Positions 1 to 64,000 of a DNA stretch of 64,000 nt are shown here, in pieces. Origin of the DNA: Lachnospiraceae bacterium (GTDB taxonomy: Bacteria; Bacillota; Clostridia; Lachnospirales; Lachnospiraceae); NCBI GenBank assembly GCA_022483465.1, contig JAKVNF010000004.1, forward strand, positions 172,001 through 236,000, in the 5' to 3' direction. The notes beneath the pieces are model-generated. The model was not told where the DNA came from and did no database searches. It saw only the letters and a program-made list of their open reading frames with translations. Positions within the stretch are counted from its first letter, which is position 1. Every line of letters starts with the position of its first letter. The position numbers and the translations under genes were made by a program.

Positions 1-2
1 TC

Positions 3-353
3 CATTACTTCGGCGGCGTTACGAAGATCATCGTGCCTGACAATACGAAAACCGCTGTGGTTCACGGAAAAGCCAAACCAAGGAAGTTTACCTATGATGA
101 TCCGGAACTCAATGCCGTTTATCACGACCTGGCAGAGCATTATGACGTGGCAATTCTTCCTGCACGAGTCAGAGCACCTCGGGACAAAAACAATGTAGAG
201 GCCGCTGTCGGCTTCGTGTCCACCTGGATCACTGCAGCTCTGCGCGATGAGCAGTTCTTCACAATCGAGGAACTCAATAAAGCCATTCATCGAAAGCTCG
301 AGAAACTGGCTGATGAACCCTTTGAGAAAAGGGAACTCAAACTTCCCACTTGA
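3..353 (+). pseudogene. istA: IS21-type transposase IstA, C-terminal fragment
   Basis: The frame is open from the window edge, so the true start lies outside. It reads YFGGV followed by IIVPDNTKTAV, then a conserved RDKNNVEAAVGFV block and the RKLEKLADEPFEKRE stretch. All of this fits the distal catalytic part of IS21-family IstA (DDE recombinase of about 500 residues). The reading ends at a TGA lying inside the left inverted repeat of the IS4-type element that begins at 336, so the final residues (LKLPT) are IS-derived. The normal IstA C-terminus and the partner ATPase IstB are missing. It is therefore a disrupted transposase remnant, although the part before the window is unseen. Confidence 0.8.
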
Positions 354-1984
354 AAAATGCTGTAACAGCCGATGGTTTCTTGCTCAACAGGTGATTTTTT
401 GAAACTTGACAGCATTATGCAACTTTATCGCTTGTTAGAAACAAATTTAGGAAGTCGCGGAACAGGTTCTGTATAAACTCAGGCTGTGTCGAAAACCAGT
501 TCGTCAGGTCGCTACGCATCTTTTCGGAGATCTGAATGGAGACATCACCTGTTCTGACCCCCTCGATCAGCATTGCAGCAAGACGGTCAATCGACTGCTT
601 CAGGGAAATATCCTGAATGTCATCACAGCAGACGAAGAACAGCTCACAGATGGTCTTGGGATCATTCTTCTTGCGACGGATATACTCGAGAATGAGAAAT
701 CGTGTGAGCACGAGTGCAGTTGTGCTGTCGGTTACGTCGTAGCTGAGTCCTTGAAACTCCTTGCCAAGCTTGAGAAGGGACTTACATGCCCTGAAGCATA
801 CCTCGATGCCCCACCTGTAGCCATAGATTCTGACTACCTCACTGTCGGGCAGAGTCACCGCAGTGGTCAGAAGGATGATGTACTCATCCTTCTTGTTGCG
901 ATTGCGGACAAAGACCAGCTTGACAGGAAGCTGCTGATACTTCGTTTTGACAACAATGGACCCGAACAGGTTCCCCTGCGGGCAATGACGGATGGCAGTC
1001 TTCGCAAGGCCTTTCAGGTTATACAGCCTGCCTTTGTACCAATACTGCTGCTTGGTATCTTTGAGCATGCCGATCACCTCAAGGCCGAGGTTCTTGATGT
1101 TGCAGATGAACGGTTCTGTCGTGAACCAGGTATCCATGAGCACGTATTCGGCTTTGATATCAGCGTCAATGGCGAAGCGAAGCAACTGAAGTGCAATCAC
1201 GGGCTTTTGCGTAATTGCATCCACCCGTCTCTTGTACGCGTTGGTGTTATGACGCAGGTGCTTGTCGTATACGTCGCAGATGCGGCTCTTAGCCTTGGCC
1301 GAAGCAAGCATGATGTACTGGACCGGAAGGAAGCTGTATCCATCGGTCCACCCAAGAAGAAGGAGATTAAATCCCCTCTCGGTTCTGTGGATCACGTGAT
1401 TGTAGACATTGGAGAGCAGCTCCACCTTTTTGGAACGGTTACGGGCGATGACAGAGTCATCGAGCACGAAGCATCGTGCCCTGTTCTCGCGGGTAAGAGT
1501 AGTGAAATAGGCGGCAATCCTGGCGGAGAGGATCAGGATGAACTTTCTCCAGTTGTAGCGTCCTTCATTCAGGAAGCGGTAGTAGGTGTTATCGTCATAG
1601 GCAGTATCCTTCTTCTTGGAGTTGAGGAAGTGATACAGGTTGCACTTCTGGAACACGAGGATTACAAGAAACTGAAAGAGCTCATATGCAGAGGCACCCT
1701 TCGCCTTGGTGATATTGGAGGCCTTCAGGAGAGCGCTTACGCCAAGCTCTTTCATGGCGTTTCCAAACGCACATTCGTCCTCGAAATTAGCAGTTGCAAT
1801 TGGCTTGTTTTGATGTATACTCATTGTGAGCACCTGTACTTTCTTTTGATTGTGGATGATCTTATTATAGAAGGCACAGAGTGCTTTTTCAATTGTCAAG
1901 AAGCCGAAAAACTCATAGTAAAAAGCTCAATTTTGGGCGTATTTTCAACGTTTTTCGAGGGTCGGACCAAGTGGGAAGTTTGAG
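336..1984 (-). mobile_element. IS4-type insertion sequence with 17-bp perfect inverted repeats
   Basis: The ends are exact inverted copies: CTCAAACTTCCCACTTG at 336-352 and its reverse complement at 1968-1984. One transposase gene fills the interior. No target-site duplication is seen: the flanks are GGGAA on the left and TTATG on the right. The left flank is istA and the right flank is a second copy of the lysS 3' region. Lack of a duplication with two unrelated flanks suggests rearrangement through this element after it arrived. Confidence 0.82.
415..1824 (-). CDS. IS4-type transposase (YREK signature)
   Basis: A DDE transposase of about 469 residues from the chosen start. The Y-2-R-3-E-6-K signature of the IS4 superfamily is intact (IYGYRWGIEVCFRACK). 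An upstream catalytic Asp lies in the VLMDTWFTTEPF block, and another candidate in the CFVLDDSVIAR block. ATG at 1824 (MSIHQNKPIATANF) is preferred over the longer frame to 1899 because AGGTG lies about 8 bases upstream of it. The gene is unbroken and fits inside the two inverted repeats, so the element could be active. Family is secure from the motif; subgroup is not. Confidence 0.82.
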   Translation of the reverse strand: MSIHQNKPIATANFEDECAFGNAMKELGVSALLKASNITKAKGASAYELFQFLVILVFQKCNLYHFLNSKKKDTAYDDNTYYRFLNEGRYNWRKFILILSARIAAYFTTLTRENRARCFVLDDSVIARNRSKKVELLSNVYNHVIHRTERGFNLLLLGWTDGYSFLPVQYIMLASAKAKSRICDVYDKHLRHNTNAYKRRVDAITQKPVIALQLLRFAIDADIKAEYVLMDTWFTTEPFICNIKNLGLEVIGMLKDTKQQYWYKGRLYNLKGLAKTAIRHCPQGNLFGSIVVKTKYQQLPVKLVFVRNRNKKDEYIILLTTAVTLPDSEVVRIYGYRWGIEVCFRACKSLLKLGKEFQGLSYDVTDSTTALVLTRFLILEYIRRKKNDPKTICELFFVCCDDIQDISLKQSIDRLAAMLIEGVRTGDVSIQISEKMRSDLTNWFSTQPEFIQNLFRDFLNLFLTSDKVA

Positions 1985-2619
1985 TTATGATGTACCGTCA
2001 TTTGACATTTTGTTGCACAAATGTTGTAAATCCGGTGTCACTGCAGAAAATCAGCCTGGATTTGTTGTCAAAATCCGCTGGTTTCTGCCCGTGATTTTTC
2101 TCCGGATCAATACAGCTTTGCGCCGGCAGGGATGTGGTTGTCCACCATCAGAAGATGGAGCTCTTCCTCACCGTTTCTCTCGTTCACCGCAGACAGGAGC
2201 ATGCCGCAGGAGTCGATCCCCATCATGGCTCTCGGCGGGAGATTTGTAATGGCAATCAGGGTCTTGCCGACCAGCTCTTCCGGCTCATAGTAAGCGTGAA
2301 TGCCGGAGAGAATGATGCGGTCCGTGCCGGTTCCGTCATCCAGGACGAACTTTAAGAGCTTCTTGGACTTCGGAACTGCGGAGCATTCTTTCACCTTTAC
2401 TGCCCGGAAATCGGACTTGCTGAAGGTGTCAAAATCGACGTAATCTGCGAACAGCGGCTCGATCTTCACGCCGTTAAAATCGATCTTTTCGTTCGGTGTG
2501 AAGAACCCGGTCTTGTCGGAAACAGCCTCTTCGGCGGTCTCAGATCCGCCCTCTTCCCCGGCTTTTTCGTCCGCATATGCTTCATTGTTTTCAGACTTGA
2601 GGGTCTTCATTGTCGGGAA
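1985..2619. repeat. Long direct repeat, copy 1 (lysS 3' end)
   Basis: This segment matches 5700-6333 in the same orientation, with a constant offset of 3715 that becomes 3714 after a one-base difference in the untranslated part. By eye only a handful of substitutions are seen. It carries the last 167 codons of lysS and about 120 bases of downstream sequence. It begins exactly where the IS4-type element ends and stops abruptly at TGTCGGGAA. Confidence 0.9.
2107..2610 (-). pseudogene. Detached LysRS C-terminal tRNA-binding domain (duplicate)
   Basis: The 167 codons are identical to the last 167 of the complete lysS except for one residue (Tyr for His in the NNEAYADEK stretch). It consists of an acidic linker followed by a Trbp111/CsaA-type tRNA-binding OB-fold domain (residues about 45-167, from [11 protein letters not shown] to the C-terminus). 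The duplication boundary falls just before an internal ATG, so a complete small ORF is left, but no convincing ribosome binding site precedes it. Free-standing proteins of this domain exist in bacteria and bind tRNA, so expression is possible. The simpler reading is a non-functional fragment. Near identity shows that the duplication is recent or kept uniform by gene conversion. Confidence 0.75.
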
Positions 2620-3000
2620 TCCATTTCAGATAATTATTTGATGATCTGTTTCCACTTATTATCGCAGGTTTCGTCCCGGTGCTGCCTGAAATTGCCTGTC
2701 TGTCACCATGGTTTATTGTTTACATCATGCCCTGTGTCTGTTGTCAAATTGTTGTACATCAGGTCAATTGTTACAGAGTGTTGTACTTCCCAGTTCTGCC
2801 TCCTGCCAGAATCAATCATCGCATCTGCGGGCAAATCATCTGGCGGAATCGTCCAAGTGCGGCGTTCTGCAAAAGACACATTCCTATTCCGTATTGTGCC
2901 TTGTGACGACTTGCTCTCCTTCATTTCTGATTATAAGAGGCCGGGCGGGAAATGCCGAATACTTTCGTGTCAGAATTCCTGACATTCAGATTTTCATAGA
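2620..3000. other. Intergenic stretch without a recognised gene
   Basis: Between the lysS fragment and the antitoxin gene no frame has a plausible start, ribosome binding site and recognisable product. A 73-codon minus-strand frame (2703-2924) resembles nothing I know. Base composition is more AT-rich than the flanking housekeeping genes, consistent with acquired DNA. Confidence 0.5.
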
Positions 3001-3291
3001 TCATCTATGAGTCTTCGCTTTGGGCGTGAACGAAATGTTCAAAACCATATCCATTCCATCCGCAAGCCTTTGAAGGAGCTTGATGGATGGATTTCTGGTT
3101 CCATTCTCAAGTCTGCTGATCTCTGTTTGCGCAATCCCTGTTTTTTCTGCCAGTTCCTTCTGCGTCATATTCTGTGATATACGCGCATCTATTATGGCGC
3201 GGATGACATTCATTTCCGGCTGCATCTCCTCATATGCTTGAGCAAACCCGGGATCCTTCATCCTGTTATTCTTATATTCCTTAAGTGTCAT
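3001..3291 (-). CDS. higA: HigA-type antitoxin, XRE helix-turn-helix
   Basis: A 96-residue protein with a Cro/C1-type HTH at about residues 33-87; the helices around MTQKELAEKTGIAQTEISRL and the following NGTRNPSIKLLQRLADG are textbook. It overlaps the end of the toxin gene by 11 bases, toxin first, as in HigBA-type modules where the antitoxin binds the toxin and represses the shared promoter. The ancestral promoter and palindromic operator lie at 4893-4921, now separated from this gene by a 1.2-kb IS. Expression must therefore come from read-through or a new promoter. The gene itself is intact. Confidence 0.8.
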   Translation of the reverse strand: MTLKEYKNNRMKDPGFAQAYEEMQPEMNVIRAIIDARISQNMTQKELAEKTGIAQTEISRLENGTRNPSIKLLQRLADGMDMVLNISFTPKAKTHR

Positions 3292-3633
3292 CTCGAACCT
3301 CCTTGTGGCGTTCCAGCCAATCAGCCCGTCTTTCCTTTGCTAGTTTTAGTTCCTTTGGTGGTGTCTTCTGTGTTTTCTTCACAAATCCATTTGTAGCAAT
3401 AATCTTTTTTCCTATGTAGAAAAAATACAGCACTCTTGTTATATTACTTCCCTGCTTGCAGCGCAGTTCAAAAATGCCATCATCCAGATACTCTGAATAC
3501 GGCATCCGGAGTTCTGTACCTTTTTCCTCCAGCACTTCCATGAGACCAACAAGTTTGGCAGCCATCTTGTCATCTAAAGAATCCAAAAAATCCACAACCG
3601 GCTCCTTGCCGTCCTTCGTTTTATAAAACTCAA

Positions 3634-4847
3634 GGCGTTAGTAAGAAAACGGGTTGATAAGCTCCAAAGCATTTTAGCAGAAGTATAAAATATGCCGTTT
3701 TGTACATTCTGCTGTACAACGGCCTTCTCTAACTTGAACTACAATAGTCTTGCCAGGAGGGCAAGACTATGAGCTGCATTGAGCGCATACTGACCGAAGC
3801 CAGAGATCTTTCCAGGGACGACCTGATTCTTCTTGTTAACAAGCTCATGGAGGGCTTCTCCCATGAGAGTGCAACCTCTTCTCCGAAGAAGATGATTGCT
3901 CCCCGTTTGGATTGTCCGATCTGCCATTCCAATGCTCATGTTGTTAGGAATGGACACAAACATGGAAAACAGGCATACATCTGCAGGCAATGTGGAACGT
4001 CATTTGTTACAACGAGCAACACTTTGCTCTCAGGCTCACACTTTGGTACTGAGATCTGGACCAAGGTTCTGGAAGAGACGCTCAGGGGGACCTCTCTGGA
4101 TAAGACGGTCAAGTCACTTGCCAGCCATGGATGCAAGATCAGCCATAGCAGTCTGTTCTTCATGCGGCATAAGATCATGCTTGCTCTCGAGGACATGCAG
4201 GTGGAGCAGCCAGCCACGGTGGAAGATGTCGTGGAAGCGGATGAAACCTACGTTCCGGAGTCCAAAAAAGGTACGAAATTTGGCCCTGATGCCAGTCGAA
4301 AGCCCCGCAAGCGTGGCACTCCCGCATCCAAACGCGGCCTTTCAGACGAGCAGATCTGTATCTGCACCGCAGTACAGCGCAAGACTGGCGATCTGATCGT
4401 GAAATCCGAGAACCGGGCAAGGCCTTCCAGTGCAAATGTTGTTGATATCTATACTGGTCATGTCCAGAAGGGCACACTTTTCCTGACGGACGGCATGAAT
4501 GTGTATCCGAGGCTGGGCAAGATCCTGGGAATCACGGTCATGAATGTGAAGAAGGAGTCGGCAGGTTTCTTCAATCTGAACACTGTGAACAACCTTCACT
4601 CTTTTATCAAGCGCCGATATACCGAATATCGCGGTGTCGCCACCAAGTATTTGAACCGTTACAACCTCGTATTCAGGGCAGCGTACAGGCAGAGGACAAC
4701 GATTGGGGAACTTGCGGAAACTCTCTTTGCATCCAGGAATCCCAAGAAGGTACACCATTATGGAGATGTTAAGGAGCTCAATCTGCTTGCAATTTGATGA
4801 CTACAAGATGCACTTATTGCTTATCAACCCGTTTTCTTACTAACGCC
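3634..4847 (+). mobile_element. IS1595-type insertion sequence, 1214 bp, 8-bp target duplication
   Basis: Perfect 29-bp inverted repeats start GGCGTTAGTAAGAAAACGGG at 3634 and end at 4847 as the reverse complement. The target duplication aaactcaa occurs at 3626-3633 and 4848-4855. Eight-base duplications are usual for this family. It carries a single transposase gene and sits within the 5' end of the toxin gene. Identical repeats and a clean duplication point to a recent insertion. Confidence 0.92.
3769..4797 (+). CDS. IS1595-family transposase (ISXO2-like)
   Basis: A 342-residue transposase. An N-terminal zinc ribbon has paired cysteines (CPICHSN at about 47-50 and CRQCGTSF at about 67-70). 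The DDE domain begins with DVVEADETYV and continues through the FLTDGMNVY and VNNLHSFIKRRYTEYRG blocks expected for ISXO2-like transposases. AGGAGGG lies 8 bases before the ATG. No frameshift or stop interrupts it, and it fills the element between its inverted repeats. Confidence 0.9.
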   Translation: MSCIERILTEARDLSRDDLILLVNKLMEGFSHESATSSPKKMIAPRLDCPICHSNAHVVRNGHKHGKQAYICRQCGTSFVTTSNTLLSGSHFGTEIWTKVLEETLRGTSLDKTVKSLASHGCKISHSSLFFMRHKIMLALEDMQVEQPATVEDVVEADETYVPESKKGTKFGPDASRKPRKRGTPASKRGLSDEQICICTAVQRKTGDLIVKSENRARPSSANVVDIYTGHVQKGTLFLTDGMNVYPRLGKILGITVMNVKKESAGFFNLNTVNNLHSFIKRRYTEYRGVATKYLNRYNLVFRAAYRQRTTIGELAETLFASRNPKKVHHYGDVKELNLLAI

Positions 4848-4892
4848 AAACTCAATTTCAAATGCCATAAGTGATCCTCATTTGTCTATATT

Positions 4893-4921
4893 ATTATATG
4901 AGATATATCTCATTTTGTCAA
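4893..4921 (-). promoter_or_regulatory. Ancestral toxin-antitoxin promoter with palindromic operator
   Basis: On the minus strand a consensus -35 (TTGACA, 4921-4916), a 17-base spacer and a consensus -10 (TATAAT, 4898-4893) precede the toxin start at 4868. The spacer holds a perfect 16-bp palindrome, ATGAGATATATCTCAT (4898-4913), placed where an autorepressing antitoxin would block RNA polymerase. The IS1595-type insertion now separates this promoter from the antitoxin gene. Confidence 0.8.
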
Positions 4922-5034
4922 TTTGCTTTCCTGTCCTGAAAAGTGCAGATCAGACAACACGAAACTGCTTTCCTCGTCTTCCCAATACCCGAATGGCTCA
5001 TATAAAGTTGTTGTCATCTACACTCATCTGCGCT

Positions 5035-5199
5035 TCACACGGCTACTACCTCGAACTCCTCGAACAACAGGACGGTCCGATCCAGAACCGTCAGCCTGTA
5101 GTAGGCGATTCCATCTGCATAGCGGAAGAAACTGTGCCGGGCAAATTCCAGATCCTCATCGTCCAGCTGATCCGAGAACATCCAGAGTTTCCCGCTCAA
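5035..5199 (-). CDS. Small conserved-looking protein, 54 aa, TTG start
   Basis: Not recognised. The start is inferred as TTG at 5199, preceded by AAGGAGGAAAAGAA and overlapping the stop of the upstream gene by four bases (TTGA), a strong sign of translational coupling. The product begins MSGKLWMFSDQLDDEDLEF and ends FEEFEVVAV; it is acidic with no membrane segment. The coupling to a DUF6462-like protein suggests both belong to the same mobile-element module. Function unknown. Confidence 0.6.
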   Translation of the reverse strand: MSGKLWMFSDQLDDEDLEFARHSFFRYADGIAYYRLTVLDRTVLLFEEFEVVAV

Positions 5200-5489
5200 T
5201 TCTTTTCCTCCTTCCGCTTTCGCTCCACCTTGCTCAACCCGCGTTTTCCGATCCCCCTGGTCTTCTCATGAAAATTTTCCAGATAGGCATCGAAGATATC
5301 GCGGTTGATCAGAACCGTTCCTTCCATCCGGTACAGCGCTCCTGCCCGGTCGGCAAGCCCGATGAGCTTGCGGTGCGAGATGCTGTACACGACTTCCGCT
5401 TCCTGGTAGCGGAGAAACTTTTTTCGGAGCTTCTTCATCTCCTCCCGGACTTCTCGTGGTCTTGTGATGTCCTGATACTCCTGTTCCAT
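5196..5489 (-). CDS. DUF6462-like small protein (excisionase-like, mobile element)
   Basis: 97 residues from ATG at 5489, chosen because a near-perfect AAGGAGG lies 7 bases upstream; the open frame to 5609 has no such site. The core (RYQEAEVVYSISHRKLIGLA, then LYRMEGTVLINRDIFDAYLE) has the pattern of a short winged-helix/excisionase-type fold, as in DUF6462 proteins of Clostridia. Such genes usually sit beside a tyrosine recombinase in integrative elements, but no recombinase is seen here. The basic C-terminus (GKRGLSKVERKRKEE) fits nucleic-acid binding. The family name is from memory and not verified. Confidence 0.6.
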   Translation of the reverse strand: MEQEYQDITRPREVREEMKKLRKKFLRYQEAEVVYSISHRKLIGLADRAGALYRMEGTVLINRDIFDAYLENFHEKTRGIGKRGLSKVERKRKEEKN

Positions 5490-5607
5490 ACGTTTCCTCC
5501 TTGTGGATTTGTGGGCAGATGCCCGGATAATAGGCATCTGCGTCATCGGACTGCTATTCAAACATGGATGTAAGGCATTCCGGCCTCTTTTCCTGCTGTT
5601 TGCACGC

Positions 5608-5651
5608 AAAAAGGCACCCCCTCTCAGATTGATTCTGAAAAGGAGTGCCTT
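5608..5651 (-). terminator. Probable rho-independent terminator downstream of lysS
   Basis: On the minus strand AAGGCACTCCT pairs imperfectly with the GGGGGTGCCTT arm, followed by a run of five T. It lies about 170 bases past the lysS stop and just upstream of the DUF6462-like gene. Confidence 0.65.
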
Positions 5652-5699
5652 GAAGGTTTTTGGAACTGGGATGTGCGTCAGACTTTATACTGTCAACTG

Positions 5700-6333
5700 T
5701 TATGATGTACCGTCATTTGACATTTTGTTGCACAAATGTTGTAAATCCGGTGTCACTGCAGAAAATCAGCCTGGATTTGTTGTCAAAATCCGCAGGTTTC
5801 CGACTGCGATTTTCTCCGGATCAATACAGCTTTGCGCCGGCAGGGATGTGGTTGTCCACCATCAGAAGATGAAGCTCTTCCTCGCCGTTTCTCTCGTTCA
5901 CCGCAGACAGGAGCATGCCGCAGGAGTCGATTCCCATCATGGCTCTCGGCGGGAGATTTGTAATGGCAATCAGGGTCTTGCCGACCAGCTCTTCCGGCTC
6001 ATAGTAAGCGTGAATGCCGGAGAGAATGATGCGGTCCGTGCCGGTTCCGTCATCCAGGACGAACTTTAAGAGCTTCTTGGACTTCGGAACTGCGGAGCAT
6101 TCTTTCACCTTTACTGCCCGGAAATCGGACTTGCTGAAGGTGTCAAAATCGACGTAATCTGCGAACAGCGGCTCGATCTTCACGCCGTTAAAATCGATCT
6201 TTTCGTTCGGTGTGAAGAACCCGGTCTTGTCGGAAACAGCCTCTTCGGCGGTCTCAGATCCGCCCTCTTCCCCGGCTTTTTCATCCGCATGTGCTTCATT
6301 GTTTTCAGACTTGAGGGTCTTCATTGTCGGGAA
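5700..6333. repeat. Long direct repeat, copy 2 (within intact lysS)
   Basis: This is the resident copy of the segment also found at 1985-2619. It covers the last 167 lysS codons and about 120 bases downstream. Sequence beyond both borders differs completely between the copies. Confidence 0.9.
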
Positions 6334-7836
6334 CAGCAGAACATCGCGGATGGCAGCGCTGTTGGTGAGCAGCATCACCAGCCGGTCAATGCCATAGCCG
6401 ATGCCGCCGGTCGGGGGCATGCCGATCTCCATGGCATGCAGGAAGTCCTCATCGGTGTGGTTGGCCTCCTCGTCACCTGCTGCCGCCAGGGCATCCTGTG
6501 CCTTGAAGCGCTCTCTCTGGTCGATGGGATCATTGAGCTCGGAGTAGGCGTTGCACATCTCCCAGCCGTTGATGTAGAGCTCAAAGCGCTCCACCTTGGA
6601 GGGATCGTCCGGCTTCTTCTTGGTCAGCGGCGAGATCTCAATCGGATGGTCCATGATGAAGGTCGGCTGGATCATCTTGTCCTCGCAGTACTCGTCGAAG
6701 AACAGGTTCACGATGTCGCCCTTCTTGTGGCGCTCCTCGTACTCGATGTGGTGCTCCTTTGCGATGGCCTTGGCCTCCTCGTCGGTCTTCACCTCGTCGA
6801 AGTCAATGCCGGTCTGCTCCTTGATGGCATCCACCATGGTGAGCTTGCGGAAAGGCTTTCCGAGGTCGATCTGCTTGTCCCCATAGGTGATGGTGGTGCC
6901 GCCGCAGACCTTCTCCGCCAGGTACCGGAACATGCTCTCGGTGAGCTCCATCATGCCGTTGTAGTCGGTGTAGGCCTGATAGAGCTCCATCAGCGTGAAC
7001 TCGGGGTTGTGGCGGGTGTCCACACCCTCATTGCGGAACACGCGGCCGATCTCATAGACCCGCTCCAGACCGCCGACGATCAGTCTCTTTAAGTACAGCT
7101 CCAGGGAGATGCGAAGCTTCACATCCTCGTCCAGGGCGTTGTAGTGGGTGACAAAGGGTCTTGCCGCTGCGCCGCCTGCGTTGGAGACGAGCATCGGGGT
7201 CTCCACCTCCATGAAGTCGCGGCCCGAGAGGAAGTTGCGGATCTCGCGGATGATCTCAGAGCGCTTCTTGAAGGTCTCCTTCACATCCTCGTTCATGATG
7301 AGGTCCACATATCTCTGGCGGTACCGGATGTCGGTGTCCACGAGGCCGTGGAACTTCTCCGGCAGGGGTTCCAGGGACTTTGCAAGGAGCGTCAGCTCCT
7401 TCACATGCACAGAGATCTCACCGGTCTTGGTGCGGAAGGGGAAGCCCTTGACGCCGATGATGTCGCCGATGTCGAGGTGCTTGAACTCCGCATAGTTCTC
7501 ATCGCCCAGGTCGTTGCAGGAGATGTAGAGCTGAATTCTGCCATCCCGGTCCTGAAGATTTGCAAACGATGCCTTGCCCATGACACGCTTGGACATCATG
7601 CGGCCTGCCAGGGAGACCGTGGTCGGCTCCTCGATGTAGTTGCCTTCCTCGTCCAGCTTTCCGGCAAGGGCATCGAAGTTGTCCCGGACCTCCTTGGTGT
7701 GGTGGGTCTGATCGTAGGTGGTGATCTTAAAGGGATCCTTTCCCGCAGCCTGCAGTGCGGCAAGCTTGTCCCGTCTCACCTTCTCGAGCTGCCCGATATC
7801 CTGTGTCATTTCGCCGTTATTCTGCTTCTCTGCCAT
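5821..7836 (-). CDS. lysS: Lysyl-tRNA synthetase (class II) with C-terminal tRNA-binding domain
   Basis: Charges tRNA-Lys with lysine in the cytosol. From ATG at 7836 ([12 protein letters not shown], with GAGGGTG just upstream) it is 671 residues. The N-terminal OB-fold anticodon-binding domain includes [14 protein letters not shown]. The class II catalytic core shows motif 2 ([20 protein letters not shown]) and motif 3 ([13 protein letters not shown]). An acidic linker starting near residue 505 leads to a Trbp111-type OB fold at about 550-671. Ordinary bacterial LysRS is about 490-500 residues, so the tail is an added tRNA-affinity module of the kind better known from MetRS. The 3' third is duplicated at 1985-2619. 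Confidence 0.95.
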
Positions 7837-7881
7837 TTTCACCCTCACAATTCTGTGCAATCCGCGGTTTCTCTGGTACGG

Positions 7882-7912
7882 AAAAACGGCCCTCCGCACG
7901 GCGAAGGGCCGG
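7882..7912 (-). terminator. Rho-independent terminator of greA
   Basis: Minus-strand stem CGGCCCT / AGGGCCG with a GC-rich loop, followed by TTTTT. It lies between the greA stop and the lysS start, so the two genes are at least partly separate transcription units. Confidence 0.85.
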
Positions 7913-7932
7913 AATCATCTGATCTTTCCAAA

Positions 7933-8421
7933 TCAGCCTGCATCGGTTCTGGAAATTCTGACGACCTTGTACTGGAACGCGCCGGCCTGGGTCTCCACCG
8001 TAACCGTGTCACCGACCTTGGCACCCATCAGGGCTTTGCCCACAGGGGACTCATTGGAGATCTTGCCCTCCAGGCTGTTCGCCTCGTTGGAGCCGACGAT
8101 GGAGTAGTCAAGATCCTCATCCTCATCCAGGTCGTGAATCGTGACGGTGCAGCCCACGTTGACCTTGTCAAGCTTGACGTCTTCCTCCGGGATGACCTCG
8201 ACGTTCTTTAAGATCTTCTCGATCTCCTCAATTCTCGCCTCGATGTCTCTCTTCTCGTCCTTGGCGGCATCGTACTCCGCGTTCTCGGAGAGATCGCCCT
8301 GTGCCATGGCCTCCTTGAGCTTCTCGGCCACCTCTTTGCGGCGGTTGATCTTCAGATCCTCCAGCTCATCCTCGTACTTCTTGAGGCCAGCATACGTCAA
8401 AATATTTTTCTTTTCTTCCAT
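7933..8421 (-). CDS. greA: Transcription elongation factor GreA
   Basis: Rescues backtracked RNA polymerase by stimulating cleavage of the extruded transcript. At 162 residues it is full length. The N-terminal antiparallel coiled coil carries the conserved acidic tip (AQGDLSENAEYDAAKDEKRD, about residues 39-58) with the catalytic Asp/Glu pair. The C-terminal FKBP-like domain includes ISNESPVGKALMGAKVGD. The product starts MEEKKNILTYAGLKKYEDEL, a typical GreA start. It lies between dusB and lysS on the same strand. Confidence 0.96.
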   Translation of the reverse strand: MEEKKNILTYAGLKKYEDELEDLKINRRKEVAEKLKEAMAQGDLSENAEYDAAKDEKRDIEARIEEIEKILKNVEVIPEEDVKLDKVNVGCTVTIHDLDEDEDLDYSIVGSNEANSLEGKISNESPVGKALMGAKVGDTVTVETQAGAFQYKVVRISRTDAG

Positions 8422-8451
8422 GTTTCCGTGTACCTCTGCAATTCAGGAGCA

Positions 8452-8483
8452 AAGACGCAGCGCCGAAAACAGCCCTGCGTCTT
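8452..8483 (-). terminator. Hairpin between dusB and greA
   Basis: Nine-base inverted repeat AAGACGCAG / CTGCGTCTT. The downstream tract on the minus strand is only weakly T-rich, so it may be a weak terminator or an mRNA-processing hairpin. Confidence 0.5.
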
Positions 8484-8529
8484 CGCAAAAATGTCCGATT
8501 ACGGATTATACAGACTATCCCCCCACGGG

Positions 8530-9501
8530 TCAAGCATAGGGAAATTCTTTTCTAAGAAGCGACTCCAGTTCTTCGAAGGAGGTCACCGTGTTGACCTTCT
8601 GGCGCACCTTCGAGGCGCCTGGAAAGCCGGCGAGGTACCAGGCGACGTGCTTGCGGATCTCCAGGATTCCCTCCCGCTCCCCGATGATCTCCCGCACCAG
8701 GGCGCAGTGCCGCAGGATCATCTGGATGATCTCCTTACGGGAGGGCGGCTCGGTCTCCTTTCCCGTGTCCAGGTAGGTGTTGATGTCCCGGAAGATCCAG
8801 GGATTTCCCTCCGCAGCCCGGGCCACCATGACGGCGGTGCAGCCCGTCTCCTCCAGCATGCGCTTTGCATCCGCGCCGCTTCTAATATCTCCGTTTCCGA
8901 CGACCGGGATCTTCACCGCCTCCCGGACCTCGCAGATTCGCGCCCAGTCCGCATGGCCGGCGTACATCTGGGTCCTCGTCCTGGCGTGGATCGCGACCGC
9001 CGAGGCGCCGCCCGCCTCTGCGGCCCGCGCGCAGTCGGGGGCGTTGAAGTGATCGCAGTCAAAGCCCGCCCGGAGCTTCACCGTCACAGGCCGGGAGCTG
9101 TGCTGCACCGCCGCCGCGACGATCCGCTCGATGAGATCCGGGTCCTTCATGAGGTAGGAGCCCTCATGGTTGTTCACGATCTTCGGAACAGGGCACCCCA
9201 TGTTCAGATCCAGGATGTCAAAGGCCTCTCCCTCGATGCGCTCTGCCGCCTCGGCGATGACCTCCGGCTCATGGCCGAAGAGCTGAAGGGAGAGCGGAGT
9301 CTCTTCCGGGCGTCTCGTGCGCATCAGCTCGCCGGTGCGCCGGTTCCCGTAGGTGATCGCCTTGGCGCTGATCATTTCCGTCACCGTCAGACCCGCGCCC
9401 TGTTCTCTGCAGAGCAGACGAAATGGCAGGTCTGTTACACCTGCCATCGGTCCAAGTACGGTCTGATTCGGGATTGTCACACTTCCGATTTTCCACTCCA
9501 T
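8530..9501 (-). CDS. dusB: tRNA-dihydrouridine synthase
   Basis: Flavoenzyme that reduces uridine to dihydrouridine in the tRNA D-loop. It has the FMN-binding TIM-barrel pattern LGPMAGVTDLPFR near the N-terminus. The LNMGCPVPKIVNNHEGS block contains the catalytic Cys. The VTVKLRAGF strand, the AIHARTRTQMYAGHADW phosphate/substrate region and the GNGDIRSGADAKRML barrel end are all intact. ATG at 9501 follows directly on an in-frame GTG at 9504, and the upstream gene's stop abuts them, so translation is probably coupled. The length of 323 residues is normal. Dus subgroup (DusB) is inferred from overall resemblance. Confidence 0.92.
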   Translation of the reverse strand: MEWKIGSVTIPNQTVLGPMAGVTDLPFRLLCREQGAGLTVTEMISAKAITYGNRRTGELMRTRRPEETPLSLQLFGHEPEVIAEAAERIEGEAFDILDLNMGCPVPKIVNNHEGSYLMKDPDLIERIVAAAVQHSSRPVTVKLRAGFDCDHFNAPDCARAAEAGGASAVAIHARTRTQMYAGHADWARICEVREAVKIPVVGNGDIRSGADAKRMLEETGCTAVMVARAAEGNPWIFRDINTYLDTGKETEPPSRKEIIQMILRHCALVREIIGEREGILEIRKHVAWYLAGFPGASKVRQKVNTVTSFEELESLLRKEFPYA

Positions 9502-9504
9502 CAC

Positions 9505-10026
9505 TCAGCTGTTCCCATCTCTTCTGTTCTGGCTCTCCGGGGTATCCGACCGGTCAAACCAGATGTCAAACTCATCCCGCTTGCCGGAGTTGTCCTTGGG
9601 AGGCTCCTCCTCATCCGGATCCTCGTCATAGTTCTCCAAGAGGTCCGCGGGGTTCTCGTGCAGAAAGGTCACCCGGTAGTACACCGTGATCGCGTCGAAG
9701 ACCTCCTTCTTCTGCTGCTCCAGCTTCTTGACCAGAAGGCCCCCACCAATGTCGTCATAGAGCAGATCTCCCTCTGCTGCCCGGGTGTCCAGGACAATCC
9801 TGCCCTCGGGGGTGAAGCCGATCGTGAAGATTCCGCCCACCTCGCTGGTGAACATCACGCAGATGATCTGCAGCTCCTCCTTCACGTTCTGGGGGAGACC
9901 GTCAAACTTGTTGTTGAAGTAGTACTTCTTGTTGTAGGCACTGGCGCCGCACAGGATGATCCGGTAGCGGCTGTCCTCAAACTCCGGTGTGCCCTCCGGA
10001 ACGTCAAACCAATTTTCTTCAGACAT
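9505..10026 (-). CDS. Conserved protein of unknown function (DUF6145-like)
   Basis: 173 residues, mixed alpha/beta, no signal peptide or membrane segment. Recognisable stretches are YRIILCGASAYNKKYYFN near the N-terminus and GFTPEGRIVLDTRAAEGDLL in the middle. The tail is very acidic and proline-rich (ENYDEDPDEEEPPKDN). It overlaps the birA stop by eight bases and abuts dusB, so it is in the birA-dusB operon. I recall this as a Lachnospiraceae-specific family placed between birA and dusB, perhaps DUF6145; neither name nor function could be checked. Confidence 0.6.
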   Translation of the reverse strand: MSEENWFDVPEGTPEFEDSRYRIILCGASAYNKKYYFNNKFDGLPQNVKEELQIICVMFTSEVGGIFTIGFTPEGRIVLDTRAAEGDLLYDDIGGGLLVKKLEQQKKEVFDAITVYYRVTFLHENPADLLENYDEDPDEEEPPKDNSGKRDEFDIWFDRSDTPESQNRRDGNS

Positions 10027-11032
10027 AGCCCATCACTCCTCTGACCGAGATCTCGCCGTTGGCCACATGGACCTCCCGGTCCGCGCCATCCGGCACGACA
10101 ATCAGCTTTCCGTGTTCCGTGATGCCCTTTGCAAGGCCCGTGTACTCCCCCTTGGGGTCCAGCACCCTCACCGCGCGCCCGGTGTTGACCAGGTGCGCCT
10201 CATAGGCGGGGCGAAGGCCGGAGAGGTCCTGCGTCTTTTCAAAGACGTCGTACTCGTCCTCAAAGTGCTTCCAGACAAGGGCCACCAGCCGCGCGCGGCT
10301 GATCGTCCTGCCGAATGTGAGCTTTAAGGAAGTCGCCGTCCCGGCGATCTCCGCCGGGAACGACGCCTCGTTGACGTTGAGGCCGATGCCGATCGTCACA
10401 TCCCGGATCTCCGTCTCCTCGAGGCGCATCTCCGTCAGGATGCCGCAGCACTTCTTGTACGGGCCCTCTGCCTTCGAGAGCACCACGTCGTTGGGCCACT
10501 TGATGCCGACCCGCACGTCCTCCGGGACGCCCAGATCCAGGATCGCCTCGCAGGTCGCAAGGGCCATGACAAGGGTCGACTGGGGTGCCACCGAGGGGCT
10601 CATCTTCGGCCGAAGGAGGATGCTCATGTACACATTTCCCTCCGGCGGGGAGATCCAGGTCCTGCCGCGGCGGCCCTTGCCCTTGGTCTGCTCCGAGGCG
10701 ACCGCCAGGGTCCCCTGGCCGAAGCCCCGGTCCGCGAGTTTCATGATGTCATCATTGGTGGAGCCGGTCTGCCGGGAGTAGAGGAGGGGCTTGCCCGCCC
10801 ATCTCGTTTGGAAGGCCTCCTCCAGCTCCTCCTGGTTCAGAATATCCGCCTCACTGGGGTCCTTCAGGCGATAGCCCTTGTTTGTCACCGCCTCGATCTC
10901 GTACCCCTCTTCCCGGAGCTGCCCGATGGCCTTCCAGACCGCGGTACGCGAGACCCCGAGGGCCTCGCAGAGCTTCTGCCCGGACACATATCCGTCGGCA
11001 TCCCGCAGCATCTTCAAGATTGTCTCTCTCAT
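10019..11032 (-). CDS. birA: Biotin-protein ligase / biotin operon repressor BirA
   Basis: Activates biotin with ATP and attaches it to carboxyl-carrier proteins; with its HTH it also represses biotin genes. Residues about 1-60 form the winged helix (SGQKLCEALGVSRTAVWKAI). The ligase domain has the biotinyl-AMP loop KGRRGRTWISPPEGNVYMS, then KWPNDVVLS and IGIGLNVNE, and ends in a small SH3-like domain. ATG at 11032 is chosen for family-like length (337 residues), although the best Shine-Dalgarno (GAGAGGAAG) is about 19 bases upstream and the frame stays open to 11146, so a slightly earlier start is possible. First gene of birA-DUF-dusB. Confidence 0.92.
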   Translation of the reverse strand: MRETILKMLRDADGYVSGQKLCEALGVSRTAVWKAIGQLREEGYEIEAVTNKGYRLKDPSEADILNQEELEEAFQTRWAGKPLLYSRQTGSTNDDIMKLADRGFGQGTLAVASEQTKGKGRRGRTWISPPEGNVYMSILLRPKMSPSVAPQSTLVMALATCEAILDLGVPEDVRVGIKWPNDVVLSKAEGPYKKCCGILTEMRLEETEIRDVTIGIGLNVNEASFPAEIAGTATSLKLTFGRTISRARLVALVWKHFEDEYDVFEKTQDLSGLRPAYEAHLVNTGRAVRVLDPKGEYTGLAKGITEHGKLIVVPDGADREVHVANGEISVRGVMGYV

Positions 11033-11146
11033 CTCGTCCAGCTGTTGTTTCTTCCTCTCTAGATAAATTTGTACATAATCCACAATGAGCCTTAATCTAT
11101 AGGGGTTTGAGAGTAAGACCTCTGTGAAAAATGTATGCTTTAACAT

Positions 11147-11488
11147 TACAACAGTGCATGACTACGGGTGAAATCGGTGTCTCTGGAGGTCCGGACACCT
11201 ATGATTTCTGTGTTCAGGGTACAAAAAGAAAAGCATCCTCTTAATTGTCTGACAATAGTGACATTAGCTGTCAGTATAAGAAACGCGTTTCAATCTCCCT
11301 GCTTCACCATGGCTGCCAACCTCTCATGTCTAGCGGAGTCTGCCTTCGGTCCCACCCGGAGGCATCCCAAATTCCTTCGTACAGCCGATCCCATAGTTCG
11401 GAGCGCCGCTTATGCTTTCGTTCGGGGTCATATGCCCCATGGAGTAAATCCTGCGGCTACGCTCATGCTCTGTTTGTTTGAGAGCACC
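11147..11488. other. Non-coding block upstream of birA with several short palindromes
   Basis: No credible gene. It contains closely spaced perfect palindromes: ATTGTCTGACAAT (11244-11256), TGACATTAGCTGTCA (11259-11273) and GAAACGCGTTTC (11280-11291), plus a GGTGTC/GACACC stem near 11180-11203. It borders the left inverted repeat of the IS110-type element. It could be a structured RNA, a regulatory region for birA, or unrecognised mobile-element sequence. Confidence 0.45.
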
Positions 11489-13041
11489 CCTGTAATTCAG
11501 TAAATCTCGGAAATCCCGGGGGACGCATCCCTGGATCCACACTGAAGTACATGGTGCGGTTAATACGTTACAGTTGAGGGGGAGTCATCCTAACGGTGTT
11601 GCCTGGTAGATAACCGCCCTGTTGGTCCTTGAAACTGTCTGCTGTCCGGCTGCGCGTTATGCAGGCATCATACCTGCCGCAGGATCGTGAATGACCTTAG
11701 ACGGGTCAAAATCAACGCCTTTACGGAGGATTGCGTGGAAGATCCTCAAAGCCTTGCATGCCACTACTACGCGCGCCTGACGCCGTTTTAGAGGGTTCGT
11801 TGTCCGTGTGGTGTATTTGACCTGTAAGGCCTTAAATGCACTGTTCCAGGCTATCAGAGACCCCGCAGCTTCATACATGACTCGTCTTAAGGCAGAACGC
11901 CCTCGCTTGCTGATGCGATGTTCACCGACCTTCTTGCAGGATTCGTTGTTAATCGCATTCAGTCCGGCAAGCTTCACCAGCTGCTTGGGATCGCTGAAGC
12001 GGTTGACATCGCCCACCTCTGCAATGAATCCCACAACTGTCTGCATTCCGACTCCGCGTATACTCAACAGCTTGTCGACGTTAGGAAGCCGGCGAACCTG
12101 CTCTTCAAGTTTCCTGTCAAGCTCCTCCAGCCGTTCACTGTTCCTGCGGAAATCCTCAAGAATGTACAGGAAGGCAACTTTTTCAGCGGCGCAATAGTCC
12201 AGCCACATGTTTGCTGCAGCGGCCTCCACAAGCTTTTCAGCCTTTTTCCTGCCGCCGGTGCCCCGCATCTTTTTCGATTTCCACAAGAGCAGAATTCCGT
12301 CAACGCCAAGTTCATATACGTCTCGAGGCAGCGATGCTATTTCCAGGACAGCCAGGCCGCCCTTGGAATCATACTTTGAATAGCAATTCAGGTATTCCGG
12401 GAAGTTTCTGCGCAGCCATGCCTGCATACGGTTCCGGGCCCTCGCCATGTTCTTCACAACGCTTTCCCTGACATTGAACAGGCTGCGGATCTCAGCGTAA
12501 TCTCCCTGCGGATCATACGGTTCAAAGAAACGTCCTTCCCGCACCAGATCCGCAATGACTCGGGGATCCTTCTTGTCGTCCTTGCTTGGGGAGTTATCAT
12601 CCAGCTCCTTCGATCTATGGACATGGAGTGTGTTCACCGTAACAATCTTGAAGCCCTTTTTGGTCAGATACTGTTTGAAGCATAGCCAGTACACACCCGT
12701 GGGCTCACAGCCGATAATAACCTCCGTAAGGCCGCTCCTGGCCTGTATCTCCTCAATCCACTTGATGAGGAGCAAAAAGCCTTTTTCGTTGTTGGGGAAG
12801 AAGAAAGCCTTTTTGGTGTACTCCTCGCCCCGCCAGTTCATGGCCCGTGCATAGTTTTTCTCGGAGCCAATGTCAACTCCGATGATCAGATGGTGTTCTG
12901 ATACTTGATGCAGCTTCTTTGCTCGTGTAGAATTCTTCATAGATGGTCTCCTTACCGTGTGTTGGATTGCGTCTCGATGGACGTCCTCCATGGTAACAGA
13001 GGCCATTTTAATTTCCTATTGGCGATTTACTGAATTACAGG
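11489..13041 (-). mobile_element. IS110/IS1111-type element with 18-bp perfect inverted repeats
   Basis: CCTGTAATTCAGTAAATC at 11489-11506 is matched by its exact reverse complement at 13024-13041. The transposase gene lies between, with about 150 bases of non-coding DNA on its 3' side (11507-11656) and about 80 bases on its 5' side. Inverted repeats plus a 3' non-coding region fit the IS1111 branch. No obvious target duplication, as expected for this family. It sits directly behind argF. Confidence 0.75.
11657..12940 (-). CDS. IS110-family transposase (DEDD plus Tnp20 domains)
   Basis: 427 residues from ATG at 12940, chosen because AAGGAG lies 8 bases upstream. The N-terminal RuvC-like DEDD domain shows IIGVDIGSEKNYA (first Asp), VIIGCEPTGVYW (Glu) and SKDDKKDPRVIADL (Asp pair). 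A coiled middle region follows. The C-terminal domain has LLSIRGVGMQTVVGFIAEVG and the SCKKVGEHRISKRGRSALRR block, including the conserved serine. Such enzymes recombine DNA guided by a structured RNA made from the element's non-coding end. The gene is intact. Confidence 0.9.
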   Translation of the reverse strand: MKNSTRAKKLHQVSEHHLIIGVDIGSEKNYARAMNWRGEEYTKKAFFFPNNEKGFLLLIKWIEEIQARSGLTEVIIGCEPTGVYWLCFKQYLTKKGFKIVTVNTLHVHRSKELDDNSPSKDDKKDPRVIADLVREGRFFEPYDPQGDYAEIRSLFNVRESVVKNMARARNRMQAWLRRNFPEYLNCYSKYDSKGGLAVLEIASLPRDVYELGVDGILLLWKSKKMRGTGGRKKAEKLVEAAAANMWLDYCAAEKVAFLYILEDFRRNSERLEELDRKLEEQVRRLPNVDKLLSIRGVGMQTVVGFIAEVGDVNRFSDPKQLVKLAGLNAINNESCKKVGEHRISKRGRSALRRVMYEAAGSLIAWNSAFKALQVKYTTRTTNPLKRRQARVVVACKALRIFHAILRKGVDFDPSKVIHDPAAGMMPA

Positions 13042-13051
13042 AATGCTTTCG

Positions 13052-14056
13052 TCAATCCTGATATCCCAGGGTGGCCGCCATCACCGCCTTGATCGTGTGC
13101 ATCCGGTTCTCCGCCTCCTGGAAGACCACAGAGTGAGGTCCCTCAAAGACCTCGTCCGTGACCTCCATCTCGTTGAGGCCGTACTTCTCGTGGATCTTCT
13201 CCCCGATGCCGGTGCCCAGGTCGTGGAAGGCGGGCAGGCAGTGCATGAAGACGCTCCCCTGCGCGGTCTCATCCATCAATTCCTTTGTCACCCGGTAGGG
13301 CTCCAGATCCCGGATGCGCTCCTGCCAGACTTCGTCCGGCTCGCCCATGGAGACCCACACGTCCGTGTAGACCACATCGGCCCCGGTCACCGCCTTCTTC
13401 GGGTCGGTCTCCAGGGTGATGCTGCCGCCGGTCTTCTCCGCGATCTCCCGGCAGGTCTTCACCAGCGCAGGATCCGGGAAGTAGCGCTCGTTGGAGCCAA
13501 GGACCACGTGCATGCCCATCTTGGCGCCGAGCACCATCAGGGAATTGCCGGTGTTGTACCTGGCATCGCCAAGGTACGTGAGGCGGACTCCCTTCGGGCT
13601 TCCGAAGTGCTCCTCGATGGTCAGAAGGTCCGCCAGCATCTGGGTCGGGTGAAACTCGTTGGTCAGTCCGTTCCAGACCGGAACCTTGGCGTAGCGGGCG
13701 AGCTCCTCGACGATCTCCTGCCCGAAGCCCCGGTACTCGATGCCGTCAAACATGGAGGCCAGAACCCGCGCCGTGTCGGCGATGGACTCCTTCTTTCCGA
13801 TCTGGGAGCCCGTGGGATCCAGGTAGGTGGTACCCATGCCCAGATCGTGTGCTGCCACCTCAAAGGCGCAGCGGGTTCTCGTGGAGGTCTTCTCGAAGAT
13901 CAGCGCGACATTCCGTCCGCGCAGATGATCCACGGGAATGCCCTCCTGTTTCTTCTTCTTGAAGTCCTTTGCGAGATCCACCAGGTACTGGATCTCCTCC
14001 GGTGTAAAGTCCAGAAGCTTTAATAAGTCACGTCCCTTCAGGTCAATGGAAGCCAT
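13052..14056 (-). CDS. argF: Ornithine carbamoyltransferase
   Basis: Forms citrulline from ornithine and carbamoyl phosphate (arginine synthesis, or the reverse in the deiminase pathway). 334 residues from ATG at 14056, with AGGAGG 8 bases upstream. Carbamoyl-phosphate motif STRTRC is near residue 55; FHPTQ and HCLPAFHD are the other signature blocks, and the ornithine loop region [11 protein letters not shown] is present. The end (GYQD) lies 10 bases before the IS110-type element, so any original terminator has been displaced. The SPFH gene is 36 bases upstream on the same strand. Biosynthetic versus catabolic role cannot be told from this context. Confidence 0.95.
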
Positions 14057-14092
14057 TGTCTTTCCTCCTGTCTTGTTCTCCGGCAACTGTCC

Positions 14093-15148
14093 TCAGATGT
14101 CGTCTTCCTTCTTCTCGCCATCGCGCAGCTCATCCTGGATGGCACGGTTTGCCGCCTCCGCGCCGAGCGTCGCCGCAGAGGAGACGCCGGGGCGGATGCA
14201 GGGATCCTTTGGCGCCGTTGGCGCCTTCTTCTTCGTGCGGTCGATTGGTGTCGCATCGCCGATGCCCAAGGTCTCCCCCACAACGCCCAGGGTGGAGGCG
14301 AGGTTTGTGATGTCAGAGGGCAGGAAGATCTTCGTCGCCCTGCCGTCCGCCACATCCTTGAGCGCCTCAATGCCGCGCAGGCGCAGGACCTCCTCGGAGA
14401 CGCCCACCTCGTTCAGGGATTTGATACCCTGTGCCTCCGCATCATACACCATGCGGATGGACTTCGCACGTCCCTCGGCCAGGGCGATCTGGGAATCGCG
14501 CTCTGCCTCGGCCGCGAGAATCTTTGCCTTCTTGTCGCCCTCTGCCCGGGAGACCACCGCCTCCTGGTGCGCCTGGGCCTCCAGCACGGTCTGCCGGCGC
14601 TCACGCTCCGCCCGCATCTGCTTGGTCATGACCTCCTCGATCTCCTTCGGAGGCTGAATGTTCTTGATCTCCACCCGGGTCACCTTGATGCCCCAGGGAT
14701 CGGTGGCCTCATCCAGCGTGGTCTGCATCTTTCCGTTGATGATCTCCCGGGAGGTCAGCGTCTGGTCCAGCTCCATGTCGCCGATGATGTTGCGCAGCGT
14801 CGTCGCAGACAGGTTCTGCAGGCCCGCGATGGGGTTCTCGACGCCGTAGGTGTAGAGCCTGGGGTCAAACACCTTCATGAACACGACGGAGTCGATCTGC
14901 ATGGTGACATTGTCCTTGGTGATGACCGGCTGGGGCGGAAAGTCCAGCACCTGCTCCTTGAGGCTGATGATCTTGGCGACCCGCTCGATGAACGGCGTCT
15001 TGACATGCAGACCCGCCTGCCAGGTGGTCTTGTACTTGCCCAGGTGCTCGATCACGTAAGCATGGGCCTGTGGGACGATGCGGATGTTGGTGAAGAACAG
15101 GATCAGCGCGATTACAATCAGTATGATCAGAAGTACCGTCAGTGCCAT
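14093..15148 (-). CDS. SPFH/Band 7 membrane protein (stomatin/QmcA-like)
   Basis: 351 residues. One N-terminal membrane helix (about 2-20) is followed by the SPFH domain (IVPQAHAYVIEHLGKYKTTW onward). The long helical coiled-coil region is rich in Ala/Glu/Arg (RRQTVLEAQAHQEAVVSRAE). These proteins form large ring-like scaffolds in ordered membrane domains and modulate membrane proteases. GAGAGGAGAG precedes the ATG by 6 bases. It lies 36 bases upstream of argF, which suggests cotranscription without an evident functional link. No NfeD-type partner is adjacent. Confidence 0.88.
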   Translation of the reverse strand: MALTVLLIILIVIALILFFTNIRIVPQAHAYVIEHLGKYKTTWQAGLHVKTPFIERVAKIISLKEQVLDFPPQPVITKDNVTMQIDSVVFMKVFDPRLYTYGVENPIAGLQNLSATTLRNIIGDMELDQTLTSREIINGKMQTTLDEATDPWGIKVTRVEIKNIQPPKEIEEVMTKQMRAERERRQTVLEAQAHQEAVVSRAEGDKKAKILAAEAERDSQIALAEGRAKSIRMVYDAEAQGIKSLNEVGVSEEVLRLRGIEALKDVADGRATKIFLPSDITNLASTLGVVGETLGIGDATPIDRTKKKAPTAPKDPCIRPGVSSAATLGAEAANRAIQDELRDGEKKEDDI

Positions 15149-15230
15149 CTCAACTCTCCTCTCCGGGCTGCTGGGCGGCCGCAGATATTTGCAAACCGTC
15201 AGCCTGTGTCATTGAAAAAGAGCATACCAT

Positions 15231-15272
15231 AAAGGGAGGGCCCCCGCAATTTTCCCTTGCCGGAGCCCTCCC
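15231..15272 (-). terminator. Terminator downstream of the SleB-type gene
   Basis: Eight-base stem GGGAGGGC / GCCCTCCC followed on the minus strand by TTTATGG, between the wall-hydrolase stop and the SPFH gene. Confidence 0.7.
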
Positions 15273-15293
15273 GTAGATGATCCTGAACTGTTT

Positions 15294-16115
15294 TTACATG
15301 CTGCCCCAGAAGCAGTGGGCACCGATGATGATGCCCGAGGAGTGCAGATAGGAGCGCATGAAAAAGACCGCGTTGCCCACCGGCCGCTCGCCCGAAAGCG
15401 CCCGGTCCGCCGCCTCATAGCAGCTCTCCGGAATGCGGTCCTTTGTGAGGACCTTCTTGAGCCAGCCGGAGCCCGCCGGGGTGAACTGGCCCTTCTGGTA
15501 GATGACCTTGGAGATCGTGTTCGGGAACTTGCTGCTCTTCACCCGGTTTAGGACCACGTTTCCCACGGCGATCTTGCCCTGCATGGACTGGTTGCCCGCC
15601 TCGCAGTAGATGATGGCCGCGAGGAGCTTGCGATCGCTGGCGCTTGCCTGCGCGGCGCCATCATCAGTGGACTGAGGCGCCGCAGCGGCATCCTGGGCTG
15701 CTGCCTTGGCGGTCTTCTGGGAGGCCTCTGCCGCCGCCTGGGCGGAGGCGGCCATGCGCTCGGCCTCCTCGCTGGACTGCTGCTCCAGAAGGAGCGCTGC
15801 GGTTCTGGCGTTCTCGATCTCCTCGTCGCTGTCCGCTGCCCCGAAGGCCAGGTTGACGATGGTCTGGTTTGCGATGATGCTGGAGATCTCGGCGCTGTTG
15901 CCGATGGCAAGGGAGGCATTGTAGGCCTCCTTGGCAGCCTGCTGGACGCTCGCGGCGTCCCCGGCGCTTGCTGCGACCTCTGCCATCAGGGTGTCAAAGT
16001 CCACATCCGAAGCCACCGCGGCGGTATCGTCGGCATGGACCGAACCCAGCGGGGCAGCCGTGAGCAGGGCAGCCAGACACAGTGCTGACGCAGCCCGACA
16101 GACAAGTTTTTTCAT
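15294..16115 (-). CDS. Secreted cell-wall hydrolase, SleB family
   Basis: 273 residues. A signal peptide (MKKLVCRAASALCLAALLTA with AxA-like cleavage near residue 28) is followed by a long Ala/Gln-rich helical linker (about 35-165). The C-terminal Hydrolase_2 domain (about 168-273) reads LLAAIIYCEAGNQSMQGKIA, NVVLNRVKSSKFPNTI and FTPAGSGWL. SleB/CwlJ enzymes are lytic transglycosylases or amidases acting on cortex or vegetative peptidoglycan. The catalytic Glu in YCEAGNQ is present. GGGAGGAAG lies about 8 bases before the start. It need not be a germination enzyme, as many Clostridia use such proteins in vegetative wall turnover. Confidence 0.85.
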   Translation of the reverse strand: MKKLVCRAASALCLAALLTAAPLGSVHADDTAAVASDVDFDTLMAEVAASAGDAASVQQAAKEAYNASLAIGNSAEISSIIANQTIVNLAFGAADSDEEIENARTAALLLEQQSSEEAERMAASAQAAAEASQKTAKAAAQDAAAAPQSTDDGAAQASASDRKLLAAIIYCEAGNQSMQGKIAVGNVVLNRVKSSKFPNTISKVIYQKGQFTPAGSGWLKKVLTKDRIPESCYEAADRALSGERPVGNAVFFMRSYLHSSGIIIGAHCFWGSM

Positions 16116-16150
16116 AGACGTGCTTCCTCCCGATTCGGTTGCATGTTCGC

Positions 16151-16168
16151 TGAATCGTTACCGATTCA
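16151..16168. promoter_or_regulatory. Inverted repeat upstream of the SleB-type gene
   Basis: TGAATCG and CGATTCA are separated by four bases, 36 bases upstream of the start codon. It may be an operator or a 5'-UTR hairpin. Confidence 0.4.
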
Positions 16169-16323
16169 TTGACAAATATTTCTTTTTTATTCCATTTGTT
16201 ACGGATTTGTTGCAGGTATGTCGCACATCCTAGCACCGAATGGGACCTCTGTCAAGAAGAGACGGAGGGAAAAAGACGGCAAAAAGCGTCCATTCTGACG
16301 GACAGAGAGGGAAAATCATACAG

Positions 16324-16372
16324 CAAACTGCCCTTTCCGCCGCGGGATTTCCGCGGAAAAAAGGGCAGTTTG
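16324..16372 (-). terminator. Strong hairpin downstream of the SDR-cupin gene
   Basis: Thirteen-base outer stem CAAACTGCCCTTT / AAAGGGCAGTTTG enclosing an inner CGCGG / CCGCG stem, beginning one base after the gene's stop codon. The outer tract is not immediately T-rich, but its position and strength suggest transcription termination or mRNA 3'-end protection. Confidence 0.65.
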
Positions 16373-17690
16373 TCATCTGGGCAGCACGATGCCGAGCTGG
16401 CGGAAGCACTGCCCGGGGGCAGCACCGTGCCGGTGGCGCACGCCGGGCGCCACGGTCTGGATCTGGCCGGGATAGAGGAAGTGCCCCTCTTTTCCCTCCT
16501 CGTAGTAGCCGACGCCGTCCAGGGCGACGAGGACCTGCCAGGTGTCATGGGTGTGGAAGCAGTTCATGATGCCCTCGCCGAAGGTGACGTTCCCCATCGT
16601 GCAGCCGGAGGCATCGCCGGGGCCAAGGAGCATTGAGAGATACGCCTCCCCGGGGATGCCGTCCACCGGCTTTCCCAGCGGGAAGAGGCCGTCCCGGATC
16701 ACCGGGTCCACCTGCTTTCCCCAGTCGACATAGGCGGTGATGCTCTCGTAGCCGTGAAGAAGGGTCTCCGGCAGGGTCTTTCCCAGCTCCTCCAGCGTCC
16801 AGGGTGCGCCCTGCCTCTCCACGTGGGAGATGACCCGGGGCTGCGAGCAGAGGGCGATCCGCCCCGCCCCCGTCACCTGAAAGACGCTCCCCGAGACGTA
16901 TTCCGCCTCCTTCGTGCACAGCCAGGCAAGGAACGGCCCAGGTTATTCGCGTCCCCGTGCCGGTGCTTTGCCTTCTCCGGCGCGTCGGGATCCGCGGCCT
17001 TTCCCAGCTTCCCCACCATCTGCCGCACGGTCTGGTTGAACTCCCGCACGTGTCCCGGGCTGTCCGCCTGGGGGCAGTAGGCGTTTACCGTGATGTGGTA
17101 GGGCTTGCGTTCCTTTGCGCTGGCGCAGGTGAGCCCCACCACACCGGCGTTGGCGGCGCTGTAGGCGTCGAAATCCGAAAAGCCCACCCAGGCGTCCGAG
17201 GCGCAGTTTAAAATCCGGCCAAAGCCCTGCTGCATGTAGGGCACCGTATAGTGGGCGGTGTAAAAGGCGCCGGAGAGCTTCGCCCGGGTCTGCTTCTCCC
17301 AGGAGACGGCATCCGTCTCCTCGATGGTGCCCTGGCCGAGCCCCGCCGCGTTGTTGACGAGAATGTCGATCCTGCCATAGGTGTCCACCGCGTACTGGAT
17401 CAGTGCCCGGGCGCTGCCGCAGTCCCCCACGTCCCCGAAAAACAGGGAGGCCTCTCCGCCGTTTTTGCGGATCTCCTCCGCTGTCTTTTCGGCATCTCCC
17501 CGGAGGGAGAGATACTCCTGATACTCCTTGTCTGTCTCACCGGGGCGGATCTGATCCTTCTCCGCGGAGAGGGGCTTTCGGTTGTGATCACCACCTTGGC
17601 CCCCTCCTGTGCAAGATACAGGGCGATGCCCCGGCCGACGCCCTGGCCGGAACCGGTCACCACCGCAACTCTGCCATCGAGTGCTCCCAT
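16373..17690 (-). pseudogene. SDR oxidoreductase-cupin fusion, broken by two frameshifts
   Basis: Three frames join into one protein. Frame one (start 17690) has the Rossmann start MGALDGRVAVVTGSGQGVG with the TGxxxGxG cofactor motif. Near 17575-17590 the sense passes to a second frame carrying DILVNNAAG and the YSAANAGVV active-site region. Near 16930-16945 it passes to a third frame with the usual SDR end (KEAEYVSGSVFQVTGAGR). The third frame runs on into a cupin domain (FHTHDTWQVLVALDGVGYY ... GVRHRHGAAPG) resembling the cupin attached to carboxymuconolactone decarboxylases. In the SDR active-site region the usual Tyr-x-x-x-Lys appears as Tyr-x-x-x-Asn. Sequencing error is possible, but two shifts in one gene favour decay. 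A TetR gene diverges upstream. Confidence 0.75.
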
Positions 17691-17810
17691 CTGGTCTTCT
17701 CTCTGTGTTGATAAATGTCACACTTGTATCTTTTATTCCACAGTCGATACTGGGAGCAGGCGCAGGACAAGCGCTCCGGGATAAGTCATACAAAGAGGAG
17801 GTTCTGTCAC

Positions 17811-18353
17811 ATGGCAAAGACGAAGGAGGCGGGGTGCATTCAACAGGAGCAGACGCGGGCGGCCATCGCAGAGGCGCTGCTTTTGCTCCTGCAAAAGGAG
17901 GACTTCTCCGAGATCACCGTCACGAGGATCTGCCAGGAGGCGGGCGTTGCCCGGCAGACCTGGTACCGGAACTTCTCCTCCCGGGAGGCTGCGGTGGCGT
18001 ACATTCTCTCCCGGAAGCTCACAGCGTTCCGCAGGAACTACCCCGGCACGGGGGATCCCGCAGCCGACATCCAGGATCTTTTCCTGCACCTTCCCTTTTC
18101 GAAAGACCTTCTGCTTCTTCTGTGCCGGCAGCGGCTCTGCCAGCCCCTTCTGAAGGCGCTGAACCACCACATCGGCCTCTCCATGGCGGGCAGCTCCTTC
18201 CGGCACCTCTTGGAGTGCCGGGACTACGACCCCTACCTTGCCGGGCAGATCTCCGGGACCATCCTGCAAATCCTGCTCACCTGGACCCAGCTGGGCTTTG
18301 CCCAGTCCAAAGAGGAGCTCGCCGCGATCGCCAAGGCGTTTCTTCTTCTCTAG
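17811..18353 (+). CDS. TetR-family transcriptional regulator
   Basis: 180 residues from ATG at 17811, which has GAGGAGG about 10 bases upstream. The N-terminal HTH reads IAEALLLLLQKEDFSEITVT, then RICQEAGVARQTWYRNFSS, the standard TetR helix 2-3 pattern. The ligand domain is divergent and short, with no recognisable effector class. It diverges from the broken SDR-cupin gene across a 120-base gap that contains a plausible plus-strand promoter (TTGATA 17708-17713, TTTTAT 17731-17736). The pairing suggests local control of the oxidoreductase. Confidence 0.85.
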   Translation: MAKTKEAGCIQQEQTRAAIAEALLLLLQKEDFSEITVTRICQEAGVARQTWYRNFSSREAAVAYILSRKLTAFRRNYPGTGDPAADIQDLFLHLPFSKDLLLLLCRQRLCQPLLKALNHHIGLSMAGSSFRHLLECRDYDPYLAGQISGTILQILLTWTQLGFAQSKEELAAIAKAFLLL

Positions 18354-18363
18354 GACAGCAAAA

Positions 18364-18396
18364 CGCGCCCGGAGAGCCACAGGCTCTCCGAGCGCG
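18364..18396. terminator. Bidirectional terminator between tetR and proC
   Basis: Stem of GCGC plus GGAGAGCC pairing with GGCTCTCC plus GCGC around a four-base loop. It is followed by TTTTG on the minus strand (ending the proC operon) and by a T-rich tract on the plus strand (ending tetR). Confidence 0.85.
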
Positions 18397-18422
18397 TCTT
18401 CATTTTCAGTTTAAAGCCTTTT

Positions 18423-19217
18423 TCAGAGGTTCTTGGACTTTTCCATCACGGCCTCCAGGGCATCCATGACAGCACCCCGGAATCCCTCCTCCTCGAGGAC
18501 CTGCAGGCCCTCGATGGTGGTGCCGCCGGGGGAGCAGACCATGTCCTTGAGCTCGCCGGGATGCCGGCCGCTCTCGAGCATGAGCTTGGCCGAGCCCATG
18601 ACGGTCTGGGCCGCGAAGCGGTAGGCCTGCTTTCTCGGCATGCCGCCCTTGACGCCCGCATCCGCCATCGCCTCGATCAGCATGAAGACATAGGCCGGAG
18701 AGGCGCCGGAGACAGCGCCCACCGCGTCCATCAGGTTCTCATTGACGACCTCCGCAAGGCCGAAGCTCCGGATGATCTGCAGGGCCTTCTGCAGGTCCTC
18801 GTCCGTCACGTTTTCGTTCTTGCACACGGCGGAGCACCCGGCCTGCACCAGCGCCGGGGTGTTGGGCATGCAGCGCACGATCCTGACCGGCTTCTCAAAG
18901 TAGTCCCCGATCCACTTGCAGGACTTGCCCGCCGCCACGCTGATGATGAGCTTGCTGTCGTCCACGTAGTCGCGGATCTCCTCCATGACCACCGGCAGCA
19001 CCACGGGCTTGACCGCCAGGATGATCACATCCGAGGCCTTCGCCACCTCCCGGTTGGAGGCGGTCACCTGAATGCCGTACTTCTGCCGGATCTTCTCCAT
19101 GGTCTCCTCGGTGGCCGAGGAGCCGATGATGTCCTCCGGTGCCACGAGCTGCTCCTTCAGGATGCCGCTGAGCATGGCCTTTGCCATATTTCCAAGACCG
19201 ATGAATCCTAACACCAT
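18423..19217 (-). CDS. proC: Pyrroline-5-carboxylate reductase
   Basis: Last step of proline synthesis: NAD(P)H reduction of pyrroline-5-carboxylate. 264 residues from ATG at 19217 (MVLGFIGLGNMAKAMLSG), with GGAGG 6 bases upstream. It has the Rossmann motif GFIGLGNM, then VIILAVKPVV and RCMPNTPALV. The C-terminal helical domain carries the signature AVSGASPAYVFMLIEAMADAGVK region and the GTTIEGLQVLEE end. Last gene of the ispD-dnaE-pfkA-trmH-proC run. Confidence 0.95.
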   Translation of the reverse strand: MVLGFIGLGNMAKAMLSGILKEQLVAPEDIIGSSATEETMEKIRQKYGIQVTASNREVAKASDVIILAVKPVVLPVVMEEIRDYVDDSKLIISVAAGKSCKWIGDYFEKPVRIVRCMPNTPALVQAGCSAVCKNENVTDEDLQKALQIIRSFGLAEVVNENLMDAVGAVSGASPAYVFMLIEAMADAGVKGGMPRKQAYRFAAQTVMGSAKLMLESGRHPGELKDMVCSPGGTTIEGLQVLEEEGFRGAVMDALEAVMEKSKNL

Positions 19218-19263
19218 ATCTTCCTCCGATGGCCGCACTGCGGCCCCGCAAATATGTTTATCC

Positions 19264-20085
19264 CTACGCTCTGCCGCCCCGCCGCTGCCGGTAGGCCTCG
19301 TATAAGAGGATCCCCGCGGACATCGCGGCATTTAAGGACTCGATCTTTCCCTCCATCGGGATGCGGATCTTCTGATCCGCCAGGGCTGTCGTCTCCTCTG
19401 TCAGGCCGTTTCCCTCGTTTCCGATGAGAAAGGCGCTGCCGCCCCGGTAGTCCGGGGCGTCGTAGGGGATGCTCTCGTCCAGGTGGGCCGCATAGAGGCG
19501 GATTCCCCGCTTCTTCCACGCGGCAAGCTCCGCGCCAAGGTCCTCCGTGTAGCAGAACTTCACGCGGAAGATGGCGCTCATCGTCGCCCGGACCGCCTTC
19601 GGGGAAGTCACGTCCGCTGTCCCCTTGGAGAGCAGGATTCCCGAGACCCCGGCCGCCTCCGCCGTGCGGAAGATGGTCCCCAGGTTTCCCGGGTCCTGGA
19701 GGTTCTCCAGAACGAGCAGAAGCGGGCTCTTTCCCGATGCAAAAAAGTCCTCCGTCTTCCAGGAGGGCCGTTTTGTCAGACACAGCACCCCCTGCGGCGT
19801 GTCCGTGTCCGACGCCTTCGCAAAGACGGCATCGGAGAGGACCACCGCACGGTGTGCGTTTAGTTTTTCTTCCAGTTCCGGGAGGGGCTCCCGGGAGAGC
19901 TTCTGGGCCAGGGACTCCGAAACATAGACCCCCAGGATGTCCTCCTTCGGGGTGTCCAGAAAGATCCGGATCCCCTCGGTCACAAAGGCGCCCTGCTTTC
20001 TGCGCTCTCTTGCCCGCTCCTCCAGAAGGCACAGGTTCCGGACCGCCGGGTTGGCGGCGGAGGTGATGACCGTGCGCGCTTCCAT
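19264..20085 (-). CDS. SpoU/TrmH-type RNA 2'-O-methyltransferase
   Basis: 273 residues. A short N-terminal RNA-substrate-binding region (ARERRKQGAFVTEGIR) is followed by a SPOUT (trefoil-knot) domain with the three family motifs: NLQDPGNLGTIFRTAEA, AFLIGNEGNGLTEET and RIPMEGKIESLNAAMSAGIL. It uses SAM to methylate a ribose 2'-OH, most likely in 23S rRNA; the target nucleotide cannot be deduced. ATG at 20085 follows directly on an in-frame GTG, and the pfkA stop is only a few bases before, so the genes are probably coupled. Confidence 0.9.
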   Translation of the reverse strand: MEARTVITSAANPAVRNLCLLEERARERRKQGAFVTEGIRIFLDTPKEDILGVYVSESLAQKLSREPLPELEEKLNAHRAVVLSDAVFAKASDTDTPQGVLCLTKRPSWKTEDFFASGKSPLLLVLENLQDPGNLGTIFRTAEAAGVSGILLSKGTADVTSPKAVRATMSAIFRVKFCYTEDLGAELAAWKKRGIRLYAAHLDESIPYDAPDYRGGSAFLIGNEGNGLTEETTALADQKIRIPMEGKIESLNAAMSAGILLYEAYRQRRGGRA

Positions 20086-20089
20086 CACG

Positions 20090-21064
20090 TCACCGGGACA
20101 GGGCGATGGAGATCTGGTACTGGTATTCGGGGATGCTCTTGGTCATGGCCAGGGCCTCCTCGATGTCGAAGTCCACCACCTCGCCGTGCTTGAAGGCGAT
20201 CACCCGGTTCTTCTTGCCTGCTGCCGCGATGTCCGCCGCATAGGCGCCCATCACGGAGCCGTAGAAGCGGTCCTTGCAGGTCGGGCTGCCGCCGCGCTGC
20301 ATGTAGCCCAGGATCGTGGCGCGGGTCTCAATGCCGGTCGCCGCCTCGATGCGTCTTGCCATGGAGGTGGAGTGGCCGATGCCCTCGGCGTTGATGATGA
20401 TGTGGTGCCTCTTGCCGTGCTTTCTGTTGTTGATGATGTTGTCGACGATGCGCTGCTCGTCGTAGTCGTACTTCTCCGGCAGCAGGATGTCCTCGGCGCC
20501 GTTGGCAATGCCGCACCAGAGGGCGATGTAGCCCGCATTCCGGCCCATGACCTCGATGATCGAGCACCGCTCATGGGAAGAGGAGGTGTCGCGCACCTTG
20601 TCGATGGCCTCCATGGCCGTGTTGATGGCCGTGTCGAAGCCGATGGTGTAATCCGTGCAGGCGATGTCCAGGTCGATGGTGCCGGGAAGGCCGATCGCAT
20701 TGATGCCGCGCCGGGACAGGGCCAGGGCGCCGCGGTAGGAGCCGTCGCCGCCGATCACGCAGAGGGTGTCGATGCCGTGGGCGTTGCAGATGTCTGCCGC
20801 CTGCTTCTGGCCCTCCTCGGTGCGCATCTCGGGGCATCTTGCGGTGCCCAGGATCGTGCCGCCGCGCTCAATGATGTCCGAGACGCTGTGCTTGTCCATC
20901 TCGAACATCTCCTCATTCAGCAGTCCGGAGTAGCCCCTCTGGATGCCGACCACACGCCATCCGTTCAGCAGTGCCTTCCGGCACACGCCGCGAATGGCCG
21001 CATTCATGCCGGGGGCATCGCCGCCGCTGGTCAGAATGCCGATTGTCTTTTTCTTTTCCGCCAT
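20090..21064 (-). CDS. pfkA: ATP-dependent 6-phosphofructokinase
   Basis: Commits fructose 6-phosphate to glycolysis. 324 residues, the usual bacterial length. ATP site GILTSGGDAPGMNAAIRG; Mg/ATP motif GGDGSYRGA with Gly at the position typical of ATP-using enzymes; catalytic PGTIDLDIACTDYTIGFDTA; sugar-phosphate region EVMGRNAGYIA. The Leu after TID is common in clostridial homologues, to my knowledge. Its location just downstream of dnaE is typical of Clostridia. Allosteric residues were not evaluated. Confidence 0.95.
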   Translation of the reverse strand: MAEKKKTIGILTSGGDAPGMNAAIRGVCRKALLNGWRVVGIQRGYSGLLNEEMFEMDKHSVSDIIERGGTILGTARCPEMRTEEGQKQAADICNAHGIDTLCVIGGDGSYRGALALSRRGINAIGLPGTIDLDIACTDYTIGFDTAINTAMEAIDKVRDTSSSHERCSIIEVMGRNAGYIALWCGIANGAEDILLPEKYDYDEQRIVDNIINNRKHGKRHHIIINAEGIGHSTSMARRIEAATGIETRATILGYMQRGGSPTCKDRFYGSVMGAYAADIAAAGKKNRVIAFKHGEVVDFDIEEALAMTKSIPEYQYQISIALSR

Positions 21065-21126
21065 GATGATCTCCTTCCGGTCCTGGTACCCGCGATTCCA
21101 GTCAACATTTTAGACTGCCCTGTTTC

Positions 21127-24100
21127 TTATTGCAACGACACATTTTCGGAACCGAAGAGCTGCGCCGCCAGGGTCAGCGTCTCCTCTCCCGCCCGAATTC
21201 CCTGCCCCTGGGGAAGCCGCTTCATGACCTTCTCCCGGGCAGCATAGACGATCACCTGGTCCCTGCCGCCGTGCTCATCCACGAACCGGTCCAGGACCGC
21301 CTTCTTCTCCTGATAGGCCGCAAGGTCCGCAAAGCGGATCCAGAAGTTCCGGGGCGTGTCCTCGAAGGTGTGGATCTTCGAGACCGCAAGGACCGCGTCC
21401 CGGTCCTCCTGCAGCCGCACATCGCCCTCGAGAAAGAGCTTGGCGTCCTCCTGGAGCTTCTCCTTGTTCTGGGCATAGGCGTCTGGCCAGACCAGCACCT
21501 CGCAGCTCCCCGTCAGATCCTCGAGGACCGCGTTGAGCATGAGCTCGTTCTTCTTGGTGTAGCGGGTCTTGAGGTTCCGAAGGAGCCCTCCGATCACCAC
21601 GTGCTGGTGGTCCTGCACCAGGGTCTTTCCGGTCTCCTCATCCCGGATCAGGTCCGAAACCTTGTTCGTGATGTGGCTCTTCCAGAGGCCCAGGTACCCA
21701 TCCAGCGGATGACCGGAGAGGTAGACGCCAAGGACCTCCTTCTCAAAGGAGAGCTTTAAATCCCGGTCGTACTCCCCCACCGGGGGATAGCTCACTGCAA
21801 ACTCCTTCTTTCCGGCCTCTTCGGCAAGATCAAACAGGGAGAGCTGCCCCGCCATGCTGTTCTTCGAGGCGCTCTGGATCTCGTCGAGAAGGCGGCCCAC
21901 CACGGTCATCATCTGCTTTCTCGTTGCGCCGAAGCAGTCCATGGCGCCCGCCTTGATGAGGTTCTCCAGCGCCCGCTTGTTCAGCGGCACGCCGTCGTCC
22001 ACCATGCGCTGCAGAAAGTCCCGCAGATCCCGGAAGACGCCGCCGCGCTTTCGCTCCGCCACGATGGCGTCGACGATCGGCCGGCCGATCCCCTTGACCG
22101 CAGTCAGGGCATAGGTGATCGCGCCGCCCTCCACCGAAAAGTCCGCCTCGCCGGTGTTTAAGTCGGGCGGGGTGATCCGGATTCCCATCTGCCGGCAGCA
22201 CAGGATGTACCCCGCCACCTTGGCCGGGAAGTCGATGACCGACGACAGGAGCGCCGCGAAGAACTCCGCCGGGTAGTAGACCTTGAGCCAGGCAGTCTCG
22301 TAGGTCACCACCGCATAGCAGGCCGCGTGGGACTTGTTGAACGCATACTTGGCAAAGTCCATCATCGTGTCGTAGATGTGGTTTGCCGTCGCCTCGGGGA
22401 TCCCGCGGCCGGCGCAGCCGGGCACGTTCTGCTCCGGATTGCCGTAGACAAAGTTCCGGCGCTCCTCCTCCATCACGTGCTGCTTTTTCTTTGACATGGC
22501 GCGGCGCACCAGATCTGCGCGGCCGAGCGAGTAGCCGCCCAGCTGCTGCACGATCTGCATGACCTGCTCCTGGTAGACGATGCAGCCGTAGGTCGTGGAC
22601 AGGATCGGCTCCAGTTCCTTCGCGTCGTAGTGGATGGAGGCCGGGTTGTTCTTTCCCTCGATGTAGCGGGGGATGAACTCCATCGGACCCGGGCGGTACA
22701 GGGCAATGCCTGCGATCACGTCCTCCATCGAGGAGGGGCGCAGCTGCTTCATGAATGCCTGCATGCCGCCGGACTCGAGCTGGAACACGCCGTCGGTCTT
22801 GCCGGTGGAGAGATACCCGTAGACGTTGGGATCGTCGAAGTCGATGTCCTCGATCTCAAAGTGGGGCAGGGGGTTCTCTGTCACCTTCTTCGCCCCGACC
22901 TGGGGCTCATAGGAGGGGTACGCCCCGCCGGCCCGCTCCATGGAGCGGTTTGCCATCCGGACCGCGTTGTGGATGACCGAGAGGGTGCGAAGGCCCAGAA
23001 AGTCCATCTTTAAAAGGCCCAGCTCCTCGACCCGCGTCATCGTGAACTGGGTCGTGATGGAGCCGTCGGCGGCCCGGGAGAGGGGAATCAGGTTCTCGGC
23101 GGGCTCTGCGCAGATCACAACGCCCGCCGCGTGGACGGAGGTGTGCCGGGGCAGGCCCTCGAGCTTTCTCGCCATGTCGATGAGCTGGTGCACCTCCTTT
23201 TCGTTCTCGTAGCGCTTCTTCAGCTCGTTGCTCTCCTCCAGGGCCTTGTCCAGGGTGATGTTCAGCTCATTGGGCACGAGCTTTGCGATCTGGTCGCAGA
23301 GGGAGTAGGGAAGGTCCATGACCCGCCCCACGTCACGGATCACGCCCTTGGCGGCCAGGGTGCCGAAGGTGATGATCTGGACCACGTTTTCCTTTCCGTA
23401 CTTTTCGGTCACGTGGTCGATGACCTCCTGGCGGCGCTCGTACTCGAAGTCCACGTCGATATCGGGCATGGAGACACGCTCCGGGTTCAAAAAGCGCTCA
23501 AACAGGAGGTCGTACCGAATCGGGTCGAGCTGGGTGATGCCCATGCAGTAGGACACCACCGACCCGGCGGCAGAGCCTCGCCCCGGTCCCACGGCGATGC
23601 CGTGCTCCCGGGACCAGTTGATGTAGTCCCAGACGATGAGGAAGTAGTCCACATAGCCCATCTTCTGGATGACGGAGAGCTCATAGGTCAGGCGCTTGCG
23701 GACGGTCCCGTCGTCCTTCGGATAGCGCTTTGCAAAGCCCTCGTCGCAGAGGTGGTTCAGATAAGTCCAGGAGTTGTACCCCTCCGGCACCTCGAAGTGC
23801 GGGAGCTTGGTCTTGCCGAACTCAATCGTGACGTTGCAGCGGTCCGCGATCTTCTGGGTGTTGTCCAGGGCCTCCTGCGCGTAGGGAAAGAGCGCGCGCA
23901 TCTCCTCCTCGCTCTTGACGTAGAACTGGCCGCCGGGATAGCGCATCCGGTTCTCATCGGAGAGCTTCTTGCCGGTCTGGATGCAGAGCAGGCAGTCGTG
24001 GGCCTCCGCGTCCTCCGCGAAGGTGTAGTGGCAGTCGTTGGTCGCAATGAGGGGAATCCCCAGCTCCTCGTGGAGCTTTAACAGACCCGCGTTGACGGTC

Positions 24101-24651
24101 TGCTGGTCCGGGTAGCCGTGGTCCTGGAGCTCCAGGAAGAAGTTCCCCTCCCCGAAGATGTCGTTGTACTCCAGCGCGGCCCGCTTTGCCCCGTCCAGAT
24201 CGCCCCGCACGAGGTTCTTTGCGACCTCGCCCGCAAGGCAGGCGGAGGAGGCGATGATTCCCGTGTGGAACTGCCGCAGCAGCTCCTTGTCCACGCGGGG
24301 CTTGTAGTAGTAGCCCTCGGTGAAGGACCGGGAGACGATCTTGGAGAGGTTCGCATACCCCTCGTTGTTCTCCGCCAGGAGGATCAGGTGGTAGTACCGG
24401 TCGGACTGGTCCCCCGCCTCCTTGTCGAAGCGGGATCCCGGCGCCACATAGACCTCGCAGCCGATGATCGGCTTGATGCCCGCCTCCAGGGCGGCCTTGT
24501 AGAATTCGATGACCCCGTACATGACGCCGTGGTCCGTGATGGCCGCGGCGTTCATTCCCAGCTCTTTGACCCGCTGGACATAGGCCCCGACCTTGTTGGA
24601 GCCGTCCAGAAGGGAGTACTCGGTATGGGTGTGCAGGTGAACAAATGACAT
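21127..24651 (-). CDS. dnaE: DNA polymerase III alpha subunit, DnaE type
   Basis: 1174 residues. An N-terminal PHP domain (FVHLHTHTEYSLLDGSNKV) keeps the metal-site histidines. The polymerase core has GPGRGSAAGSVVSYCMGIT and the catalytic acidic motif MPDIDVDFEYERRQEV. Finger/duplex-binding regions continue to about 950, followed by the tandem HhH (YALTAVKGIGRPIVDAI) and an OB fold (VVIGGLLRNLKTRYTKKNE). In Firmicutes DnaE works beside PolC, mainly for primer extension on the lagging strand. It sits 27 bases downstream of ispD and upstream of pfkA. Confidence 0.97.
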   Translation of the reverse strand: MSFVHLHTHTEYSLLDGSNKVGAYVQRVKELGMNAAAITDHGVMYGVIEFYKAALEAGIKPIIGCEVYVAPGSRFDKEAGDQSDRYYHLILLAENNEGYANLSKIVSRSFTEGYYYKPRVDKELLRQFHTGIIASSACLAGEVAKNLVRGDLDGAKRAALEYNDIFGEGNFFLELQDHGYPDQQTVNAGLLKLHEELGIPLIATNDCHYTFAEDAEAHDCLLCIQTGKKLSDENRMRYPGGQFYVKSEEEMRALFPYAQEALDNTQKIADRCNVTIEFGKTKLPHFEVPEGYNSWTYLNHLCDEGFAKRYPKDDGTVRKRLTYELSVIQKMGYVDYFLIVWDYINWSREHGIAVGPGRGSAAGSVVSYCMGITQLDPIRYDLLFERFLNPERVSMPDIDVDFEYERRQEVIDHVTEKYGKENVVQIITFGTLAAKGVIRDVGRVMDLPYSLCDQIAKLVPNELNITLDKALEESNELKKRYENEKEVHQLIDMARKLEGLPRHTSVHAAGVVICAEPAENLIPLSRAADGSITTQFTMTRVEELGLLKMDFLGLRTLSVIHNAVRMANRSMERAGGAYPSYEPQVGAKKVTENPLPHFEIEDIDFDDPNVYGYLSTGKTDGVFQLESGGMQAFMKQLRPSSMEDVIAGIALYRPGPMEFIPRYIEGKNNPASIHYDAKELEPILSTTYGCIVYQEQVMQIVQQLGGYSLGRADLVRRAMSKKKQHVMEEERRNFVYGNPEQNVPGCAGRGIPEATANHIYDTMMDFAKYAFNKSHAACYAVVTYETAWLKVYYPAEFFAALLSSVIDFPAKVAGYILCCRQMGIRITPPDLNTGEADFSVEGGAITYALTAVKGIGRPIVDAIVAERKRGGVFRDLRDFLQRMVDDGVPLNKRALENLIKAGAMDCFGATRKQMMTVVGRLLDEIQSASKNSMAGQLSLFDLAEEAGKKEFAVSYPPVGEYDRDLKLSFEKEVLGVYLSGHPLDGYLGLWKSHITNKVSDLIRDEETGKTLVQDHQHVVIGGLLRNLKTRYTKKNELMLNAVLEDLTGSCEVLVWPDAYAQNKEKLQEDAKLFLEGDVRLQEDRDAVLAVSKIHTFEDTPRNFWIRFADLAAYQEKKAVLDRFVDEHGGRDQVIVYAAREKVMKRLPQGQGIRAGEETLTLAAQLFGSENVSLQ

Positions 24652-24678
24652 GTTGCCTTCCTTCTGTGCCGAAGAGGA

Positions 24679-25410
24679 TCACTTCCCGTCCCGGCAGGCC
24701 AGGAGGGCCTCCGAGACCGGGATGTCCTCCGGCGTGGTAACCTTAATGTTTCGATAGGAGGCCTCCACCAGCAGGACCTTGCGCCCGGTGATGCTCTCCA
24801 CCACCATCGCGTCGTCCGTCACGTGGATGCCGCGCTCCGTCAGTTCCGGGAGCAGGATCGGGAGGCTGGCATAGGCGTCCCGGATGAGTGCATAGGAAAA
24901 GACCTGGGGAGTCTGGACGATCCAGACCCGGGACCGATCCGGGGTCCGCTCCACAAAGCCGTCCCGGCCGGCGAGCTTCACGGTGTCCTTGGTGGGCATG
25001 CCGGCGATACAGGCGCCGGTCTTTTTCACCGCGGCATAGAGCCGCTCCAGGGTGGGCTCATCGAGAAAGGGCCGCGCCCCGTCGTGGATGAAGACATAGT
25101 CGCAGGGCCAGTGGATGGCGGCGATGCCCGCCTGCACGGAGAGGTAGCGCTCCGCACCGCCCCGGACAAAGCAGCGGACCTTCTCCCCTCCCTCCGGAAC
25201 CAGGGAGAGGATGTGTGATGTTACGTACTCCTCATCTCCCTCCGGGATCACCAGCACCAGATCGGTGATCACGGGACTCTGACACAGGGCCGCGAGGGAG
25301 TAGTAGAGCAGCGGCTTCCCCGCCAGGGGAAGGTACTGCTTGGGGATCTCTCCCCCCATGCGCCGTCCCTTCCCGGCGGCAAGGAGCACCGCACAGCAGC
25401 GATCTTCCAT
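24679..25410 (-). CDS. ispD: 2-C-methyl-D-erythritol 4-phosphate cytidylyltransferase
   Basis: MEP isoprenoid pathway: couples CTP to MEP. 243 residues from ATG at 25410, with GGAGG 9 bases upstream; the open frame to 25545 has no comparable site. CTP-binding loop VLLAAGKGRRMGGEIPKQYL; FIHDGARPFL; catalytic Lys region TKDTVK; and the end of the active site TDDAMVVE and IKVTTPEDI. The usual partner ispF is not adjacent. First gene of a five-gene run containing dnaE, pfkA, trmH and proC. Confidence 0.95.
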   Translation of the reverse strand: MEDRCCAVLLAAGKGRRMGGEIPKQYLPLAGKPLLYYSLAALCQSPVITDLVLVIPEGDEEYVTSHILSLVPEGGEKVRCFVRGGAERYLSVQAGIAAIHWPCDYVFIHDGARPFLDEPTLERLYAAVKKTGACIAGMPTKDTVKLAGRDGFVERTPDRSRVWIVQTPQVFSYALIRDAYASLPILLPELTERGIHVTDDAMVVESITGRKVLLVEASYRNIKVTTPEDIPVSEALLACRDGK

Positions 25411-25573
25411 ATATATACCTCCAGACACCGGGCGGGTTCCCCCTTCCCTGCCCCAGTCAGAGGTCATTATACCATATATGACCGCGGACTCCTGCCGGCA
25501 AAGAAGCCTGCATCTGATCGGGATCCTGCGCATCCGGATACCCATTTTCTGAAATGCGGAGATTGCTGCAGAA

Positions 25574-25609
25574 CGAAAACGAGCACCGGACAGCCCGGTG
25601 CTCTCGTTC
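25574..25609 (-). terminator. Terminator of the BMP-importer/dehydrogenase operon
   Basis: Stem GAGCACCG / CGGTGCTC followed by TTTTCGTT on the minus strand, starting a few bases after the dehydrogenase stop. Confidence 0.85.
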
Positions 25610-25614
25610 TGACA

Positions 25615-26673
25615 TTATCGCTCCGAAATGACAAAGCCCGCCTTGAAGGCGCGGGAGGCAAAGGCCGCCTCGTAGTCCGCAAGGTCGTGCCACTCCACCT
25701 CCGGGAGCCGGATCAGCCCCTTGGAGAGAAGCTGCAGGGCCGGGGCGAAGGGGCCGCAGCGGCTCCCCACGATGGTGATCTCGTTTACAACAAGATGGCT
25801 CATGTCCACCGTGGCTGCCCCCGCATAGGTGCTCTTGAGCACGATGGTCCCCATCCTTCTCGTGATTCTGGCTGCCAGGTCCAGGCCGGAGGGATTGCCG
25901 GAGGCATCCACCACGACCTCATAGGTGTCCTGCGCCACATGCGCAGGGTCCGGCTCGTAGTGGGAGGCGGGGTCCGCATAGGCCTCGCTCTCCAGGTTCA
26001 GGCCGAAGGAGTCGATGGTCCGCACATGGGCGAGCGGCGCAAACTTTTGAAGCTTTTCCTCGTGCTTTCCGATCACCGTCAGATCCGCACCGGTGAGGCT
26101 GAGCACCTGGGCGATCAGATAGGCCAGGCGTCCGTCTCCGATCACGGCCACGTTCCGGTCCGGATCGATGTGCACCTGCTTGGGGATCTCCAGGGCCGCC
26201 GCCAAAGGCTCGGTGTAGACCGCAGTCTCCGGGGAGAGGCCCTCCGGCACCTCGTGCACCAGGTGGTCGGCGAGGGTCATGTACTCGGCAAAGCAGCCGT
26301 CGGCACCGATCCCAAGAACCCGCCGGTCCGGGCAGTGCTTCTCGCGCCCGCTCCTGCAGTAGAGGCAGTGGCCGCAGCCCTCGTTGAGCTCGCCCACAAC
26401 AAGCGCCCCCACGAGGTTCCGAAGGTCATGCCCCGTGGCATCAAGGCACGAGGGGTTTGCCGAATCCGGCTCCCCGACGGCATCGATGACGCCGGCAAAC
26501 TCGTGGCCCATGATGCCCGAAAAGTCCGGCCGGTATCCTCGCAGAATCTCCTTGTCCGTGCTGCAGACATCTGCCCGGAGGACCCGGATCCTGACGTGCC
26601 CCGGTGCGGGCTCCGGCTTCGGCAGGTCCTCCCGGTAGGAGGCCTTTTTTCCGTCAAAATAGATTCCCTTCAT
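25615..26673 (-). CDS. Zinc-type medium-chain (MDR) dehydrogenase
   Basis: 352 residues. The N-terminal GroES-like domain has the catalytic-zinc residues Cys (DVCSTDKE) and His-Glu (MGHEFAGV). The four-cysteine structural-zinc loop is GCGHCLYCRSGREKHC. The Rossmann domain NVAVIGDGRLAYLIAQVLSL has a GxGxxx-like turn (GDGRLA). Substrate unknown; the pattern is that of glucose/polyol/threonine-type MDR enzymes. AAAGGAAATGG precedes the start, and the gene lies 27 bases after the last permease gene, so it is cotranscribed with the BMP importer. Its substrate may be the imported compound or a product of it (inference). Confidence 0.85.
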   Translation of the reverse strand: MKGIYFDGKKASYREDLPKPEPAPGHVRIRVLRADVCSTDKEILRGYRPDFSGIMGHEFAGVIDAVGEPDSANPSCLDATGHDLRNLVGALVVGELNEGCGHCLYCRSGREKHCPDRRVLGIGADGCFAEYMTLADHLVHEVPEGLSPETAVYTEPLAAALEIPKQVHIDPDRNVAVIGDGRLAYLIAQVLSLTGADLTVIGKHEEKLQKFAPLAHVRTIDSFGLNLESEAYADPASHYEPDPAHVAQDTYEVVVDASGNPSGLDLAARITRRMGTIVLKSTYAGAATVDMSHLVVNEITIVGSRCGPFAPALQLLSKGLIRLPEVEWHDLADYEAAFASRAFKAGFVISER

Positions 26674-26699
26674 GCAAAACCATTTCCTTTCTTTGTGTC

Positions 26700-27671
26700 T
26701 CAGCGCTGCGCCTTGTCATAGGTCTGTCCCAGGGCACGGGGTGCCTGGTTGTGGCGGGACAGGAAGACCAGAAGCAGCAGGGTGACCACGTAGGGAAGCG
26801 TCATTACCAGATCGCTGTAGGCGGCAGGCATGCCCAGCGCCAGCACGATCTCCGAGCCCGCACTTCTTGCAAAGCCAAAGATCAGGCAGGCGCCCAGGGA
26901 GGGCAGGATCTCCCAGTTTCCGAAGATGTAGCCCGCAATCGCAAGATAGCCGTAGCCCATGTAGATGCTGCTCGAGAAGTTGGCCAGAATCGAGTAGGCA
27001 AAGCACATGCCGGCAAGACCCGAGAGGGCGCCGGAGACCATGACCGCGATAAACCGCGTCTTTGCCACGTCACCGCCTGCGGCATCCACGGCGGCCGGGT
27101 TGTCGCCGCAGGCCCGAAGGCGAAGGCCGAACCGGGTGCGGTAGAGGAAGTACCAGGCGATCACGGCGATCACAATGATGATGATCTCAAAGGGATAGAT
27201 CTTTGTGAAAAAGGCGCCGAGGATCGGAATCTTGGAGATGCCGGGCACCGTGATGCGGTCGGACACCGACAGGACAAAGCGGTCGGATGCCGCGCCGAAG
27301 ACCGTGCGGTTTATGGCCTTGGTCAGAAAGCCGGTCAGGGCCGCGCCGAGCACGTTGATGACGACACCGCTGATGACCTGGTTGGCGCGGAAGCGGATGC
27401 AAAGGAGTGCGTGCAGCATCGCGTACACGCAGCCCCCCGCCATCGCCACCAGGAGGGAGACGTAGTAGGGCAGCTGGGAGTCCGGATTCATGTGCTGGGC
27501 CATCACGTAGGCGGTCAGGCCGCCGACGAAGGCGCCCATGCCCTGCAGGCCTTCCAGGGCCAGGTTGGTCACGCCGCTGCGCTCCGAGTAGATGCCGCCG
27601 ATCGCCATGATGAACAGAGGAAGCGAGAAGCTCAGACCGTCGATGATGATGGTATCAATTGCGTTCAGCAT
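26700..27671 (-). CDS. BMP/nucleoside-type ABC importer, permease 2
   Basis: 323-residue integral membrane protein with about 8-10 hydrophobic segments. The blocks IGGIYSERSGVTNLALEGLQ near the N-terminus and GDNPAAVDAAGGDVAKTRFI are typical of the shorter permease of the YufQ/NupQ type in basic-membrane-protein (BMP) importers. It overlaps the preceding permease gene by 17 bases. Related systems carry purine nucleosides or sugars. Confidence 0.9.
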   Translation of the reverse strand: MLNAIDTIIIDGLSFSLPLFIMAIGGIYSERSGVTNLALEGLQGMGAFVGGLTAYVMAQHMNPDSQLPYYVSLLVAMAGGCVYAMLHALLCIRFRANQVISGVVINVLGAALTGFLTKAINRTVFGAASDRFVLSVSDRITVPGISKIPILGAFFTKIYPFEIIIIVIAVIAWYFLYRTRFGLRLRACGDNPAAVDAAGGDVAKTRFIAVMVSGALSGLAGMCFAYSILANFSSSIYMGYGYLAIAGYIFGNWEILPSLGACLIFGFARSAGSEIVLALGMPAAYSDLVMTLPYVVTLLLLVFLSRHNQAPRALGQTYDKAQR

Positions 27672-28743
27672 GTTTTTTCTCCTTTCTCCCCATGCGCTCC
27701 ATGAAGTAGAAGTTGCAGGCGCAGGCGAGCAGGATCAGGCCCGTGATGACGTCTGCGATCTCCGCCTCCAGTCCCGCCTGGGACTGCAGATAGGTGGATC
27801 CCTTGGAGATGATCTCGATCAGGAACGAGGCAAAGAAGATGCCGACGGGATCGTTGTTGCCCAGAAGTCCCACGGCGATCGCATCGTACCCGGTGGAGAG
27901 GAGGACCCTGGGCTGAATCGAGTTCACATAGCCCAGGTAGTAGGTGACGCCCGCAAGTCCCGCCAGCGCGCCGGAGATCGCCATGGAGAGGACAATCCGG
28001 GAGCCGACATGGATGCCGATGTAGCGGGAGGCGGTGCGGTTCGTGCCGACGGCGCGCAGCTCAAAACCGAACACCGTCTTGTCGAAGACGAACTTCACGA
28101 GCAGCATCGTGACGATCGCGATCAGAAAGCCGATGGGCAGATCGTACTTGTAGCCGCCGATCAGGACCTGGTGGAAGGAGAGCCGGGCGTTGTCCCCGAT
28201 GGCCCGGGACTGGCGGGAGACGGGGTCGATGTAGCTCGTCTGGATCATAAAGCTGATGACGTACTCGGCGATGTAGTTGATCATGATCGAGGAGACCACC
28301 TCATTCACGTTGAAGCGGTACTTCAGGTAGCCAATCAGCGCGCCGCCCGCCATGCCGAAGAGAATGCCGATGATGACCACCAGGGGCTTGGCAATGCCCG
28401 CCGGCAGGCCGGAATAGCCCACCAGGACCGTGGCCGCAAAGCCGCCGATCAGCATCTGTCCGGAGATGCCGATGTTGAACAGGCCGCAGCGCATGGCCAC
28501 CGCGTAGGAGAGCGCCGCGAAGATCATCGGCGTCCAGTAGTCGACGTAGCTGGAGAGGTCGGTGAGCATCGACTGCCCGCCGCCGTACCGGGGCTTGGGT
28601 GCAAGGCCCACGCCCTGGAGCAGGTTGTAGTAGGCGCTCAGGGGGTTCTTCCCCAGAATCAGGATCACCACGGCGCCGGCCAGAAGGCTCACCAGCACGG
28701 AGAGCACCGCGGCCTTCAGATATTTTTTGCTTTCCGCACTCAT
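27655..28743 (-). CDS. BMP/nucleoside-type ABC importer, permease 1
   Basis: 362 residues, multiple membrane helices. The longer permease of the pair (YufP/NupP-like), with PMIFAALSYAVAMRCGLFNI and the coupling region FGFELRAVGTNRTASRYIGI that contacts the ATPase. Its ATG overlaps the ATPase stop (ATGA) at 28740-28743, so translation is coupled. Confidence 0.9.
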   Translation of the reverse strand: MSAESKKYLKAAVLSVLVSLLAGAVVILILGKNPLSAYYNLLQGVGLAPKPRYGGGQSMLTDLSSYVDYWTPMIFAALSYAVAMRCGLFNIGISGQMLIGGFAATVLVGYSGLPAGIAKPLVVIIGILFGMAGGALIGYLKYRFNVNEVVSSIMINYIAEYVISFMIQTSYIDPVSRQSRAIGDNARLSFHQVLIGGYKYDLPIGFLIAIVTMLLVKFVFDKTVFGFELRAVGTNRTASRYIGIHVGSRIVLSMAISGALAGLAGVTYYLGYVNSIQPRVLLSTGYDAIAVGLLGNNDPVGIFFASFLIEIISKGSTYLQSQAGLEAEIADVITGLILLACACNFYFMERMGRKEKKHAERN

Positions 28744-30278
28744 GCGTGTTTCACCCCCATCATGTATTCGCCCACCTCAGCCGTGGTAAACTCCGAGGCC
28801 GGTGCAATCTTGCCGATGCTGCCGCTGTAGATGACGCCGATCGTGTCCGCGAGCTGCATGATCTCATCCAGCTCCAGGGAGATCAGGAGCACAGCCTTGC
28901 CCTTGTCCCGCTCACCGAGGATCTGCCGGTGGATGTTCTCGATGGCGCCGATGTCAAGGCCCCGGGTGGGCTGCACGAAGATCGTGAGCTTGGCGTCCTC
29001 CTCGATCTCCCGCGCGACAATCGCCTTCTGCTGGTTGCCGCCCGACATGGAGCGGACGATGGTCGCGACGCCGTTTGCAGAGCGGATGTCGTACTTGCCG
29101 ATCAGCTCCTCACCGAAGGTGTTCGTGGTCTTCTGATCCCGCACGCCCCGGTGCTCGAAGGGCTCCCGGTTGTACCGCCGAAGGGCCAGGTCGTCGGAGA
29201 GCGCAAAGTCGAGGACAAGGCCCGTCGTCTGCCGGTCCTCCGGGATGTAGGAAAGGCCCGCCCTTGCGCGGCTCCGGATGTCCAGCGGCGCAAGGTCCTT
29301 CCCGAGGATCGAGATCTTTCCCTCCGCCGCCGGCAAAAGCCCCGCGATCGCGTCCGCGATCTGGGTCTGGCCGTTGCCGGAGACGCCGGCGATGGCGAAG
29401 ATCTCGCCCTCCCGAATCTCGAAAGACACGTCCTTCACCACCGGGAAGCCGTCCTCGTTCTTCACGGTCAGATGGGACACGGACAGCACGGTCTTGCCAA
29501 AGGAGGCCGGGGCCTTTTCGAGGGTCAGGGCCACCTCGCGGCCGACCATGAGGTTTGCCATCTCCTTCGTGTCCATCGAGGCGACATCATAGGTGCCGAT
29601 CAGCTTGCCCCGGCGCAGGATGGCGCAGCGGTCCGCGACCTGCTTGATCTCCTCGAGCTTGTGGGTGATGAGGATGATCGTCTTGCCGCCGTCCCGGAGG
29701 TTCCTGATGATCCGAAGGAGGGAGTCGATCTCCTGCGGGGTCAGAACCGCCGTCGGCTCATCGAAGATCAGGATCTCCGCCTTCCGGTAGAGCATCTTTA
29801 AGATCTCGACCCGCTGCCGGGTGGAGACGTTGACCTTCGAGATCACGTCCGTCGGATTGACCTCCAGTCCGTACTGCTTGGAGAGCGCCGCGATCTCCTC
29901 GTTGGCCCGCTTCCGGTCCACGCAGGGCAGAAAGCCCGCGGCCTTTTTCATCGGCTCCACGCCGAGCACGATGTTCTCCGCGATCGTGTAGTTGGACACC
30001 AGCTTGAAGTGCTGGTGCACCATGCCGATGTTCAGATGGCTGGCATAGGAGGGCGAGGTGATCTTCTCCTCCTTTCCCCGGATGAAGATCTGCCCCTCGT
30101 CGGGCTCATACATGCCAAAGAGCATGCTCATCAGCGTGGACTTGCCGGCGCCGTTCTCTCCGAGGATGGCAAAGATCTCTCCCTTCTTCACCCCGATGGA
30201 GACATCGTCGTTGGCGACGATCCCGGGAAAGCGCTTTGTGATGTGCCTCATCTCCACAATGTATGGACTCTCTTCCAT
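28740..30278 (-). CDS. BMP/nucleoside-type ABC importer, double ATPase
   Basis: 512 residues from ATG at 30278 (MEESPYIVEMRH, AAAGGACA upstream). Two ABC domains are in tandem. Domain 1: Walker A GENGAGKST (about 40-48), Q-loop VHQHFKLV and Walker B ILIFDEPTAVL. Its signature region reads NVSTRQRVEIL where homologues have SVGxQQR, so it is degenerate. Domain 2: P-loop GVSGNGQTQ, good signature MSGGNQQK and FVQPTRGLD. A Gln at Walker B of the second domain is normal in this subfamily. A terminator lies between this gene and the binding-protein gene, which should lower its expression relative to that of the receptor. Confidence 0.9.
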   Translation of the reverse strand: MEESPYIVEMRHITKRFPGIVANDDVSIGVKKGEIFAILGENGAGKSTLMSMLFGMYEPDEGQIFIRGKEEKITSPSYASHLNIGMVHQHFKLVSNYTIAENIVLGVEPMKKAAGFLPCVDRKRANEEIAALSKQYGLEVNPTDVISKVNVSTRQRVEILKMLYRKAEILIFDEPTAVLTPQEIDSLLRIIRNLRDGGKTIILITHKLEEIKQVADRCAILRRGKLIGTYDVASMDTKEMANLMVGREVALTLEKAPASFGKTVLSVSHLTVKNEDGFPVVKDVSFEIREGEIFAIAGVSGNGQTQIADAIAGLLPAAEGKISILGKDLAPLDIRSRARAGLSYIPEDRQTTGLVLDFALSDDLALRRYNREPFEHRGVRDQKTTNTFGEELIGKYDIRSANGVATIVRSMSGGNQQKAIVAREIEEDAKLTIFVQPTRGLDIGAIENIHRQILGERDKGKAVLLISLELDEIMQLADTIGVIYSGSIGKIAPASEFTTAEVGEYMMGVKHA

Positions 30279-30302
30279 AAACGTGTCCTTTCGCGATGAA
30301 TC

Positions 30303-30356
30303 AAAAAAAGAATGCACGGGCGTGCAGCGATTGTTGCTGCACCCCACTGTGCATTC
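30303..30356 (-). terminator. Intra-operon terminator between binding protein and ATPase
   Basis: Long stem built of GAATGCAC / GTGCATTC and GTGCAGC / GCTGCAC with small mismatches, followed by seven T on the minus strand. Its location after the first gene would give excess lipoprotein over transporter. Confidence 0.88.
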
Positions 30357-30402
30357 TACACCAGACCGCCTCCTTTTGCGGAGGGCAGTCCATATTTCCT
30401 GT

Positions 30403-31671
30403 TTACTGAAGGGAAGCCTTGAACTCATCGGGGGTGGTGCCGCCGAAGGAAGCGGGCACAACCGTGCCGTCCTTGACCTTGGCGAACGCCTCGTCAATCT
30501 TGGAGATCTCATCTGCGGTCAGCTGGCATCTGCCCTCCTCGGAGACATATCCGGTGGAGTCGGTGTCGGCGCCCAGAAGTGCATCCTCACCCTTGAAGGT
30601 GCCCTCAGCGATCTTCTCGAGCTGCTCCTTGACGTTCTTGTCCATGATCTTGAGTCCGGAGGTCAGGACGATGTTGGAGCTTCCGTTTGCGCCATCGTCA
30701 TACTGGTCGACATCGCAGCCGATGACATAGACGCCGTCCGCCTCCTTGGCAGCCGTGAAGACACCGTTGCCGGAGTTGCCGGCAGCGACGAAGATCACAT
30801 CGACGCCCTCTTTGATCAGGTTGTCGCCAACGGTCTTGCCGGTCGCCTCATCGTTGAAGGAACCGATGTAGTTGCCGCCGACGTTATTGTTGTTGGCATC
30901 CGTTCCGGCATAGGAAGGAAGCTCAACGATCTCTGCGCTGGTGCCGTACTCTGCGTTGGCATAGTAGACACCGGACATGAAGCCGTACTGGTAGTTGACG
31001 TTGGAAGGATAAGCCAGGCCGTTGACCACTGCCACCTTGTTGGACTTGGTTGCAAGGGCAGCTGCGATGCCGGCCGGGAAGCCGGACTCCTGCTCCTTGA
31101 AGGTCATGGAGTAGACGTTGTCAAAGGCGCCGTCCTTGGTGGAGCCGTCTGCATAGGTGGGCGTGGAGTCCACAAGGATGAAGTCCACATCCGGGTTGGC
31201 ATCGGCGATGTCGCCGATGGCGCTGAACTGGTAGCCGCAAAGGACGATGACATCATAGTCTGCGACGATGTCGGAGACCTTCTGGATGCAGGCCGTCACA
31301 TCGCCGGTGGTCTCCTGAACCGGAGTCACCGTGGAGTTCGGCGCTTCCGCGATGAAGTCCAGGATGCCGTTGTAGTTGTTCTCATTGAAGGAGCCGTCAT
31401 CGACGCCGCTGGGAGAGGAGACAATGGCGATCTTCAGCGCAGCGCTGGAGATGGCATCATCGACTGCAGCGGTCTCGGTAGCACCCTCTGTGGTGCTCTC
31501 GGTGGCAGCAGCAGGTGCCTCGGTGGTGTCCTCGGCAGCAGCCTCGGTGGCAGCGGTCGTGGCGGCAGTCGTGGACGCCGTGTCGGATGAGCTGATCGCC
31601 TCGCCGCAGCCGGCCAGCATGCCGGTGCCCAGGGCGAGTGTCATCACCACACTGAGTAACTTTTTCTTCAT
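30403..31671 (-). CDS. BMP-family substrate-binding lipoprotein
   Basis: 422 residues from ATG at 31671 (MKKKLLSVVMT), with AAGGAGG 8 bases upstream. Signal peptide with lipobox LAGC at about residue 18-21, giving a membrane-anchored lipoprotein. A Thr/Ala/Glu-rich linker (about 25-75) is followed by the basic-membrane-protein fold: GVDDGSFNENNYNGI, VLCGYQFSAIGDIA, FPAGIAAALATKSNKVAVV and FVAAGNSGNGVFTAA. BMP receptors bind nucleosides or, in some cases, sugars and autoinducers. First gene of the five-gene operon. Confidence 0.92.
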   Translation of the reverse strand: MKKKLLSVVMTLALGTGMLAGCGEAISSSDTASTTAATTAATEAAAEDTTEAPAAATESTTEGATETAAVDDAISSAALKIAIVSSPSGVDDGSFNENNYNGILDFIAEAPNSTVTPVQETTGDVTACIQKVSDIVADYDVIVLCGYQFSAIGDIADANPDVDFILVDSTPTYADGSTKDGAFDNVYSMTFKEQESGFPAGIAAALATKSNKVAVVNGLAYPSNVNYQYGFMSGVYYANAEYGTSAEIVELPSYAGTDANNNNVGGNYIGSFNDEATGKTVGDNLIKEGVDVIFVAAGNSGNGVFTAAKEADGVYVIGCDVDQYDDGANGSSNIVLTSGLKIMDKNVKEQLEKIAEGTFKGEDALLGADTDSTGYVSEEGRCQLTADEISKIDEAFAKVKDGTVVPASFGGTTPDEFKASLQ

Positions 31672-31770
31672 AAATGATCCTCCTTTGCAGCCCCGGCCGG
31701 ACCGGGGTATACAACCTGTCCGGAAGAGAACCGCCTTGGTACAGCACTTTTCCGGGCCCAACGGAAGAAA

Positions 31771-31798
31771 TTATGCCACAAGGAGATCAAAAAGCAAG
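31771..31798 (-). promoter_or_regulatory. Probable promoter of the BMP-importer operon
   Basis: -35 TTGCTT (31798-31793), 16-base spacer, -10 CATAAT (31776-31771), about 100 bases upstream of the binding-protein start. The leader contains a small CCCCGG/CCGGGG hairpin shortly before the ribosome binding site. Confidence 0.5.
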
Positions 31799-31932
31799 GC
31801 AGCAGCGCCCGACTTTGCAGATTTTTCCGGGATTCGGGAAAAAGGGGCGGCGTCTTCCCGTCTGTTCCCATCATATCCTGCTGTTTTTGTCCTGTTCTCC
31901 GACCTGCCTGGGTCTTTCCCGCCATATTCTGA

Positions 31933-32487
31933 TCAGTGCGAGAGCACCTTCCACATCTGGACAAAGTCCCGATAGGTGCCGTCCCGCCGGCGCACCGCAT
32001 CCGGAAGACGCCCAGTCTCCTGGTAGCCCATCCGGTCATAGAGGCGCCGCCCCCGCTCGTTTCCGTCGATGTAGGTGAGCTCGAGCTGCCGCAGGGCGCG
32101 GTTTCTTCCCGCCTTCTCCAGCTGCTCCAAGAGGGCCGCCCCAAGGCCAAGGCCCCAGTAGGGCCGAAGCAGTGACAGGGAGACCTCGCCCCGATGGCAG
32201 AGTTTTTTCCGGGGCGGCACCGAGAGCGCGCCGCTCCCCGCGAGCCTCCCGTCCACCCAGACGCCGATGAGGAGGGAGTCGGGATCCTCCAGGCCTTTTG
32301 CAAGGAACGCGCTCTCCCTCTCCGCGGTCAGATCCGCAAGCTCCTCCGGGTACCGGATCAGAAACTCCGTCTCCCCGGCACTCTGCTTCAGATAGTCGAC
32401 AAACTCCGCTGCGTGCTCCGGGCCGGGTGTCGCAAAGACCGCGGTCCGCTTTCCCGGAAGAAACAGCGTGTTCGGTTCTGCAATCAT
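31933..32487 (-). CDS. GNAT-family N-acetyltransferase
   Basis: 184 residues. A GNAT fold with GVWVDGRLAGSGALSV (strands beta2-4), acetyl-CoA loop YWGLGLGAALLEQLEKAGR (Q/RxxGxG/A variant) and ELTYIDGNERGRRLYDRMGY near the C-terminus. Substrate unknown. A purine-rich GGGGGAG precedes the ATG. It follows tsaD by 23 bases on the same strand as the last gene of the tsaE operon. Confidence 0.88.
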   Translation of the reverse strand: MIAEPNTLFLPGKRTAVFATPGPEHAAEFVDYLKQSAGETEFLIRYPEELADLTAERESAFLAKGLEDPDSLLIGVWVDGRLAGSGALSVPPRKKLCHRGEVSLSLLRPYWGLGLGAALLEQLEKAGRNRALRQLELTYIDGNERGRRLYDRMGYQETGRLPDAVRRRDGTYRDFVQMWKVLSH

Positions 32488-32510
32488 GGTCTTCTCCCCC
32501 TGATTTCTTC

Positions 32511-33539
32511 TTACCGCTTTCCCAGCTCCAGGTTCGGCACGGCGTTCAGCGAGAAGTCGCTGCGAACGCCCTTTCTAAACTCGTAGTAGCCGGCGCAGCC
32601 GATCATCGCCGCGTTGTCCGTGCAGAGGATCGGCGGCGGGCAGTAGAAGGAGACGCCCCGCTTCTCGCACTCCTCCCTGGCCTTTGCCCGCAGGGCGCTG
32701 TTGGAGGCAACGCCCCCCGCCAGGGCAAACTTCTTCATGCCCAGCTGGTCCAGCGCCTCCATGGCGTGGCCCACCAGCACCTCCACCACCGATTTCTGGA
32801 AGGAGGCCGCCACGTCCGGCACGCTGATCTCGTGTCCCTGCATCTTCTCGGTGTTCAGGTAGTTGAGCACCGCAGACTTGAGGCCCGAGAAGGAGAAGTC
32901 GTACTCGGAGCCCGTCACCTTTCCGCGGGGGAAGGAAATCGCGTCAGGATTTCCCTCCCGGGCTGCCTTGTCGATCTTCGGGCCGCCGGGATATCCCAGG
33001 CCGATCGCCCGCGCGACCTTGTCGAAGGCCTCGCCCGCCGCGTCATCCTGGGTTCTTCCCAGGATCTCATATTCCCCGTAGTCCCGCACCACCACGAGGT
33101 GGGTGTGGCCGCCGGAGACCACCAGGCACACAAAGGGCGGCTCCAGGGTCTTGTCCGCGATGAAGTTCGCGCTGATGTGTCCCTCGATGTGATGCACGCC
33201 GATGAGCGGGATATTCCCCGCAAAGCACAGGGCCTTGGCAAAGGAGACGCCCACCAGGAGGGCTCCCACAAGGCCCGGTCCGTAGGTGACCGCCACCGCG
33301 TCCAGATCCTGGAGGCTCGTCCCGGCCTCCCGCAGGGCCTGGCCCACCACCTGGTTGATCCGCTCCGTGTGCTTTCTCGAAGCGATCTCCGGGACGACGC
33401 CCCCGTAGAGGGTGTGGATGTCGATCTGGGAGGAGATCACGTTGGAGCGCACGTCGCGCCCGTTGACCACCACCGCAGCCGCGGTCTCATCGCAGCTGGA
33501 TTCGATTCCGAGTATGGTACAAGTTTTTTCAGTCATCAT
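32511..33539 (-). CDS. tsaD: tRNA N6-adenosine threonylcarbamoyltransferase
   Basis: Transfers threonylcarbamoyl to A37 of ANN-decoding tRNAs (t6A) with TsaB and TsaE. 342 residues. ASKHA-type fold start [16 protein letters not shown], metal-site histidines in GVHHIEGH, nucleotide loop [12 protein letters not shown], and a C-terminal [13 protein letters not shown] with the CTDNAAMIG end. Full length with all signatures present. Its start overlaps the rnz stop. Confidence 0.96.
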
Positions 33540-34497
33540 TCTCCTTGCGCGCAGGGGTTTTGTCCTCCTCCTGCTGCGCGTCCTCCGAAAAGTTCAGGGT
33601 CAGGCTCTTTCCGTCCCTGCCGGCCACCGTGCGGGCAAAGATCTTCCTCGTCGCGGGGATATAGGCCTCCGGGTGCATCTCCGAGGGGGAGAAGTGGGTG
33701 AGCCAGAGCTGCTTTGGCTGCGCCTTCTCCGCCAGATGCGCCGCCTCGGAAAAGGTCATGTGCTTCTTCTCCTTCGCCTTGGGGAGCTTGTCGTCCTCCC
33801 CGTACATGCCCTCGCAGATGAACAGGTCCGCATCCTTTGCGCAGGCCACGATGTTGCTGCAGGGCCGGGAGTCCGTCGCGTAGGCGATCTTAAGGCCCCG
33901 TCTTTCGGGGCCCATGACCATGTCCGGGGTGTAGCACCTGCCGTCCTCCTCGATGGTCTCCCCCTTCTGGAGCCGGGACCAGAGGGGCAGGGGAATCCCC
34001 TGCTCCTTCGCCCGCGCCGCGTCAAAGCGGCCCGCCCGGTCCAGGGTGAAACTGTAGCAGTAGCAGGGCACCCGGTGGTTGACCCGGTAGGCCCGGATGT
34101 GGAAGTCCTTCTCCCCGGGCAGATCCAATTCCTCCTGGTCCTGCTCCAGCTCCCGATACTGAATCGGAAAGGGGAGCTCCGGGGCAATGATGCGCAGGCT
34201 CTCCACCACCTTCTGCAGGCCCTTGGGCCCCACCATGAGCACCGGCTCGGTGCGCTCCGCATTGCCCATGGAGAGCAGCATCCCGGGGAGCCCCGAGATG
34301 TGGTCCGCGTGGTAGTGGGTGAAGAGCATCACATCGATGGGATTGGGGCTCCAGCCCCGCCGCTTCATCGCGATCTGGGTGCCCTCCCCGCAGTCGAGCA
34401 GGATGCTCCTTCCGTTGTAGCGGACCATCAGGGAGGTCAGCCATCTCTGCGGCAATGGCATCATGCCGCCGGTTCCCAATAAGCAGATATCAATCAA
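33529..34497 (-). CDS. rnz: Ribonuclease Z (tRNA 3' endonuclease)
   Basis: Removes 3' trailers from tRNA precursors. 322 residues in the metallo-beta-lactamase fold: [17 protein letters not shown], metal motif [38 protein letters not shown] and the WLTHFSPSE end with its metal-site His. The start is TTG at 34497 with GAGG 9 bases upstream; no better ATG fits. The C-terminus has an acidic/Lys-rich extension. Encoded between rimI and tsaD in the tRNA-maturation operon. Confidence 0.9.
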
Positions 34498-34529
34498 ATC
34501 CGTACCATCCTCGTGCTGTTACTGTGTCC

Positions 34530-35006
34530 TCAGGTTTCCCCCGCGCGCCGTTTCCACATGATGAGGGCGTGCTCCGTGGGGTTGGTGTAAAAGTTTTTGC
34601 GCACCCCCTCCGTCACAAAGCCGAAGCTCTCGTAGAGGGCGCGGGCCGCCGTGTTGCCCTCCCGCACTTCCAGGGTGTAGTCCCCGGGGACGAGCGTCTT
34701 CCCGGCTAAGAAGACCTCCTCCAGGAGGCGGTGGGCAATGCCGCGCCTTCGGAAGGCGGGGAGGACCGCCACGTTGGAGATCTCTCCGTCGCCTGCGATC
34801 ACCTGCAGGCCCACGGTGCCGACGATCTTCTCCCCCTCCCCGGTCTCCACCACTGCCTTGAAGTAGTGGGCGTAGGGGAGAAGGAGCGTTGCCCGGTAGC
34901 TTGCCTCCGACCAGGCCTCCGGAAAGCAGACCTTCTCCAGGGCTGCCGCCTCCGCCGCGTCCTCCCGCACCATCGGGAGGATGCGGAGCGCGTCACGTTC
35001 CGGCAT
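34530..35006 (-). CDS. rimI: Ribosomal-protein S18 alanine N-acetyltransferase-like GNAT
   Basis: 158 residues. GNAT core with EKVCFPEAWSEASYRATLL, GDGEISNVAVLPAFRRRGIA (acetyl-CoA loop) and TLEVREGNTAARALYESFGF, the RimI pattern. Its neighbourhood with tsaB, tsaE and tsaD is the usual one for rimI. Its start overlaps the tsaB stop region by 14 bases. Confidence 0.92.
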   Translation of the reverse strand: MPERDALRILPMVREDAAEAAALEKVCFPEAWSEASYRATLLLPYAHYFKAVVETGEGEKIVGTVGLQVIAGDGEISNVAVLPAFRRRGIAHRLLEEVFLAGKTLVPGDYTLEVREGNTAARALYESFGFVTEGVRKNFYTNPTEHALIMWKRRAGET

Positions 35007-35772
35007 GGTCCTGTGCCTTTCGGTCCTTTAAAAGCCGCCCTGCTGCCAGGGCGTCCATCGCGTGCTCCGCCCTTGCCTCCTCGAGCTGGCGCTCCGCCTG
35101 GCTCTTTCGAAGGTACTCGGGGCGGAAATCATCCGCGTTGATCAGGGCCTTATCACCCAGCTCCCGCCAGCGCGCCATCGCCAGCGTCGCGGTGACCGCC
35201 GGGCTCTGCCGGTTCATAAATGCGGGCGCGATGCGGTAGGAAACCTGGAGCTTGGACTGGATGAGCTCCATGGCTGCCGGCACGCCGTCGCCAAGAAACA
35301 GTACCTCCCGGCCCCTGGCATTTAAATCCTCCAGGATTTCCCCGGCCGGCACTGCACAGCAGGGGCGCAGGGTCACCGGGTGATCCTTTTCCTCATAGAT
35401 TCCGGTATAGACCTGGCCGCGCCGCGCGTCCATCAGCGGGCAGACCAGGGCATCGGTTCCGAAGGCCGCCGCGGCCAGCGCGTCGGTTGTCGGAATCCCG
35501 ATGATGGGTTTTTTCAGGGCAAAGCCCATGCCCTTGGCGGTGGCGGCGCCGATGCGAAGCCCCGTAAAGGAGCCCGGCCCCTCGGTCAGGGCAATGGCGT
35601 CCACGCTGGCAAGGTCCAGGTCCAGGCGCTTTGTCAGCTCCTCCATGATGGGCACCAGGGTCTGGCTGTGGGTCAGCCGGTTCTGAATCCGGTACTCCCC
35701 CAGCAGCTTATCATCCTCCAATACGGCGCAGCCCGCCACCGGGCCGGAGGCCTCAATCGCAAAAATTTTCAC
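34993..35772 (-). CDS. tsaB: t6A-synthesis protein TsaB
   Basis: 259 residues; the ASKHA-fold partner and scaffold of TsaD. It starts MKIFAIEASGPVAGCAVLED and has LTEGPGSFTGLRIGAATAKG, GIPTTDALAAAA and PLMDARRGQVYTGIYE, as in the family. The C-terminal third is variable. The start is GTG at 35772, inside a GTGA overlap with the tsaE stop, so translation is coupled. Confidence 0.94.
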   Translation of the reverse strand: MKIFAIEASGPVAGCAVLEDDKLLGEYRIQNRLTHSQTLVPIMEELTKRLDLDLASVDAIALTEGPGSFTGLRIGAATAKGMGFALKKPIIGIPTTDALAAAAFGTDALVCPLMDARRGQVYTGIYEEKDHPVTLRPCCAVPAGEILEDLNARGREVLFLGDGVPAAMELIQSKLQVSYRIAPAFMNRQSPAVTATLAMARWRELGDKALINADDFRPEYLRKSQAERQLEEARAEHAMDALAAGRLLKDRKAQDHAGT

Positions 35773-36233
35773 CGCGTCTCCTTTTCCCGGCTGCCTGCTG
35801 CCGCCGGTCCGATGACGATGCGGCGGTAGTCCAGGCCCTTTGCCAGGTCCTTCTCAATGGTCACATGGGTCACGCCCTCCGGCAGGATCTCCTCGATCTT
35901 CTCCGGCCACTCGATGATGGACACGCCCTGGCCGAAGATGTAGTCGTCGAAGCCGACCTCCTCCATCTCCTCCGGGTCCTCGATCCGGTACACGTCGAAG
36001 TGGTACAGGGGCAGACGCCCGGTCGTGTAGATCTGCAGGATCGTGAAGGTGGGGCTGTTCACCGGCTCCTCGATTCCAAGCCCTTTGGCGAGGCCCTTGG
36101 TCAGCACCGTCTTTCCGACTCCCAGGTCCCCGTGCAGGGCGTAGATGTCGCCGGCCTTCGCCCGCTGTCCGATCTGCTCCCCGATGCGCAGGGTATCCTC
36201 CCGGGAATAGCTCTCAAATGTCTGTTGTTCCAT
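35769..36233 (-). CDS. tsaE: t6A-synthesis ATPase TsaE
   Basis: 154 residues. P-loop ALHGDLGVGKTVLTKGLAKG, then the switch-like NSPTFTILQIY and YHFDVYRIEDPEEMEEVGFD, and the IIEWPEKIEEILP block. TsaE powers turnover of the TsaB-TsaD complex. First gene of the run tsaE-tsaB-rimI-rnz-tsaD-GNAT. Confidence 0.95.
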   Translation of the reverse strand: MEQQTFESYSREDTLRIGEQIGQRAKAGDIYALHGDLGVGKTVLTKGLAKGLGIEEPVNSPTFTILQIYTTGRLPLYHFDVYRIEDPEEMEEVGFDDYIFGQGVSIIEWPEKIEEILPEGVTHVTIEKDLAKGLDYRRIVIGPAAAGSREKETR

Positions 36234-36266
36234 AGCGATTCCTCTGAAATTCCTCTCTCTGCAGAC

Positions 36267-36300
36267 AAAACCCGCCGAAGCCGGTTTGGCTTCGACGGGC
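36267..36300 (-). terminator. Terminator downstream of ribU
   Basis: Stem CCCGtCGAAGCC / GGCTTCGgCGGG followed by TTTTG on the minus strand; about 36 bases past the ribU stop. Confidence 0.88.
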
Positions 36301-36335
36301 TCTATTCTATCATAGCTTTGCGCTTCCTGAAATCC

Positions 36336-36974
36336 TCATGCGCTCTGGCGGGTTCCCTTCAGGATCGGGGAGAGCTTCTTGTAGACCAGGAACGTCAGCG
36401 CCACATCGATCAGACCCTTGACCAGGGTGAAGGGCAGGTTGAAGACGAGCAGGCTCTGCAGGATGCTCTTCACGGACGGCAGGATCGCCTGGTAAGCGGC
36501 GAGGATCGTCTCCTCGGGCATGAAGTTGTAGTACACCGGGTAGACGATGAAGTAGTTCGAGGGCACGGAGAACAGTGCCATCGCCGCTGCGCCGGCGAGG
36601 GAGGCGATGACCGCTCCCTTCTTGGTGGTGTTCTTGCGGTAGATCAGGCCTGCCACTGCGGTGAAGACTGCGCCCAGCATGAAGTTGGAGAGCTCACCCA
36701 CGGCGAAGGAGCCGGAGAAGAGGCAGTGGAACAGGTTTTTCACCAGCTCAATGAGGACGCCGTACACCGGGCCCAGGGCGAAGGCCCCGAGGAGTGCCGG
36801 GAAGTCCGAGATGTCCAGCTTGATAAAGCTCGGCATCAAAAGGGCAGGGAGCTCCAGAAGCTGCAGCACAAAGGCCGCGGCGGAGAGGACGCCCGTGACC
36901 GCAATGGCGCGGGTGGTGGCGGAGGATCTGCGGGATCCCGCCGGTCTGTTCTTTTCCATGGTTGTTTCTGACAT
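36336..36974 (-). CDS. ribU: Riboflavin ECF transporter substrate-binding subunit RibU
   Basis: 212 residues from ATG at 36974 (MSETTMEKNRPAGS), with AAAGGAGA 8 bases upstream. About six membrane helices. The N-terminal basic segment precedes AIAVTGVLSAAAFVLQLLEL. FIKLDISDFPALLGAFALGP is the S-component signature, followed by ELVKNLFHCLFSGSFAVGEL. It works with a shared energizing module (EcfA1A2T), which is not in this window. The specificity call rests on the FMN riboswitch upstream together with the family pattern. Confidence 0.92.
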   Translation of the reverse strand: MSETTMEKNRPAGSRRSSATTRAIAVTGVLSAAAFVLQLLELPALLMPSFIKLDISDFPALLGAFALGPVYGVLIELVKNLFHCLFSGSFAVGELSNFMLGAVFTAVAGLIYRKNTTKKGAVIASLAGAAAMALFSVPSNYFIVYPVYYNFMPEETILAAYQAILPSVKSILQSLLVFNLPFTLVKGLIDVALTFLVYKKLSPILKGTRQSA

Positions 36975-37047
36975 CGTGAAGTCTCCTTTCTGCTGTTTGA
37001 ATACCCGCATTTCCCAAAGGAGACAACCGCGTACTGTCTGCCGATTC

Positions 37048-37080
37048 AAAAACGCCCCGCAGAAAAGATTCTGCAGGGCG
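37048..37080 (-). terminator. Riboswitch expression-platform terminator
   Basis: Stem CGCCCtGCAGA / TCTGCgGGGCG followed by TTTTT on the minus strand, between the FMN aptamer and ribU. It is the expected off-state terminator when FMN is bound. Confidence 0.88.
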
Positions 37081-37144
37081 GCGGCATACGAATCAAGATG
37101 CGAACCGCAGCAGCGGATCGCTTGGATTCCACGCACTCAAGTTT

Positions 37145-37254
37145 TCTTCTTCCATCCAGACTTTACTGTTGGTCCCGTACTTGCAACGGGTCAGCCGGCT
37201 ATGCCGGGTCGCGGACTTTACCGCCAGTGGGGACTTGCACCCCGCCCCGAAAAA
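37145..37254 (-). ncRNA. FMN riboswitch (RFN element)
   Basis: On the minus strand the order of conserved FMN-aptamer segments is complete: TTCGGGGCGGGGTGCAAGTC, then CCCACTGGCGGTAAAGTCCG, then GCTGACCC, GGGACCAACAGTAAAGTC and TGGATGGAAGAAG. It lies upstream of ribU with a terminator in between, so high FMN should stop transcription of the riboflavin transporter gene. Confidence 0.96.
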
Positions 37255-37316
37255 CACTCAAGTATTCAGTTTGTGATGTTTTCCGGAAACAGCACCCGCT
37301 GCTTCCTACAGACCAC

Positions 37317-37345
37317 ACTGTACACCTTCCCTGCTGCGTTGTAAA
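37317..37345 (-). promoter_or_regulatory. Probable ribU promoter
   Basis: -35 TTTACA (37345-37340), 17-base spacer, -10 TACAGT (37322-37317), about 60 bases before the aptamer. Confidence 0.6.
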
Positions 37346-37603
37346 GAGGAAGTTGTAATCTTTTTTCTTGCCCTGAAGTGTAATTCAAAACTCCACTGAA
37401 GTGGATATTAATCTTTCACTTGGTTCTACATTGATATAAGTCTTACACTATCTCCACTAAAAGCTGCCCTACTTTTCCCTGACTGTACTATACTGTTTCC
37501 CGTTGCGAATTAAAAAAAGAGACAGAAGGCCAACATCCCTGCAAGAAAGTACCTTCCGTCTCACCACTATAGGCAGGCGAGTATTGCTACCCGTCTGCCT
37601 GTA

Positions 37604-38026
37604 ATGATAGCCATGAAGAGTACATCAGACAAGAGTCAATTGAACTTTATCCAGAGAGCTACGGAAGAAGCACAAGAGCGTTACGATGCCGAGGTCAGTC
37701 AGTTCCAGCGCAGCTACAATGAGAAGCACCCCTTGCAGCACATCTGGCGTCACATCATCGCCAAACGAAGGATCACCGTCCTGTACGAGTCAGAGGATGT
37801 CTCCGTTGTGATCCAGGTGGTCCGTTTTGTCTACGCGCACACTTCCCAAACCTTCACCTTCTACGGGACGCTCCTTCTGCGCCGCACGCATTACGCCTTC
37901 CACCTCCTCAGGAAGTGGATCGGCAGCCGGCCTGCCAACCTCTCCCGGGACGTGGAAAAGCGCTGGGCCTCCTTCGTCAGCGTCCCCGAAAAGGTCCGTG
38001 TTTCAGCCGATTTCCTGGGAGCATAG
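37604..38026 (+). CDS. Unknown protein of the IS30-type element, 140 aa
   Basis: Not recognised. A basic, mostly helical protein: charged N-terminal part (SQLNFIQRATEEAQERYDAE) and a central KHPLQHIWRHIIAKRRITVL stretch, then YGTLLLRRTHYAFHLLRKWI. No signal peptide. The start is ambiguous (ATG at 37604 or 37613) and no good ribosome binding site is seen. Two hairpins immediately upstream may control it. It lies on the same strand and just before the transposase, so it is probably part of the element and may be a DNA-binding accessory. Confidence 0.5.
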   Translation: MIAMKSTSDKSQLNFIQRATEEAQERYDAEVSQFQRSYNEKHPLQHIWRHIIAKRRITVLYESEDVSVVIQVVRFVYAHTSQTFTFYGTLLLRRTHYAFHLLRKWIGSRPANLSRDVEKRWASFVSVPEKVRVSADFLGA

Positions 38027-38102
38027 ATGAACGCTACCTCCTCCCCCTCCGGACGATTCATACTGGCCCCATAAGGGCAAAAATGCCCAAGGAGGCGTGA
38101 TC

Positions 38103-39413
38103 ATGGCAGGTTTGAACAAGAATAAGGCACTCTCACTGGACGAGCGGAGGTTCATTGAGCAGGGGATCGGCAGCGGATCCTCCAAGGCAGCGATTGCTTC
38201 CGCTCTGGGCAGGGACAAGTCTACCATCGGCAAAGAGATCAAGCTGCACAGAACCCTGAAGTACAAGTGCCGGCTGAGGCGAGAGTGTGGGGCCTATAAG
38301 AGCTGCAGCTGGGGGCGTGAATGCCCGGATGACTGTCCGGACTTTGTCCAGTTCACCTGCGGCAGGAGGGATCGCTCCCCGGGTGCCTGCAATGGCTGTG
38401 AGAATTACGCAAGGTGCCGTTTTTCAAAGTACTACTACTCCGCTGCAAAGGCAGATATGGAATACCGGGAGCTCCTTGTTAATTCCAGGACCGGGGCCAA
38501 CCTCACGGAGGAGGAAGCAAAACGGATGGCTGCCATCATTAAACCTGCACTTCAGAAAGGTCACTCTCCCTATCGGATTCTGCAGGATCATCCGGAGCTG
38601 AACATCTCAGAGAAGACCCTCTACAACTACATCGACGAAAAGGTCTTCAGTGTCGTCGGCATTGCCAACATCGACCTTCGCCGCAAGGTCTCCAGAAAGA
38701 TTCCCAGGAAGCTTGCGCACAACTACCGGAAGCGGCAGGAACGATCATATCTGCGTGGCCGCAGTTATGCGGACTACAAAGCGTACATAGAGAACTTCCC
38801 AAACGCTTCCGTTGTTGAAATGGACACCGTCTACAACGACGTGTCACACGGGCCTTTCATGCAGACCTTCAAGTTTCTCAACTATTACCTGATGGTCGCT
38901 GTTTATCACGATACCAAGACCGCCCAGGACATGCTGGACGGTGTCAGCCTGCTGAATCAGGTCCTTGGTGATGCTCTCTTCAAAGAGCTCTTTGAAGTAC
39001 TGCTGACAGACCGCGGCGATGAATTCACCCTCGCCAGGGCAATGGAAACCGGCGCAGACGGCAGTCAGCGGTGTCACGTTTTTTACTGCGATCCCATGCA
39101 GTCAGGACAAAAAGGTTCGCTGGAAGTCAATCACGAAGAGCTTCGCTACATCTGCCCGCACAGGGACAACTTAAGAGACCTCGGCCTTGTGAACCAGACC
39201 GCATTGAACTTTGCGATCTCCAATATCGCAAGCTCCGCTCATCCGGCGATAGGCGGGAAGTCTCCCATCGAGTACACCCGATTCATGAAACCGGAGCTAT
39301 GGGAAAAGCTTCAGACTTTCGGAATCCAGGAGATTCCCAGAGATGACATCGATCTCACGAAGCACTGCCTGGAAAGGTTTAAAAAGAATCCAGGAGAAGG
39401 GAGTCAGGCATGA
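38103..39413 (+). CDS. IS30-family transposase
   Basis: 436 residues from ATG at 38103, with AAGGAGG 7 bases upstream. N-terminal HTH (SLDERRFIEQGIGSGSSKAA, then SALGRDKSTIGKEI). A cysteine-rich region (about 60-105; CGAYKSC, CPDDCPDF, CNGCENYARC) looks metal-binding. The DDE catalytic core has VEMDTVYND, VLLTDRGDEF and a Glu in KGSLEVNHEELRY. The C-terminal NFAISNIASSAHPAIGGKSP block replaces the usual LNxRPR region. Its stop overlaps the next start (ATGA). Confidence 0.9.
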   Translation: MAGLNKNKALSLDERRFIEQGIGSGSSKAAIASALGRDKSTIGKEIKLHRTLKYKCRLRRECGAYKSCSWGRECPDDCPDFVQFTCGRRDRSPGACNGCENYARCRFSKYYYSAAKADMEYRELLVNSRTGANLTEEEAKRMAAIIKPALQKGHSPYRILQDHPELNISEKTLYNYIDEKVFSVVGIANIDLRRKVSRKIPRKLAHNYRKRQERSYLRGRSYADYKAYIENFPNASVVEMDTVYNDVSHGPFMQTFKFLNYYLMVAVYHDTKTAQDMLDGVSLLNQVLGDALFKELFEVLLTDRGDEFTLARAMETGADGSQRCHVFYCDPMQSGQKGSLEVNHEELRYICPHRDNLRDLGLVNQTALNFAISNIASSAHPAIGGKSPIEYTRFMKPELWEKLQTFGIQEIPRDDIDLTKHCLERFKKNPGEGSQA

Positions 39414-39793
39414 ACGAAAAAGCCTTTTTTAATCTTGACAGCTCCGAACTGGAAGCAGATCTAGAGGACCGAATCCGGTTTCTGAACACGATTCTCAATC
39501 GGCATGGCGTCTGGTTCAATCTCCTGCACGACAAGGAAGGATATCGAAAGCTCCTGGTCATGGTGAATCCCGGAACGCTGAAGCGGCATGCAGGCAAGCG
39601 CAGGCAGGATATCTACCTGCCGGATACCTCCTCCAGGATCGGAAAACGCATCTGTACCGTCGATGATGTCCGGAAGATGGAGAGCACCGGTATGACCACT
39701 TCCGTCATCACGGATCTGATCCGGATCAGCCGATCCACCTATTTCAGAAGGAAGAAAGCAGCCGCTGACAAGCAGGGGTGGGAAGCCTTCTGA
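39410..39793 (+). CDS. Transposase-coupled accessory protein, 127 aa
   Basis: Not recognised by name. The ATG overlaps the transposase stop by four bases, indicating translational coupling. N-terminal helical part (LEADLEDRIRFLNTILNRHG), a middle strand-rich stretch (KLLVMVNPGTLKRHAGKRRQ), then a C-terminal helix-turn-helix-like segment (TTSVITDLIRISRSTYFRRK). It is probably a DNA-binding helper or regulator of the element. Confidence 0.6.
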   Translation: MNEKAFFNLDSSELEADLEDRIRFLNTILNRHGVWFNLLHDKEGYRKLLVMVNPGTLKRHAGKRRQDIYLPDTSSRIGKRICTVDDVRKMESTGMTTSVITDLIRISRSTYFRRKKAAADKQGWEAF

Positions 39794-39856
39794 GATCAAC
39801 GATTACCGTGTGTAGAGTATACACACACGGAGAAAGGAGGTCAGACGAGATGCTCC

Positions 39857-40003
39857 ATGAAGAAACGGGTTAACATCTACATCTCCGAGGATACATCCAA
39901 ACGCCTGAAGGCTTACGCGGAGGAAAAACACTCCAGCGTGAGCCAGATCATTACCGACTGGATCTGGCATGCAAGAGTCGGAAAACGGAAACCACAGAAT
40001 TAA
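39857..40003 (+). CDS. Ribbon-helix-helix (CopG/Arc-like) protein, 48 aa
   Basis: The product starts MKKRVNIYISEDTSKRLKAY and continues AEEKHSSVSQIITDWIWHAR: a beta-strand then two helices, the ribbon-helix-helix pattern of small dimeric repressors. AAAGGAGG lies 14 bases before this ATG; an earlier ATG at 39850 with better spacing opens only a seven-codon peptide that overlaps the start, so translation may be coupled to it. It probably regulates the element. A palindromic terminator follows. Confidence 0.65.
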   Translation: MKKRVNIYISEDTSKRLKAYAEEKHSSVSQIITDWIWHARVGKRKPQN

Positions 40004-40074
40004 AACGGCACCGCAAAGCTGAGAAATCTGAACTACAGAAAACGCCTGCAGGGCCTTCACTACAAAGAAAAAAT

Positions 40075-40134
40075 CCAGAGGCAGAAATCAATCTTCAGGA
40101 AACATCCTGTTCGTTGAATTCACCTCTGGTTTTT
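40075..40134 (+). terminator. Terminator at the 3' end of the IS30-type gene set
   Basis: Long interrupted hairpin: outer CCAGAGG / CCTCTGG, inner GAA/TTC, CAA/TTG and CAGGA / TCCTG around loop AACA, followed by TTTTT on the plus strand. Confidence 0.85.
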
Positions 40135-40327
40135 ATACTCCGAAGTGAATATCTTCCATGAATTCAGGGCCTTTGTAAGACTCTGGTCCACGAAATCAGC
40201 CTCAATCCACCCCTTTACTGCCCTCATCGCAGGAGTAATTTCCACTGTCGCCGGAGAGTGCTTAAAAGTGGAAATCAACTTTTCACTTCAGCTCTTTTTT
40301 CTTGCTTCTGTCTCGAGGTCCTGCGGC

Positions 40328-41641
40328 TTACCCGTTGACGACCTTCAGGTTGAAGCTGTTGACGGCCTTTCTCTCCTCCTCGGCGGAATCCACCTTGGCG
40401 ATGCAGGCGCCCAAGCGCCGCATCTTCTCAGGGAAGTCCTCATACCCCCGCTCGATGTAGTGGATGTCGTAGACCTCGGAGTAGCCCTGGGCAGAGAGCG
40501 CCGCGATGACAAGGGCCGCACCGGCGCGCAGGTCCGGCGCCTGCAGGTTTGCCCCGGTGTAGCGCTCCACGCCCTCGATGATCGCGGTGTTGCCCTCGAC
40601 CCGCATCTGGGCGCCCATCTTGGTGAGCTCGTCCACGTACTTGAACCGGTTCTCAAAGATGCTCTCCGTCACGATGCTCGTGCCCTTGGCAAGGCCAAGG
40701 AGCACCGAGATCTGGGGCTGCATGTCCGTCGGAAAGCCCGGGTAGGGCAGCGTCTTGACGTTGGTGTGGTCCAGCCTTCTGTTTGCCACGACCCGCACCG
40801 AGTCGTCGCTCTCCGTGACCTCGCACCCCGCCTCGATCAGCTTTGCGGTCAGACACTCCAGGTGCTTGGGGATCACGTTGGTGATCGTCACGTCCCCGCG
40901 GGTCGCGGCGGCGGCGTACATGAAGGTCCCCGCCTCGATCTGGTCCGGGATGATGGAGTACTCGGTGCCGTGGAGGTGATCCACGCCCCGGATCCGGATC
41001 ACGTCCGTCCCGGCGCCGCGGATCCGGGCGCCCATGCTGTTCAGGAAGCTCGCCAGGTCCACCACGTGGGGCTCCTTGGCCGCGTTCTCGATGATGGTGT
41101 CGCCCTTTGCCAGGCAGGCTGCCATGATGATGTTGATGGTGGCGCCCACGGAGACCACATCCATATAGATGTGGCTGCCCACGAGCTTGTCCGCCTTGGC
41201 CTCCACGAGGCCGGGCGGCGCCACCCGCACCTGGGCACCCAGGGCGCGGAAGCCCTTGATGTGCTGGTCAATGGGGCGCAGACCGATGTTGCAGCCGCCG
41301 GGCAGGGCCACGGTCGCCTGCTTGTACTTTCCCAGAAGGGCACCGATCAGGTAGTAGGAGCCGCGGATCTTGCGGACGGCCTCCGTGTCCACCGGTTCGT
41401 TCCGGATGCCCTTTCCATTGATCACGTAGGTATGGCGGTCCGGATGGGAGACGGCGGCGCCGATCTCCTCCACCGCGCCGACAATCGCCCGGATGTCGCT
41501 GACATCCGGAATGTTTTCAATTGTCACAGGCTCGTCGGCCATGATGGCAGCAGCCAGGATCCCCAGCGCCGCATTCTTGGCGCCGGCAATCTCAATCTCC
41601 CCCGACAGGGGCGTGCCGCCTTTGATCACGTAATGTTCCAT
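40328..41641 (-). CDS. murA: UDP-N-acetylglucosamine 1-carboxyvinyltransferase
   Basis: First committed step of peptidoglycan synthesis, transferring enolpyruvate to UDP-GlcNAc. 437 residues with the inside-out alpha/beta barrel pattern: LSGEIEIAGAKNAALGILAA at the N-terminus with its Lys-Asn pair, catalytic Cys in LPGGCNIGLRPIDQHIKG (about residue 116), GATINIIMAACLAKG, and GFPTDMQPQ. Fosfomycin-target Cys retained. It is preceded by a good promoter. The IS30-type element lies just after its stop, so a downstream native terminator has been separated. Confidence 0.95.
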   Translation of the reverse strand: MEHYVIKGGTPLSGEIEIAGAKNAALGILAAAIMADEPVTIENIPDVSDIRAIVGAVEEIGAAVSHPDRHTYVINGKGIRNEPVDTEAVRKIRGSYYLIGALLGKYKQATVALPGGCNIGLRPIDQHIKGFRALGAQVRVAPPGLVEAKADKLVGSHIYMDVVSVGATINIIMAACLAKGDTIIENAAKEPHVVDLASFLNSMGARIRGAGTDVIRIRGVDHLHGTEYSIIPDQIEAGTFMYAAAATRGDVTITNVIPKHLECLTAKLIEAGCEVTESDDSVRVVANRRLDHTNVKTLPYPGFPTDMQPQISVLLGLAKGTSIVTESIFENRFKYVDELTKMGAQMRVEGNTAIIEGVERYTGANLQAPDLRAGAALVIAALSAQGYSEVYDIHYIERGYEDFPEKMRRLGACIAKVDSAEEERKAVNSFNLKVVNG

Positions 41642-41687
41642 ATATAAAAACAGCTTCCTCGCTCACTTCGTTCAAAGCAACGGTACG

Positions 41688-41716
41688 AGAATAAAGCAGA
41701 ACCGCACACTTGTCAA
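41688..41716 (-). promoter_or_regulatory. Probable murA promoter
   Basis: -35 TTGACA (41716-41711), 17-base spacer, -10 TATTCT (41693-41688), about 45 bases upstream of the ATG. Confidence 0.7.
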
Positions 41717-41764
41717 ATCCGGAGCCGACAATTCGGCGGTTTTTGTCCGAACTCCCCCGCCATC

Positions 41765-43333
41765 CTAGTTGGAGACGTAGTTCAGCGGGTTCACCGCGAC
41801 GCCGTTGATGCGCATCTCAAAGTGCAGATGCGGTCCCGTGCTGTTGCCGGTGTTGCCCGAGAGCGCGATGCGCTCGCCCTGGGTTACCGTCTCGCCGACG
41901 GAGACCAGGATCCGGGACAGATGGCCGTAGCGCGTGACCACGCCGTCCGCGTGCTGGATGTACACCGCATTGCCGTAGCCGGAGACCCAGCCTGCGGTGA
42001 TGACCTTGCCGCCGGAGGAGGCGCGGACCGTGGTGCCAATGGACACCGCGATGTCGACGCCCTGGTGGTAGGTCGAGGCCCCCGCCTTCGGGCGGGAGCG
42101 CGTGCCAAAGCCCGAGGAGATGTACCCCGAGGACACCGGCCAGATGAAGGTCGGCGGCGACTGGGTGCCCCGCTCGATGATCTCGGGGACGGCCTCCTTG
42201 ATGGTCTCCTGCCGCACGATCGTGCTGTCCGTCTGCACGCCGTTCTGGTAGGTCACATCCGCCAGAACCCTGCGGCGGCCGGTCACGGCCTCCTGGATCA
42301 CCTCAGACTTCGTGGTGTACCAGCTGTCGTTGTCCTTGTAGATCGTGTCGGCGGTGTAGTTCTCCTCGTAGGTCTTCGCCATCACCACGTCCACAGACAG
42401 CTTTGGCTGGGAGACGGTGACCACCAGGTTGTCGCCGGGCAGAATCGTGGAGTTCTCGCTCTCCAGGTTCGTGTTCATGGCGATGAGGTCATCGGTGGAG
42501 ATGCCGAACTTCTCGGCGATGCCGGAGAGGGTGTCGCCGCTTTGCACCTCATAGGTGGTGTTGACCTCGCTCTCCCCCTCCACGTCCTGGACCGCATCGG
42601 AGAGCGATGTGATCTGGTTTGCGGGCATGTAGGCCTCGGAAACCTCGATCCGCTCGCCGAAGGAGATCTCCCGAAGGCCCGTCGCGAAGTCGTTCAGGTC
42701 GTAGGAAGCCGGCTGCACCGCGTCAAAGTACGCGGAGAGCTGCTGCTCGATGCCGGCAAGGGGCAGGTCGCTGGTGGTCTCCTCCTCCTGCTCCTCCTCG
42801 TCGGAGGAGAGGATCTGGGTGGTCAGCACCGTGATCTTGCGCGTATCGTCCCGCACCAGGTTCACCACGTGGTTGTGGTCCGGGTCGTACTGGTCCAGCA
42901 CCGTCTGCAGGAGGGACGTCACATCGCTCTCCGACTGGAGGTTCACCGTGTAGTTCCCGATCTTCAGGGTGTAGCAGTGCTCCAGGCTCCGCTCCTCGTG
43001 GGCAGAGAGCACCTCCACCATCCGGTCCACCACGTCCGCCTCGGAGTCGGTCTGTCCCCAGAACACCTCCTCGGACTCCACGGTGGGCCGGGCATTGATA
43101 AAGAGCATCTCTTCCGAGCTCTTTGCGATCTGGCGCCGGGCTTTGATGTAACAGTCCTTCGCGTCCTCCTCCGAACCCAGCGTCCCCACCTCTTCCCCGC
43201 ACAGGTAGACGTGGAACAGGTTGTCGCCCTGGGAAGAGGGGAACACAAAGTTCGGCACAAAGAACAGACTCAGGGCCAGCACGAACAGCGACGCCAGAAT
43301 CGCGTGCAGTTCCCCGGTTTTCGTCCTGCGCAT
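41765..43333 (-). CDS. Peptidoglycan endopeptidase, LysM + G5 + M23 domains
   Basis: 522 residues. N-terminal membrane anchor or signal (about 10-30, ILASLFVLALSLFFVPNFVF). Large extracytoplasmic region; LysM (TYEVQSGDTLSGIAEKFGIS, about 263-310); G5-like segment (about 315-392); and a C-terminal M23 domain with HQGVDIAV (zinc His and Asp), YGHLSRI and the HLHFEM zinc motif. All metal ligands for lysostaphin-type activity are present, so it probably cuts peptide crosslinks. The gene lies 5 bases after the coiled-coil membrane protein gene, pointing to one operon. Confidence 0.9.
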   Translation of the reverse strand: MRRTKTGELHAILASLFVLALSLFFVPNFVFPSSQGDNLFHVYLCGEEVGTLGSEEDAKDCYIKARRQIAKSSEEMLFINARPTVESEEVFWGQTDSEADVVDRMVEVLSAHEERSLEHCYTLKIGNYTVNLQSESDVTSLLQTVLDQYDPDHNHVVNLVRDDTRKITVLTTQILSSDEEEQEEETTSDLPLAGIEQQLSAYFDAVQPASYDLNDFATGLREISFGERIEVSEAYMPANQITSLSDAVQDVEGESEVNTTYEVQSGDTLSGIAEKFGISTDDLIAMNTNLESENSTILPGDNLVVTVSQPKLSVDVVMAKTYEENYTADTIYKDNDSWYTTKSEVIQEAVTGRRRVLADVTYQNGVQTDSTIVRQETIKEAVPEIIERGTQSPPTFIWPVSSGYISSGFGTRSRPKAGASTYHQGVDIAVSIGTTVRASSGGKVITAGWVSGYGNAVYIQHADGVVTRYGHLSRILVSVGETVTQGERIALSGNTGNSTGPHLHFEMRINGVAVNPLNYVSN

Positions 43334-43337
43334 GCGC

Positions 43338-43937
43338 TCAGCCGCCGGTCACCAGCCGGATGACCAGCTGCACCAGGCCCAGGGAATCGGCGATCTCATA
43401 CAGAAACAGCAGCAGCACCAGCACAAAGGTCGGCGCCGCCAGGGGATTCTTCTTCGGCTCGTGCACCGCGTCCTTGAGGGTGTCCAGCTGGTTAGAGAGG
43501 GTCTTGGTCTGATCCTGCAGGAGCTGATCCGTCGCCGCCTGGATGTTGCGGTAGACCCGGACATTCTCCTTGTGGTTGAACTGGTTGGACTCCTGAATCA
43601 GGTCGGCGATCTTCTCCTGGGTGGCCTCGATCTCGCCAAGCAGCGCCGTTTGGCTCTGCTCGAGGCTTGCGGTCACCTTCTCGGAGGCGGCAGCGCCGTC
43701 CTCCCGGGGCGTGTTCTCGATCACGGTCTGGACGCCCTTTGCGGTCTCCACGTTCATGCGCCGCAGCTCACCGATCATCTCGTTGTTCTTACGGTACAGG
43801 GCCTTGAGCTCCTCGATCTCCCGGGCGTAGGTATTTGCCGCCTCCCGGAGTGCCTGGGTCTCCTGCTGCTCTGCCGCACCGTTTGCCAGGATCATGTCGT
43901 CTGGGCTCTGCATGCCCTCATTCCATCTCTGCGCCAT
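43338..43937 (-). CDS. Coiled-coil membrane protein of unknown function
   Basis: 199 residues from ATG at 43937, with GAGGAGG upstream. Long charged coiled coil (about 20-160; ALREAANTYAREIEELKALY and LEQSQTALLGEIEATQEKIA) and one C-terminal membrane helix (LAAPTFVLVLLLFLYEIADS). No catalytic motif. It could be a membrane-tethered scaffold for the adjacent M23 enzyme or for the RelQ-type enzyme, but this is inferred only from gene order. Confidence 0.6.
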   Translation of the reverse strand: MAQRWNEGMQSPDDMILANGAAEQQETQALREAANTYAREIEELKALYRKNNEMIGELRRMNVETAKGVQTVIENTPREDGAAASEKVTASLEQSQTALLGEIEATQEKIADLIQESNQFNHKENVRVYRNIQAATDQLLQDQTKTLSNQLDTLKDAVHEPKKNPLAAPTFVLVLLLFLYEIADSLGLVQLVIRLVTGG

Positions 43938-44012
43938 CACCTGCCTCCTCGTGTGAATGATCTTATCATCTGACTGTCTGGTTTTCAACGATAGACAAAC
44001 GGCCCCGCCGGG

Positions 44013-44657
44013 TCACGAATACCCCTCCTCCACCGAGATCTCCTGGATCTCATTGTTGAGGGTGAGCATCTTTTCGTCCAGCTCCGAGACCATGTCGGCG
44101 CACTCCTTGAGTTCCGCGGCAATGCCCTCGGGCACCTCCCCCGGGAACTTGTACTGGATCTTGTGCTCCAGGGACGCCCAGAAGTCCATCGCGATCGTGC
44201 GGATCTGGATCTCCACCTTGGTGTCCACGATCCGGTCCGAGAGGTACACCGGCACCGTCACGATCATGTGGTAGCTCTTGTACCCGCTGGACTTGGGGTT
44301 CTGCAGGTAGTCCTTGATCGCCAGCACGCGGATGTCGCTCTGGTTCGAGATCATGTCCGCGATCTTGTAGATGTCGCTGGTAAAATCGCAGATCACCCGG
44401 ATGCCCGCGATGTCGTTGCAGTAGTACACCATGTTTTCGAGGGTGACCTCGTAGCCATGGCGGCGGAGCTTCTTGGAGATCGACTCCGGCGTCTTGAGCC
44501 GCGACTTGATGTGCTCGATCGGATTGTACTTGTGCACGTGCTGGAACTCCTCGTTGAGGATCTCCAGCTTCGTGCCGATCTGCTGCAGGGCGGCGCGGTA
44601 GATCAGCATGATCTCCTCATAGCTGTCAACGCCCTCTCCCTCTACCTTGATTTCCAT
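44013..44657 (-). CDS. relQ: Small alarmone synthetase (RelQ/YjbM-type GTP pyrophosphokinase)
   Basis: 214 residues with only the (p)ppGpp synthetase domain; no HD hydrolase, TGS or ACT domain. Conserved blocks are IKSRLKTPESISKKLRRHGY, the CNDIAGIRVICDFTSDIY site with its catalytic Asp, SGYKSYHMIVTVPVYL and VEIQIRTIAMDFWASLEHKI. Makes pppGpp/ppGpp from GTP/GDP and ATP. In this genome it sits among cell-envelope genes, which may link wall stress to the alarmone (inference). Confidence 0.92.
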   Translation of the reverse strand: MEIKVEGEGVDSYEEIMLIYRAALQQIGTKLEILNEEFQHVHKYNPIEHIKSRLKTPESISKKLRRHGYEVTLENMVYYCNDIAGIRVICDFTSDIYKIADMISNQSDIRVLAIKDYLQNPKSSGYKSYHMIVTVPVYLSDRIVDTKVEIQIRTIAMDFWASLEHKIQYKFPGEVPEGIAAELKECADMVSELDEKMLTLNNEIQEISVEEGYS

Positions 44658-44697
44658 CCTGTATCCCCCTGCCGCGATTGCCCCCCCGCGGCATAAC

Positions 44698-45687
44698 TTA
44701 TCTCGAATCTGTGTTTTCCTCCGGGTGTGCCTGCCACCAGATGGCCCAGAACCCCCGGTTGGAGGTGGCCCGAAGGATCTGCTTTCTGGAGAGCTTTCGG
44801 TACTGTTTTCCGCGGCGGTACCCCCAAAGCCGGAAGGCGCAGGTAAGAAGAAACCCCGGGGCCTTCCCGAGGGACTTCTCCCTCTTCATGGCCGCAAGGA
44901 CCGCCTTCACGTAGCGCATGCCCTCTCCCTCGCTCCCGGTCCCGGCAAAGATCTCCGGGTGCTGGGCCTGAGAGACGCCGAGGTCGAAGTTTCGGTGGTA
45001 CTGCTGCCAGGCACCGTAGTGGTGAAAGTGGATCACCCTTGCCCCGGCGCAGTACCGGATCCGGTACCCCGCCTGCAGGGCCCTGCCCGCAAAGACCATG
45101 TCCTCGTTGAAGATCATGGGCGCGGGGAACGTCCCCAGCGAATGGAATATATCCGCCCGGTACAGCGCGCAGACATTGGAACAAAAATAGGTCTTGATGC
45201 CAAGCTTCGCAAAGTCCGCCTGGCTCTTTGTGCGGGATTCCTCCGGGTAGTTGAACACCCGGGAGATCCGCTCCGCGCAGTCCGCCCCCTCCCCCGCAAG
45301 CTGCCTTGCGTAGCAGGCGGCAAGGGACGGGTCCCCTGCGAAGGGCTCTGCGAGCTCTCTGGTGAGCTTCCCGTCCGCCGGCACCGCATCCTGGGTCATA
45401 AAGAGGAGGAAATCGCAGTCCCTGCTGGCGCGCCCTGCCCCGAGGTTTCTCGTCCCGCCGTGGTCAAAGGCCGCCTTCTCGATGTGGACAAGGTCCACCT
45501 GCGGAAAGCGGGATCGGAAAGCCTCCTCGGTAAGGCCCTGCTTCGCGAGGAAATCGTCAAAGAGGGCCTTTTCCGTGTTCACCAGGTGGATCTTCTCCAC
45601 CGGCTGCTCCTGGGCCTGCAGCCCCTCCAGAAGGCGGAGGAGCTTTTCATCCGGCCGGTATACCGGGATCACCGCTTCCATGTGCAT
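44698..45687 (-). CDS. GT2-family glycosyltransferase (rhamnosyltransferase-like)
   Basis: 329 residues from ATG at 45687, with GGGGGAGG 6 bases upstream. GT-A fold start MEAVIPVYRPDEKLLRLLEG, FDHGGTRNLGA nucleotide region, LLFMTQDAVPAD as the DxD-like metal motif (QDA), and an FNEDMVFAGRALQAGYRIRY acceptor/catalytic block. It resembles rhamnosyltransferases of surface polysaccharides. No membrane helix. It follows the LCP gene after a terminator. Confidence 0.85.
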   Translation of the reverse strand: MHMEAVIPVYRPDEKLLRLLEGLQAQEQPVEKIHLVNTEKALFDDFLAKQGLTEEAFRSRFPQVDLVHIEKAAFDHGGTRNLGAGRASRDCDFLLFMTQDAVPADGKLTRELAEPFAGDPSLAACYARQLAGEGADCAERISRVFNYPEESRTKSQADFAKLGIKTYFCSNVCALYRADIFHSLGTFPAPMIFNEDMVFAGRALQAGYRIRYCAGARVIHFHHYGAWQQYHRNFDLGVSQAQHPEIFAGTGSEGEGMRYVKAVLAAMKREKSLGKAPGFLLTCAFRLWGYRRGKQYRKLSRKQILRATSNRGFWAIWWQAHPEENTDSR

Positions 45688-45711
45688 GCTGTTCCTCCCC
45701 CGAAAATCAGA

Positions 45712-45753
45712 ACGGGGAGGCACGCCGGTGGTTGCCCGGTGTGCTCTCCCCGT
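45712..45753 (-). terminator. Terminator downstream of the LCP gene
   Basis: Stem ACGGGGAG-GCAC-CCGG with its complement around a short loop, followed by TCTGATTTTC on the minus strand. Confidence 0.78.
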
Positions 45754-45778
45754 CCTGTGCCCTTCCTGCTTTTGGGTC

Positions 45779-47335
45779 TCAGGCGTGGTCCGCGTCGGTC
45801 AGATCCTCCGGGACCGCATCCTTTGTCATCTCGTCGATATAGTCGCTGATCGTCTGCACCTGGTCAGACACCTGGTAGCTGTCGTCGTCGAACAGGAACT
45901 GGTGCAGCCACTGCACGTTTTCGGTCAGCGTCCGGGGCACCACGCAGTCACCCAGGGAGTTCGAGAGGTTCGCCTGGATGCGGTAGTCCGCCTGCGGGAA
46001 GCCGTTCTGCATGGCAGAGGTGTCGGACTCCTCCACCACGGAGTAGTTTGCGATGCTGGTGACATCGGAGATCAGGTTGTTCAGGTCATAGGAGGTGTAG
46101 ATCTCGTCGAAGGCGTTGGTCGCGATCGTGGTCAGGGTGCTCACATCGGCAGCCTGGGCCTTCTTGATGACCTGATAGAGCACCTCCCGCTGGCGGGCGG
46201 CGCGCATGTAATCCCAGCCGTAGGTGTAGCGGATACGGCAGTAGGCTGTTGCCTGCAGGCCGTCGAGGGTCTGGAGGCCGGGGCTGGTCACCTCGGTGTA
46301 GTCGATGCCGAGCTCCTTTGCCATCGTGGACTGGTAGTTGTTCAGGTGGGTGATCTCATCCTCATCCACGTTGATCTCCACGCCGCCCAGGGCGTTGATC
46401 ACGTCGGTGAGGCCGCCAAAGCCGATCGTCACGAAGTCGGTGATGTTCAGATCCATGTTCATGTTGAGCATGTTGATGGCCTGCTCCGGGCCGCCCTTGG
46501 CGTAGCCGGCGTTGCACTTGTTGTAGGTGTCATCCGAGAGGTTCATCAGCGTGTCGCGGTAGACCGAGACCAGCTTCACCTCGCCGGTCGACTCGTTGAT
46601 GGAGGCGATGATGATGGTGTCGGACCGGGTCTTCTGGTCCAGCTGTCCCTCCGTGGAGTCGACGCCAAAGAAGACGATCTGGCGGTAGCCCTTCATGGCG
46701 CCGTTCTCCTCGTCCTGCTTGACCTCGTCGGAGATGTTGTCCTGCAGATCGGACTCGGACAGATCCGCCTTTCCGACCTTCTCCACCCGGGTCACCAGGT
46801 ACAGGATGCCGATGACCACAAGGAGTGCCGCGATCTCCACCACAAGGAGGACGATGCGCTTCGTTCTGCTCTTCTTTTTGCCGCCGGACGTATGCTTCTT
46901 ATTTCCGCGGGAAGACTTCTTGCCGCCCCGGTTCTGGTCCCCGTAGGGATCGTCCCCGTACTGGGTGTCGTCCTCCTCGTAGTACCCGTCGTCCTGGTAG
47001 CCGTCATCCTGGTACCCGTCGTCCGAATAGGTCACGTCCTGGTAATTGCCATCCTGATAGGTGCCGTCCTGGTACCCGTCATCCGGATAGCCGCCGTCCT
47101 GGTAGGTTCCATCCTGATCATTACCGTCCTGGTACCCGTCATCCTGGTAGCTGCCGTCCTGGTAGTTCCCATCCTGGTAACTGCCATCCTGGTAATTCCC
47201 ATCCTGGTAATTCCCGTCCTGATACCCGTCGTCCTGGTACGCCCCGTCCTGATAGCCGTCATCCGGATAGCCGTCCTGCTGCCCGCGCCGGTCCCGGCCG
47301 TATCCGTTCTGATATCTGCTGTCTCGTCCTGCCAT
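45779..47335 (-). CDS. LytR-CpsA-Psr (LCP) glycopolymer ligase with repeat-rich cytoplasmic tail
   Basis: 518 residues. Residues 21-120 are about 20 copies of a five-residue acidic unit (YQDGN-type). A Lys/Arg-rich linker (135-160) and one membrane helix (about 161-182) follow, then the extracellular LCP domain with VFFGVDSTEG, SDTIIIASINESTGEVKLVS, VYRDTLMNL, a YAKGGPEQAI block and IRYTYGWDYMRAARQREVL, including the conserved Arg/Asp that hold the pyrophosphate. LCP enzymes move lipid-linked wall polymers onto peptidoglycan. The long acidic tail is unusual and may vary in repeat number. Confidence 0.92.
   Translation of the reverse strand: MAGRDSRYQNGYGRDRRGQQDGYPDDGYQDGAYQDDGYQDGNYQDGNYQDGSYQDGNYQDGSYQDDGYQDGNDQDGTYQDGGYPDDGYQDGTYQDGNYQDVTYSDDGYQDDGYQDDGYYEEDDTQYGDDPYGDQNRGGKKSSRGNKKHTSGGKKKSRTKRIVLLVVEIAALLVVIGILYLVTRVEKVGKADLSESDLQDNISDEVKQDEENGAMKGYRQIVFFGVDSTEGQLDQKTRSDTIIIASINESTGEVKLVSVYRDTLMNLSDDTYNKCNAGYAKGGPEQAINMLNMNMDLNITDFVTIGFGGLTDVINALGGVEINVDEDEITHLNNYQSTMAKELGIDYTEVTSPGLQTLDGLQATAYCRIRYTYGWDYMRAARQREVLYQVIKKAQAADVSTLTTIATNAFDEIYTSYDLNNLISDVTSIANYSVVEESDTSAMQNGFPQADYRIQANLSNSLGDCVVPRTLTENVQWLHQFLFDDDSYQVSDQVQTISDYIDEMTKDAVPEDLTDADHA
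46976..47275 (-). repeat. 15-bp coding minisatellite in the LCP gene
   Basis: About 20 tandem, slightly diverged 15-bp units encode the Tyr-Gln-Asp-Gly-x repeats. It lies within one open frame, and every unit is a multiple of three, so slippage changes tail length without frameshift. Confidence 0.88.
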
Positions 47336-47397
47336 TCCATCCTCCGAAACCGCCGGCGGAACTTATTTCCGACGCGGTTTTCTCGAAATCGTCACAC

Positions 47398-47421
47398 AAA
47401 AAAGAGCAGAGTCCACTCTGC
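47398..47421 (-). terminator. Terminator of the glycan-synthesis operon
   Basis: Stem GCAGAG / CTCTGC followed by TCTTTTTTG on the minus strand, about 100 bases after the polyprenyl-phosphate sugar transferase stop and before the LCP gene. Confidence 0.8.
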
Positions 47422-47525
47422 GCATGATCTTTGTGTAGCGTACAACAACTCTGGGGCCGCCGCAACCTCTTTTTCCCGGCGCGGTGATGGGAAGCCCCGG
47501 ACTGCCCCGCTCTTTTGGGGCGGCC

Positions 47526-48950
47526 TCAGTAGGCGTTCTTGTTGATGAAGCCCTTGAAGATCGTCAGGAACAAGATGCGGATGTCCAGGCCGAAGCTCCA
47601 GTTCTCGATGTAAAAGATATCGTACTCGATGCGCTTGCGGATCGAGGTGTCCCCGCGGTAGCCGTTGATCTGGGCCCAGCCGGTGATGCCGGGCCGGACC
47701 TGGTGCTTGACCATGTACCGGGGGATCTCCTGGCGGAACTTCTCCACAAACTGGGGCCGCTCCGGTCTGGGTCCCACAAGGCTCATGCTGCCCTGCAGCA
47801 CGTTGAAGAACTGGGGCATCTCGTCGATGGAGGTCTTGCGCAGGAAACTCCCGAACTTGGTGACTCTCGAGTCTCCGCGCTTTGTCCAGCCCTTCTTCTC
47901 CTCCTCTGCGGTCTGCACCCGCATGGTCCGGAACTTGTACATCGTAAAGGGCTTGGAGTGGAGACCGATCCTCGTCTGCCGGAAGATGATGGGGCCGGGG
48001 CTGGAGAGCTTTGTCCCGATCGCCGCCACCAGCATGACCGGCGAGAAGAGCACGATGCAGAACAGGGAGCCCACGATGTCCATCAGGCGCTTCACCAGCG
48101 CGTTCCAGGTGTTGGAGAGCGGGACATAGCGGATGTTGATGACGGGCAGGCCCATCAGGTCCTCGGTGTAGGGCTTGGAGGGGAACAGGGAGTTGTAGTC
48201 CGGGATGAACTTCGTGTGCACGCCGGACTGCTCGCACTCGTCCACGATGTGCTCCAGGTAGTCGTAGTCCTGCAGGGAGAGGGTGATGGCGATCTCGTCC
48301 AGGTCGTTGTCGTTTAAGATCTGCTGGAGCATGTCCAGAGGCCCCAGCACCGCGACCCCCTTGTAGCGGGTCCCCACGGGCACCGCGTTGTCCAGAATGC
48401 CGTGGACCTCATACCCCCAGTCCGGGTTGGCCGCGATTCGGTCCAGGTAGGCCTCCGCGGCCCGGGAGTAGCCCACCAAAAGGATGTGCTTTAGGTTGTG
48501 GCCGTTTCGGCGGAAGTAGTAGAGGACCTTGCGGATCAGGTAGCGGTAGAGGATCGTGATGACCGTGTTCAGGATGTAGAACAGGATCAGGAACGATCGC
48601 GAGAAGTTGACGAAGTTGGCGTTGCGCGTACTCATCAGGAAGAAGACCACCATGACCGCCACGATGCCCACGGTGTTCGCCTTGATGATGCCGCCCACCT
48701 CCGTGCGCAGCCTGGTGGAGCGCTTGGAGGAGTAGAGATTGTATGCAGCGTAAAAAATCAGATATCCGGGTATGAGAAAATACAGAGCCGAGAAATACGA
48801 CTCTGCCGACAGTGCGGTGACACCGGGGGTGGTCTCCGCCATGGGCGATAGGAACTTGATCGCCCAGGCCGCGGTATAGCTGCCCGCCACCACGATGCCG
48901 TCCAGCACGACGTGCATTCGGTTGAAAAAGATCTGATTGTCTCTGATCAT
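47526..48950 (-). CDS. Polyprenyl-phosphate sugar-phosphate transferase (WbaP/WcaJ type)
   Basis: 474 residues. Four to five membrane helices in the first 150 residues. A Rossmann-like middle domain (HILLVGYSRAAEAYLDRIAA). The C-terminal bacterial sugar-transferase domain has KRLMDIVGSLFCIVLFSPVM (re-entrant helix), MYKFRTMRVQT, RKTSIDEMPQFFNVLQGSMS, LVGPRPERPQFV and RPGITGWAQINGYRGDT. It transfers a sugar-1-phosphate onto undecaprenyl phosphate and so should start the repeat or primer. Last gene before the terminator of the glycan operon. Confidence 0.93.
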   Translation of the reverse strand: MIRDNQIFFNRMHVVLDGIVVAGSYTAAWAIKFLSPMAETTPGVTALSAESYFSALYFLIPGYLIFYAAYNLYSSKRSTRLRTEVGGIIKANTVGIVAVMVVFFLMSTRNANFVNFSRSFLILFYILNTVITILYRYLIRKVLYYFRRNGHNLKHILLVGYSRAAEAYLDRIAANPDWGYEVHGILDNAVPVGTRYKGVAVLGPLDMLQQILNDNDLDEIAITLSLQDYDYLEHIVDECEQSGVHTKFIPDYNSLFPSKPYTEDLMGLPVINIRYVPLSNTWNALVKRLMDIVGSLFCIVLFSPVMLVAAIGTKLSSPGPIIFRQTRIGLHSKPFTMYKFRTMRVQTAEEEKKGWTKRGDSRVTKFGSFLRKTSIDEMPQFFNVLQGSMSLVGPRPERPQFVEKFRQEIPRYMVKHQVRPGITGWAQINGYRGDTSIRKRIEYDIFYIENWSFGLDIRILFLTIFKGFINKNAY

Positions 48951-48962
48951 CTCTGGCCAAAA

Positions 48963-50054
48963 TCAGTTGAAGAGTCTCTGGAAGGTGCCGCCAATCAGCT
49001 CCCCCTGGATCTTCAGATAGTTGTGGAGGTGCCGGAGGGTGAAGGGGACCTTGCCGCCCAGGTAGAGCGGGAGGATCTCCCGGAGGGCATCCTCGTTCCC
49101 CTCGATGCAGGCCTCGTCCGGAATGGAGCCCTTGCGGTAGTAGCCGATGGCATCCTGAAAGAGGGCCTGGTCCTTCGCCTCATCGATCAAAACCCTGCCC
49201 CGGGTGATCCCCCGGTCATAGGCCTCCCCCAGGTTTTTATTCCGGAAGTAGCGGCGCTTGATCAGGGTGCCGATGCCCGCGGGCAGCGCGTTCAGCCCGT
49301 ACCAGAGGGCGGGCTGGTTCTTCCAGCGAAGGTAGGCCGCATTCCCCGCGGTCATCGTCTCCTTGAAGGCGTTGTGCCGGGAACCCGTTGCCGCCGACCC
49401 CGCGTGGTAGACGATGGCCTTTGGGGCGTAGCCGTTCTGGTAGCCGTAGATCTTCGCCCGGTACCCGATGTCCACGTCCTCCAGGTAGCAGTAGTGGCGC
49501 TCGTCGAACCAGCCGATCTCGTCAAAGACCGACATCCGGTAGATCGCCGCCCCGGCGCAGGCCGCAAAGATCTGCCCCGGCCGGTCGAACTTCTCCGCCG
49601 GCTGCCCCTTGCCCCGGGCAAAGGCCCAGCCCAGGGCGCTGTAGCAGTCCCCCGCGTCGTCGATGCGGGCGGGGTCCGAGAGCATCAGCATCTTGGCCTG
49701 GACCGAGAACAGCCGCCCGCTCTGGGAGATCGCCTCCACCAGCTTCTCCACGAAGGCGGGATCCACCTTTGTGTCGTTGTTCAGAAGGATCGCATACTTG
49801 GTCTGCACCAGGTGCAGGCCGCAGTTCACCGCGTGGCAAAAGCCCGTGTTGGCGCGGATCCGGTGCAGCAGAACTTTCGGAAATTCCTTTTCCACCAGCT
49901 CCGCCGAGCCGTCCGTCGAGTGGTTGTCCACCACGATGACCCGGGGGAGGGCGGTGCCGCCAAAGAGGGACGACAGGCAGTCCCGAAGGTAGGCGATCCC
50001 GTTGTAGTTGGGAATCACCACCGTCACCTTGTTTTGCAAATCCCGCTGTGCCAT
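48963..50054 (-). CDS. GT2-family glycosyltransferase
   Basis: 363 residues. GT-A domain VTVVIPNYNGIAYLRDCLSS, VIVVDNHSTDGSAELV, metal motif ILLNNDTKVDP (NDT for DxD) and FDERHYCYLEDVDIGYRAKI catalytic region. It resembles rhamnosyltransferases WbbL/RgpB of surface glycans. The C-terminal part is a variable helical tail without membrane helices. AGGAAG-rich sequence precedes ATG 50054. Confidence 0.88.
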   Translation of the reverse strand: MAQRDLQNKVTVVIPNYNGIAYLRDCLSSLFGGTALPRVIVVDNHSTDGSAELVEKEFPKVLLHRIRANTGFCHAVNCGLHLVQTKYAILLNNDTKVDPAFVEKLVEAISQSGRLFSVQAKMLMLSDPARIDDAGDCYSALGWAFARGKGQPAEKFDRPGQIFAACAGAAIYRMSVFDEIGWFDERHYCYLEDVDIGYRAKIYGYQNGYAPKAIVYHAGSAATGSRHNAFKETMTAGNAAYLRWKNQPALWYGLNALPAGIGTLIKRRYFRNKNLGEAYDRGITRGRVLIDEAKDQALFQDAIGYYRKGSIPDEACIEGNEDALREILPLYLGGKVPFTLRHLHNYLKIQGELIGGTFQRLFN

Positions 50055-50077
50055 GTAACCCCCGCTTCCTGATGCTG

Positions 50078-51382
50078 TTATGCTTCCCGCACTTCCTCCG
50101 GGTCAAACAGGACGAGATACCCCATCTCCCCCGCCGCGCGGCAGAACTCGATGCTGCGCTGGCGCAGGTCCTCCTCGGGCCGCATCACGTGGGTGTCGTA
50201 GTCCGCGTGAAACACGGTCCGGTACAGGGGCTGCAGCTCCTCCCGGATCTCCATGCAGCGGGCGTCCACGCAGGGCACGTCCTGCACGGTGTCCGCCCGG
50301 TGCATCGGGCCCGAGTCGGTCTCCCGCAGGCCCAGAAAGTAGACATTTCCCTCGGCGTCCATGGGTCCCCCCACGATGCGCCGCGTCTTTTTGTCCACGA
50401 CCTTGCCGCCGATGACGCCGATGTCATCCCGGGCCGTGAAGATGTCCGGGTGATAGGTCACCCGGTAGAAGCCCCGGTGCTTGGCATGGGTCACCGTGGC
50501 GTCGATGTGGCAGACCCGAAAGTGCTCCTGCAGAGCCCGAAGCCCCGCCTCATAGGCGTAGTCCTTGCTCTGCGGATTGCCCGCCGTGGAGCCGCTGTGG
50601 ATGCGCCAGTGGTAGAGGACCTTCGGGATGTGCCGGATGCCGGACCAGGGGGCCCGCAGCAGAAGGTCGTAGTCCTGGGCCCCGTCGTACTCGCTGCGCA
50701 GCTTGAGCGCGAGAAACAGCTCCCGCTTCATCACCAAAAGGTGACAGACGTAGTTGTTTGCCAGGAAGTAGTCCGGGTTGAAGTCCGGCTTGATGTTGGG
50801 CTCAAAGAACCTCTTTCCCTGGGCGTCGCACTTGTCCTCGTCGCAGTAGACGATCTCCGCCCGGGTGCGGCGGATCTCCTCGGTGATCTCGTACAGACAG
50901 TCCGGCGTCAGCAGGTCATCGTAGTCCAGAAGGGCCACGTAGCTGCCCGCGGCAAAGGCCGCGGCGGCGTTGGTGTTGCCGGAGATGCCGAAGTTCTTCG
51001 GGAGCCGGTGGTAGGAGATCTTCTCCGAGTGGAAAGACGCCGCAATCGCCTCCGCCTCCGGGCCCTGGCTCGCGTCCGCGATCACCAGCTCGAAGTTCTG
51101 GTAGGTCTGGGCAAGGACCGACTCCAGCATCGCGCGAAGGAGCGCCCCGTCCGGCTGCCAGCAGGGCACCAGAAAAGAGAGGAGCGGGAGGGGCGTACCC
51201 GCCTCCTCCAGCTGCTCCCACGACCGGCGCTGATTCTGCAGAGTCTCCAAGGCCGGTGCCTCGTAGGAATAGGAGGCACCGACCTTTTCGTGGAGGCGCT
51301 CCCCTGCGGCAAAGAAGGTCTGCCGCAGGCCGTTGCGCCCCGCGTAATGGATGGTTTTCGAGATATCTTCAAAGATCGACAT
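50078..51382 (-). CDS. GT2-family glycosyltransferase with degenerate second domain
   Basis: 434 residues. N-terminal helical lead; GT-A core SFLVPCWQPDGALLRAMLES, ELVIADASQG and VALLDYDDLLTPDCLYE (the DxD-type motif is DYDD), then IVYCDEDKCD and YDGAQDYDLLLRAPW. The C-terminal 110 residues (GVIGGKVVDKKTRRIVGGPM ...) look like the middle of a second GT2 domain that has lost its start and end. The stop of pgcA is 6 bases upstream of the ATG region. Specificity unknown. Confidence 0.85.
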   Translation of the reverse strand: MSIFEDISKTIHYAGRNGLRQTFFAAGERLHEKVGASYSYEAPALETLQNQRRSWEQLEEAGTPLPLLSFLVPCWQPDGALLRAMLESVLAQTYQNFELVIADASQGPEAEAIAASFHSEKISYHRLPKNFGISGNTNAAAAFAAGSYVALLDYDDLLTPDCLYEITEEIRRTRAEIVYCDEDKCDAQGKRFFEPNIKPDFNPDYFLANNYVCHLLVMKRELFLALKLRSEYDGAQDYDLLLRAPWSGIRHIPKVLYHWRIHSGSTAGNPQSKDYAYEAGLRALQEHFRVCHIDATVTHAKHRGFYRVTYHPDIFTARDDIGVIGGKVVDKKTRRIVGGPMDAEGNVYFLGLRETDSGPMHRADTVQDVPCVDARCMEIREELQPLYRTVFHADYDTHVMRPEEDLRQRSIEFCRAAGEMGYLVLFDPEEVREA

Positions 51383-51388
51383 AGACCC

Positions 51389-53116
51389 TCAGATCAGGGC
51401 TTTGACAGCCTCCGTGAGCTCGTTGCACTTTGCCGCGGCATCGTCCAGGTCCGCTCCCCGCACGCCCATGTAAAACTTGATCTTGGGCTCCGTGCCGGAG
51501 GGCCTTGCGCAGCACCATGCGTCATCGTCCAGGGCAAAGTAGAGAACATTGGACTTGGGAAGTCCGGTGGGATGCTCCGCGCCGGTTTCCAGATTCTTTG
51601 CGATACCGGTCTCGTAGTCGCGGAACTCCTCCACCTTCCAGTGGGCAAAGGACTTCGGCAGGTTCTTCCGGATCTTCTCCATGATGGCGCGGATCTTGTC
51701 GGCGCCCTCGATGCCCTTCATCGTGACCGCGACCTGGGTCTCCTTGTAGTAGCCGTACTCGCGGTAGATGTTCTGCATCTGATCCCAGAGCGTGAGGCCC
51801 TGCTTCTTGTAGAAGGCCGCGGCCTCGCAGAGCATCATGACCGCCACCGGCGCGTCCTTGTCCCGGGAGTGGGTGCCCGCAAGGCAGCCGTAGGACTCCT
51901 CCAGGCCGAACACGTAGTGATAGCTGTGCTCCTGCTCAAAGAACTTGATCTGCTCGCCGATGTACTTGAAACCGGTCAGGGTCTCCACGTAGTGGCAGCC
52001 GTACTTTTCCGCCACCCGTCTTGCCAGGTTGGTCGTCACGATCGTCGTGACAAAGGCGGGATGGTCGGGCATCGTGTGGTTCTTCGTCCGCTCCCGCAGG
52101 ATGTACTCGCCGATCAGCATGCCGGACATGTTTCCGGTGAAGCCGACGTACTCACCGGTCTTGGTGTCCTTGCAGTAGACGCCGAGCCGGTCCGCATCCG
52201 GGTCCGTGGCGAGGACGATGTCCGCGTCCTTCTCCTTTGCGAGCTTCAGGGCCAGGGTGAAGGCCTTGGGATCCTCGGGGTTCGGATATTCCAGGGTGGT
52301 GAAGTCGGGATCGGGGTCCTTCTGCTCCGGCACCACGTACACATGCCGGAAACCGAGCTCCGAGAGGACTCTCGTCACCGGGACAAGGCCCGCCCCGTGG
52401 AAGGGCGTGTAGACGATGCGGATGTCATCCGCCATCTCCCTGATCACCTCCGGATGGATGATCTGCTCTTTCAGGGCCTCCATGTAGGCGTCATCGATCT
52501 CCTTGCCGAAGTAGACGAGGAGTCCCTTTGCCAGGGCGTCCTCCTCGGACATCGTCTTCACCTCGTCGAAGGAGGCCACCGCGTTCACATCGGCGATGAT
52601 GCCGGAATCGTGGGGCGGTGTGATCTGGGCGCCGTCCTCCCAGTAGACCTTGTAGCCGTTGTACTCCGGCGGGTTGTGGGAAGCGGTGATCTCCACGCCG
52701 GCCTGGCAGTGGAAGTAGCGCAGGGCAAAGGACTCCTCCGGCACCGGGCGCAGCCGGTCGGAGAGGTAGGCCTTGATGCCGTTGGCCGCAAGGCAGAGGG
52801 CGGTCTCCCTGGCGAAGACGTCGCTGTACCTTCTGGAATCGTAGGAGATCGCGACGCCCTTTGCCGGATCCCCGTTCTTTTGAATGTAGTTGGCAAGGCC
52901 CTGGGTCGCCTTCCGGACCACGTAGAGGTTCATCCGGTTGGTGCCGGCGCCGATGACGCCGCGAAGGCCGCCGGTTCCGAAGGTCAGGTCCTTGTAGAAC
53001 CGATCCTCCACTTCCTTCTCGTCGTTGCGGATGGCAAGGAGCTCCTGCTTTGTCTTGTCGTCAAAGTAGGGATCCTCCAGCCAGTACTGAAACTGTTCCC
53101 TGACTCTCTTGTCCAT
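51389..53116 (-). CDS. pgcA: Phosphoglucomutase/phosphomannomutase
   Basis: 575 residues from ATG at 53116, with GGAGGAG about 10 bases upstream. Alpha-D-phosphohexomutase family: GTGGLRGVIGAGTNRMN, active-site phosphoserine in EITASHNPPEYNGYK, metal loop ATDPDADRLG, sugar loop GLEESYGCLAG, and C-terminal phosphate site ARPSGTEPKIKFY. It interconverts hexose 1- and 6-phosphates and would supply glucose-1-P or mannose-1-P for nucleotide sugars used by the neighbouring glycosyltransferases. Confidence 0.95.
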   Translation of the reverse strand: MDKRVREQFQYWLEDPYFDDKTKQELLAIRNDEKEVEDRFYKDLTFGTGGLRGVIGAGTNRMNLYVVRKATQGLANYIQKNGDPAKGVAISYDSRRYSDVFARETALCLAANGIKAYLSDRLRPVPEESFALRYFHCQAGVEITASHNPPEYNGYKVYWEDGAQITPPHDSGIIADVNAVASFDEVKTMSEEDALAKGLLVYFGKEIDDAYMEALKEQIIHPEVIREMADDIRIVYTPFHGAGLVPVTRVLSELGFRHVYVVPEQKDPDPDFTTLEYPNPEDPKAFTLALKLAKEKDADIVLATDPDADRLGVYCKDTKTGEYVGFTGNMSGMLIGEYILRERTKNHTMPDHPAFVTTIVTTNLARRVAEKYGCHYVETLTGFKYIGEQIKFFEQEHSYHYVFGLEESYGCLAGTHSRDKDAPVAVMMLCEAAAFYKKQGLTLWDQMQNIYREYGYYKETQVAVTMKGIEGADKIRAIMEKIRKNLPKSFAHWKVEEFRDYETGIAKNLETGAEHPTGLPKSNVLYFALDDDAWCCARPSGTEPKIKFYMGVRGADLDDAAAKCNELTEAVKALI

Positions 53117-53177
53117 TTTTGTAATACTCCTCCATTGCTGCAAGTTGACGGTTCCGGCCCCTCACACGGGCCGCAAC

Positions 53178-55211
53178 TTAATCCTGCACCTTCAGCGAGT
53201 AGTCGCTCCGGTCCAGGGTAAAGTTCGGATTGTAGTAGGGATCCCCCGCATCCAGCACCTTCTTCCACTTGGTGCGGAAGTGCTCCGCCTCGCGGTCATA
53301 GCGCGCGGCATTCTCCCCGGCAAGGTCGGACCCGCGGGAGGCACTCTCGTAGTGGTAGAGCTCGGCAAAGGGGGTGAAGACGTTCAGATATCCCTTCTCC
53401 CGGCACTTGAGGCAGAAGTCCACGTCGTTTAACGAGACCGCAAAGCTCTCGTCGAGCCCGCCGACCTCGTCGTAGATGCTGCGCTTGACCATGAGGCAGG
53501 CGCCGGTGACCGCTGAGACGTCCTGGGCATAGCAGAGGCGCCCCATATAGCCGAGGTTCTCGCGGCGCTGCCGGTAGTGGGTGTGGCCAGCGGTCCTATG
53601 GGCACCGAGGCCGATCACAATGCCGGCGTGCTGGATCGTCTTGTCCGGGTAGTAGAGCTTTGCCCCGACGCAGGCGACGTCGCTCCTCTGGGCGTACATC
53701 AGAAGCTCCTCCATCCAGTTGATGGAGATGACCTCCGTGTCGTTGTTGAGGAGCAGAATGTACTCTCCTTTTGCCTCCTTCACCGCAAAGTTGTTGACTT
53801 TGGAGTAGTTGAAGGTCTCGCCCGGGGCATATGCGTATTTTACTACACGAACCCGGTCCTTGTACGGACCCGAGGTCACCTCTTTATAATAATTTAATAC
53901 CCCCTGTTCGGTGCTCCCGTTCTCCGCGATGATGATCTCGTAGTTCTCCCAGGTGGACTTCTCGAAGATCGAGGTGAGGCACCGCTTCAGGTCCTCGGCG
54001 TGATTGTGGCTGGGGATCACGATGGAGATCAGGGGCTCCCCCTGGATCTCATAGGTGATCTTGAAGATCGTCTCGAAGGCCCTGGTGGAGGTGATCTTGA
54101 AGTTCTTGAACCCGTGGCGGCGCAGGTGGTCCGCCACCGCGCCCTTGGCCGCGTCAATGGCGTAGGTCTTGGCCGCGATGTTGCCCGCGGTGGACCCGGC
54201 GTGGCTCCTCCAGTAGTAGAGGAGTTTTGGCACATGCACGATGTGCTTTGCCTTGTCGGTGAGCCGCAGGATCATGTCGTGGTCCTGGCTGCCGTCAAAC
54301 TCCGAGCGGTAGAGCGCCTCCCCCTGGAGGAGGTTCCGGTCAAAGCAGGAGAGGTGGCAGATGTAGTTGTTGGCCCGAAGGTTGTCGATCGCGTAATCGG
54401 GCTTGAAGTGGATCGTCACGAAGTGGTTCAGGTTCGACTCCCGGAAGGTCGTCTCATCGCAGTAGAGAAAGTCCGCGTTCTTTTCGTTGATCGCCTTCAG
54501 GTACCAGTAGAGGACGCTGGGGTGCAGGTAGTCGTCGTGGTCAAAGGGGGCGATGTACTCTCCCTTTGCCATGGCGAGGCACTGGTTCGTGTTGTAGGAG
54601 ATGCCGCCGTTGTGGTCGAGCTTCTGGTAGGCGATCCGCTGCTTCAGGTTCTCGTCCCGGTTCTGGTACGCCCGGACGATCTCCCCCACGTAGGCGTGGG
54701 CATCATCGGAGCCGTCCGCAAGGCAGAGCTGCCAGTTCCCGTAGGTCTGGTTCAGGACGGAGTCCATCATCTCCTTCAGGTACTCCTTCGGGGTGTTGTA
54801 GAGGGGCACCAGGATGGAGAAGAGGATCTGCCGCGGAAACGCCGCGGCCTCCTCCTTCTGCCGCTGACGCTCTGCGGCATCGGGAAAGCTCCTTGTCCCG
54901 TAGCCCTTCTCCGCCTGCTTCTCCCGGATCTTGTACTGGATCTTCTTGGCGACGCCCTTGGCGTCGCCCTGGTTCTTCACCCGGTCCACCTGGCGCTGGA
55001 CGAAGTGGTACACGTCCCGGGCCGGCTTGGAGGCCTTCCAGATCTTGTTGTTCTTGATCCGGTCCAGCTTGAAGTTCAGGTCATCGACCGTGTCCTCGAG
55101 CTCCGCCACCCGATCCGTCAGAAAGGCCGCTCTGGCGCGCTCCTTCTCGTACTTCTCCTGCCAGTCCTCCCCGGAGGAGGGATGCGTATTGTCTGTTCTG
55201 TCCTGTTCCAT
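53178..55211 (-). CDS. Bifunctional GT2-family glycosyltransferase (two GT-A domains)
   Basis: 677 residues from ATG at 55211, with GGAAGGAG upstream. N-terminal coiled coil (about 20-60). First GT-A domain: FSILVPLYNTPKEYLKEMMD, LCLADGSDD, FDHDDYLHPSVLYWY (DHDD) and FDGSQDHDMILRLTDKAKHI. Second GT-A domain: ISIVIPSHNHAEDLKRCLTS, IIIAENGSTEQGV, ILLLNNDTEVISINWMEEL and FAVSLNDVDFCLKCREKGY. Such double GT2 proteins act in polymer elongation, each domain forming one linkage. Confidence 0.9.
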   Translation of the reverse strand: MEQDRTDNTHPSSGEDWQEKYEKERARAAFLTDRVAELEDTVDDLNFKLDRIKNNKIWKASKPARDVYHFVQRQVDRVKNQGDAKGVAKKIQYKIREKQAEKGYGTRSFPDAAERQRQKEEAAAFPRQILFSILVPLYNTPKEYLKEMMDSVLNQTYGNWQLCLADGSDDAHAYVGEIVRAYQNRDENLKQRIAYQKLDHNGGISYNTNQCLAMAKGEYIAPFDHDDYLHPSVLYWYLKAINEKNADFLYCDETTFRESNLNHFVTIHFKPDYAIDNLRANNYICHLSCFDRNLLQGEALYRSEFDGSQDHDMILRLTDKAKHIVHVPKLLYYWRSHAGSTAGNIAAKTYAIDAAKGAVADHLRRHGFKNFKITSTRAFETIFKITYEIQGEPLISIVIPSHNHAEDLKRCLTSIFEKSTWENYEIIIAENGSTEQGVLNYYKEVTSGPYKDRVRVVKYAYAPGETFNYSKVNNFAVKEAKGEYILLLNNDTEVISINWMEELLMYAQRSDVACVGAKLYYPDKTIQHAGIVIGLGAHRTAGHTHYRQRRENLGYMGRLCYAQDVSAVTGACLMVKRSIYDEVGGLDESFAVSLNDVDFCLKCREKGYLNVFTPFAELYHYESASRGSDLAGENAARYDREAEHFRTKWKKVLDAGDPYYNPNFTLDRSDYSLKVQD

Positions 55212-55254
55212 CTTACTCCTTCCCTCTGCGGCCAAGGCGGAAGCGCGCCTGCCC

Positions 55255-57345
55255 TTACCGAACCACCAGGATCACGTCCGACCAGTTCACAATGCGCTGG
55301 CGCGAGGTGCGGTCCTTTGCCAGCATGCCGATCTGGTAGCGGCCCTTGGGCAGGGCATCCCGCCGAAGCACCGCGCCAAAGCCCGTCAGCTGATCCCGGA
55401 TCTGGCCCTGGAGGTTTGCAGCGATGTCCGGCCGGTAGGCCCGCTCGGTGGCAACCTCATAGACCGGCGCCGTATCGTTCTCCGGCCGAAGCAGGAGCGT
55501 TCTCTCATAGACCGCCTGGTCCGCGTTGATCACAAAGGCATAGCCCCGGATGTAGTAGCCGGAGGTGAGGCTCTGCCCGCCGGCAGCGTCCGTCAGCGGT
55601 CCTGTGAGCCACCGGTCCACGCTGTTGGCAAACTCGACCCCGAGCTTTAACACGGGATCGGTCCACTTGTCGGGGAGCGGGTTCTTCATGAGCTCCGGCT
55701 CCGTGTAGTGGGGATTTCGAAGCTCCACATCCTCCACGGAGACCACAAACTCCCGCTCCGCCGGATCCTGCACCAGGTAGGGGTGGTAGAAGGGGTCGTC
55801 CGCAAAAAGAGACCGGTGGGCCGCAAGGAGGCTCTCGAGCTCCCTGGAGAGCCGCTCGCTCTTGACCTCGTCCTTCCGATCATCGCCCCTGGAGAGGGAC
55901 TCGTGGTGATAGAGGTACATGTTGTTGCGGACCACGTTGTAGTAGCCAAGCTCAAAGACCTTCAGGCACAGGTCGATGTCGTTGAAGGCCACCGCAAACT
56001 TGCCGGCGTCGAACCCGCCGACCTCCCAGAAGAGGTCCGCGCGCAGCATCAGGCAGGCGCCGGTGACCGCGATCACGTTCCGAACCCCCTTGTTGAAGCC
56101 GAAGTAGTGCTCCTCGTTGTTGGAGAGGTACTGGAGCTTGTGGATCGGGCCCGCATGGACGTTGATGACCCCTGCGTGCTGGATGATGTCGCTGTTGGGA
56201 TAGAGAAGCTTCATGCCCACGCACCCCACGTAGGGGAGCTTTGCCTTCTCGGAGAGGTAGGAGAGCCACTCGGGCCGCCGCACCTCGATGTCGTCGTTCA
56301 AAAACAGGAGGAGCTCGCCGTTTGCCTTTTCCGCGCCCAGGTTGCACATCGCGGAGAAGTTGAACTCCATGGGCTGGTAGATGTAGCAGGCAGAGCCCGT
56401 CTCGTTGTGGGCCGCAACCAGCGCCTCCACCTTGGCCCGGTTCTCCGGGGTGGAGCCGTTGTCCACGATGATCAGCTCATAGGGGAGGGACTCGGTGTAC
56501 TTCTCGATCGAGTGGATGCACTCGGCGAGGACCTTCGGGTTGTCCTTGCTGGGGATGATGATGCTGATGAGGCGCGTGGCAGCGCTCTCTGCGGAGTAGC
56601 GCCCCGTCAGGGAGCCGCGGATCAGCTTGGAGTCCCAGGGGTTATGCTTTCTCGTCGCGTGGTAGAGCACCTCCCGGATGTGTCCGATGGGGAAGGTGCC
56701 GCCGCTGCGGCGGGTAAAGCCTCCCTCCGCCTGGGCAAGCTTCATGCAAAGGCTCCCGTAGATCCAGGCCCGCATGCCGTCGTCCAGATCGGTCTTGGCG
56801 GCCTTGGCCTCCTCGTCCTTGTCCTCCTCGAGCTTTGCCTTGGACTCAAAGGTGTCCGCGGTGCGCAGGCCCGGGTTGATCATGAGGAGCTCGGACTTGC
56901 GGAAGGCAAAGACATGGCCGATGTAAAAAGTCGAGAGGAAGGTGTCCGGGGCCCAGTCCGACTTCAGCCAGGGTGCGCACAGTCCGCCCCGCTCGTCGAT
57001 CCGGTCCTCGTCGCCGTAGACCAGGCCGACGTCCGGATTGGCCGCAAAGTAGTCCCGAATCAGGGTCTGGGCGTAGTCCGTCAGGTACCCGTCGTCGTCC
57101 ACCGCGATGATGATGTCCGGCTTCTTTCCCCCGGAGAGCACGTAGTTGCGCAGGTGCGAGAACTTCACCTGCTCCACCGTGAACTTCTCGCCCTCGCTGT
57201 GGTCGGTCTCCTTCAGCTTCCGGTCCAGCTCCGCCTTGTGGGAGGTGTACCAGTTCGCGTAGGCGTTGTTCTTGTTCGCCAGCTCCCGCTCATACTCCTC
57301 ATCACACCTGTTCACGAAGTACTGCTTGATCTTCTGCTTCAGCAT
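55255..57345 (-). CDS. Bifunctional-looking GT2 glycosyltransferase with C-terminal beta domain
   Basis: 696 residues. The first GT-A unit is atypical: it starts directly at PDIIIAVDDDGYLTDYAQTL and VYGDEDRIDERGG, without the nucleotide-binding first strand. The second unit is complete: ISIIIPSKDNPKVLAECIHS, LIIVDNGSTPENRAKVE, LLLFLNDDIEVRRPEWL and FAVAFNDIDLCLKVFELGYY. The C-terminal 150 residues, ending RIVNWSDVILVVR, look like a beta-sandwich. The gene lies directly after the methyltransferase gene; the ATG has GAGGAGC upstream. Confidence 0.87.
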   Translation of the reverse strand: MLKQKIKQYFVNRCDEEYERELANKNNAYANWYTSHKAELDRKLKETDHSEGEKFTVEQVKFSHLRNYVLSGGKKPDIIIAVDDDGYLTDYAQTLIRDYFAANPDVGLVYGDEDRIDERGGLCAPWLKSDWAPDTFLSTFYIGHVFAFRKSELLMINPGLRTADTFESKAKLEEDKDEEAKAAKTDLDDGMRAWIYGSLCMKLAQAEGGFTRRSGGTFPIGHIREVLYHATRKHNPWDSKLIRGSLTGRYSAESAATRLISIIIPSKDNPKVLAECIHSIEKYTESLPYELIIVDNGSTPENRAKVEALVAAHNETGSACYIYQPMEFNFSAMCNLGAEKANGELLLFLNDDIEVRRPEWLSYLSEKAKLPYVGCVGMKLLYPNSDIIQHAGVINVHAGPIHKLQYLSNNEEHYFGFNKGVRNVIAVTGACLMLRADLFWEVGGFDAGKFAVAFNDIDLCLKVFELGYYNVVRNNMYLYHHESLSRGDDRKDEVKSERLSRELESLLAAHRSLFADDPFYHPYLVQDPAEREFVVSVEDVELRNPHYTEPELMKNPLPDKWTDPVLKLGVEFANSVDRWLTGPLTDAAGGQSLTSGYYIRGYAFVINADQAVYERTLLLRPENDTAPVYEVATERAYRPDIAANLQGQIRDQLTGFGAVLRRDALPKGRYQIGMLAKDRTSRQRIVNWSDVILVVR

Positions 57346-57354
57346 TGCTGCTCC

Positions 57355-59517
57355 TCACTGCTTTTTGTTCTTTCGGATGGTCTCCGACATGGTGCCCGGG
57401 ATGCCCGCCATCTGGACGGAAAAGTTCACCACATCCCGGACCGACCCGTCCTCTCCCCTGCGGCCGGTCTTTTTGCGGATCTTCGCAAGGTCAAAGGAAA
57501 ACCAGGGGTCCATCGTCGCAAACAGCACGGCGCCGCCCCCGCAGGGGGTGCCATTGTGCGACACATACTTTTGAAATAGGGCGCTCCCCTCCGGCGCGTC
57601 TGCAAACTGCGCCTGCAAGAGCAGGGCGACGCAGGGGACGCTGGCGGGGTCGAGGCGAAGGGCCCGCACGTTCCGCCCTACCTCTACGGAGAAGGTGACA
57701 ACTCCCTCCTTCTCATAGAGGGCGGACGGCACGAAGGTCTCCTCCTCGCGGTAGCCGGCGCCGGTGTCGAAGTAGATCTTCACCCGCACCAGTGCCTGCT
57801 CCTTCTCCCGCTGCGCCCGGACGGCCGCCTCGTGGCGACGCCGCCCCTCCTCGCGCTCCGCCTCGGTCTGCAGCTCCGCCGGCCGGATGACTTTGCCGCC
57901 AAAGAGTGCCCCCGCCCGGGAGAGCGGAAGGCTCCCCGCGGCGATCTTTTCCTGGAAGGCATCCTCTTCTGCACAGAGGTGCTCTGCCTCCTCCTTCGTG
58001 ATCCCGACAAAGGAAAGAAGTTCTTCCTCTGAGAGGATCTCCCGGAGTTTTTCTTCTCTTGCGGGATCCTCCCGCAAAAACAGGACCAGAGACCGCCCCA
58101 GGAGCTCCTTTGCCGGGATCGGGCGGTCCACCGCCCACTCGTAGTCGATGGCAGTCCAGGTGCCTCCGGAGAGAATCAGGTTGGGGAAGGTCATGTCGCA
58201 GTCGGAGACGGGAACCTCCGGGTGGGCACCGACCTTCTCCCGGTACGCGGAAAGAAGCCCCAAAAAGCCCTCCCGGTCCCCGGCAAGGAGCTTCTCCTCC
58301 AGGACTTCATCCAGGGTTCTTCCCTCGATAAAGGAAAAGGAGACGCCGCCATCCTTCGTGCGCGCGCAGGGGGCGATCCGAAGTCCCTCCGGGTCCCCCT
58401 CATAGCGCGCCGAGAGCTTTTTCCAGGACTCCTCCATCCGAAGGACGTGGTCCCTCGCCTCCTCGCAGAGGGGATACTTGATCACATGTTTTCCGGTCCC
58501 GTCCGAGACGATCTCCGTCCGGATCCTGCAGGATCTCGCCCGCTCCCCCGAAAAGCGGCAGTAGTCAACGGGAAGCGCCGGCCCCGTCACCACCTCGAAG
58601 GAGTTGGCAAAGACGGGGTAGAGGCCGTCGGAGAGGATCCCCTGGTAGGCCTTCTTCTCGTCAAAGAGAAGGAGCCGGTCCCGATCGAAGTTCCGCACAT
58701 TCCGGGAAAGTTCCGGCGCGGCGGGCAGGCGCTTCTCCGAGTAGATCGTGTCCGCAAACTTGTAGTCCGGGTAGGGATAATAGAATGCGGCATCCGAAAA
58801 GCCTGTCCTTGCAAGGAGGGCGGCAAGTGCCGGCCTGGAAAAAGTCTGCGCCGGAGATGCCGGCACGTTCTCATAGCTCTCGATGCCGTCGAAGTAGCGG
58901 CCCGAGTGGTCCTCCCGGCAGCCCGCAAAGTACTTCATGCCAAGCCGGTTCTCGATCGCGATGACAAGGCGCCCGGTCTTTTCCTTTAAGTGCGCCCGAA
59001 GGAGCGCAAGTTCCCGCCCGTAGGGGTCCTCCCCCGGCAGGTAGCTCCCCGCGTACTCCAGGACGCCGATGAGAAAGATGTAGTCGTAGTCCCGGTCCAG
59101 GCCAGGCTCAATATCCGCAAAGTTCCCGACCCGGATCTCGATGTTGTCCCGATCCCGGTGGCGGTAGGCGTTGATCAGGGAGCGCTTCTTCGAGAGCTCC
59201 ACGCAGGTCACCTGTCTGCACCGCTTTGAGAGAAGCCCCGTGATGGCGCCGGGCCCCGCCCCGATCTCCAGGACCTTCTCCGTCCCGTCAAAGGGGAGCC
59301 AGCCCACGATGTTCTCGCGGACCGGGGAGAGGTGGTAGAGAATAGGCCAGCTCTTCTCTCTGGCAATGATCTCCTCAAACTCCTCCTCCCGGTGGTCCTT
59401 TGCGATCGCAAGGAGGGCGTCCTCCACCGCGCCGTCGCAGTAGAAGTCCTCCCCGGGATACCGGGACAGATCCAGCAAAACGCCGCCGATCCGCTCCTGT
59501 TGTCTTGCCTGCTCCAT
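57355..59517 (-). CDS. Methyltransferase plus kinase-like plus coiled-coil protein (possible glycan chain terminator)
   Basis: 720 residues in four parts. (1) SAM methyltransferase, about 45-240: motif I VLEIGAGPGAITGLLS, CVELSKKRSLIN and an IFLIGVLEYAGSYLPG region. (2) APH/protein-kinase-like fold, about 300-480: candidate Lys347 in HVIKYPL, catalytic-loop pattern CDMTFPNLIL (Asp441, Asn446) and metal Asp458 in AIDYEWA. (3) Charged helix or coiled coil, about 545-580 (LQTEAEREEGRRRHEAAVRA). (4) A beta-rich C-terminal domain. The gene is immediately downstream of wzt. This order resembles WbdD of E. coli O9a, which methylates and phosphorylates the chain end. The function is inferred. Confidence 0.72.
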   Translation of the reverse strand: MEQARQQERIGGVLLDLSRYPGEDFYCDGAVEDALLAIAKDHREEEFEEIIAREKSWPILYHLSPVRENIVGWLPFDGTEKVLEIGAGPGAITGLLSKRCRQVTCVELSKKRSLINAYRHRDRDNIEIRVGNFADIEPGLDRDYDYIFLIGVLEYAGSYLPGEDPYGRELALLRAHLKEKTGRLVIAIENRLGMKYFAGCREDHSGRYFDGIESYENVPASPAQTFSRPALAALLARTGFSDAAFYYPYPDYKFADTIYSEKRLPAAPELSRNVRNFDRDRLLLFDEKKAYQGILSDGLYPVFANSFEVVTGPALPVDYCRFSGERARSCRIRTEIVSDGTGKHVIKYPLCEEARDHVLRMEESWKKLSARYEGDPEGLRIAPCARTKDGGVSFSFIEGRTLDEVLEEKLLAGDREGFLGLLSAYREKVGAHPEVPVSDCDMTFPNLILSGGTWTAIDYEWAVDRPIPAKELLGRSLVLFLREDPAREEKLREILSEEELLSFVGITKEEAEHLCAEEDAFQEKIAAGSLPLSRAGALFGGKVIRPAELQTEAEREEGRRRHEAAVRAQREKEQALVRVKIYFDTGAGYREEETFVPSALYEKEGVVTFSVEVGRNVRALRLDPASVPCVALLLQAQFADAPEGSALFQKYVSHNGTPCGGGAVLFATMDPWFSFDLAKIRKKTGRRGEDGSVRDVVNFSVQMAGIPGTMSETIRKNKKQ

Positions 59518-59533
59518 GCTCCCTCCCTGGCGA

Positions 59534-60781
59534 TTACTCCGCGTCGGTCACCCGCACCACGGAATTCATGTCGTAGTAGCCGACGGAATTCTTGTCCGAG
59601 ACCACCGTCAGCCCCATCACGTCGTAGAGCCTGTGGTAGACCGTGAAGTTCTCCCCCTCGTATCCGGTGCAGCCGAGGGAGATCAGATACTCCCCGCCCT
59701 GCAGGTCCACCCGCTGCCGGAACGTGATCTCCTTGACCTGGCCCTTTTTGACCGGGTCCAGGAAGGCCTTTTCGAACATCGTGTTGGTGCCGGTGATCTC
59801 CACCCCGTACTTGTTCTTGATCGTAAAGGCAAAGATCGGCGCCTTCACGTCCTCGTAGAACTCCACCCGCATCCGGATGGTGCACTCGGAGCCCTTCATG
59901 ATCGTGGAGTTGCGGATGCCCTTGTCGTCGATGACATCGTAGGCAATGATCTTCGCCTTGCCGGAGCCATAGTCCAGGACCTGGTTCTCCGACTTCTCCG
60001 CGTTCTTCTTCGTGCGGTCGGTGTTCTCGTCCGCGTCGTACTGCCCCACCAGCACCTGCTTGTAGATGTCGATCATCTCCTTGGGGCTGCCCTCGCCAAG
60101 CTTGACACCCTGGTTCAGGACCATGACCCGATCGCAGTACTTGCTGATGCTCGAGAGGTCGTGGGAGACAAAGAGCACGGTCTTCCCCGCCTTCTTGAAC
60201 TCCTCGAACTTGCGGTAGCACTTGGCCTGGAAGAACACGTCGCCCACGGACAGCGCCTCGTCGACGATGAGGATCTCCGGGTCGATGTTGATCGCGACCG
60301 CAAAGGCGAGCCGCATGAACATACCGGAGCTGTAGGTCTTCACCGGCTGGTAGATGTACTCCCCGATGTCGGCGAAGTCCAGAATCGCCGGCATCTTCTC
60401 CTTGATCTCCTCCTCAGAGAAGCCGATCATCGTGCCGTTGAGGTAGATGTTGTCGATGCCGTTGTACTCCATGTTGAAGCCGGCGCCCAGCTCCAGCAGG
60501 GCGGAGATGCGGCCGTTCACGGTGACCGTGCCGCTGGTGGGCGTCAGGACGCCGGTGATGATCTTTAAGATGGTGGACTTTCCGGAGCCGTTGGTTCCGA
60601 TGATGCCCACGGTCTCTCCCTGGTAGACGGTCATGGACACGTCGTTCAGGGCGAGCTTCTCGGTGTACCGGTGCTTCTTGGAGCCAAAGGCGTCCGCCAC
60701 CCGGTCCCGGTTTTTCTTGTAGAGTTTGTACTTCTTGACCAGGTGCTCCACCTGGATTGCCGCCTGTCTTGTCTCTTCCAT
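59534..60781 (-). CDS. wzt: Polysaccharide ABC exporter ATPase with C-terminal substrate-binding-like domain (Wzt/RgpD type)
   Basis: 415 residues from ATG at 60781 (MEETRQAAIQVEHL), preceded by GGAAGAAGGG. ATPase domain: GIIGTNGSGKSTILKIITGV (Walker A), signature TYSSGMFMRLAFAVAINIDP, Walker B EILIVDEALSVGD and switch VSHDLSSISKYCD. After residue about 255 a separate beta-sandwich follows (IRMRVEFYEDVKAPIFAFTI ... YHRLYDVMGLTVV), the position of the Wzt carbohydrate-binding domain that recognises capped chain ends in O-antigen export. Teichoic-acid TagH has an unrelated tail. With wzm it forms the exporter. Confidence 0.92.
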   Translation of the reverse strand: MEETRQAAIQVEHLVKKYKLYKKNRDRVADAFGSKKHRYTEKLALNDVSMTVYQGETVGIIGTNGSGKSTILKIITGVLTPTSGTVTVNGRISALLELGAGFNMEYNGIDNIYLNGTMIGFSEEEIKEKMPAILDFADIGEYIYQPVKTYSSGMFMRLAFAVAINIDPEILIVDEALSVGDVFFQAKCYRKFEEFKKAGKTVLFVSHDLSSISKYCDRVMVLNQGVKLGEGSPKEMIDIYKQVLVGQYDADENTDRTKKNAEKSENQVLDYGSGKAKIIAYDVIDDKGIRNSTIMKGSECTIRMRVEFYEDVKAPIFAFTIKNKYGVEITGTNTMFEKAFLDPVKKGQVKEITFRQRVDLQGGEYLISLGCTGYEGENFTVYHRLYDVMGLTVVSDKNSVGYYDMNSVVRVTDAE

Positions 60782-60795
60782 ATGCCCTTCTTCCC

Positions 60796-61812
60796 TCACA
60801 TCACGTCTGCAAACTGGGGCTTCAGCTTCCGGAAGATCATGGCGCCGATGACAAACAGGAGCACCGTCACGATCCAGAAGTAGGTGGAGGAGTAGAAGTG
60901 GGTCCAGAACCACTCCCGCCCGTAGATGGAGCTGCGGTAGCCCTCCACGATGTAGGCCATCGGATTCAGCTTGAAGTAGGGGCGCAGGTTCTCATTGATG
61001 TTGCTGACGTTCCAGAGGATGGGGGTGGCCCACATGCCGACCTGCAGGAAGATCGAGACGATCTGCTGCAGATCCCGGAAGAACACCACGATGGCCGAGG
61101 TGGCATAGGACAGGCCCAGCACAAACAGGTACTCGCACAGCGTGTAGTAGATCAGCTGCAGCCAGTACACCGAGGGGAAATACCCGTAGAGGATGCTGAT
61201 GATCAGCAGGATGATGGTGAACCCGACGTGGGTGATCACCGCCGCGTTGATCTTGATCATCGGCAGGATGCTGACCTTGAAGACCACCTTCTTGACCAGG
61301 AAGTTGTACTCCATCAGGCTCGTCATGCCGCCGGTCACCGCGTCCGAGAAGAAGAACCAGGGGACGAGGCCGGCGGTGAGAAAGAGCACGTAGGGCACGT
61401 CGATGGCCCCGGTGATCTGCTGCCGGCCGGAGCGGAAGATCCGGTCAAACACCACGTAGTACATGAGCACCGTCACAACAGGCGGCACCAGGCTCCAGAC
61501 CACGCCCAGGTACGAGCCCGCGTAGCGCTTTCGAAAGTCGTTCTTAGACAGGCGCAGGATCAGCCGCCGGTTGTTCCAGAGCTCCTGGGGGAGCTGGGTC
61601 AGCCGGTTGTAGCCGAAGGTGACCAGAAGCACCACCAGCGTCAGCAGAAGGCAGGCGCAGATCTTCTTGAGCCTTGCAGTCTGGGGATCCTCCAAGGGGT
61701 TCGTGTGGGCAACCACCACCACGGCCAAAATCAGGGCCGCCGCCCAGACAATCCCCAGCACACGCCCCTTGCGCATCATTTTTGTTGCATCCGTTTTCTC
61801 TGTATTCCTCAT
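60796..61812 (-). CDS. wzm: Polysaccharide ABC exporter permease (Wzm/RgpC type)
   Basis: 338 residues. Two additional N-terminal membrane helices (about 19-35 and 51-67) precede the ABC-2 permease body: LSKNDFRKRYAGSYLGVVWS at the interfacial helix, PPVVTVLMYYVVFDRIFRSG, FFFSDAVTGGMTSLMEYNFL, LGLSYATSAIVVFFRDLQQI and the end MAYIVEGYRSSIYGREW. Exports lipid-linked polysaccharide across the cytoplasmic membrane together with Wzt. First gene of the glycan operon, downstream of an extended -10 promoter. Confidence 0.92.
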   Translation of the reverse strand: MRNTEKTDATKMMRKGRVLGIVWAAALILAVVVVAHTNPLEDPQTARLKKICACLLLTLVVLLVTFGYNRLTQLPQELWNNRRLILRLSKNDFRKRYAGSYLGVVWSLVPPVVTVLMYYVVFDRIFRSGRQQITGAIDVPYVLFLTAGLVPWFFFSDAVTGGMTSLMEYNFLVKKVVFKVSILPMIKINAAVITHVGFTIILLIISILYGYFPSVYWLQLIYYTLCEYLFVLGLSYATSAIVVFFRDLQQIVSIFLQVGMWATPILWNVSNINENLRPYFKLNPMAYIVEGYRSSIYGREWFWTHFYSSTYFWIVTVLLFVIGAMIFRKLKPQFADVM

Positions 61813-61854
61813 GCACCGATTCCCGTCTTCTTTTTCTTGCCATACAGCGCAATC

Positions 61855-61863
61855 AGTATACCA
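61855..61863 (-). promoter_or_regulatory. Extended -10 promoter of the glycan operon
   Basis: TGGTATACT on the minus strand, 43 bases upstream of the wzm start. No correctly spaced -35 was seen, but the TGn extension partly compensates. Confidence 0.5.
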
Positions 61864-61935
61864 TACCCGTATGCTCCGCGCGCCGTCAATCCGAAAGAGC
61901 CCAAACGCCCACTTTTAAGATTGCGAGCGGGAATT

Positions 61936-61956
61936 CTCGGCAATTCAATTGCCGAG
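61936..61956. repeat. Perfect hairpin, probable IS200/IS605 left-end structure
   Basis: CTCGGCAATT, one base, AATTGCCGAG. It is enclosed by a looser AGCGGG / CCCGCT pair (about 61927-61976). It lies about 105 bases upstream of the tnpA start, as expected of the left-end hairpin that TnpA recognises in single-stranded DNA. Confidence 0.65.
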
Positions 61957-62061
61957 ATGAAAGCGAGCCCGCTTCATCGACTGCAACGCATTGCTTAGCT
62001 TACAACAAGATTTTATAAATAGATTATACACATACCGCTATATATCTGCTAAACTATAGGT

Positions 62062-62355
62062 ATGAAAACAAACCTCGTGCATTACCGCACATGCGCGTGC
62101 AATATCAATTACCATGTGGTATGGTGCGTCAAGTACCGACAGAAGGTATTAACCCCGGAAATTGAGAAGGACCTGAAAGCCATTCTGCTGTCCGTCGCCA
62201 AGGATAAGGGGTTCACCATCCACGAATGCGAAGTCGGCACTGCTGACCATGTACATTGCTTCGTGTCTGCACCTCCGAAGCTGTCGATCACAAATCTGGT
62301 CAAATACATGAAGGGCATTTCGGGCCGCATGCTATTTGAAACATGGATTCCATGA
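62062..62355 (+). pseudogene. tnpA: IS200/IS605-type TnpA (HUH transposase), C-terminally truncated
   Basis: It begins MKTNLVHYRTCACNINYHVV and has the HUH motif DHVHCFVSAPP, then ITNLVKYMKGISGRMLFE. After that the sequence leaves the family (TWIP, stop). Intact TnpA has about 130-150 residues, with the nucleophilic Tyr in the missing C-terminal helix, so this 97-residue product cannot carry out strand transfer. The break coincides with the border of the next IS, which probably caused it. TnpB is not visible. Confidence 0.85.
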
Positions 62356-63900
62356 TTTTTACGTAGCAGACAACACGACCCCCAGTGTATCCAGTATTTC
62401 CTGAGTCTCCTTCCTGATATGGGTCAGGTGCTGTGTCCCATTCGGGTCCGTGATTCTGCATATATCCTTCGTCATCAGGATTGCCTCCTTGGGAGTCAGC
62501 TTCTCGGACAGATGATGAACATTGATTGCATTGATCAGCCCATAGTAGTAAAGAAGACTGATGTGATTCAGAAATGCCCACCCGCGAAAGTACTCATCGT
62601 TGTGGGCGTGTGAAGCTTCCGCCCTGACACTGTTCTTCAGGTAATCAAAACACTCCTCAATGTCCCAGCGTTCCTTGTAATCCAGATATATCTCCTTTGG
62701 CACTGCGTCCAGATTACTGCAGAAACAGAAGTAACCCATACGGGGCTTTTTGGCCAGATCCATAGGGGTATTGGCAGATTCATCATAATCATCTTCGCAC
62801 CGCTCAATGAAGTGTGCGTGCTCCTGTGCCCGCCGCTGTTCATCCATAAAGATGTAGATGTAGTCTCCGAGATTGCCGCTTTTCTGCTTGTGATACCAGA
62901 TGGCACGGCCATGATAAGCAAAGGTTCCGTCGAACTTATCCAGACCTTCTCTTTCGAAGAACTCCTGCTTCACGGCCTTTGTGTTTTCCTGAAGCGGCAG
63001 AATGTATTTCAGGTGGCTTTCCATCAGGGCGGAAACGTTCTTTTTGGAGTAGAACCCCTTGTCTCCGAGAATGATGACATCCTTGCAGCCGGATCTTTGA
63101 ACGACATCCAGAAACTCTGACTTGTCAACGATAGATCCCTGAATCACAACATAGAACAGCGGGCAGTGGGTATCCTTCTCGAAGACATAGAGCAGCCTTG
63201 CCTGGGGATCCCTTGAATGCTCTGCGTTGTACCCGGATGCAGCAAGTGAATCTCCAAAGTCCAGAAAGATTGACGTCCCATCAAACAGGAGAGTTGTGTT
63301 TTCGGTGACGTGAAGCCGCATAAACGACTCAGCACGTTCCTGCATAGTTCCCAGACGGAGGATAAACCTCTGCACCGTTCCTTCTGATATGGAAAGATCC
63401 GGAGCAAGATCGCTCAGGTAGGACTGTTCGAAGACCGACTGCAATGCTCTGGTAGAGGCGACTCCTTCCACCAGTCGTAGAAGTGCAATCGTACGGATCT
63501 CCCGGTAGCAATCCGGGAAGCATTTCTTCAAATCCGTTTCGAGGTTTGGAGACAGCTGCGACAGCATCTCATAGGCCCCGAAGGTCTTGGAGCGATATGT
63601 GACGGCTCCAGTGGCAGGTGGAAGCATACCATTCTGCTGCATAAGTTCAATTGCATAGCGGTTGGGAATGAATCCATCCTGTTCCGAGATCTTGCCAATG
63701 CACTTACCGGTTTTCTTCCGAGAGCGCTTGGTTACCCGGCTATACTCGGACGTGATCTGGTAAACATAGTAGTGATTATTAAGGAGCCGTATTTCACAAG
63801 CTCCGAACTGTGTAGGGCGCTGGTTCCGAATGGCTTCTGGTATACTCATATCGGCCTCCGTAAATATACGTGCATATATCCGTAAACTACGTATATTTTA
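62345..63900 (-). mobile_element. Insertion sequence carrying the YREK transposase (ends approximate)
   Basis: The left border lies just after the last TnpA-like codon (about 62340-62350). The right border is near 63890, where TACGTAG recurs inverted (62360-62366 and 63887-63893). No clear target duplication was found, so coordinates are estimates. The last 100 bases of the window (63901-64000) hold no recognisable gene and do not visibly continue TnpA. Confidence 0.5.
62359..63849 (-). CDS. IS4-superfamily (IS1634-like) transposase
   Basis: 496 residues starting MSIPEAIRNQRPTQFGACEI. DDE elements: LLFDGTSIFLDF (first Asp), VIILGDKGFYSKKNV (second Asp) and the Y-2-R-3-E-6-K block DYKERWDIEECFDYLKNSV with catalytic Glu. 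Resembles the large IS1634-type transposases in length and in its N-terminal YYVYQITSEYSRVTKRSRKK region. Intact. Distinct from the transposase at 415-1824. Family assignment between IS1634 and IS4 proper is uncertain. Confidence 0.82.
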   Translation of the reverse strand: MSIPEAIRNQRPTQFGACEIRLLNNHYYVYQITSEYSRVTKRSRKKTGKCIGKISEQDGFIPNRYAIELMQQNGMLPPATGAVTYRSKTFGAYEMLSQLSPNLETDLKKCFPDCYREIRTIALLRLVEGVASTRALQSVFEQSYLSDLAPDLSISEGTVQRFILRLGTMQERAESFMRLHVTENTTLLFDGTSIFLDFGDSLAASGYNAEHSRDPQARLLYVFEKDTHCPLFYVVIQGSIVDKSEFLDVVQRSGCKDVIILGDKGFYSKKNVSALMESHLKYILPLQENTKAVKQEFFEREGLDKFDGTFAYHGRAIWYHKQKSGNLGDYIYIFMDEQRRAQEHAHFIERCEDDYDESANTPMDLAKKPRMGYFCFCSNLDAVPKEIYLDYKERWDIEECFDYLKNSVRAEASHAHNDEYFRGWAFLNHISLLYYYGLINAINVHHLSEKLTPKEAILMTKDICRITDPNGTQHLTHIRKETQEILDTLGVVLSAT

Positions 63901-64000
63901 GTCCTATATGAGCGCTAAATCAAGCAATTTGGACCTCAAAATGAGCTCACAGAGCTGTTTTTGGAATTACTACTGACATAAAACCCAGTGCACGAAATTT

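Follow-up and report, generated by a model that had tools for sequence, protein, structure and literature searches.

The gene at 57355-59517 of the window (the whole 64,000-nucleotide stretch of DNA analysed here) probably encodes a rearranged O7-type chain terminator, which would act on a wall glycan that is exported and then attached by an LCP-family enzyme. We base this reading on sequence comparisons covering module content, kinship, conservation and gene linkage. Three minus-strand ORFs (Wzm, Wzt and the methyltransferase-kinase) adjoin one another in a single operon, together with genes for glycosyltransferases, a sugar-phosphate transferase for chain initiation and an LCP ligase. The features are:

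60796..61812, minus strand: Wzm-type ABC-2 permease, 338 aa, the operon's first gene (Pfam ABC2_membrane, E 2e-17)
59534..60787, minus strand: Wzt-type ATPase, 417 aa (ABC_tran, E 3e-23; Wzt_C, E 4e-42)
59567..59974, minus strand: Wzt_C domain of carbohydrate-binding type, Wzt residues 272-407 (PF14524, E 4e-42)
57355..59517, minus strand: methyltransferase-kinase, 720 aa, proposed chain terminator (domain matches and family conservation)
58582..59517, minus strand: methyltransferase domain, residues 1-312 (Methyltransf_11, E 8e-7)
57883..58581, minus strand: kinase-like domain, residues 313-545, with K347, D441, N446 and D458 (conservation and profile PDB matches)
57787..57873, minus strand: charged insertion, residues 549-577 (long form in few relatives; coil scan negative)
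57403..57789, minus strand: conserved C-terminal domain, residues 577-705 (conserved positions; weak Pseudomonas asturiensis match)
55255..57345, minus strand: GTa, glycosyltransferase with a GT2 domain (domain match)
53178..55235, minus strand: GTb, two GT2 domains (domain match)
55026..55160, minus strand: short coiled coil predicted at GTb residues 26-70, close to its N-terminus (crude coil scan)
51389..53143, minus strand: phosphohexomutase-type enzyme (domain match)
50078..51382, minus strand: GTc, glycosyltransferase GT2 (domain match)
48963..50054, minus strand: GTd, glycosyltransferase GT2 (domain match)
47526..48950, minus strand: WcaJ-type undecaprenyl-phosphate sugar-phosphate transferase, initiation (TIGR03023, 512 bits; cut-off 411)
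45779..47335, minus strand: LCP-family glycopolymer ligase, predicted wall attachment (PF03816, E 2e-32)

ORFs and Pfam matches agree with the initial annotation, which had placed an ABC-2 permease, an ATPase with a C-terminal domain and a 720-residue protein side by side. The best PDB match of Wzt was 8dku_A, an ABC transporter chain (residues 11-387, E 2e-76), which we take to be the Aquifex O-antigen Wzt. The Wzt tail does resemble Wzt-C domains: beyond the Pfam match, residues 261-417 aligned with three Gram-negative Wzt tails, from P. asturiensis (E 6e-18), E. coli O9 (9e-12) and Citrobacter (1e-9). The operon has a methyltransferase and kinase next to an exporter, Wzm/Wzt, whose ATPase bears a Wzt_C tail, and it includes an LCP protein, as had been proposed. 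A longer GTG start is possible for the Wzt ORF.

The Klebsiella pneumoniae O7 terminator, ORF6-O7, has been demonstrated to place methyl-phosphate onto the terminal rhamnose; it phosphorylates, a D441A mutant is without activity, and its authors consider it distinct from WbdD (PMC11231755). It comprises a methyltransferase, a kinase of about 223 residues with a catalytic Asp, an Ig-like CBM, a coil and a GT2-GT2 polymerase, and the same paper names alpha- and gammaproteobacteria and cyanobacteria, with O7-like clusters in Gluconacetobacter and Methanoculleus (PMC11231755). Judged by sequence, this enzyme is a better match to the window protein than WbdD. Both have a methyltransferase followed by a non-WbdD kinase with a catalytic Asp and, after it, one more domain, which is Ig-like in O7; both stand in a setting of an ABC exporter, a GT2-GT2 polymerase module and rhamnose. 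The window protein differs in ending after its C-terminal domain, with the coil and GT2 modules in GTb, two genes downstream, and in having an LCP ligase in the operon instead of LPS ligation. Because there is no coil in the same polypeptide, we class it as an O7-type variant rather than a plain member.

This kinship runs via a P. asturiensis protein recognised by its residue numbers, not via the ORF6-O7 sequence. The protein (WP_024686765.1) is a single, plasmid-encoded polypeptide of 1457 residues from a Gram-negative host, with ABC permease and ATPase genes directly upstream, and has Y28, Y66, G91, G93, E112 and Y158 at numbers identical to those of the O7 S-Ado-Met set. The window methyltransferase is 39% identical to it over 267 residues (E 9e-38), and its GTb-like module is 37% identical to the window GTb over 566 residues (E 5e-120). 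It also resembles the window system in keeping the kinase D, N and D motifs (the catalytic Asp being D443, not D441) and in a weak match to the C-terminal domain (E 8e-4). It differs in being one polypeptide on a Gram-negative plasmid and in its coil-like stretch at 721-751, a weak one that 29 of 200 shuffles of that region also pass.

The SAM motif I assigned earlier, VLEIGAGPGAITGLLS, was found at residues 82-97. Through the P. asturiensis protein, with O7 numbers taken from PMC11231755, window residues Y26, Y61, G86, G88, E107 and Y155 align with O7 Y28, Y66, G91, G93, E112 and Y158. Among 76 relatives G86, G88 and Y155 are invariant and Y26 and Y61 nearly so; the consensus at position 107 is D. 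Of the 30 best-scoring loci, 9 encode the methyltransferase as a protein of its own, about 300 aa long.

The kinase assignment rests on conservation and profile matches. Asp441, Asn446, Asp458 and the candidate Lys347 lie exactly where the initial annotation put them and are invariant in 45/45 family relatives compared, which is more than chance. Against the PDB, 35 of the 39 matches of the kinase profile were kinases or a phosphotransferase, at E 0.0023 (the best) or worse and with many rows near-copies (JAK1, PAK1); the profile of the neighbouring domain, by contrast, drew zero PDB matches. WbdD's own entries were absent from the 39. Pfam Pkinase was found in 2 of 45 kinase domains (best E 4.8e-6) and APH in 1 of 19 (E 0.024), with no Pfam match in the window's own kinase domain. 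In a four-protein search the profile found P. asturiensis (E 2.4e-12) and Citrobacter (2e-4). In a single alignment P. asturiensis has H and Citrobacter R at the K347 position; P. asturiensis also has N at G399, and Citrobacter has E at D458. No kinase was detected in three of seven relatives outside the family (L132, L137, L140), so the kinase is not obligatory. A non-kinase fold for this region is unsupported by the profile matches, though these are modest evidence.

The C-terminal domain keeps R-x-D-P, G, F and D-P positions in at least 90% of 39 sequences and lies where the O7 terminator has its Ig-like CBM. The predicted beta domain stands as a conserved domain; its beta fold (about 578-700) is suggested by sequence, the profile having no PDB match and the window protein no Pfam match there. 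The charged helix placed at about 545-580 did not hold up as a coil: a crude heptad scan found no coiled coil there or elsewhere in the window protein, and we rejected a ruler at this site. Of the 76 proteins aligned, only 4 carry the insertion in its long form of 29-36 residues (the window protein, L032, L033 and L034); that alignment left out the closest relative, L031. The same scan gave coil matches somewhere in 18 of the 76, chiefly at about 347-393 and 475-559, which are read as kinase helices; one protein has a coil wholly after residue 545 (own numbering, scripted test).

In the window's clade the coil appears instead to be on the polymerase GTb, and the ruler seems to have moved there from the terminator. 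A crude coil was found in 56/66 GTb orthologs as against 3/66 shuffled sequences, and is followed in GTb by a W-K-x-S-K-P-x-R motif; for the first 130 residues of the window GTb, 4 of 200 shuffles pass the scan. Of 19 relatives, 7 have the methyltransferase-kinase modules joined to GTb-like sequence; some relatives, like the P. asturiensis protein, carry the GTb module fused to the kinase.

We sampled 150 genomes, all of different genera, from what is probably the gut family Lachnospiraceae, and 79 of them contain a relative of the terminator. Among the 149 genomes other than the window's, 76 have the high-scoring Wzt_C class, and every one of these has the terminator too, 73 of them within 6 kb. 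The Wzm ortholog lies at most four ORFs upstream of the terminator in 64/73 loci, a GTa or GTb ortholog at most three ORFs downstream in 74/77, and at least two of rmlA, rmlB and rmlC upstream in 53/61. The window's operon lacks rml genes; rmlBDAC is elsewhere in its genome. A literature search gave no WbdD-type methyltransferase-kinase match for Firmicutes, and among the matches listed, a minority of the total, titles and the starts of abstracts put no such terminator in Lachnospiraceae.

In WbdD of E. coli O9/O9a a methyltransferase is fused to a kinase; its gene lies beside wzm-wzt, and the Wzt carries a carbohydrate-binding domain (PMC3482155). The window shares this module order and setting, and its permease-ATPase-terminator-polymerase order is that of E. 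coli HS O9, where a PDB match identifies the gene as WbdD. It is nonetheless very improbable that the window protein is a true WbdD ortholog, acquired by a Gram-positive, which carries a coiled-coil ruler of its own and caps a mannan-like chain. BLASTP against WbdD gave nothing significant. In profile comparison (hhalign) only methyltransferase residues 77-185 aligned (probability 63%, E 7e-5), a similarity at the generic methyltransferase level, and the kinase alignment was noise (probability 0.4%, E 0.15); this weak alignment placed WbdD D351 and N356 on window D441 and N446. The essential H132/H133 of WbdD, which serve phosphate methylation, align with E154/Y155, both invariant in 76 relatives. 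The crude scan does find coils in WbdD, within 487-595, whereas the window protein has none. With WbdD as query, 4 of 100 family genomes gave matches, all short and marginal, and the window's genome gave none. Sequence, active-site residues, coil and family search together lead us to reject true kinship, although a common kinase fold at larger distance would be compatible with these data; the earlier label of WbdD-like holds for the module pair, exporter and gene order but not for descent.

Two other readings were weighed. The cap could be sugar-hydroxyl methylation only, as for WsaE and E. coli O8, with a kinase-like domain that is non-catalytic or, for example, glycan-binding. WsaE of Geobacillus stearothermophilus NRS 2004/3a offers a Gram-positive precedent: in the portion of PMC2943079 drawn on here, its methyltransferase, joined to two rhamnosyltransferase domains and with wzm/wzt upstream, is implicated in ending a rhamnan destined for S-layer protein, and no kinase is mentioned. 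By that partial description it differs from the window protein, which has a kinase-like domain and no GT. The relatives with a methyltransferase and no detected kinase, the Citrobacter Glu at D458 and the absence of K347 from both Gram-negative relatives fit methylation alone; the invariant K, D, N, D set and the phosphorylating O7 enzyme with its inactive D441A mutant (PMC11231755) make it rather unlikely. Alternatively, the enzyme could phosphorylate and methylate residues along the chain. Gene linkage cannot tell termination from side-chain decoration, and in the Paenibacillus alvei S-layer glycan, by the same portion of PMC2943079, the adaptor and not the end carries a phosphate-linked group. 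The close pairing with one Wzt_C class and the fusion of the same modules to a polymerase in relatives fit a terminator better, and the O7 enzyme acts on terminal rhamnose (PMC11231755); we consider decoration quite improbable.

For the O7-type terminator we infer every reaction, the cap chemistry, the sugar, the docking and the wall attachment. The kinase domain would phosphorylate the non-reducing end of the lipid-linked polysaccharide, probably rhamnose-rich, and the methyltransferase domain would then methylate the phosphate cap, which would stop growth of the chain. The neighbouring exporter may recognise the cap through its Wzt_C tail, Wzm/Wzt would export the finished chain and the LCP enzyme would join it to the wall. 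In the accounts drawn on, termination of a chain by an exporter-read cap is documented for Gram-negative O antigens, and one Gram-positive S-layer glycan has been suggested as a further case. That a terminal modification sets both length and export, with attachment by LCP, as the initial annotation suggested, is a good but provisional inference. In the window's clade the terminator would be a free two-enzyme protein, with the linking coil of the O7 format on GTb instead.

A wider generalisation is tentative, and we would not expect all of it to hold: a large Lachnospiraceae clade may make a methyl-phosphate cap by an O7-type terminator without its own ruler, with the coil of near-constant length on GTb as the ruler and with Wzm/Wzt export and LCP attachment. 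Chain length would therefore be set by the docking of two proteins, not by one rod-shaped enzyme. The shift of the coil from terminator to polymerase would be a natural rearrangement that makes the molecular-ruler idea testable. If the O7-type reading is right, the wall chains of many gut Firmicutes end in a methyl-phosphate cap, with possible consequences for glycan length, phage adsorption and immune recognition.

The initial annotation had picked out Wzm, Wzt and a methyltransferase-kinase as neighbours, and these were confirmed as consecutive genes on the minus strand. They begin an operon with the order Wzm, Wzt, methyltransferase-kinase (720 residues; hereafter the terminator), GTa, GTb, phosphohexomutase, GTc, GTd, WcaJ-type initiating transferase and LCP ligase, where GTa–GTd are glycosyltransferases and GTb, with two GT2 domains, is the proposed polymerase. 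The genes that frame the argument are:

60796–61812, minus strand: Wzm, first gene of the operon
59534–60787, minus strand: Wzt, second gene, after Wzm
57355–59517, minus strand: methyltransferase-kinase, third gene, after Wzt
45779–47335, minus strand: LCP ligase, last gene listed for the operon

The terminator and Wzt_C were each matched once in the window's 4.3-Mb genome. Elsewhere in the window, two nearby TsaD-family ORFs (32511–33539 and 34993–35772, minus strand), one a complete TsaD and the other a shorter family member, probably TsaB, are ordinary tRNA-modification genes.

The terminator was matched in 79 of 150 sampled Lachnospiraceae genomes and in only 11 of 299 sampled genomes of the phylum, the window's own genome included in each case. 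Among the 149 other family genomes, 78 had a terminator match and 76 a Wzt_C match scoring 120 bits or more, and all 76 fell among the 78; the two matches were on one contig and no more than 6 kb apart in 73 of the 76 (no more than 1 kb in 65). One genome (G076) had a terminator match without a Wzt_C match, and in another (G096) only the terminator's C-terminal domain was matched. In the latter (contig C15, 31127–32558), a weak-class Wzt_C adjoins an ORF matching that domain alone, perhaps a different terminator with a common C-terminal domain. Weaker Wzt_C sites (<120 bits) numbered 36, in 30 of 150 family genomes; one of the 36 was near a terminator match, and this class may use other caps. 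A contig scan gave at least 544 relatives; the 80 best, mostly Lachnospiraceae, were retained, and a terminator ORF was called in 77 of them (leaving out loci L035, L055 and L065). At the 73 loci with sufficient upstream sequence, the four ORFs preceding the terminator included Wzt in 70 cases and Wzm in 64.

At least two of rmlA, rmlB and rmlC were upstream of the terminator at 53 of the 61 loci having at least 9 kb of upstream sequence. Because rmlBDAC is located on a different contig in the window's genome, rhamnose is here something that we infer. That contig (C3; locus L144, 7848–11352) carries a compact rmlB-rmlD-rmlA-rmlC set, whose rmlB, rmlA and rmlC have 55–63% identity to those of the relative L077, and a transposase-like ORF (5510–7222 of the locus, judged by eye). 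Another IS-transposase-like ORF, also judged by eye, lies directly upstream of Wzm (62359–63849, minus strand), in the place where those 53 relatives have their rml genes; with the rml genes on the other contig, this insertion may be a mark of displacement.

The terminator had been annotated as WbdD-like, which was right as to the kind of function and wrong as to the relative. Against WbdD of Escherichia coli HS O9, BLASTP gave nothing significant, the methyltransferase profile alignment was partial (probability 63%) and the kinase alignment was at noise level. Where WbdD has H132 and H133, essential to its methyltransferase according to PMC3482155, the aligned residues are E154 and Y155. A closer comparison is ORF6-O7 of Klebsiella pneumoniae O7, described in PMC11231755 (2024) as a methyltransferase-kinase whose kinase is unlike that of WbdD and which also has an Ig-like domain and a coil as well as two GT2 modules. 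The enzyme adds phosphate to the terminal rhamnose at position 3 and methylates that phosphate, and a D441A mutant gave no conversion in vitro (PMC11231755). ORF6-O7 entered our comparison as its published residue list, and the terminator has the same six S-Ado-Met residue letters.

Searching 72,556 plasmid records with the terminator returned two relatives, from Pseudomonas asturiensis and Citrobacter braakii, each directly 3′ of genes for an ABC permease and an ATPase; rml genes are additionally present in the C. braakii cluster. The P. asturiensis protein has the six listed S-Ado-Met residues at identical numbers, and its catalytic Asp is D443 versus D441 in ORF6-O7. It matches the family profiles in the order methyltransferase, kinase and (weakly) C-terminal domain, and its final part shares 37% identity with GTb across 566 residues. 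As a query against the window's genome, its top five matches were GTb, GTa, GTc, the methyltransferase and GTd. A coil-like stretch (721–751) precedes its GT modules, although 29 of 200 shuffles also pass. The C. braakii plasmid is typed conjugative and carries an O-antigen-like cluster (L146, 4207–16760: rml, exporter, methyltransferase-kinase, glycosyltransferases); in its kinase, E replaces the last catalytic Asp.

Residues 313–545 of the terminator are likely to be a kinase, which profile matches alone do not prove. With E allowed up to 10, a profile of 45 kinase domains (26 from the 76 aligned fused proteins, 19 split or GT-fused) found 39 distinct sequences in the PDB, many of them near-copies of each other; 35 of these, the best at E 0.0023, were kinases or a phosphotransferase, and WbdD entries were absent from the 39. 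The neighbouring C-terminal domain's profile had no PDB match at equal threshold. In the best alignment K347 lay in the region of the ATP-binding lysine, D441 coincided with the catalytic Asp and N446 with its Asn. The kinase-like set proposed initially (K347, D441, N446, D458) held up, being invariant in 45/45 domains, as were R326, T334, G399, E460 and W461.

Among the 30 best-scoring loci, methyltransferase and kinase formed a single ORF in 20 and two adjoining ORFs in 9, with one cut by a contig end. In a methyltransferase tree of 47 rows, made by a quick method and with some long branches, the fused, coil-free window type formed one clade (20 rows, SH-aLRT 100); L125, a fused protein with a coil, fell outside it. 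Two loci from outside the family (L132, 1260-residue ORF; L137, 345-residue ORF) contain a Wzt and a methyltransferase without a detected kinase, possibly methyl-only terminators of the WsaE kind. L140 had a short methyltransferase match only, without Wzt.

A charged helix had been noted at about 545–580 of the terminator. A coil at this place was rejected: a crude scan that located coils within 487–595 of WbdD found none in the terminator. Single hits are weak because many shuffled whole sequences pass (terminator 17/200, WbdD 49/200, GTb 57/200). Across orthologs, which share kinship so that the counts are not independent, a coil was present in the first 130 residues of 56/66 GTb sequences versus 3/66 shuffled ones, with a length of 31 residues in 41 of the 56; the same test gave 15/72 for Wzt, 6/71 for GTa and 1/77 for the terminator. 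A W-basic-P-x-R motif occurred in the first 150 residues of 56/66 GTb orthologs; with a slightly different pattern it was found in 61/238 GT-like ORFs and 0/864 other ORFs of these loci, and therefore marks glycosyltransferases generally. In the 19 split or GT-fused kinase ORFs, a coil followed the kinase in 10 and was absent in 9, and GTb-like sequence lay inside the same ORF in 7, spanning nearly the whole of GTb in L113, L120 and L123.

Judged from sequence, the terminator is an O7-type methyltransferase-kinase module in Gram-positives, of putative function, with coil and polymerase on a separate protein, whereas ORF6-O7 carries the coil and GT2 modules itself. A Gram-positive precedent is WsaE of Geobacillus, for which PMC2943079 reports a methyl-terminated rhamnan with Wzm/Wzt. 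Reading from the enzyme families, the chain would be initiated by the WcaJ-type enzyme and elongated by GTa–GTd; phosphorylation and methylation, as by the O7 enzyme, would terminate it, Wzt_C would recognise the cap after the O9a model, and the LCP ligase would attach the product to the wall.
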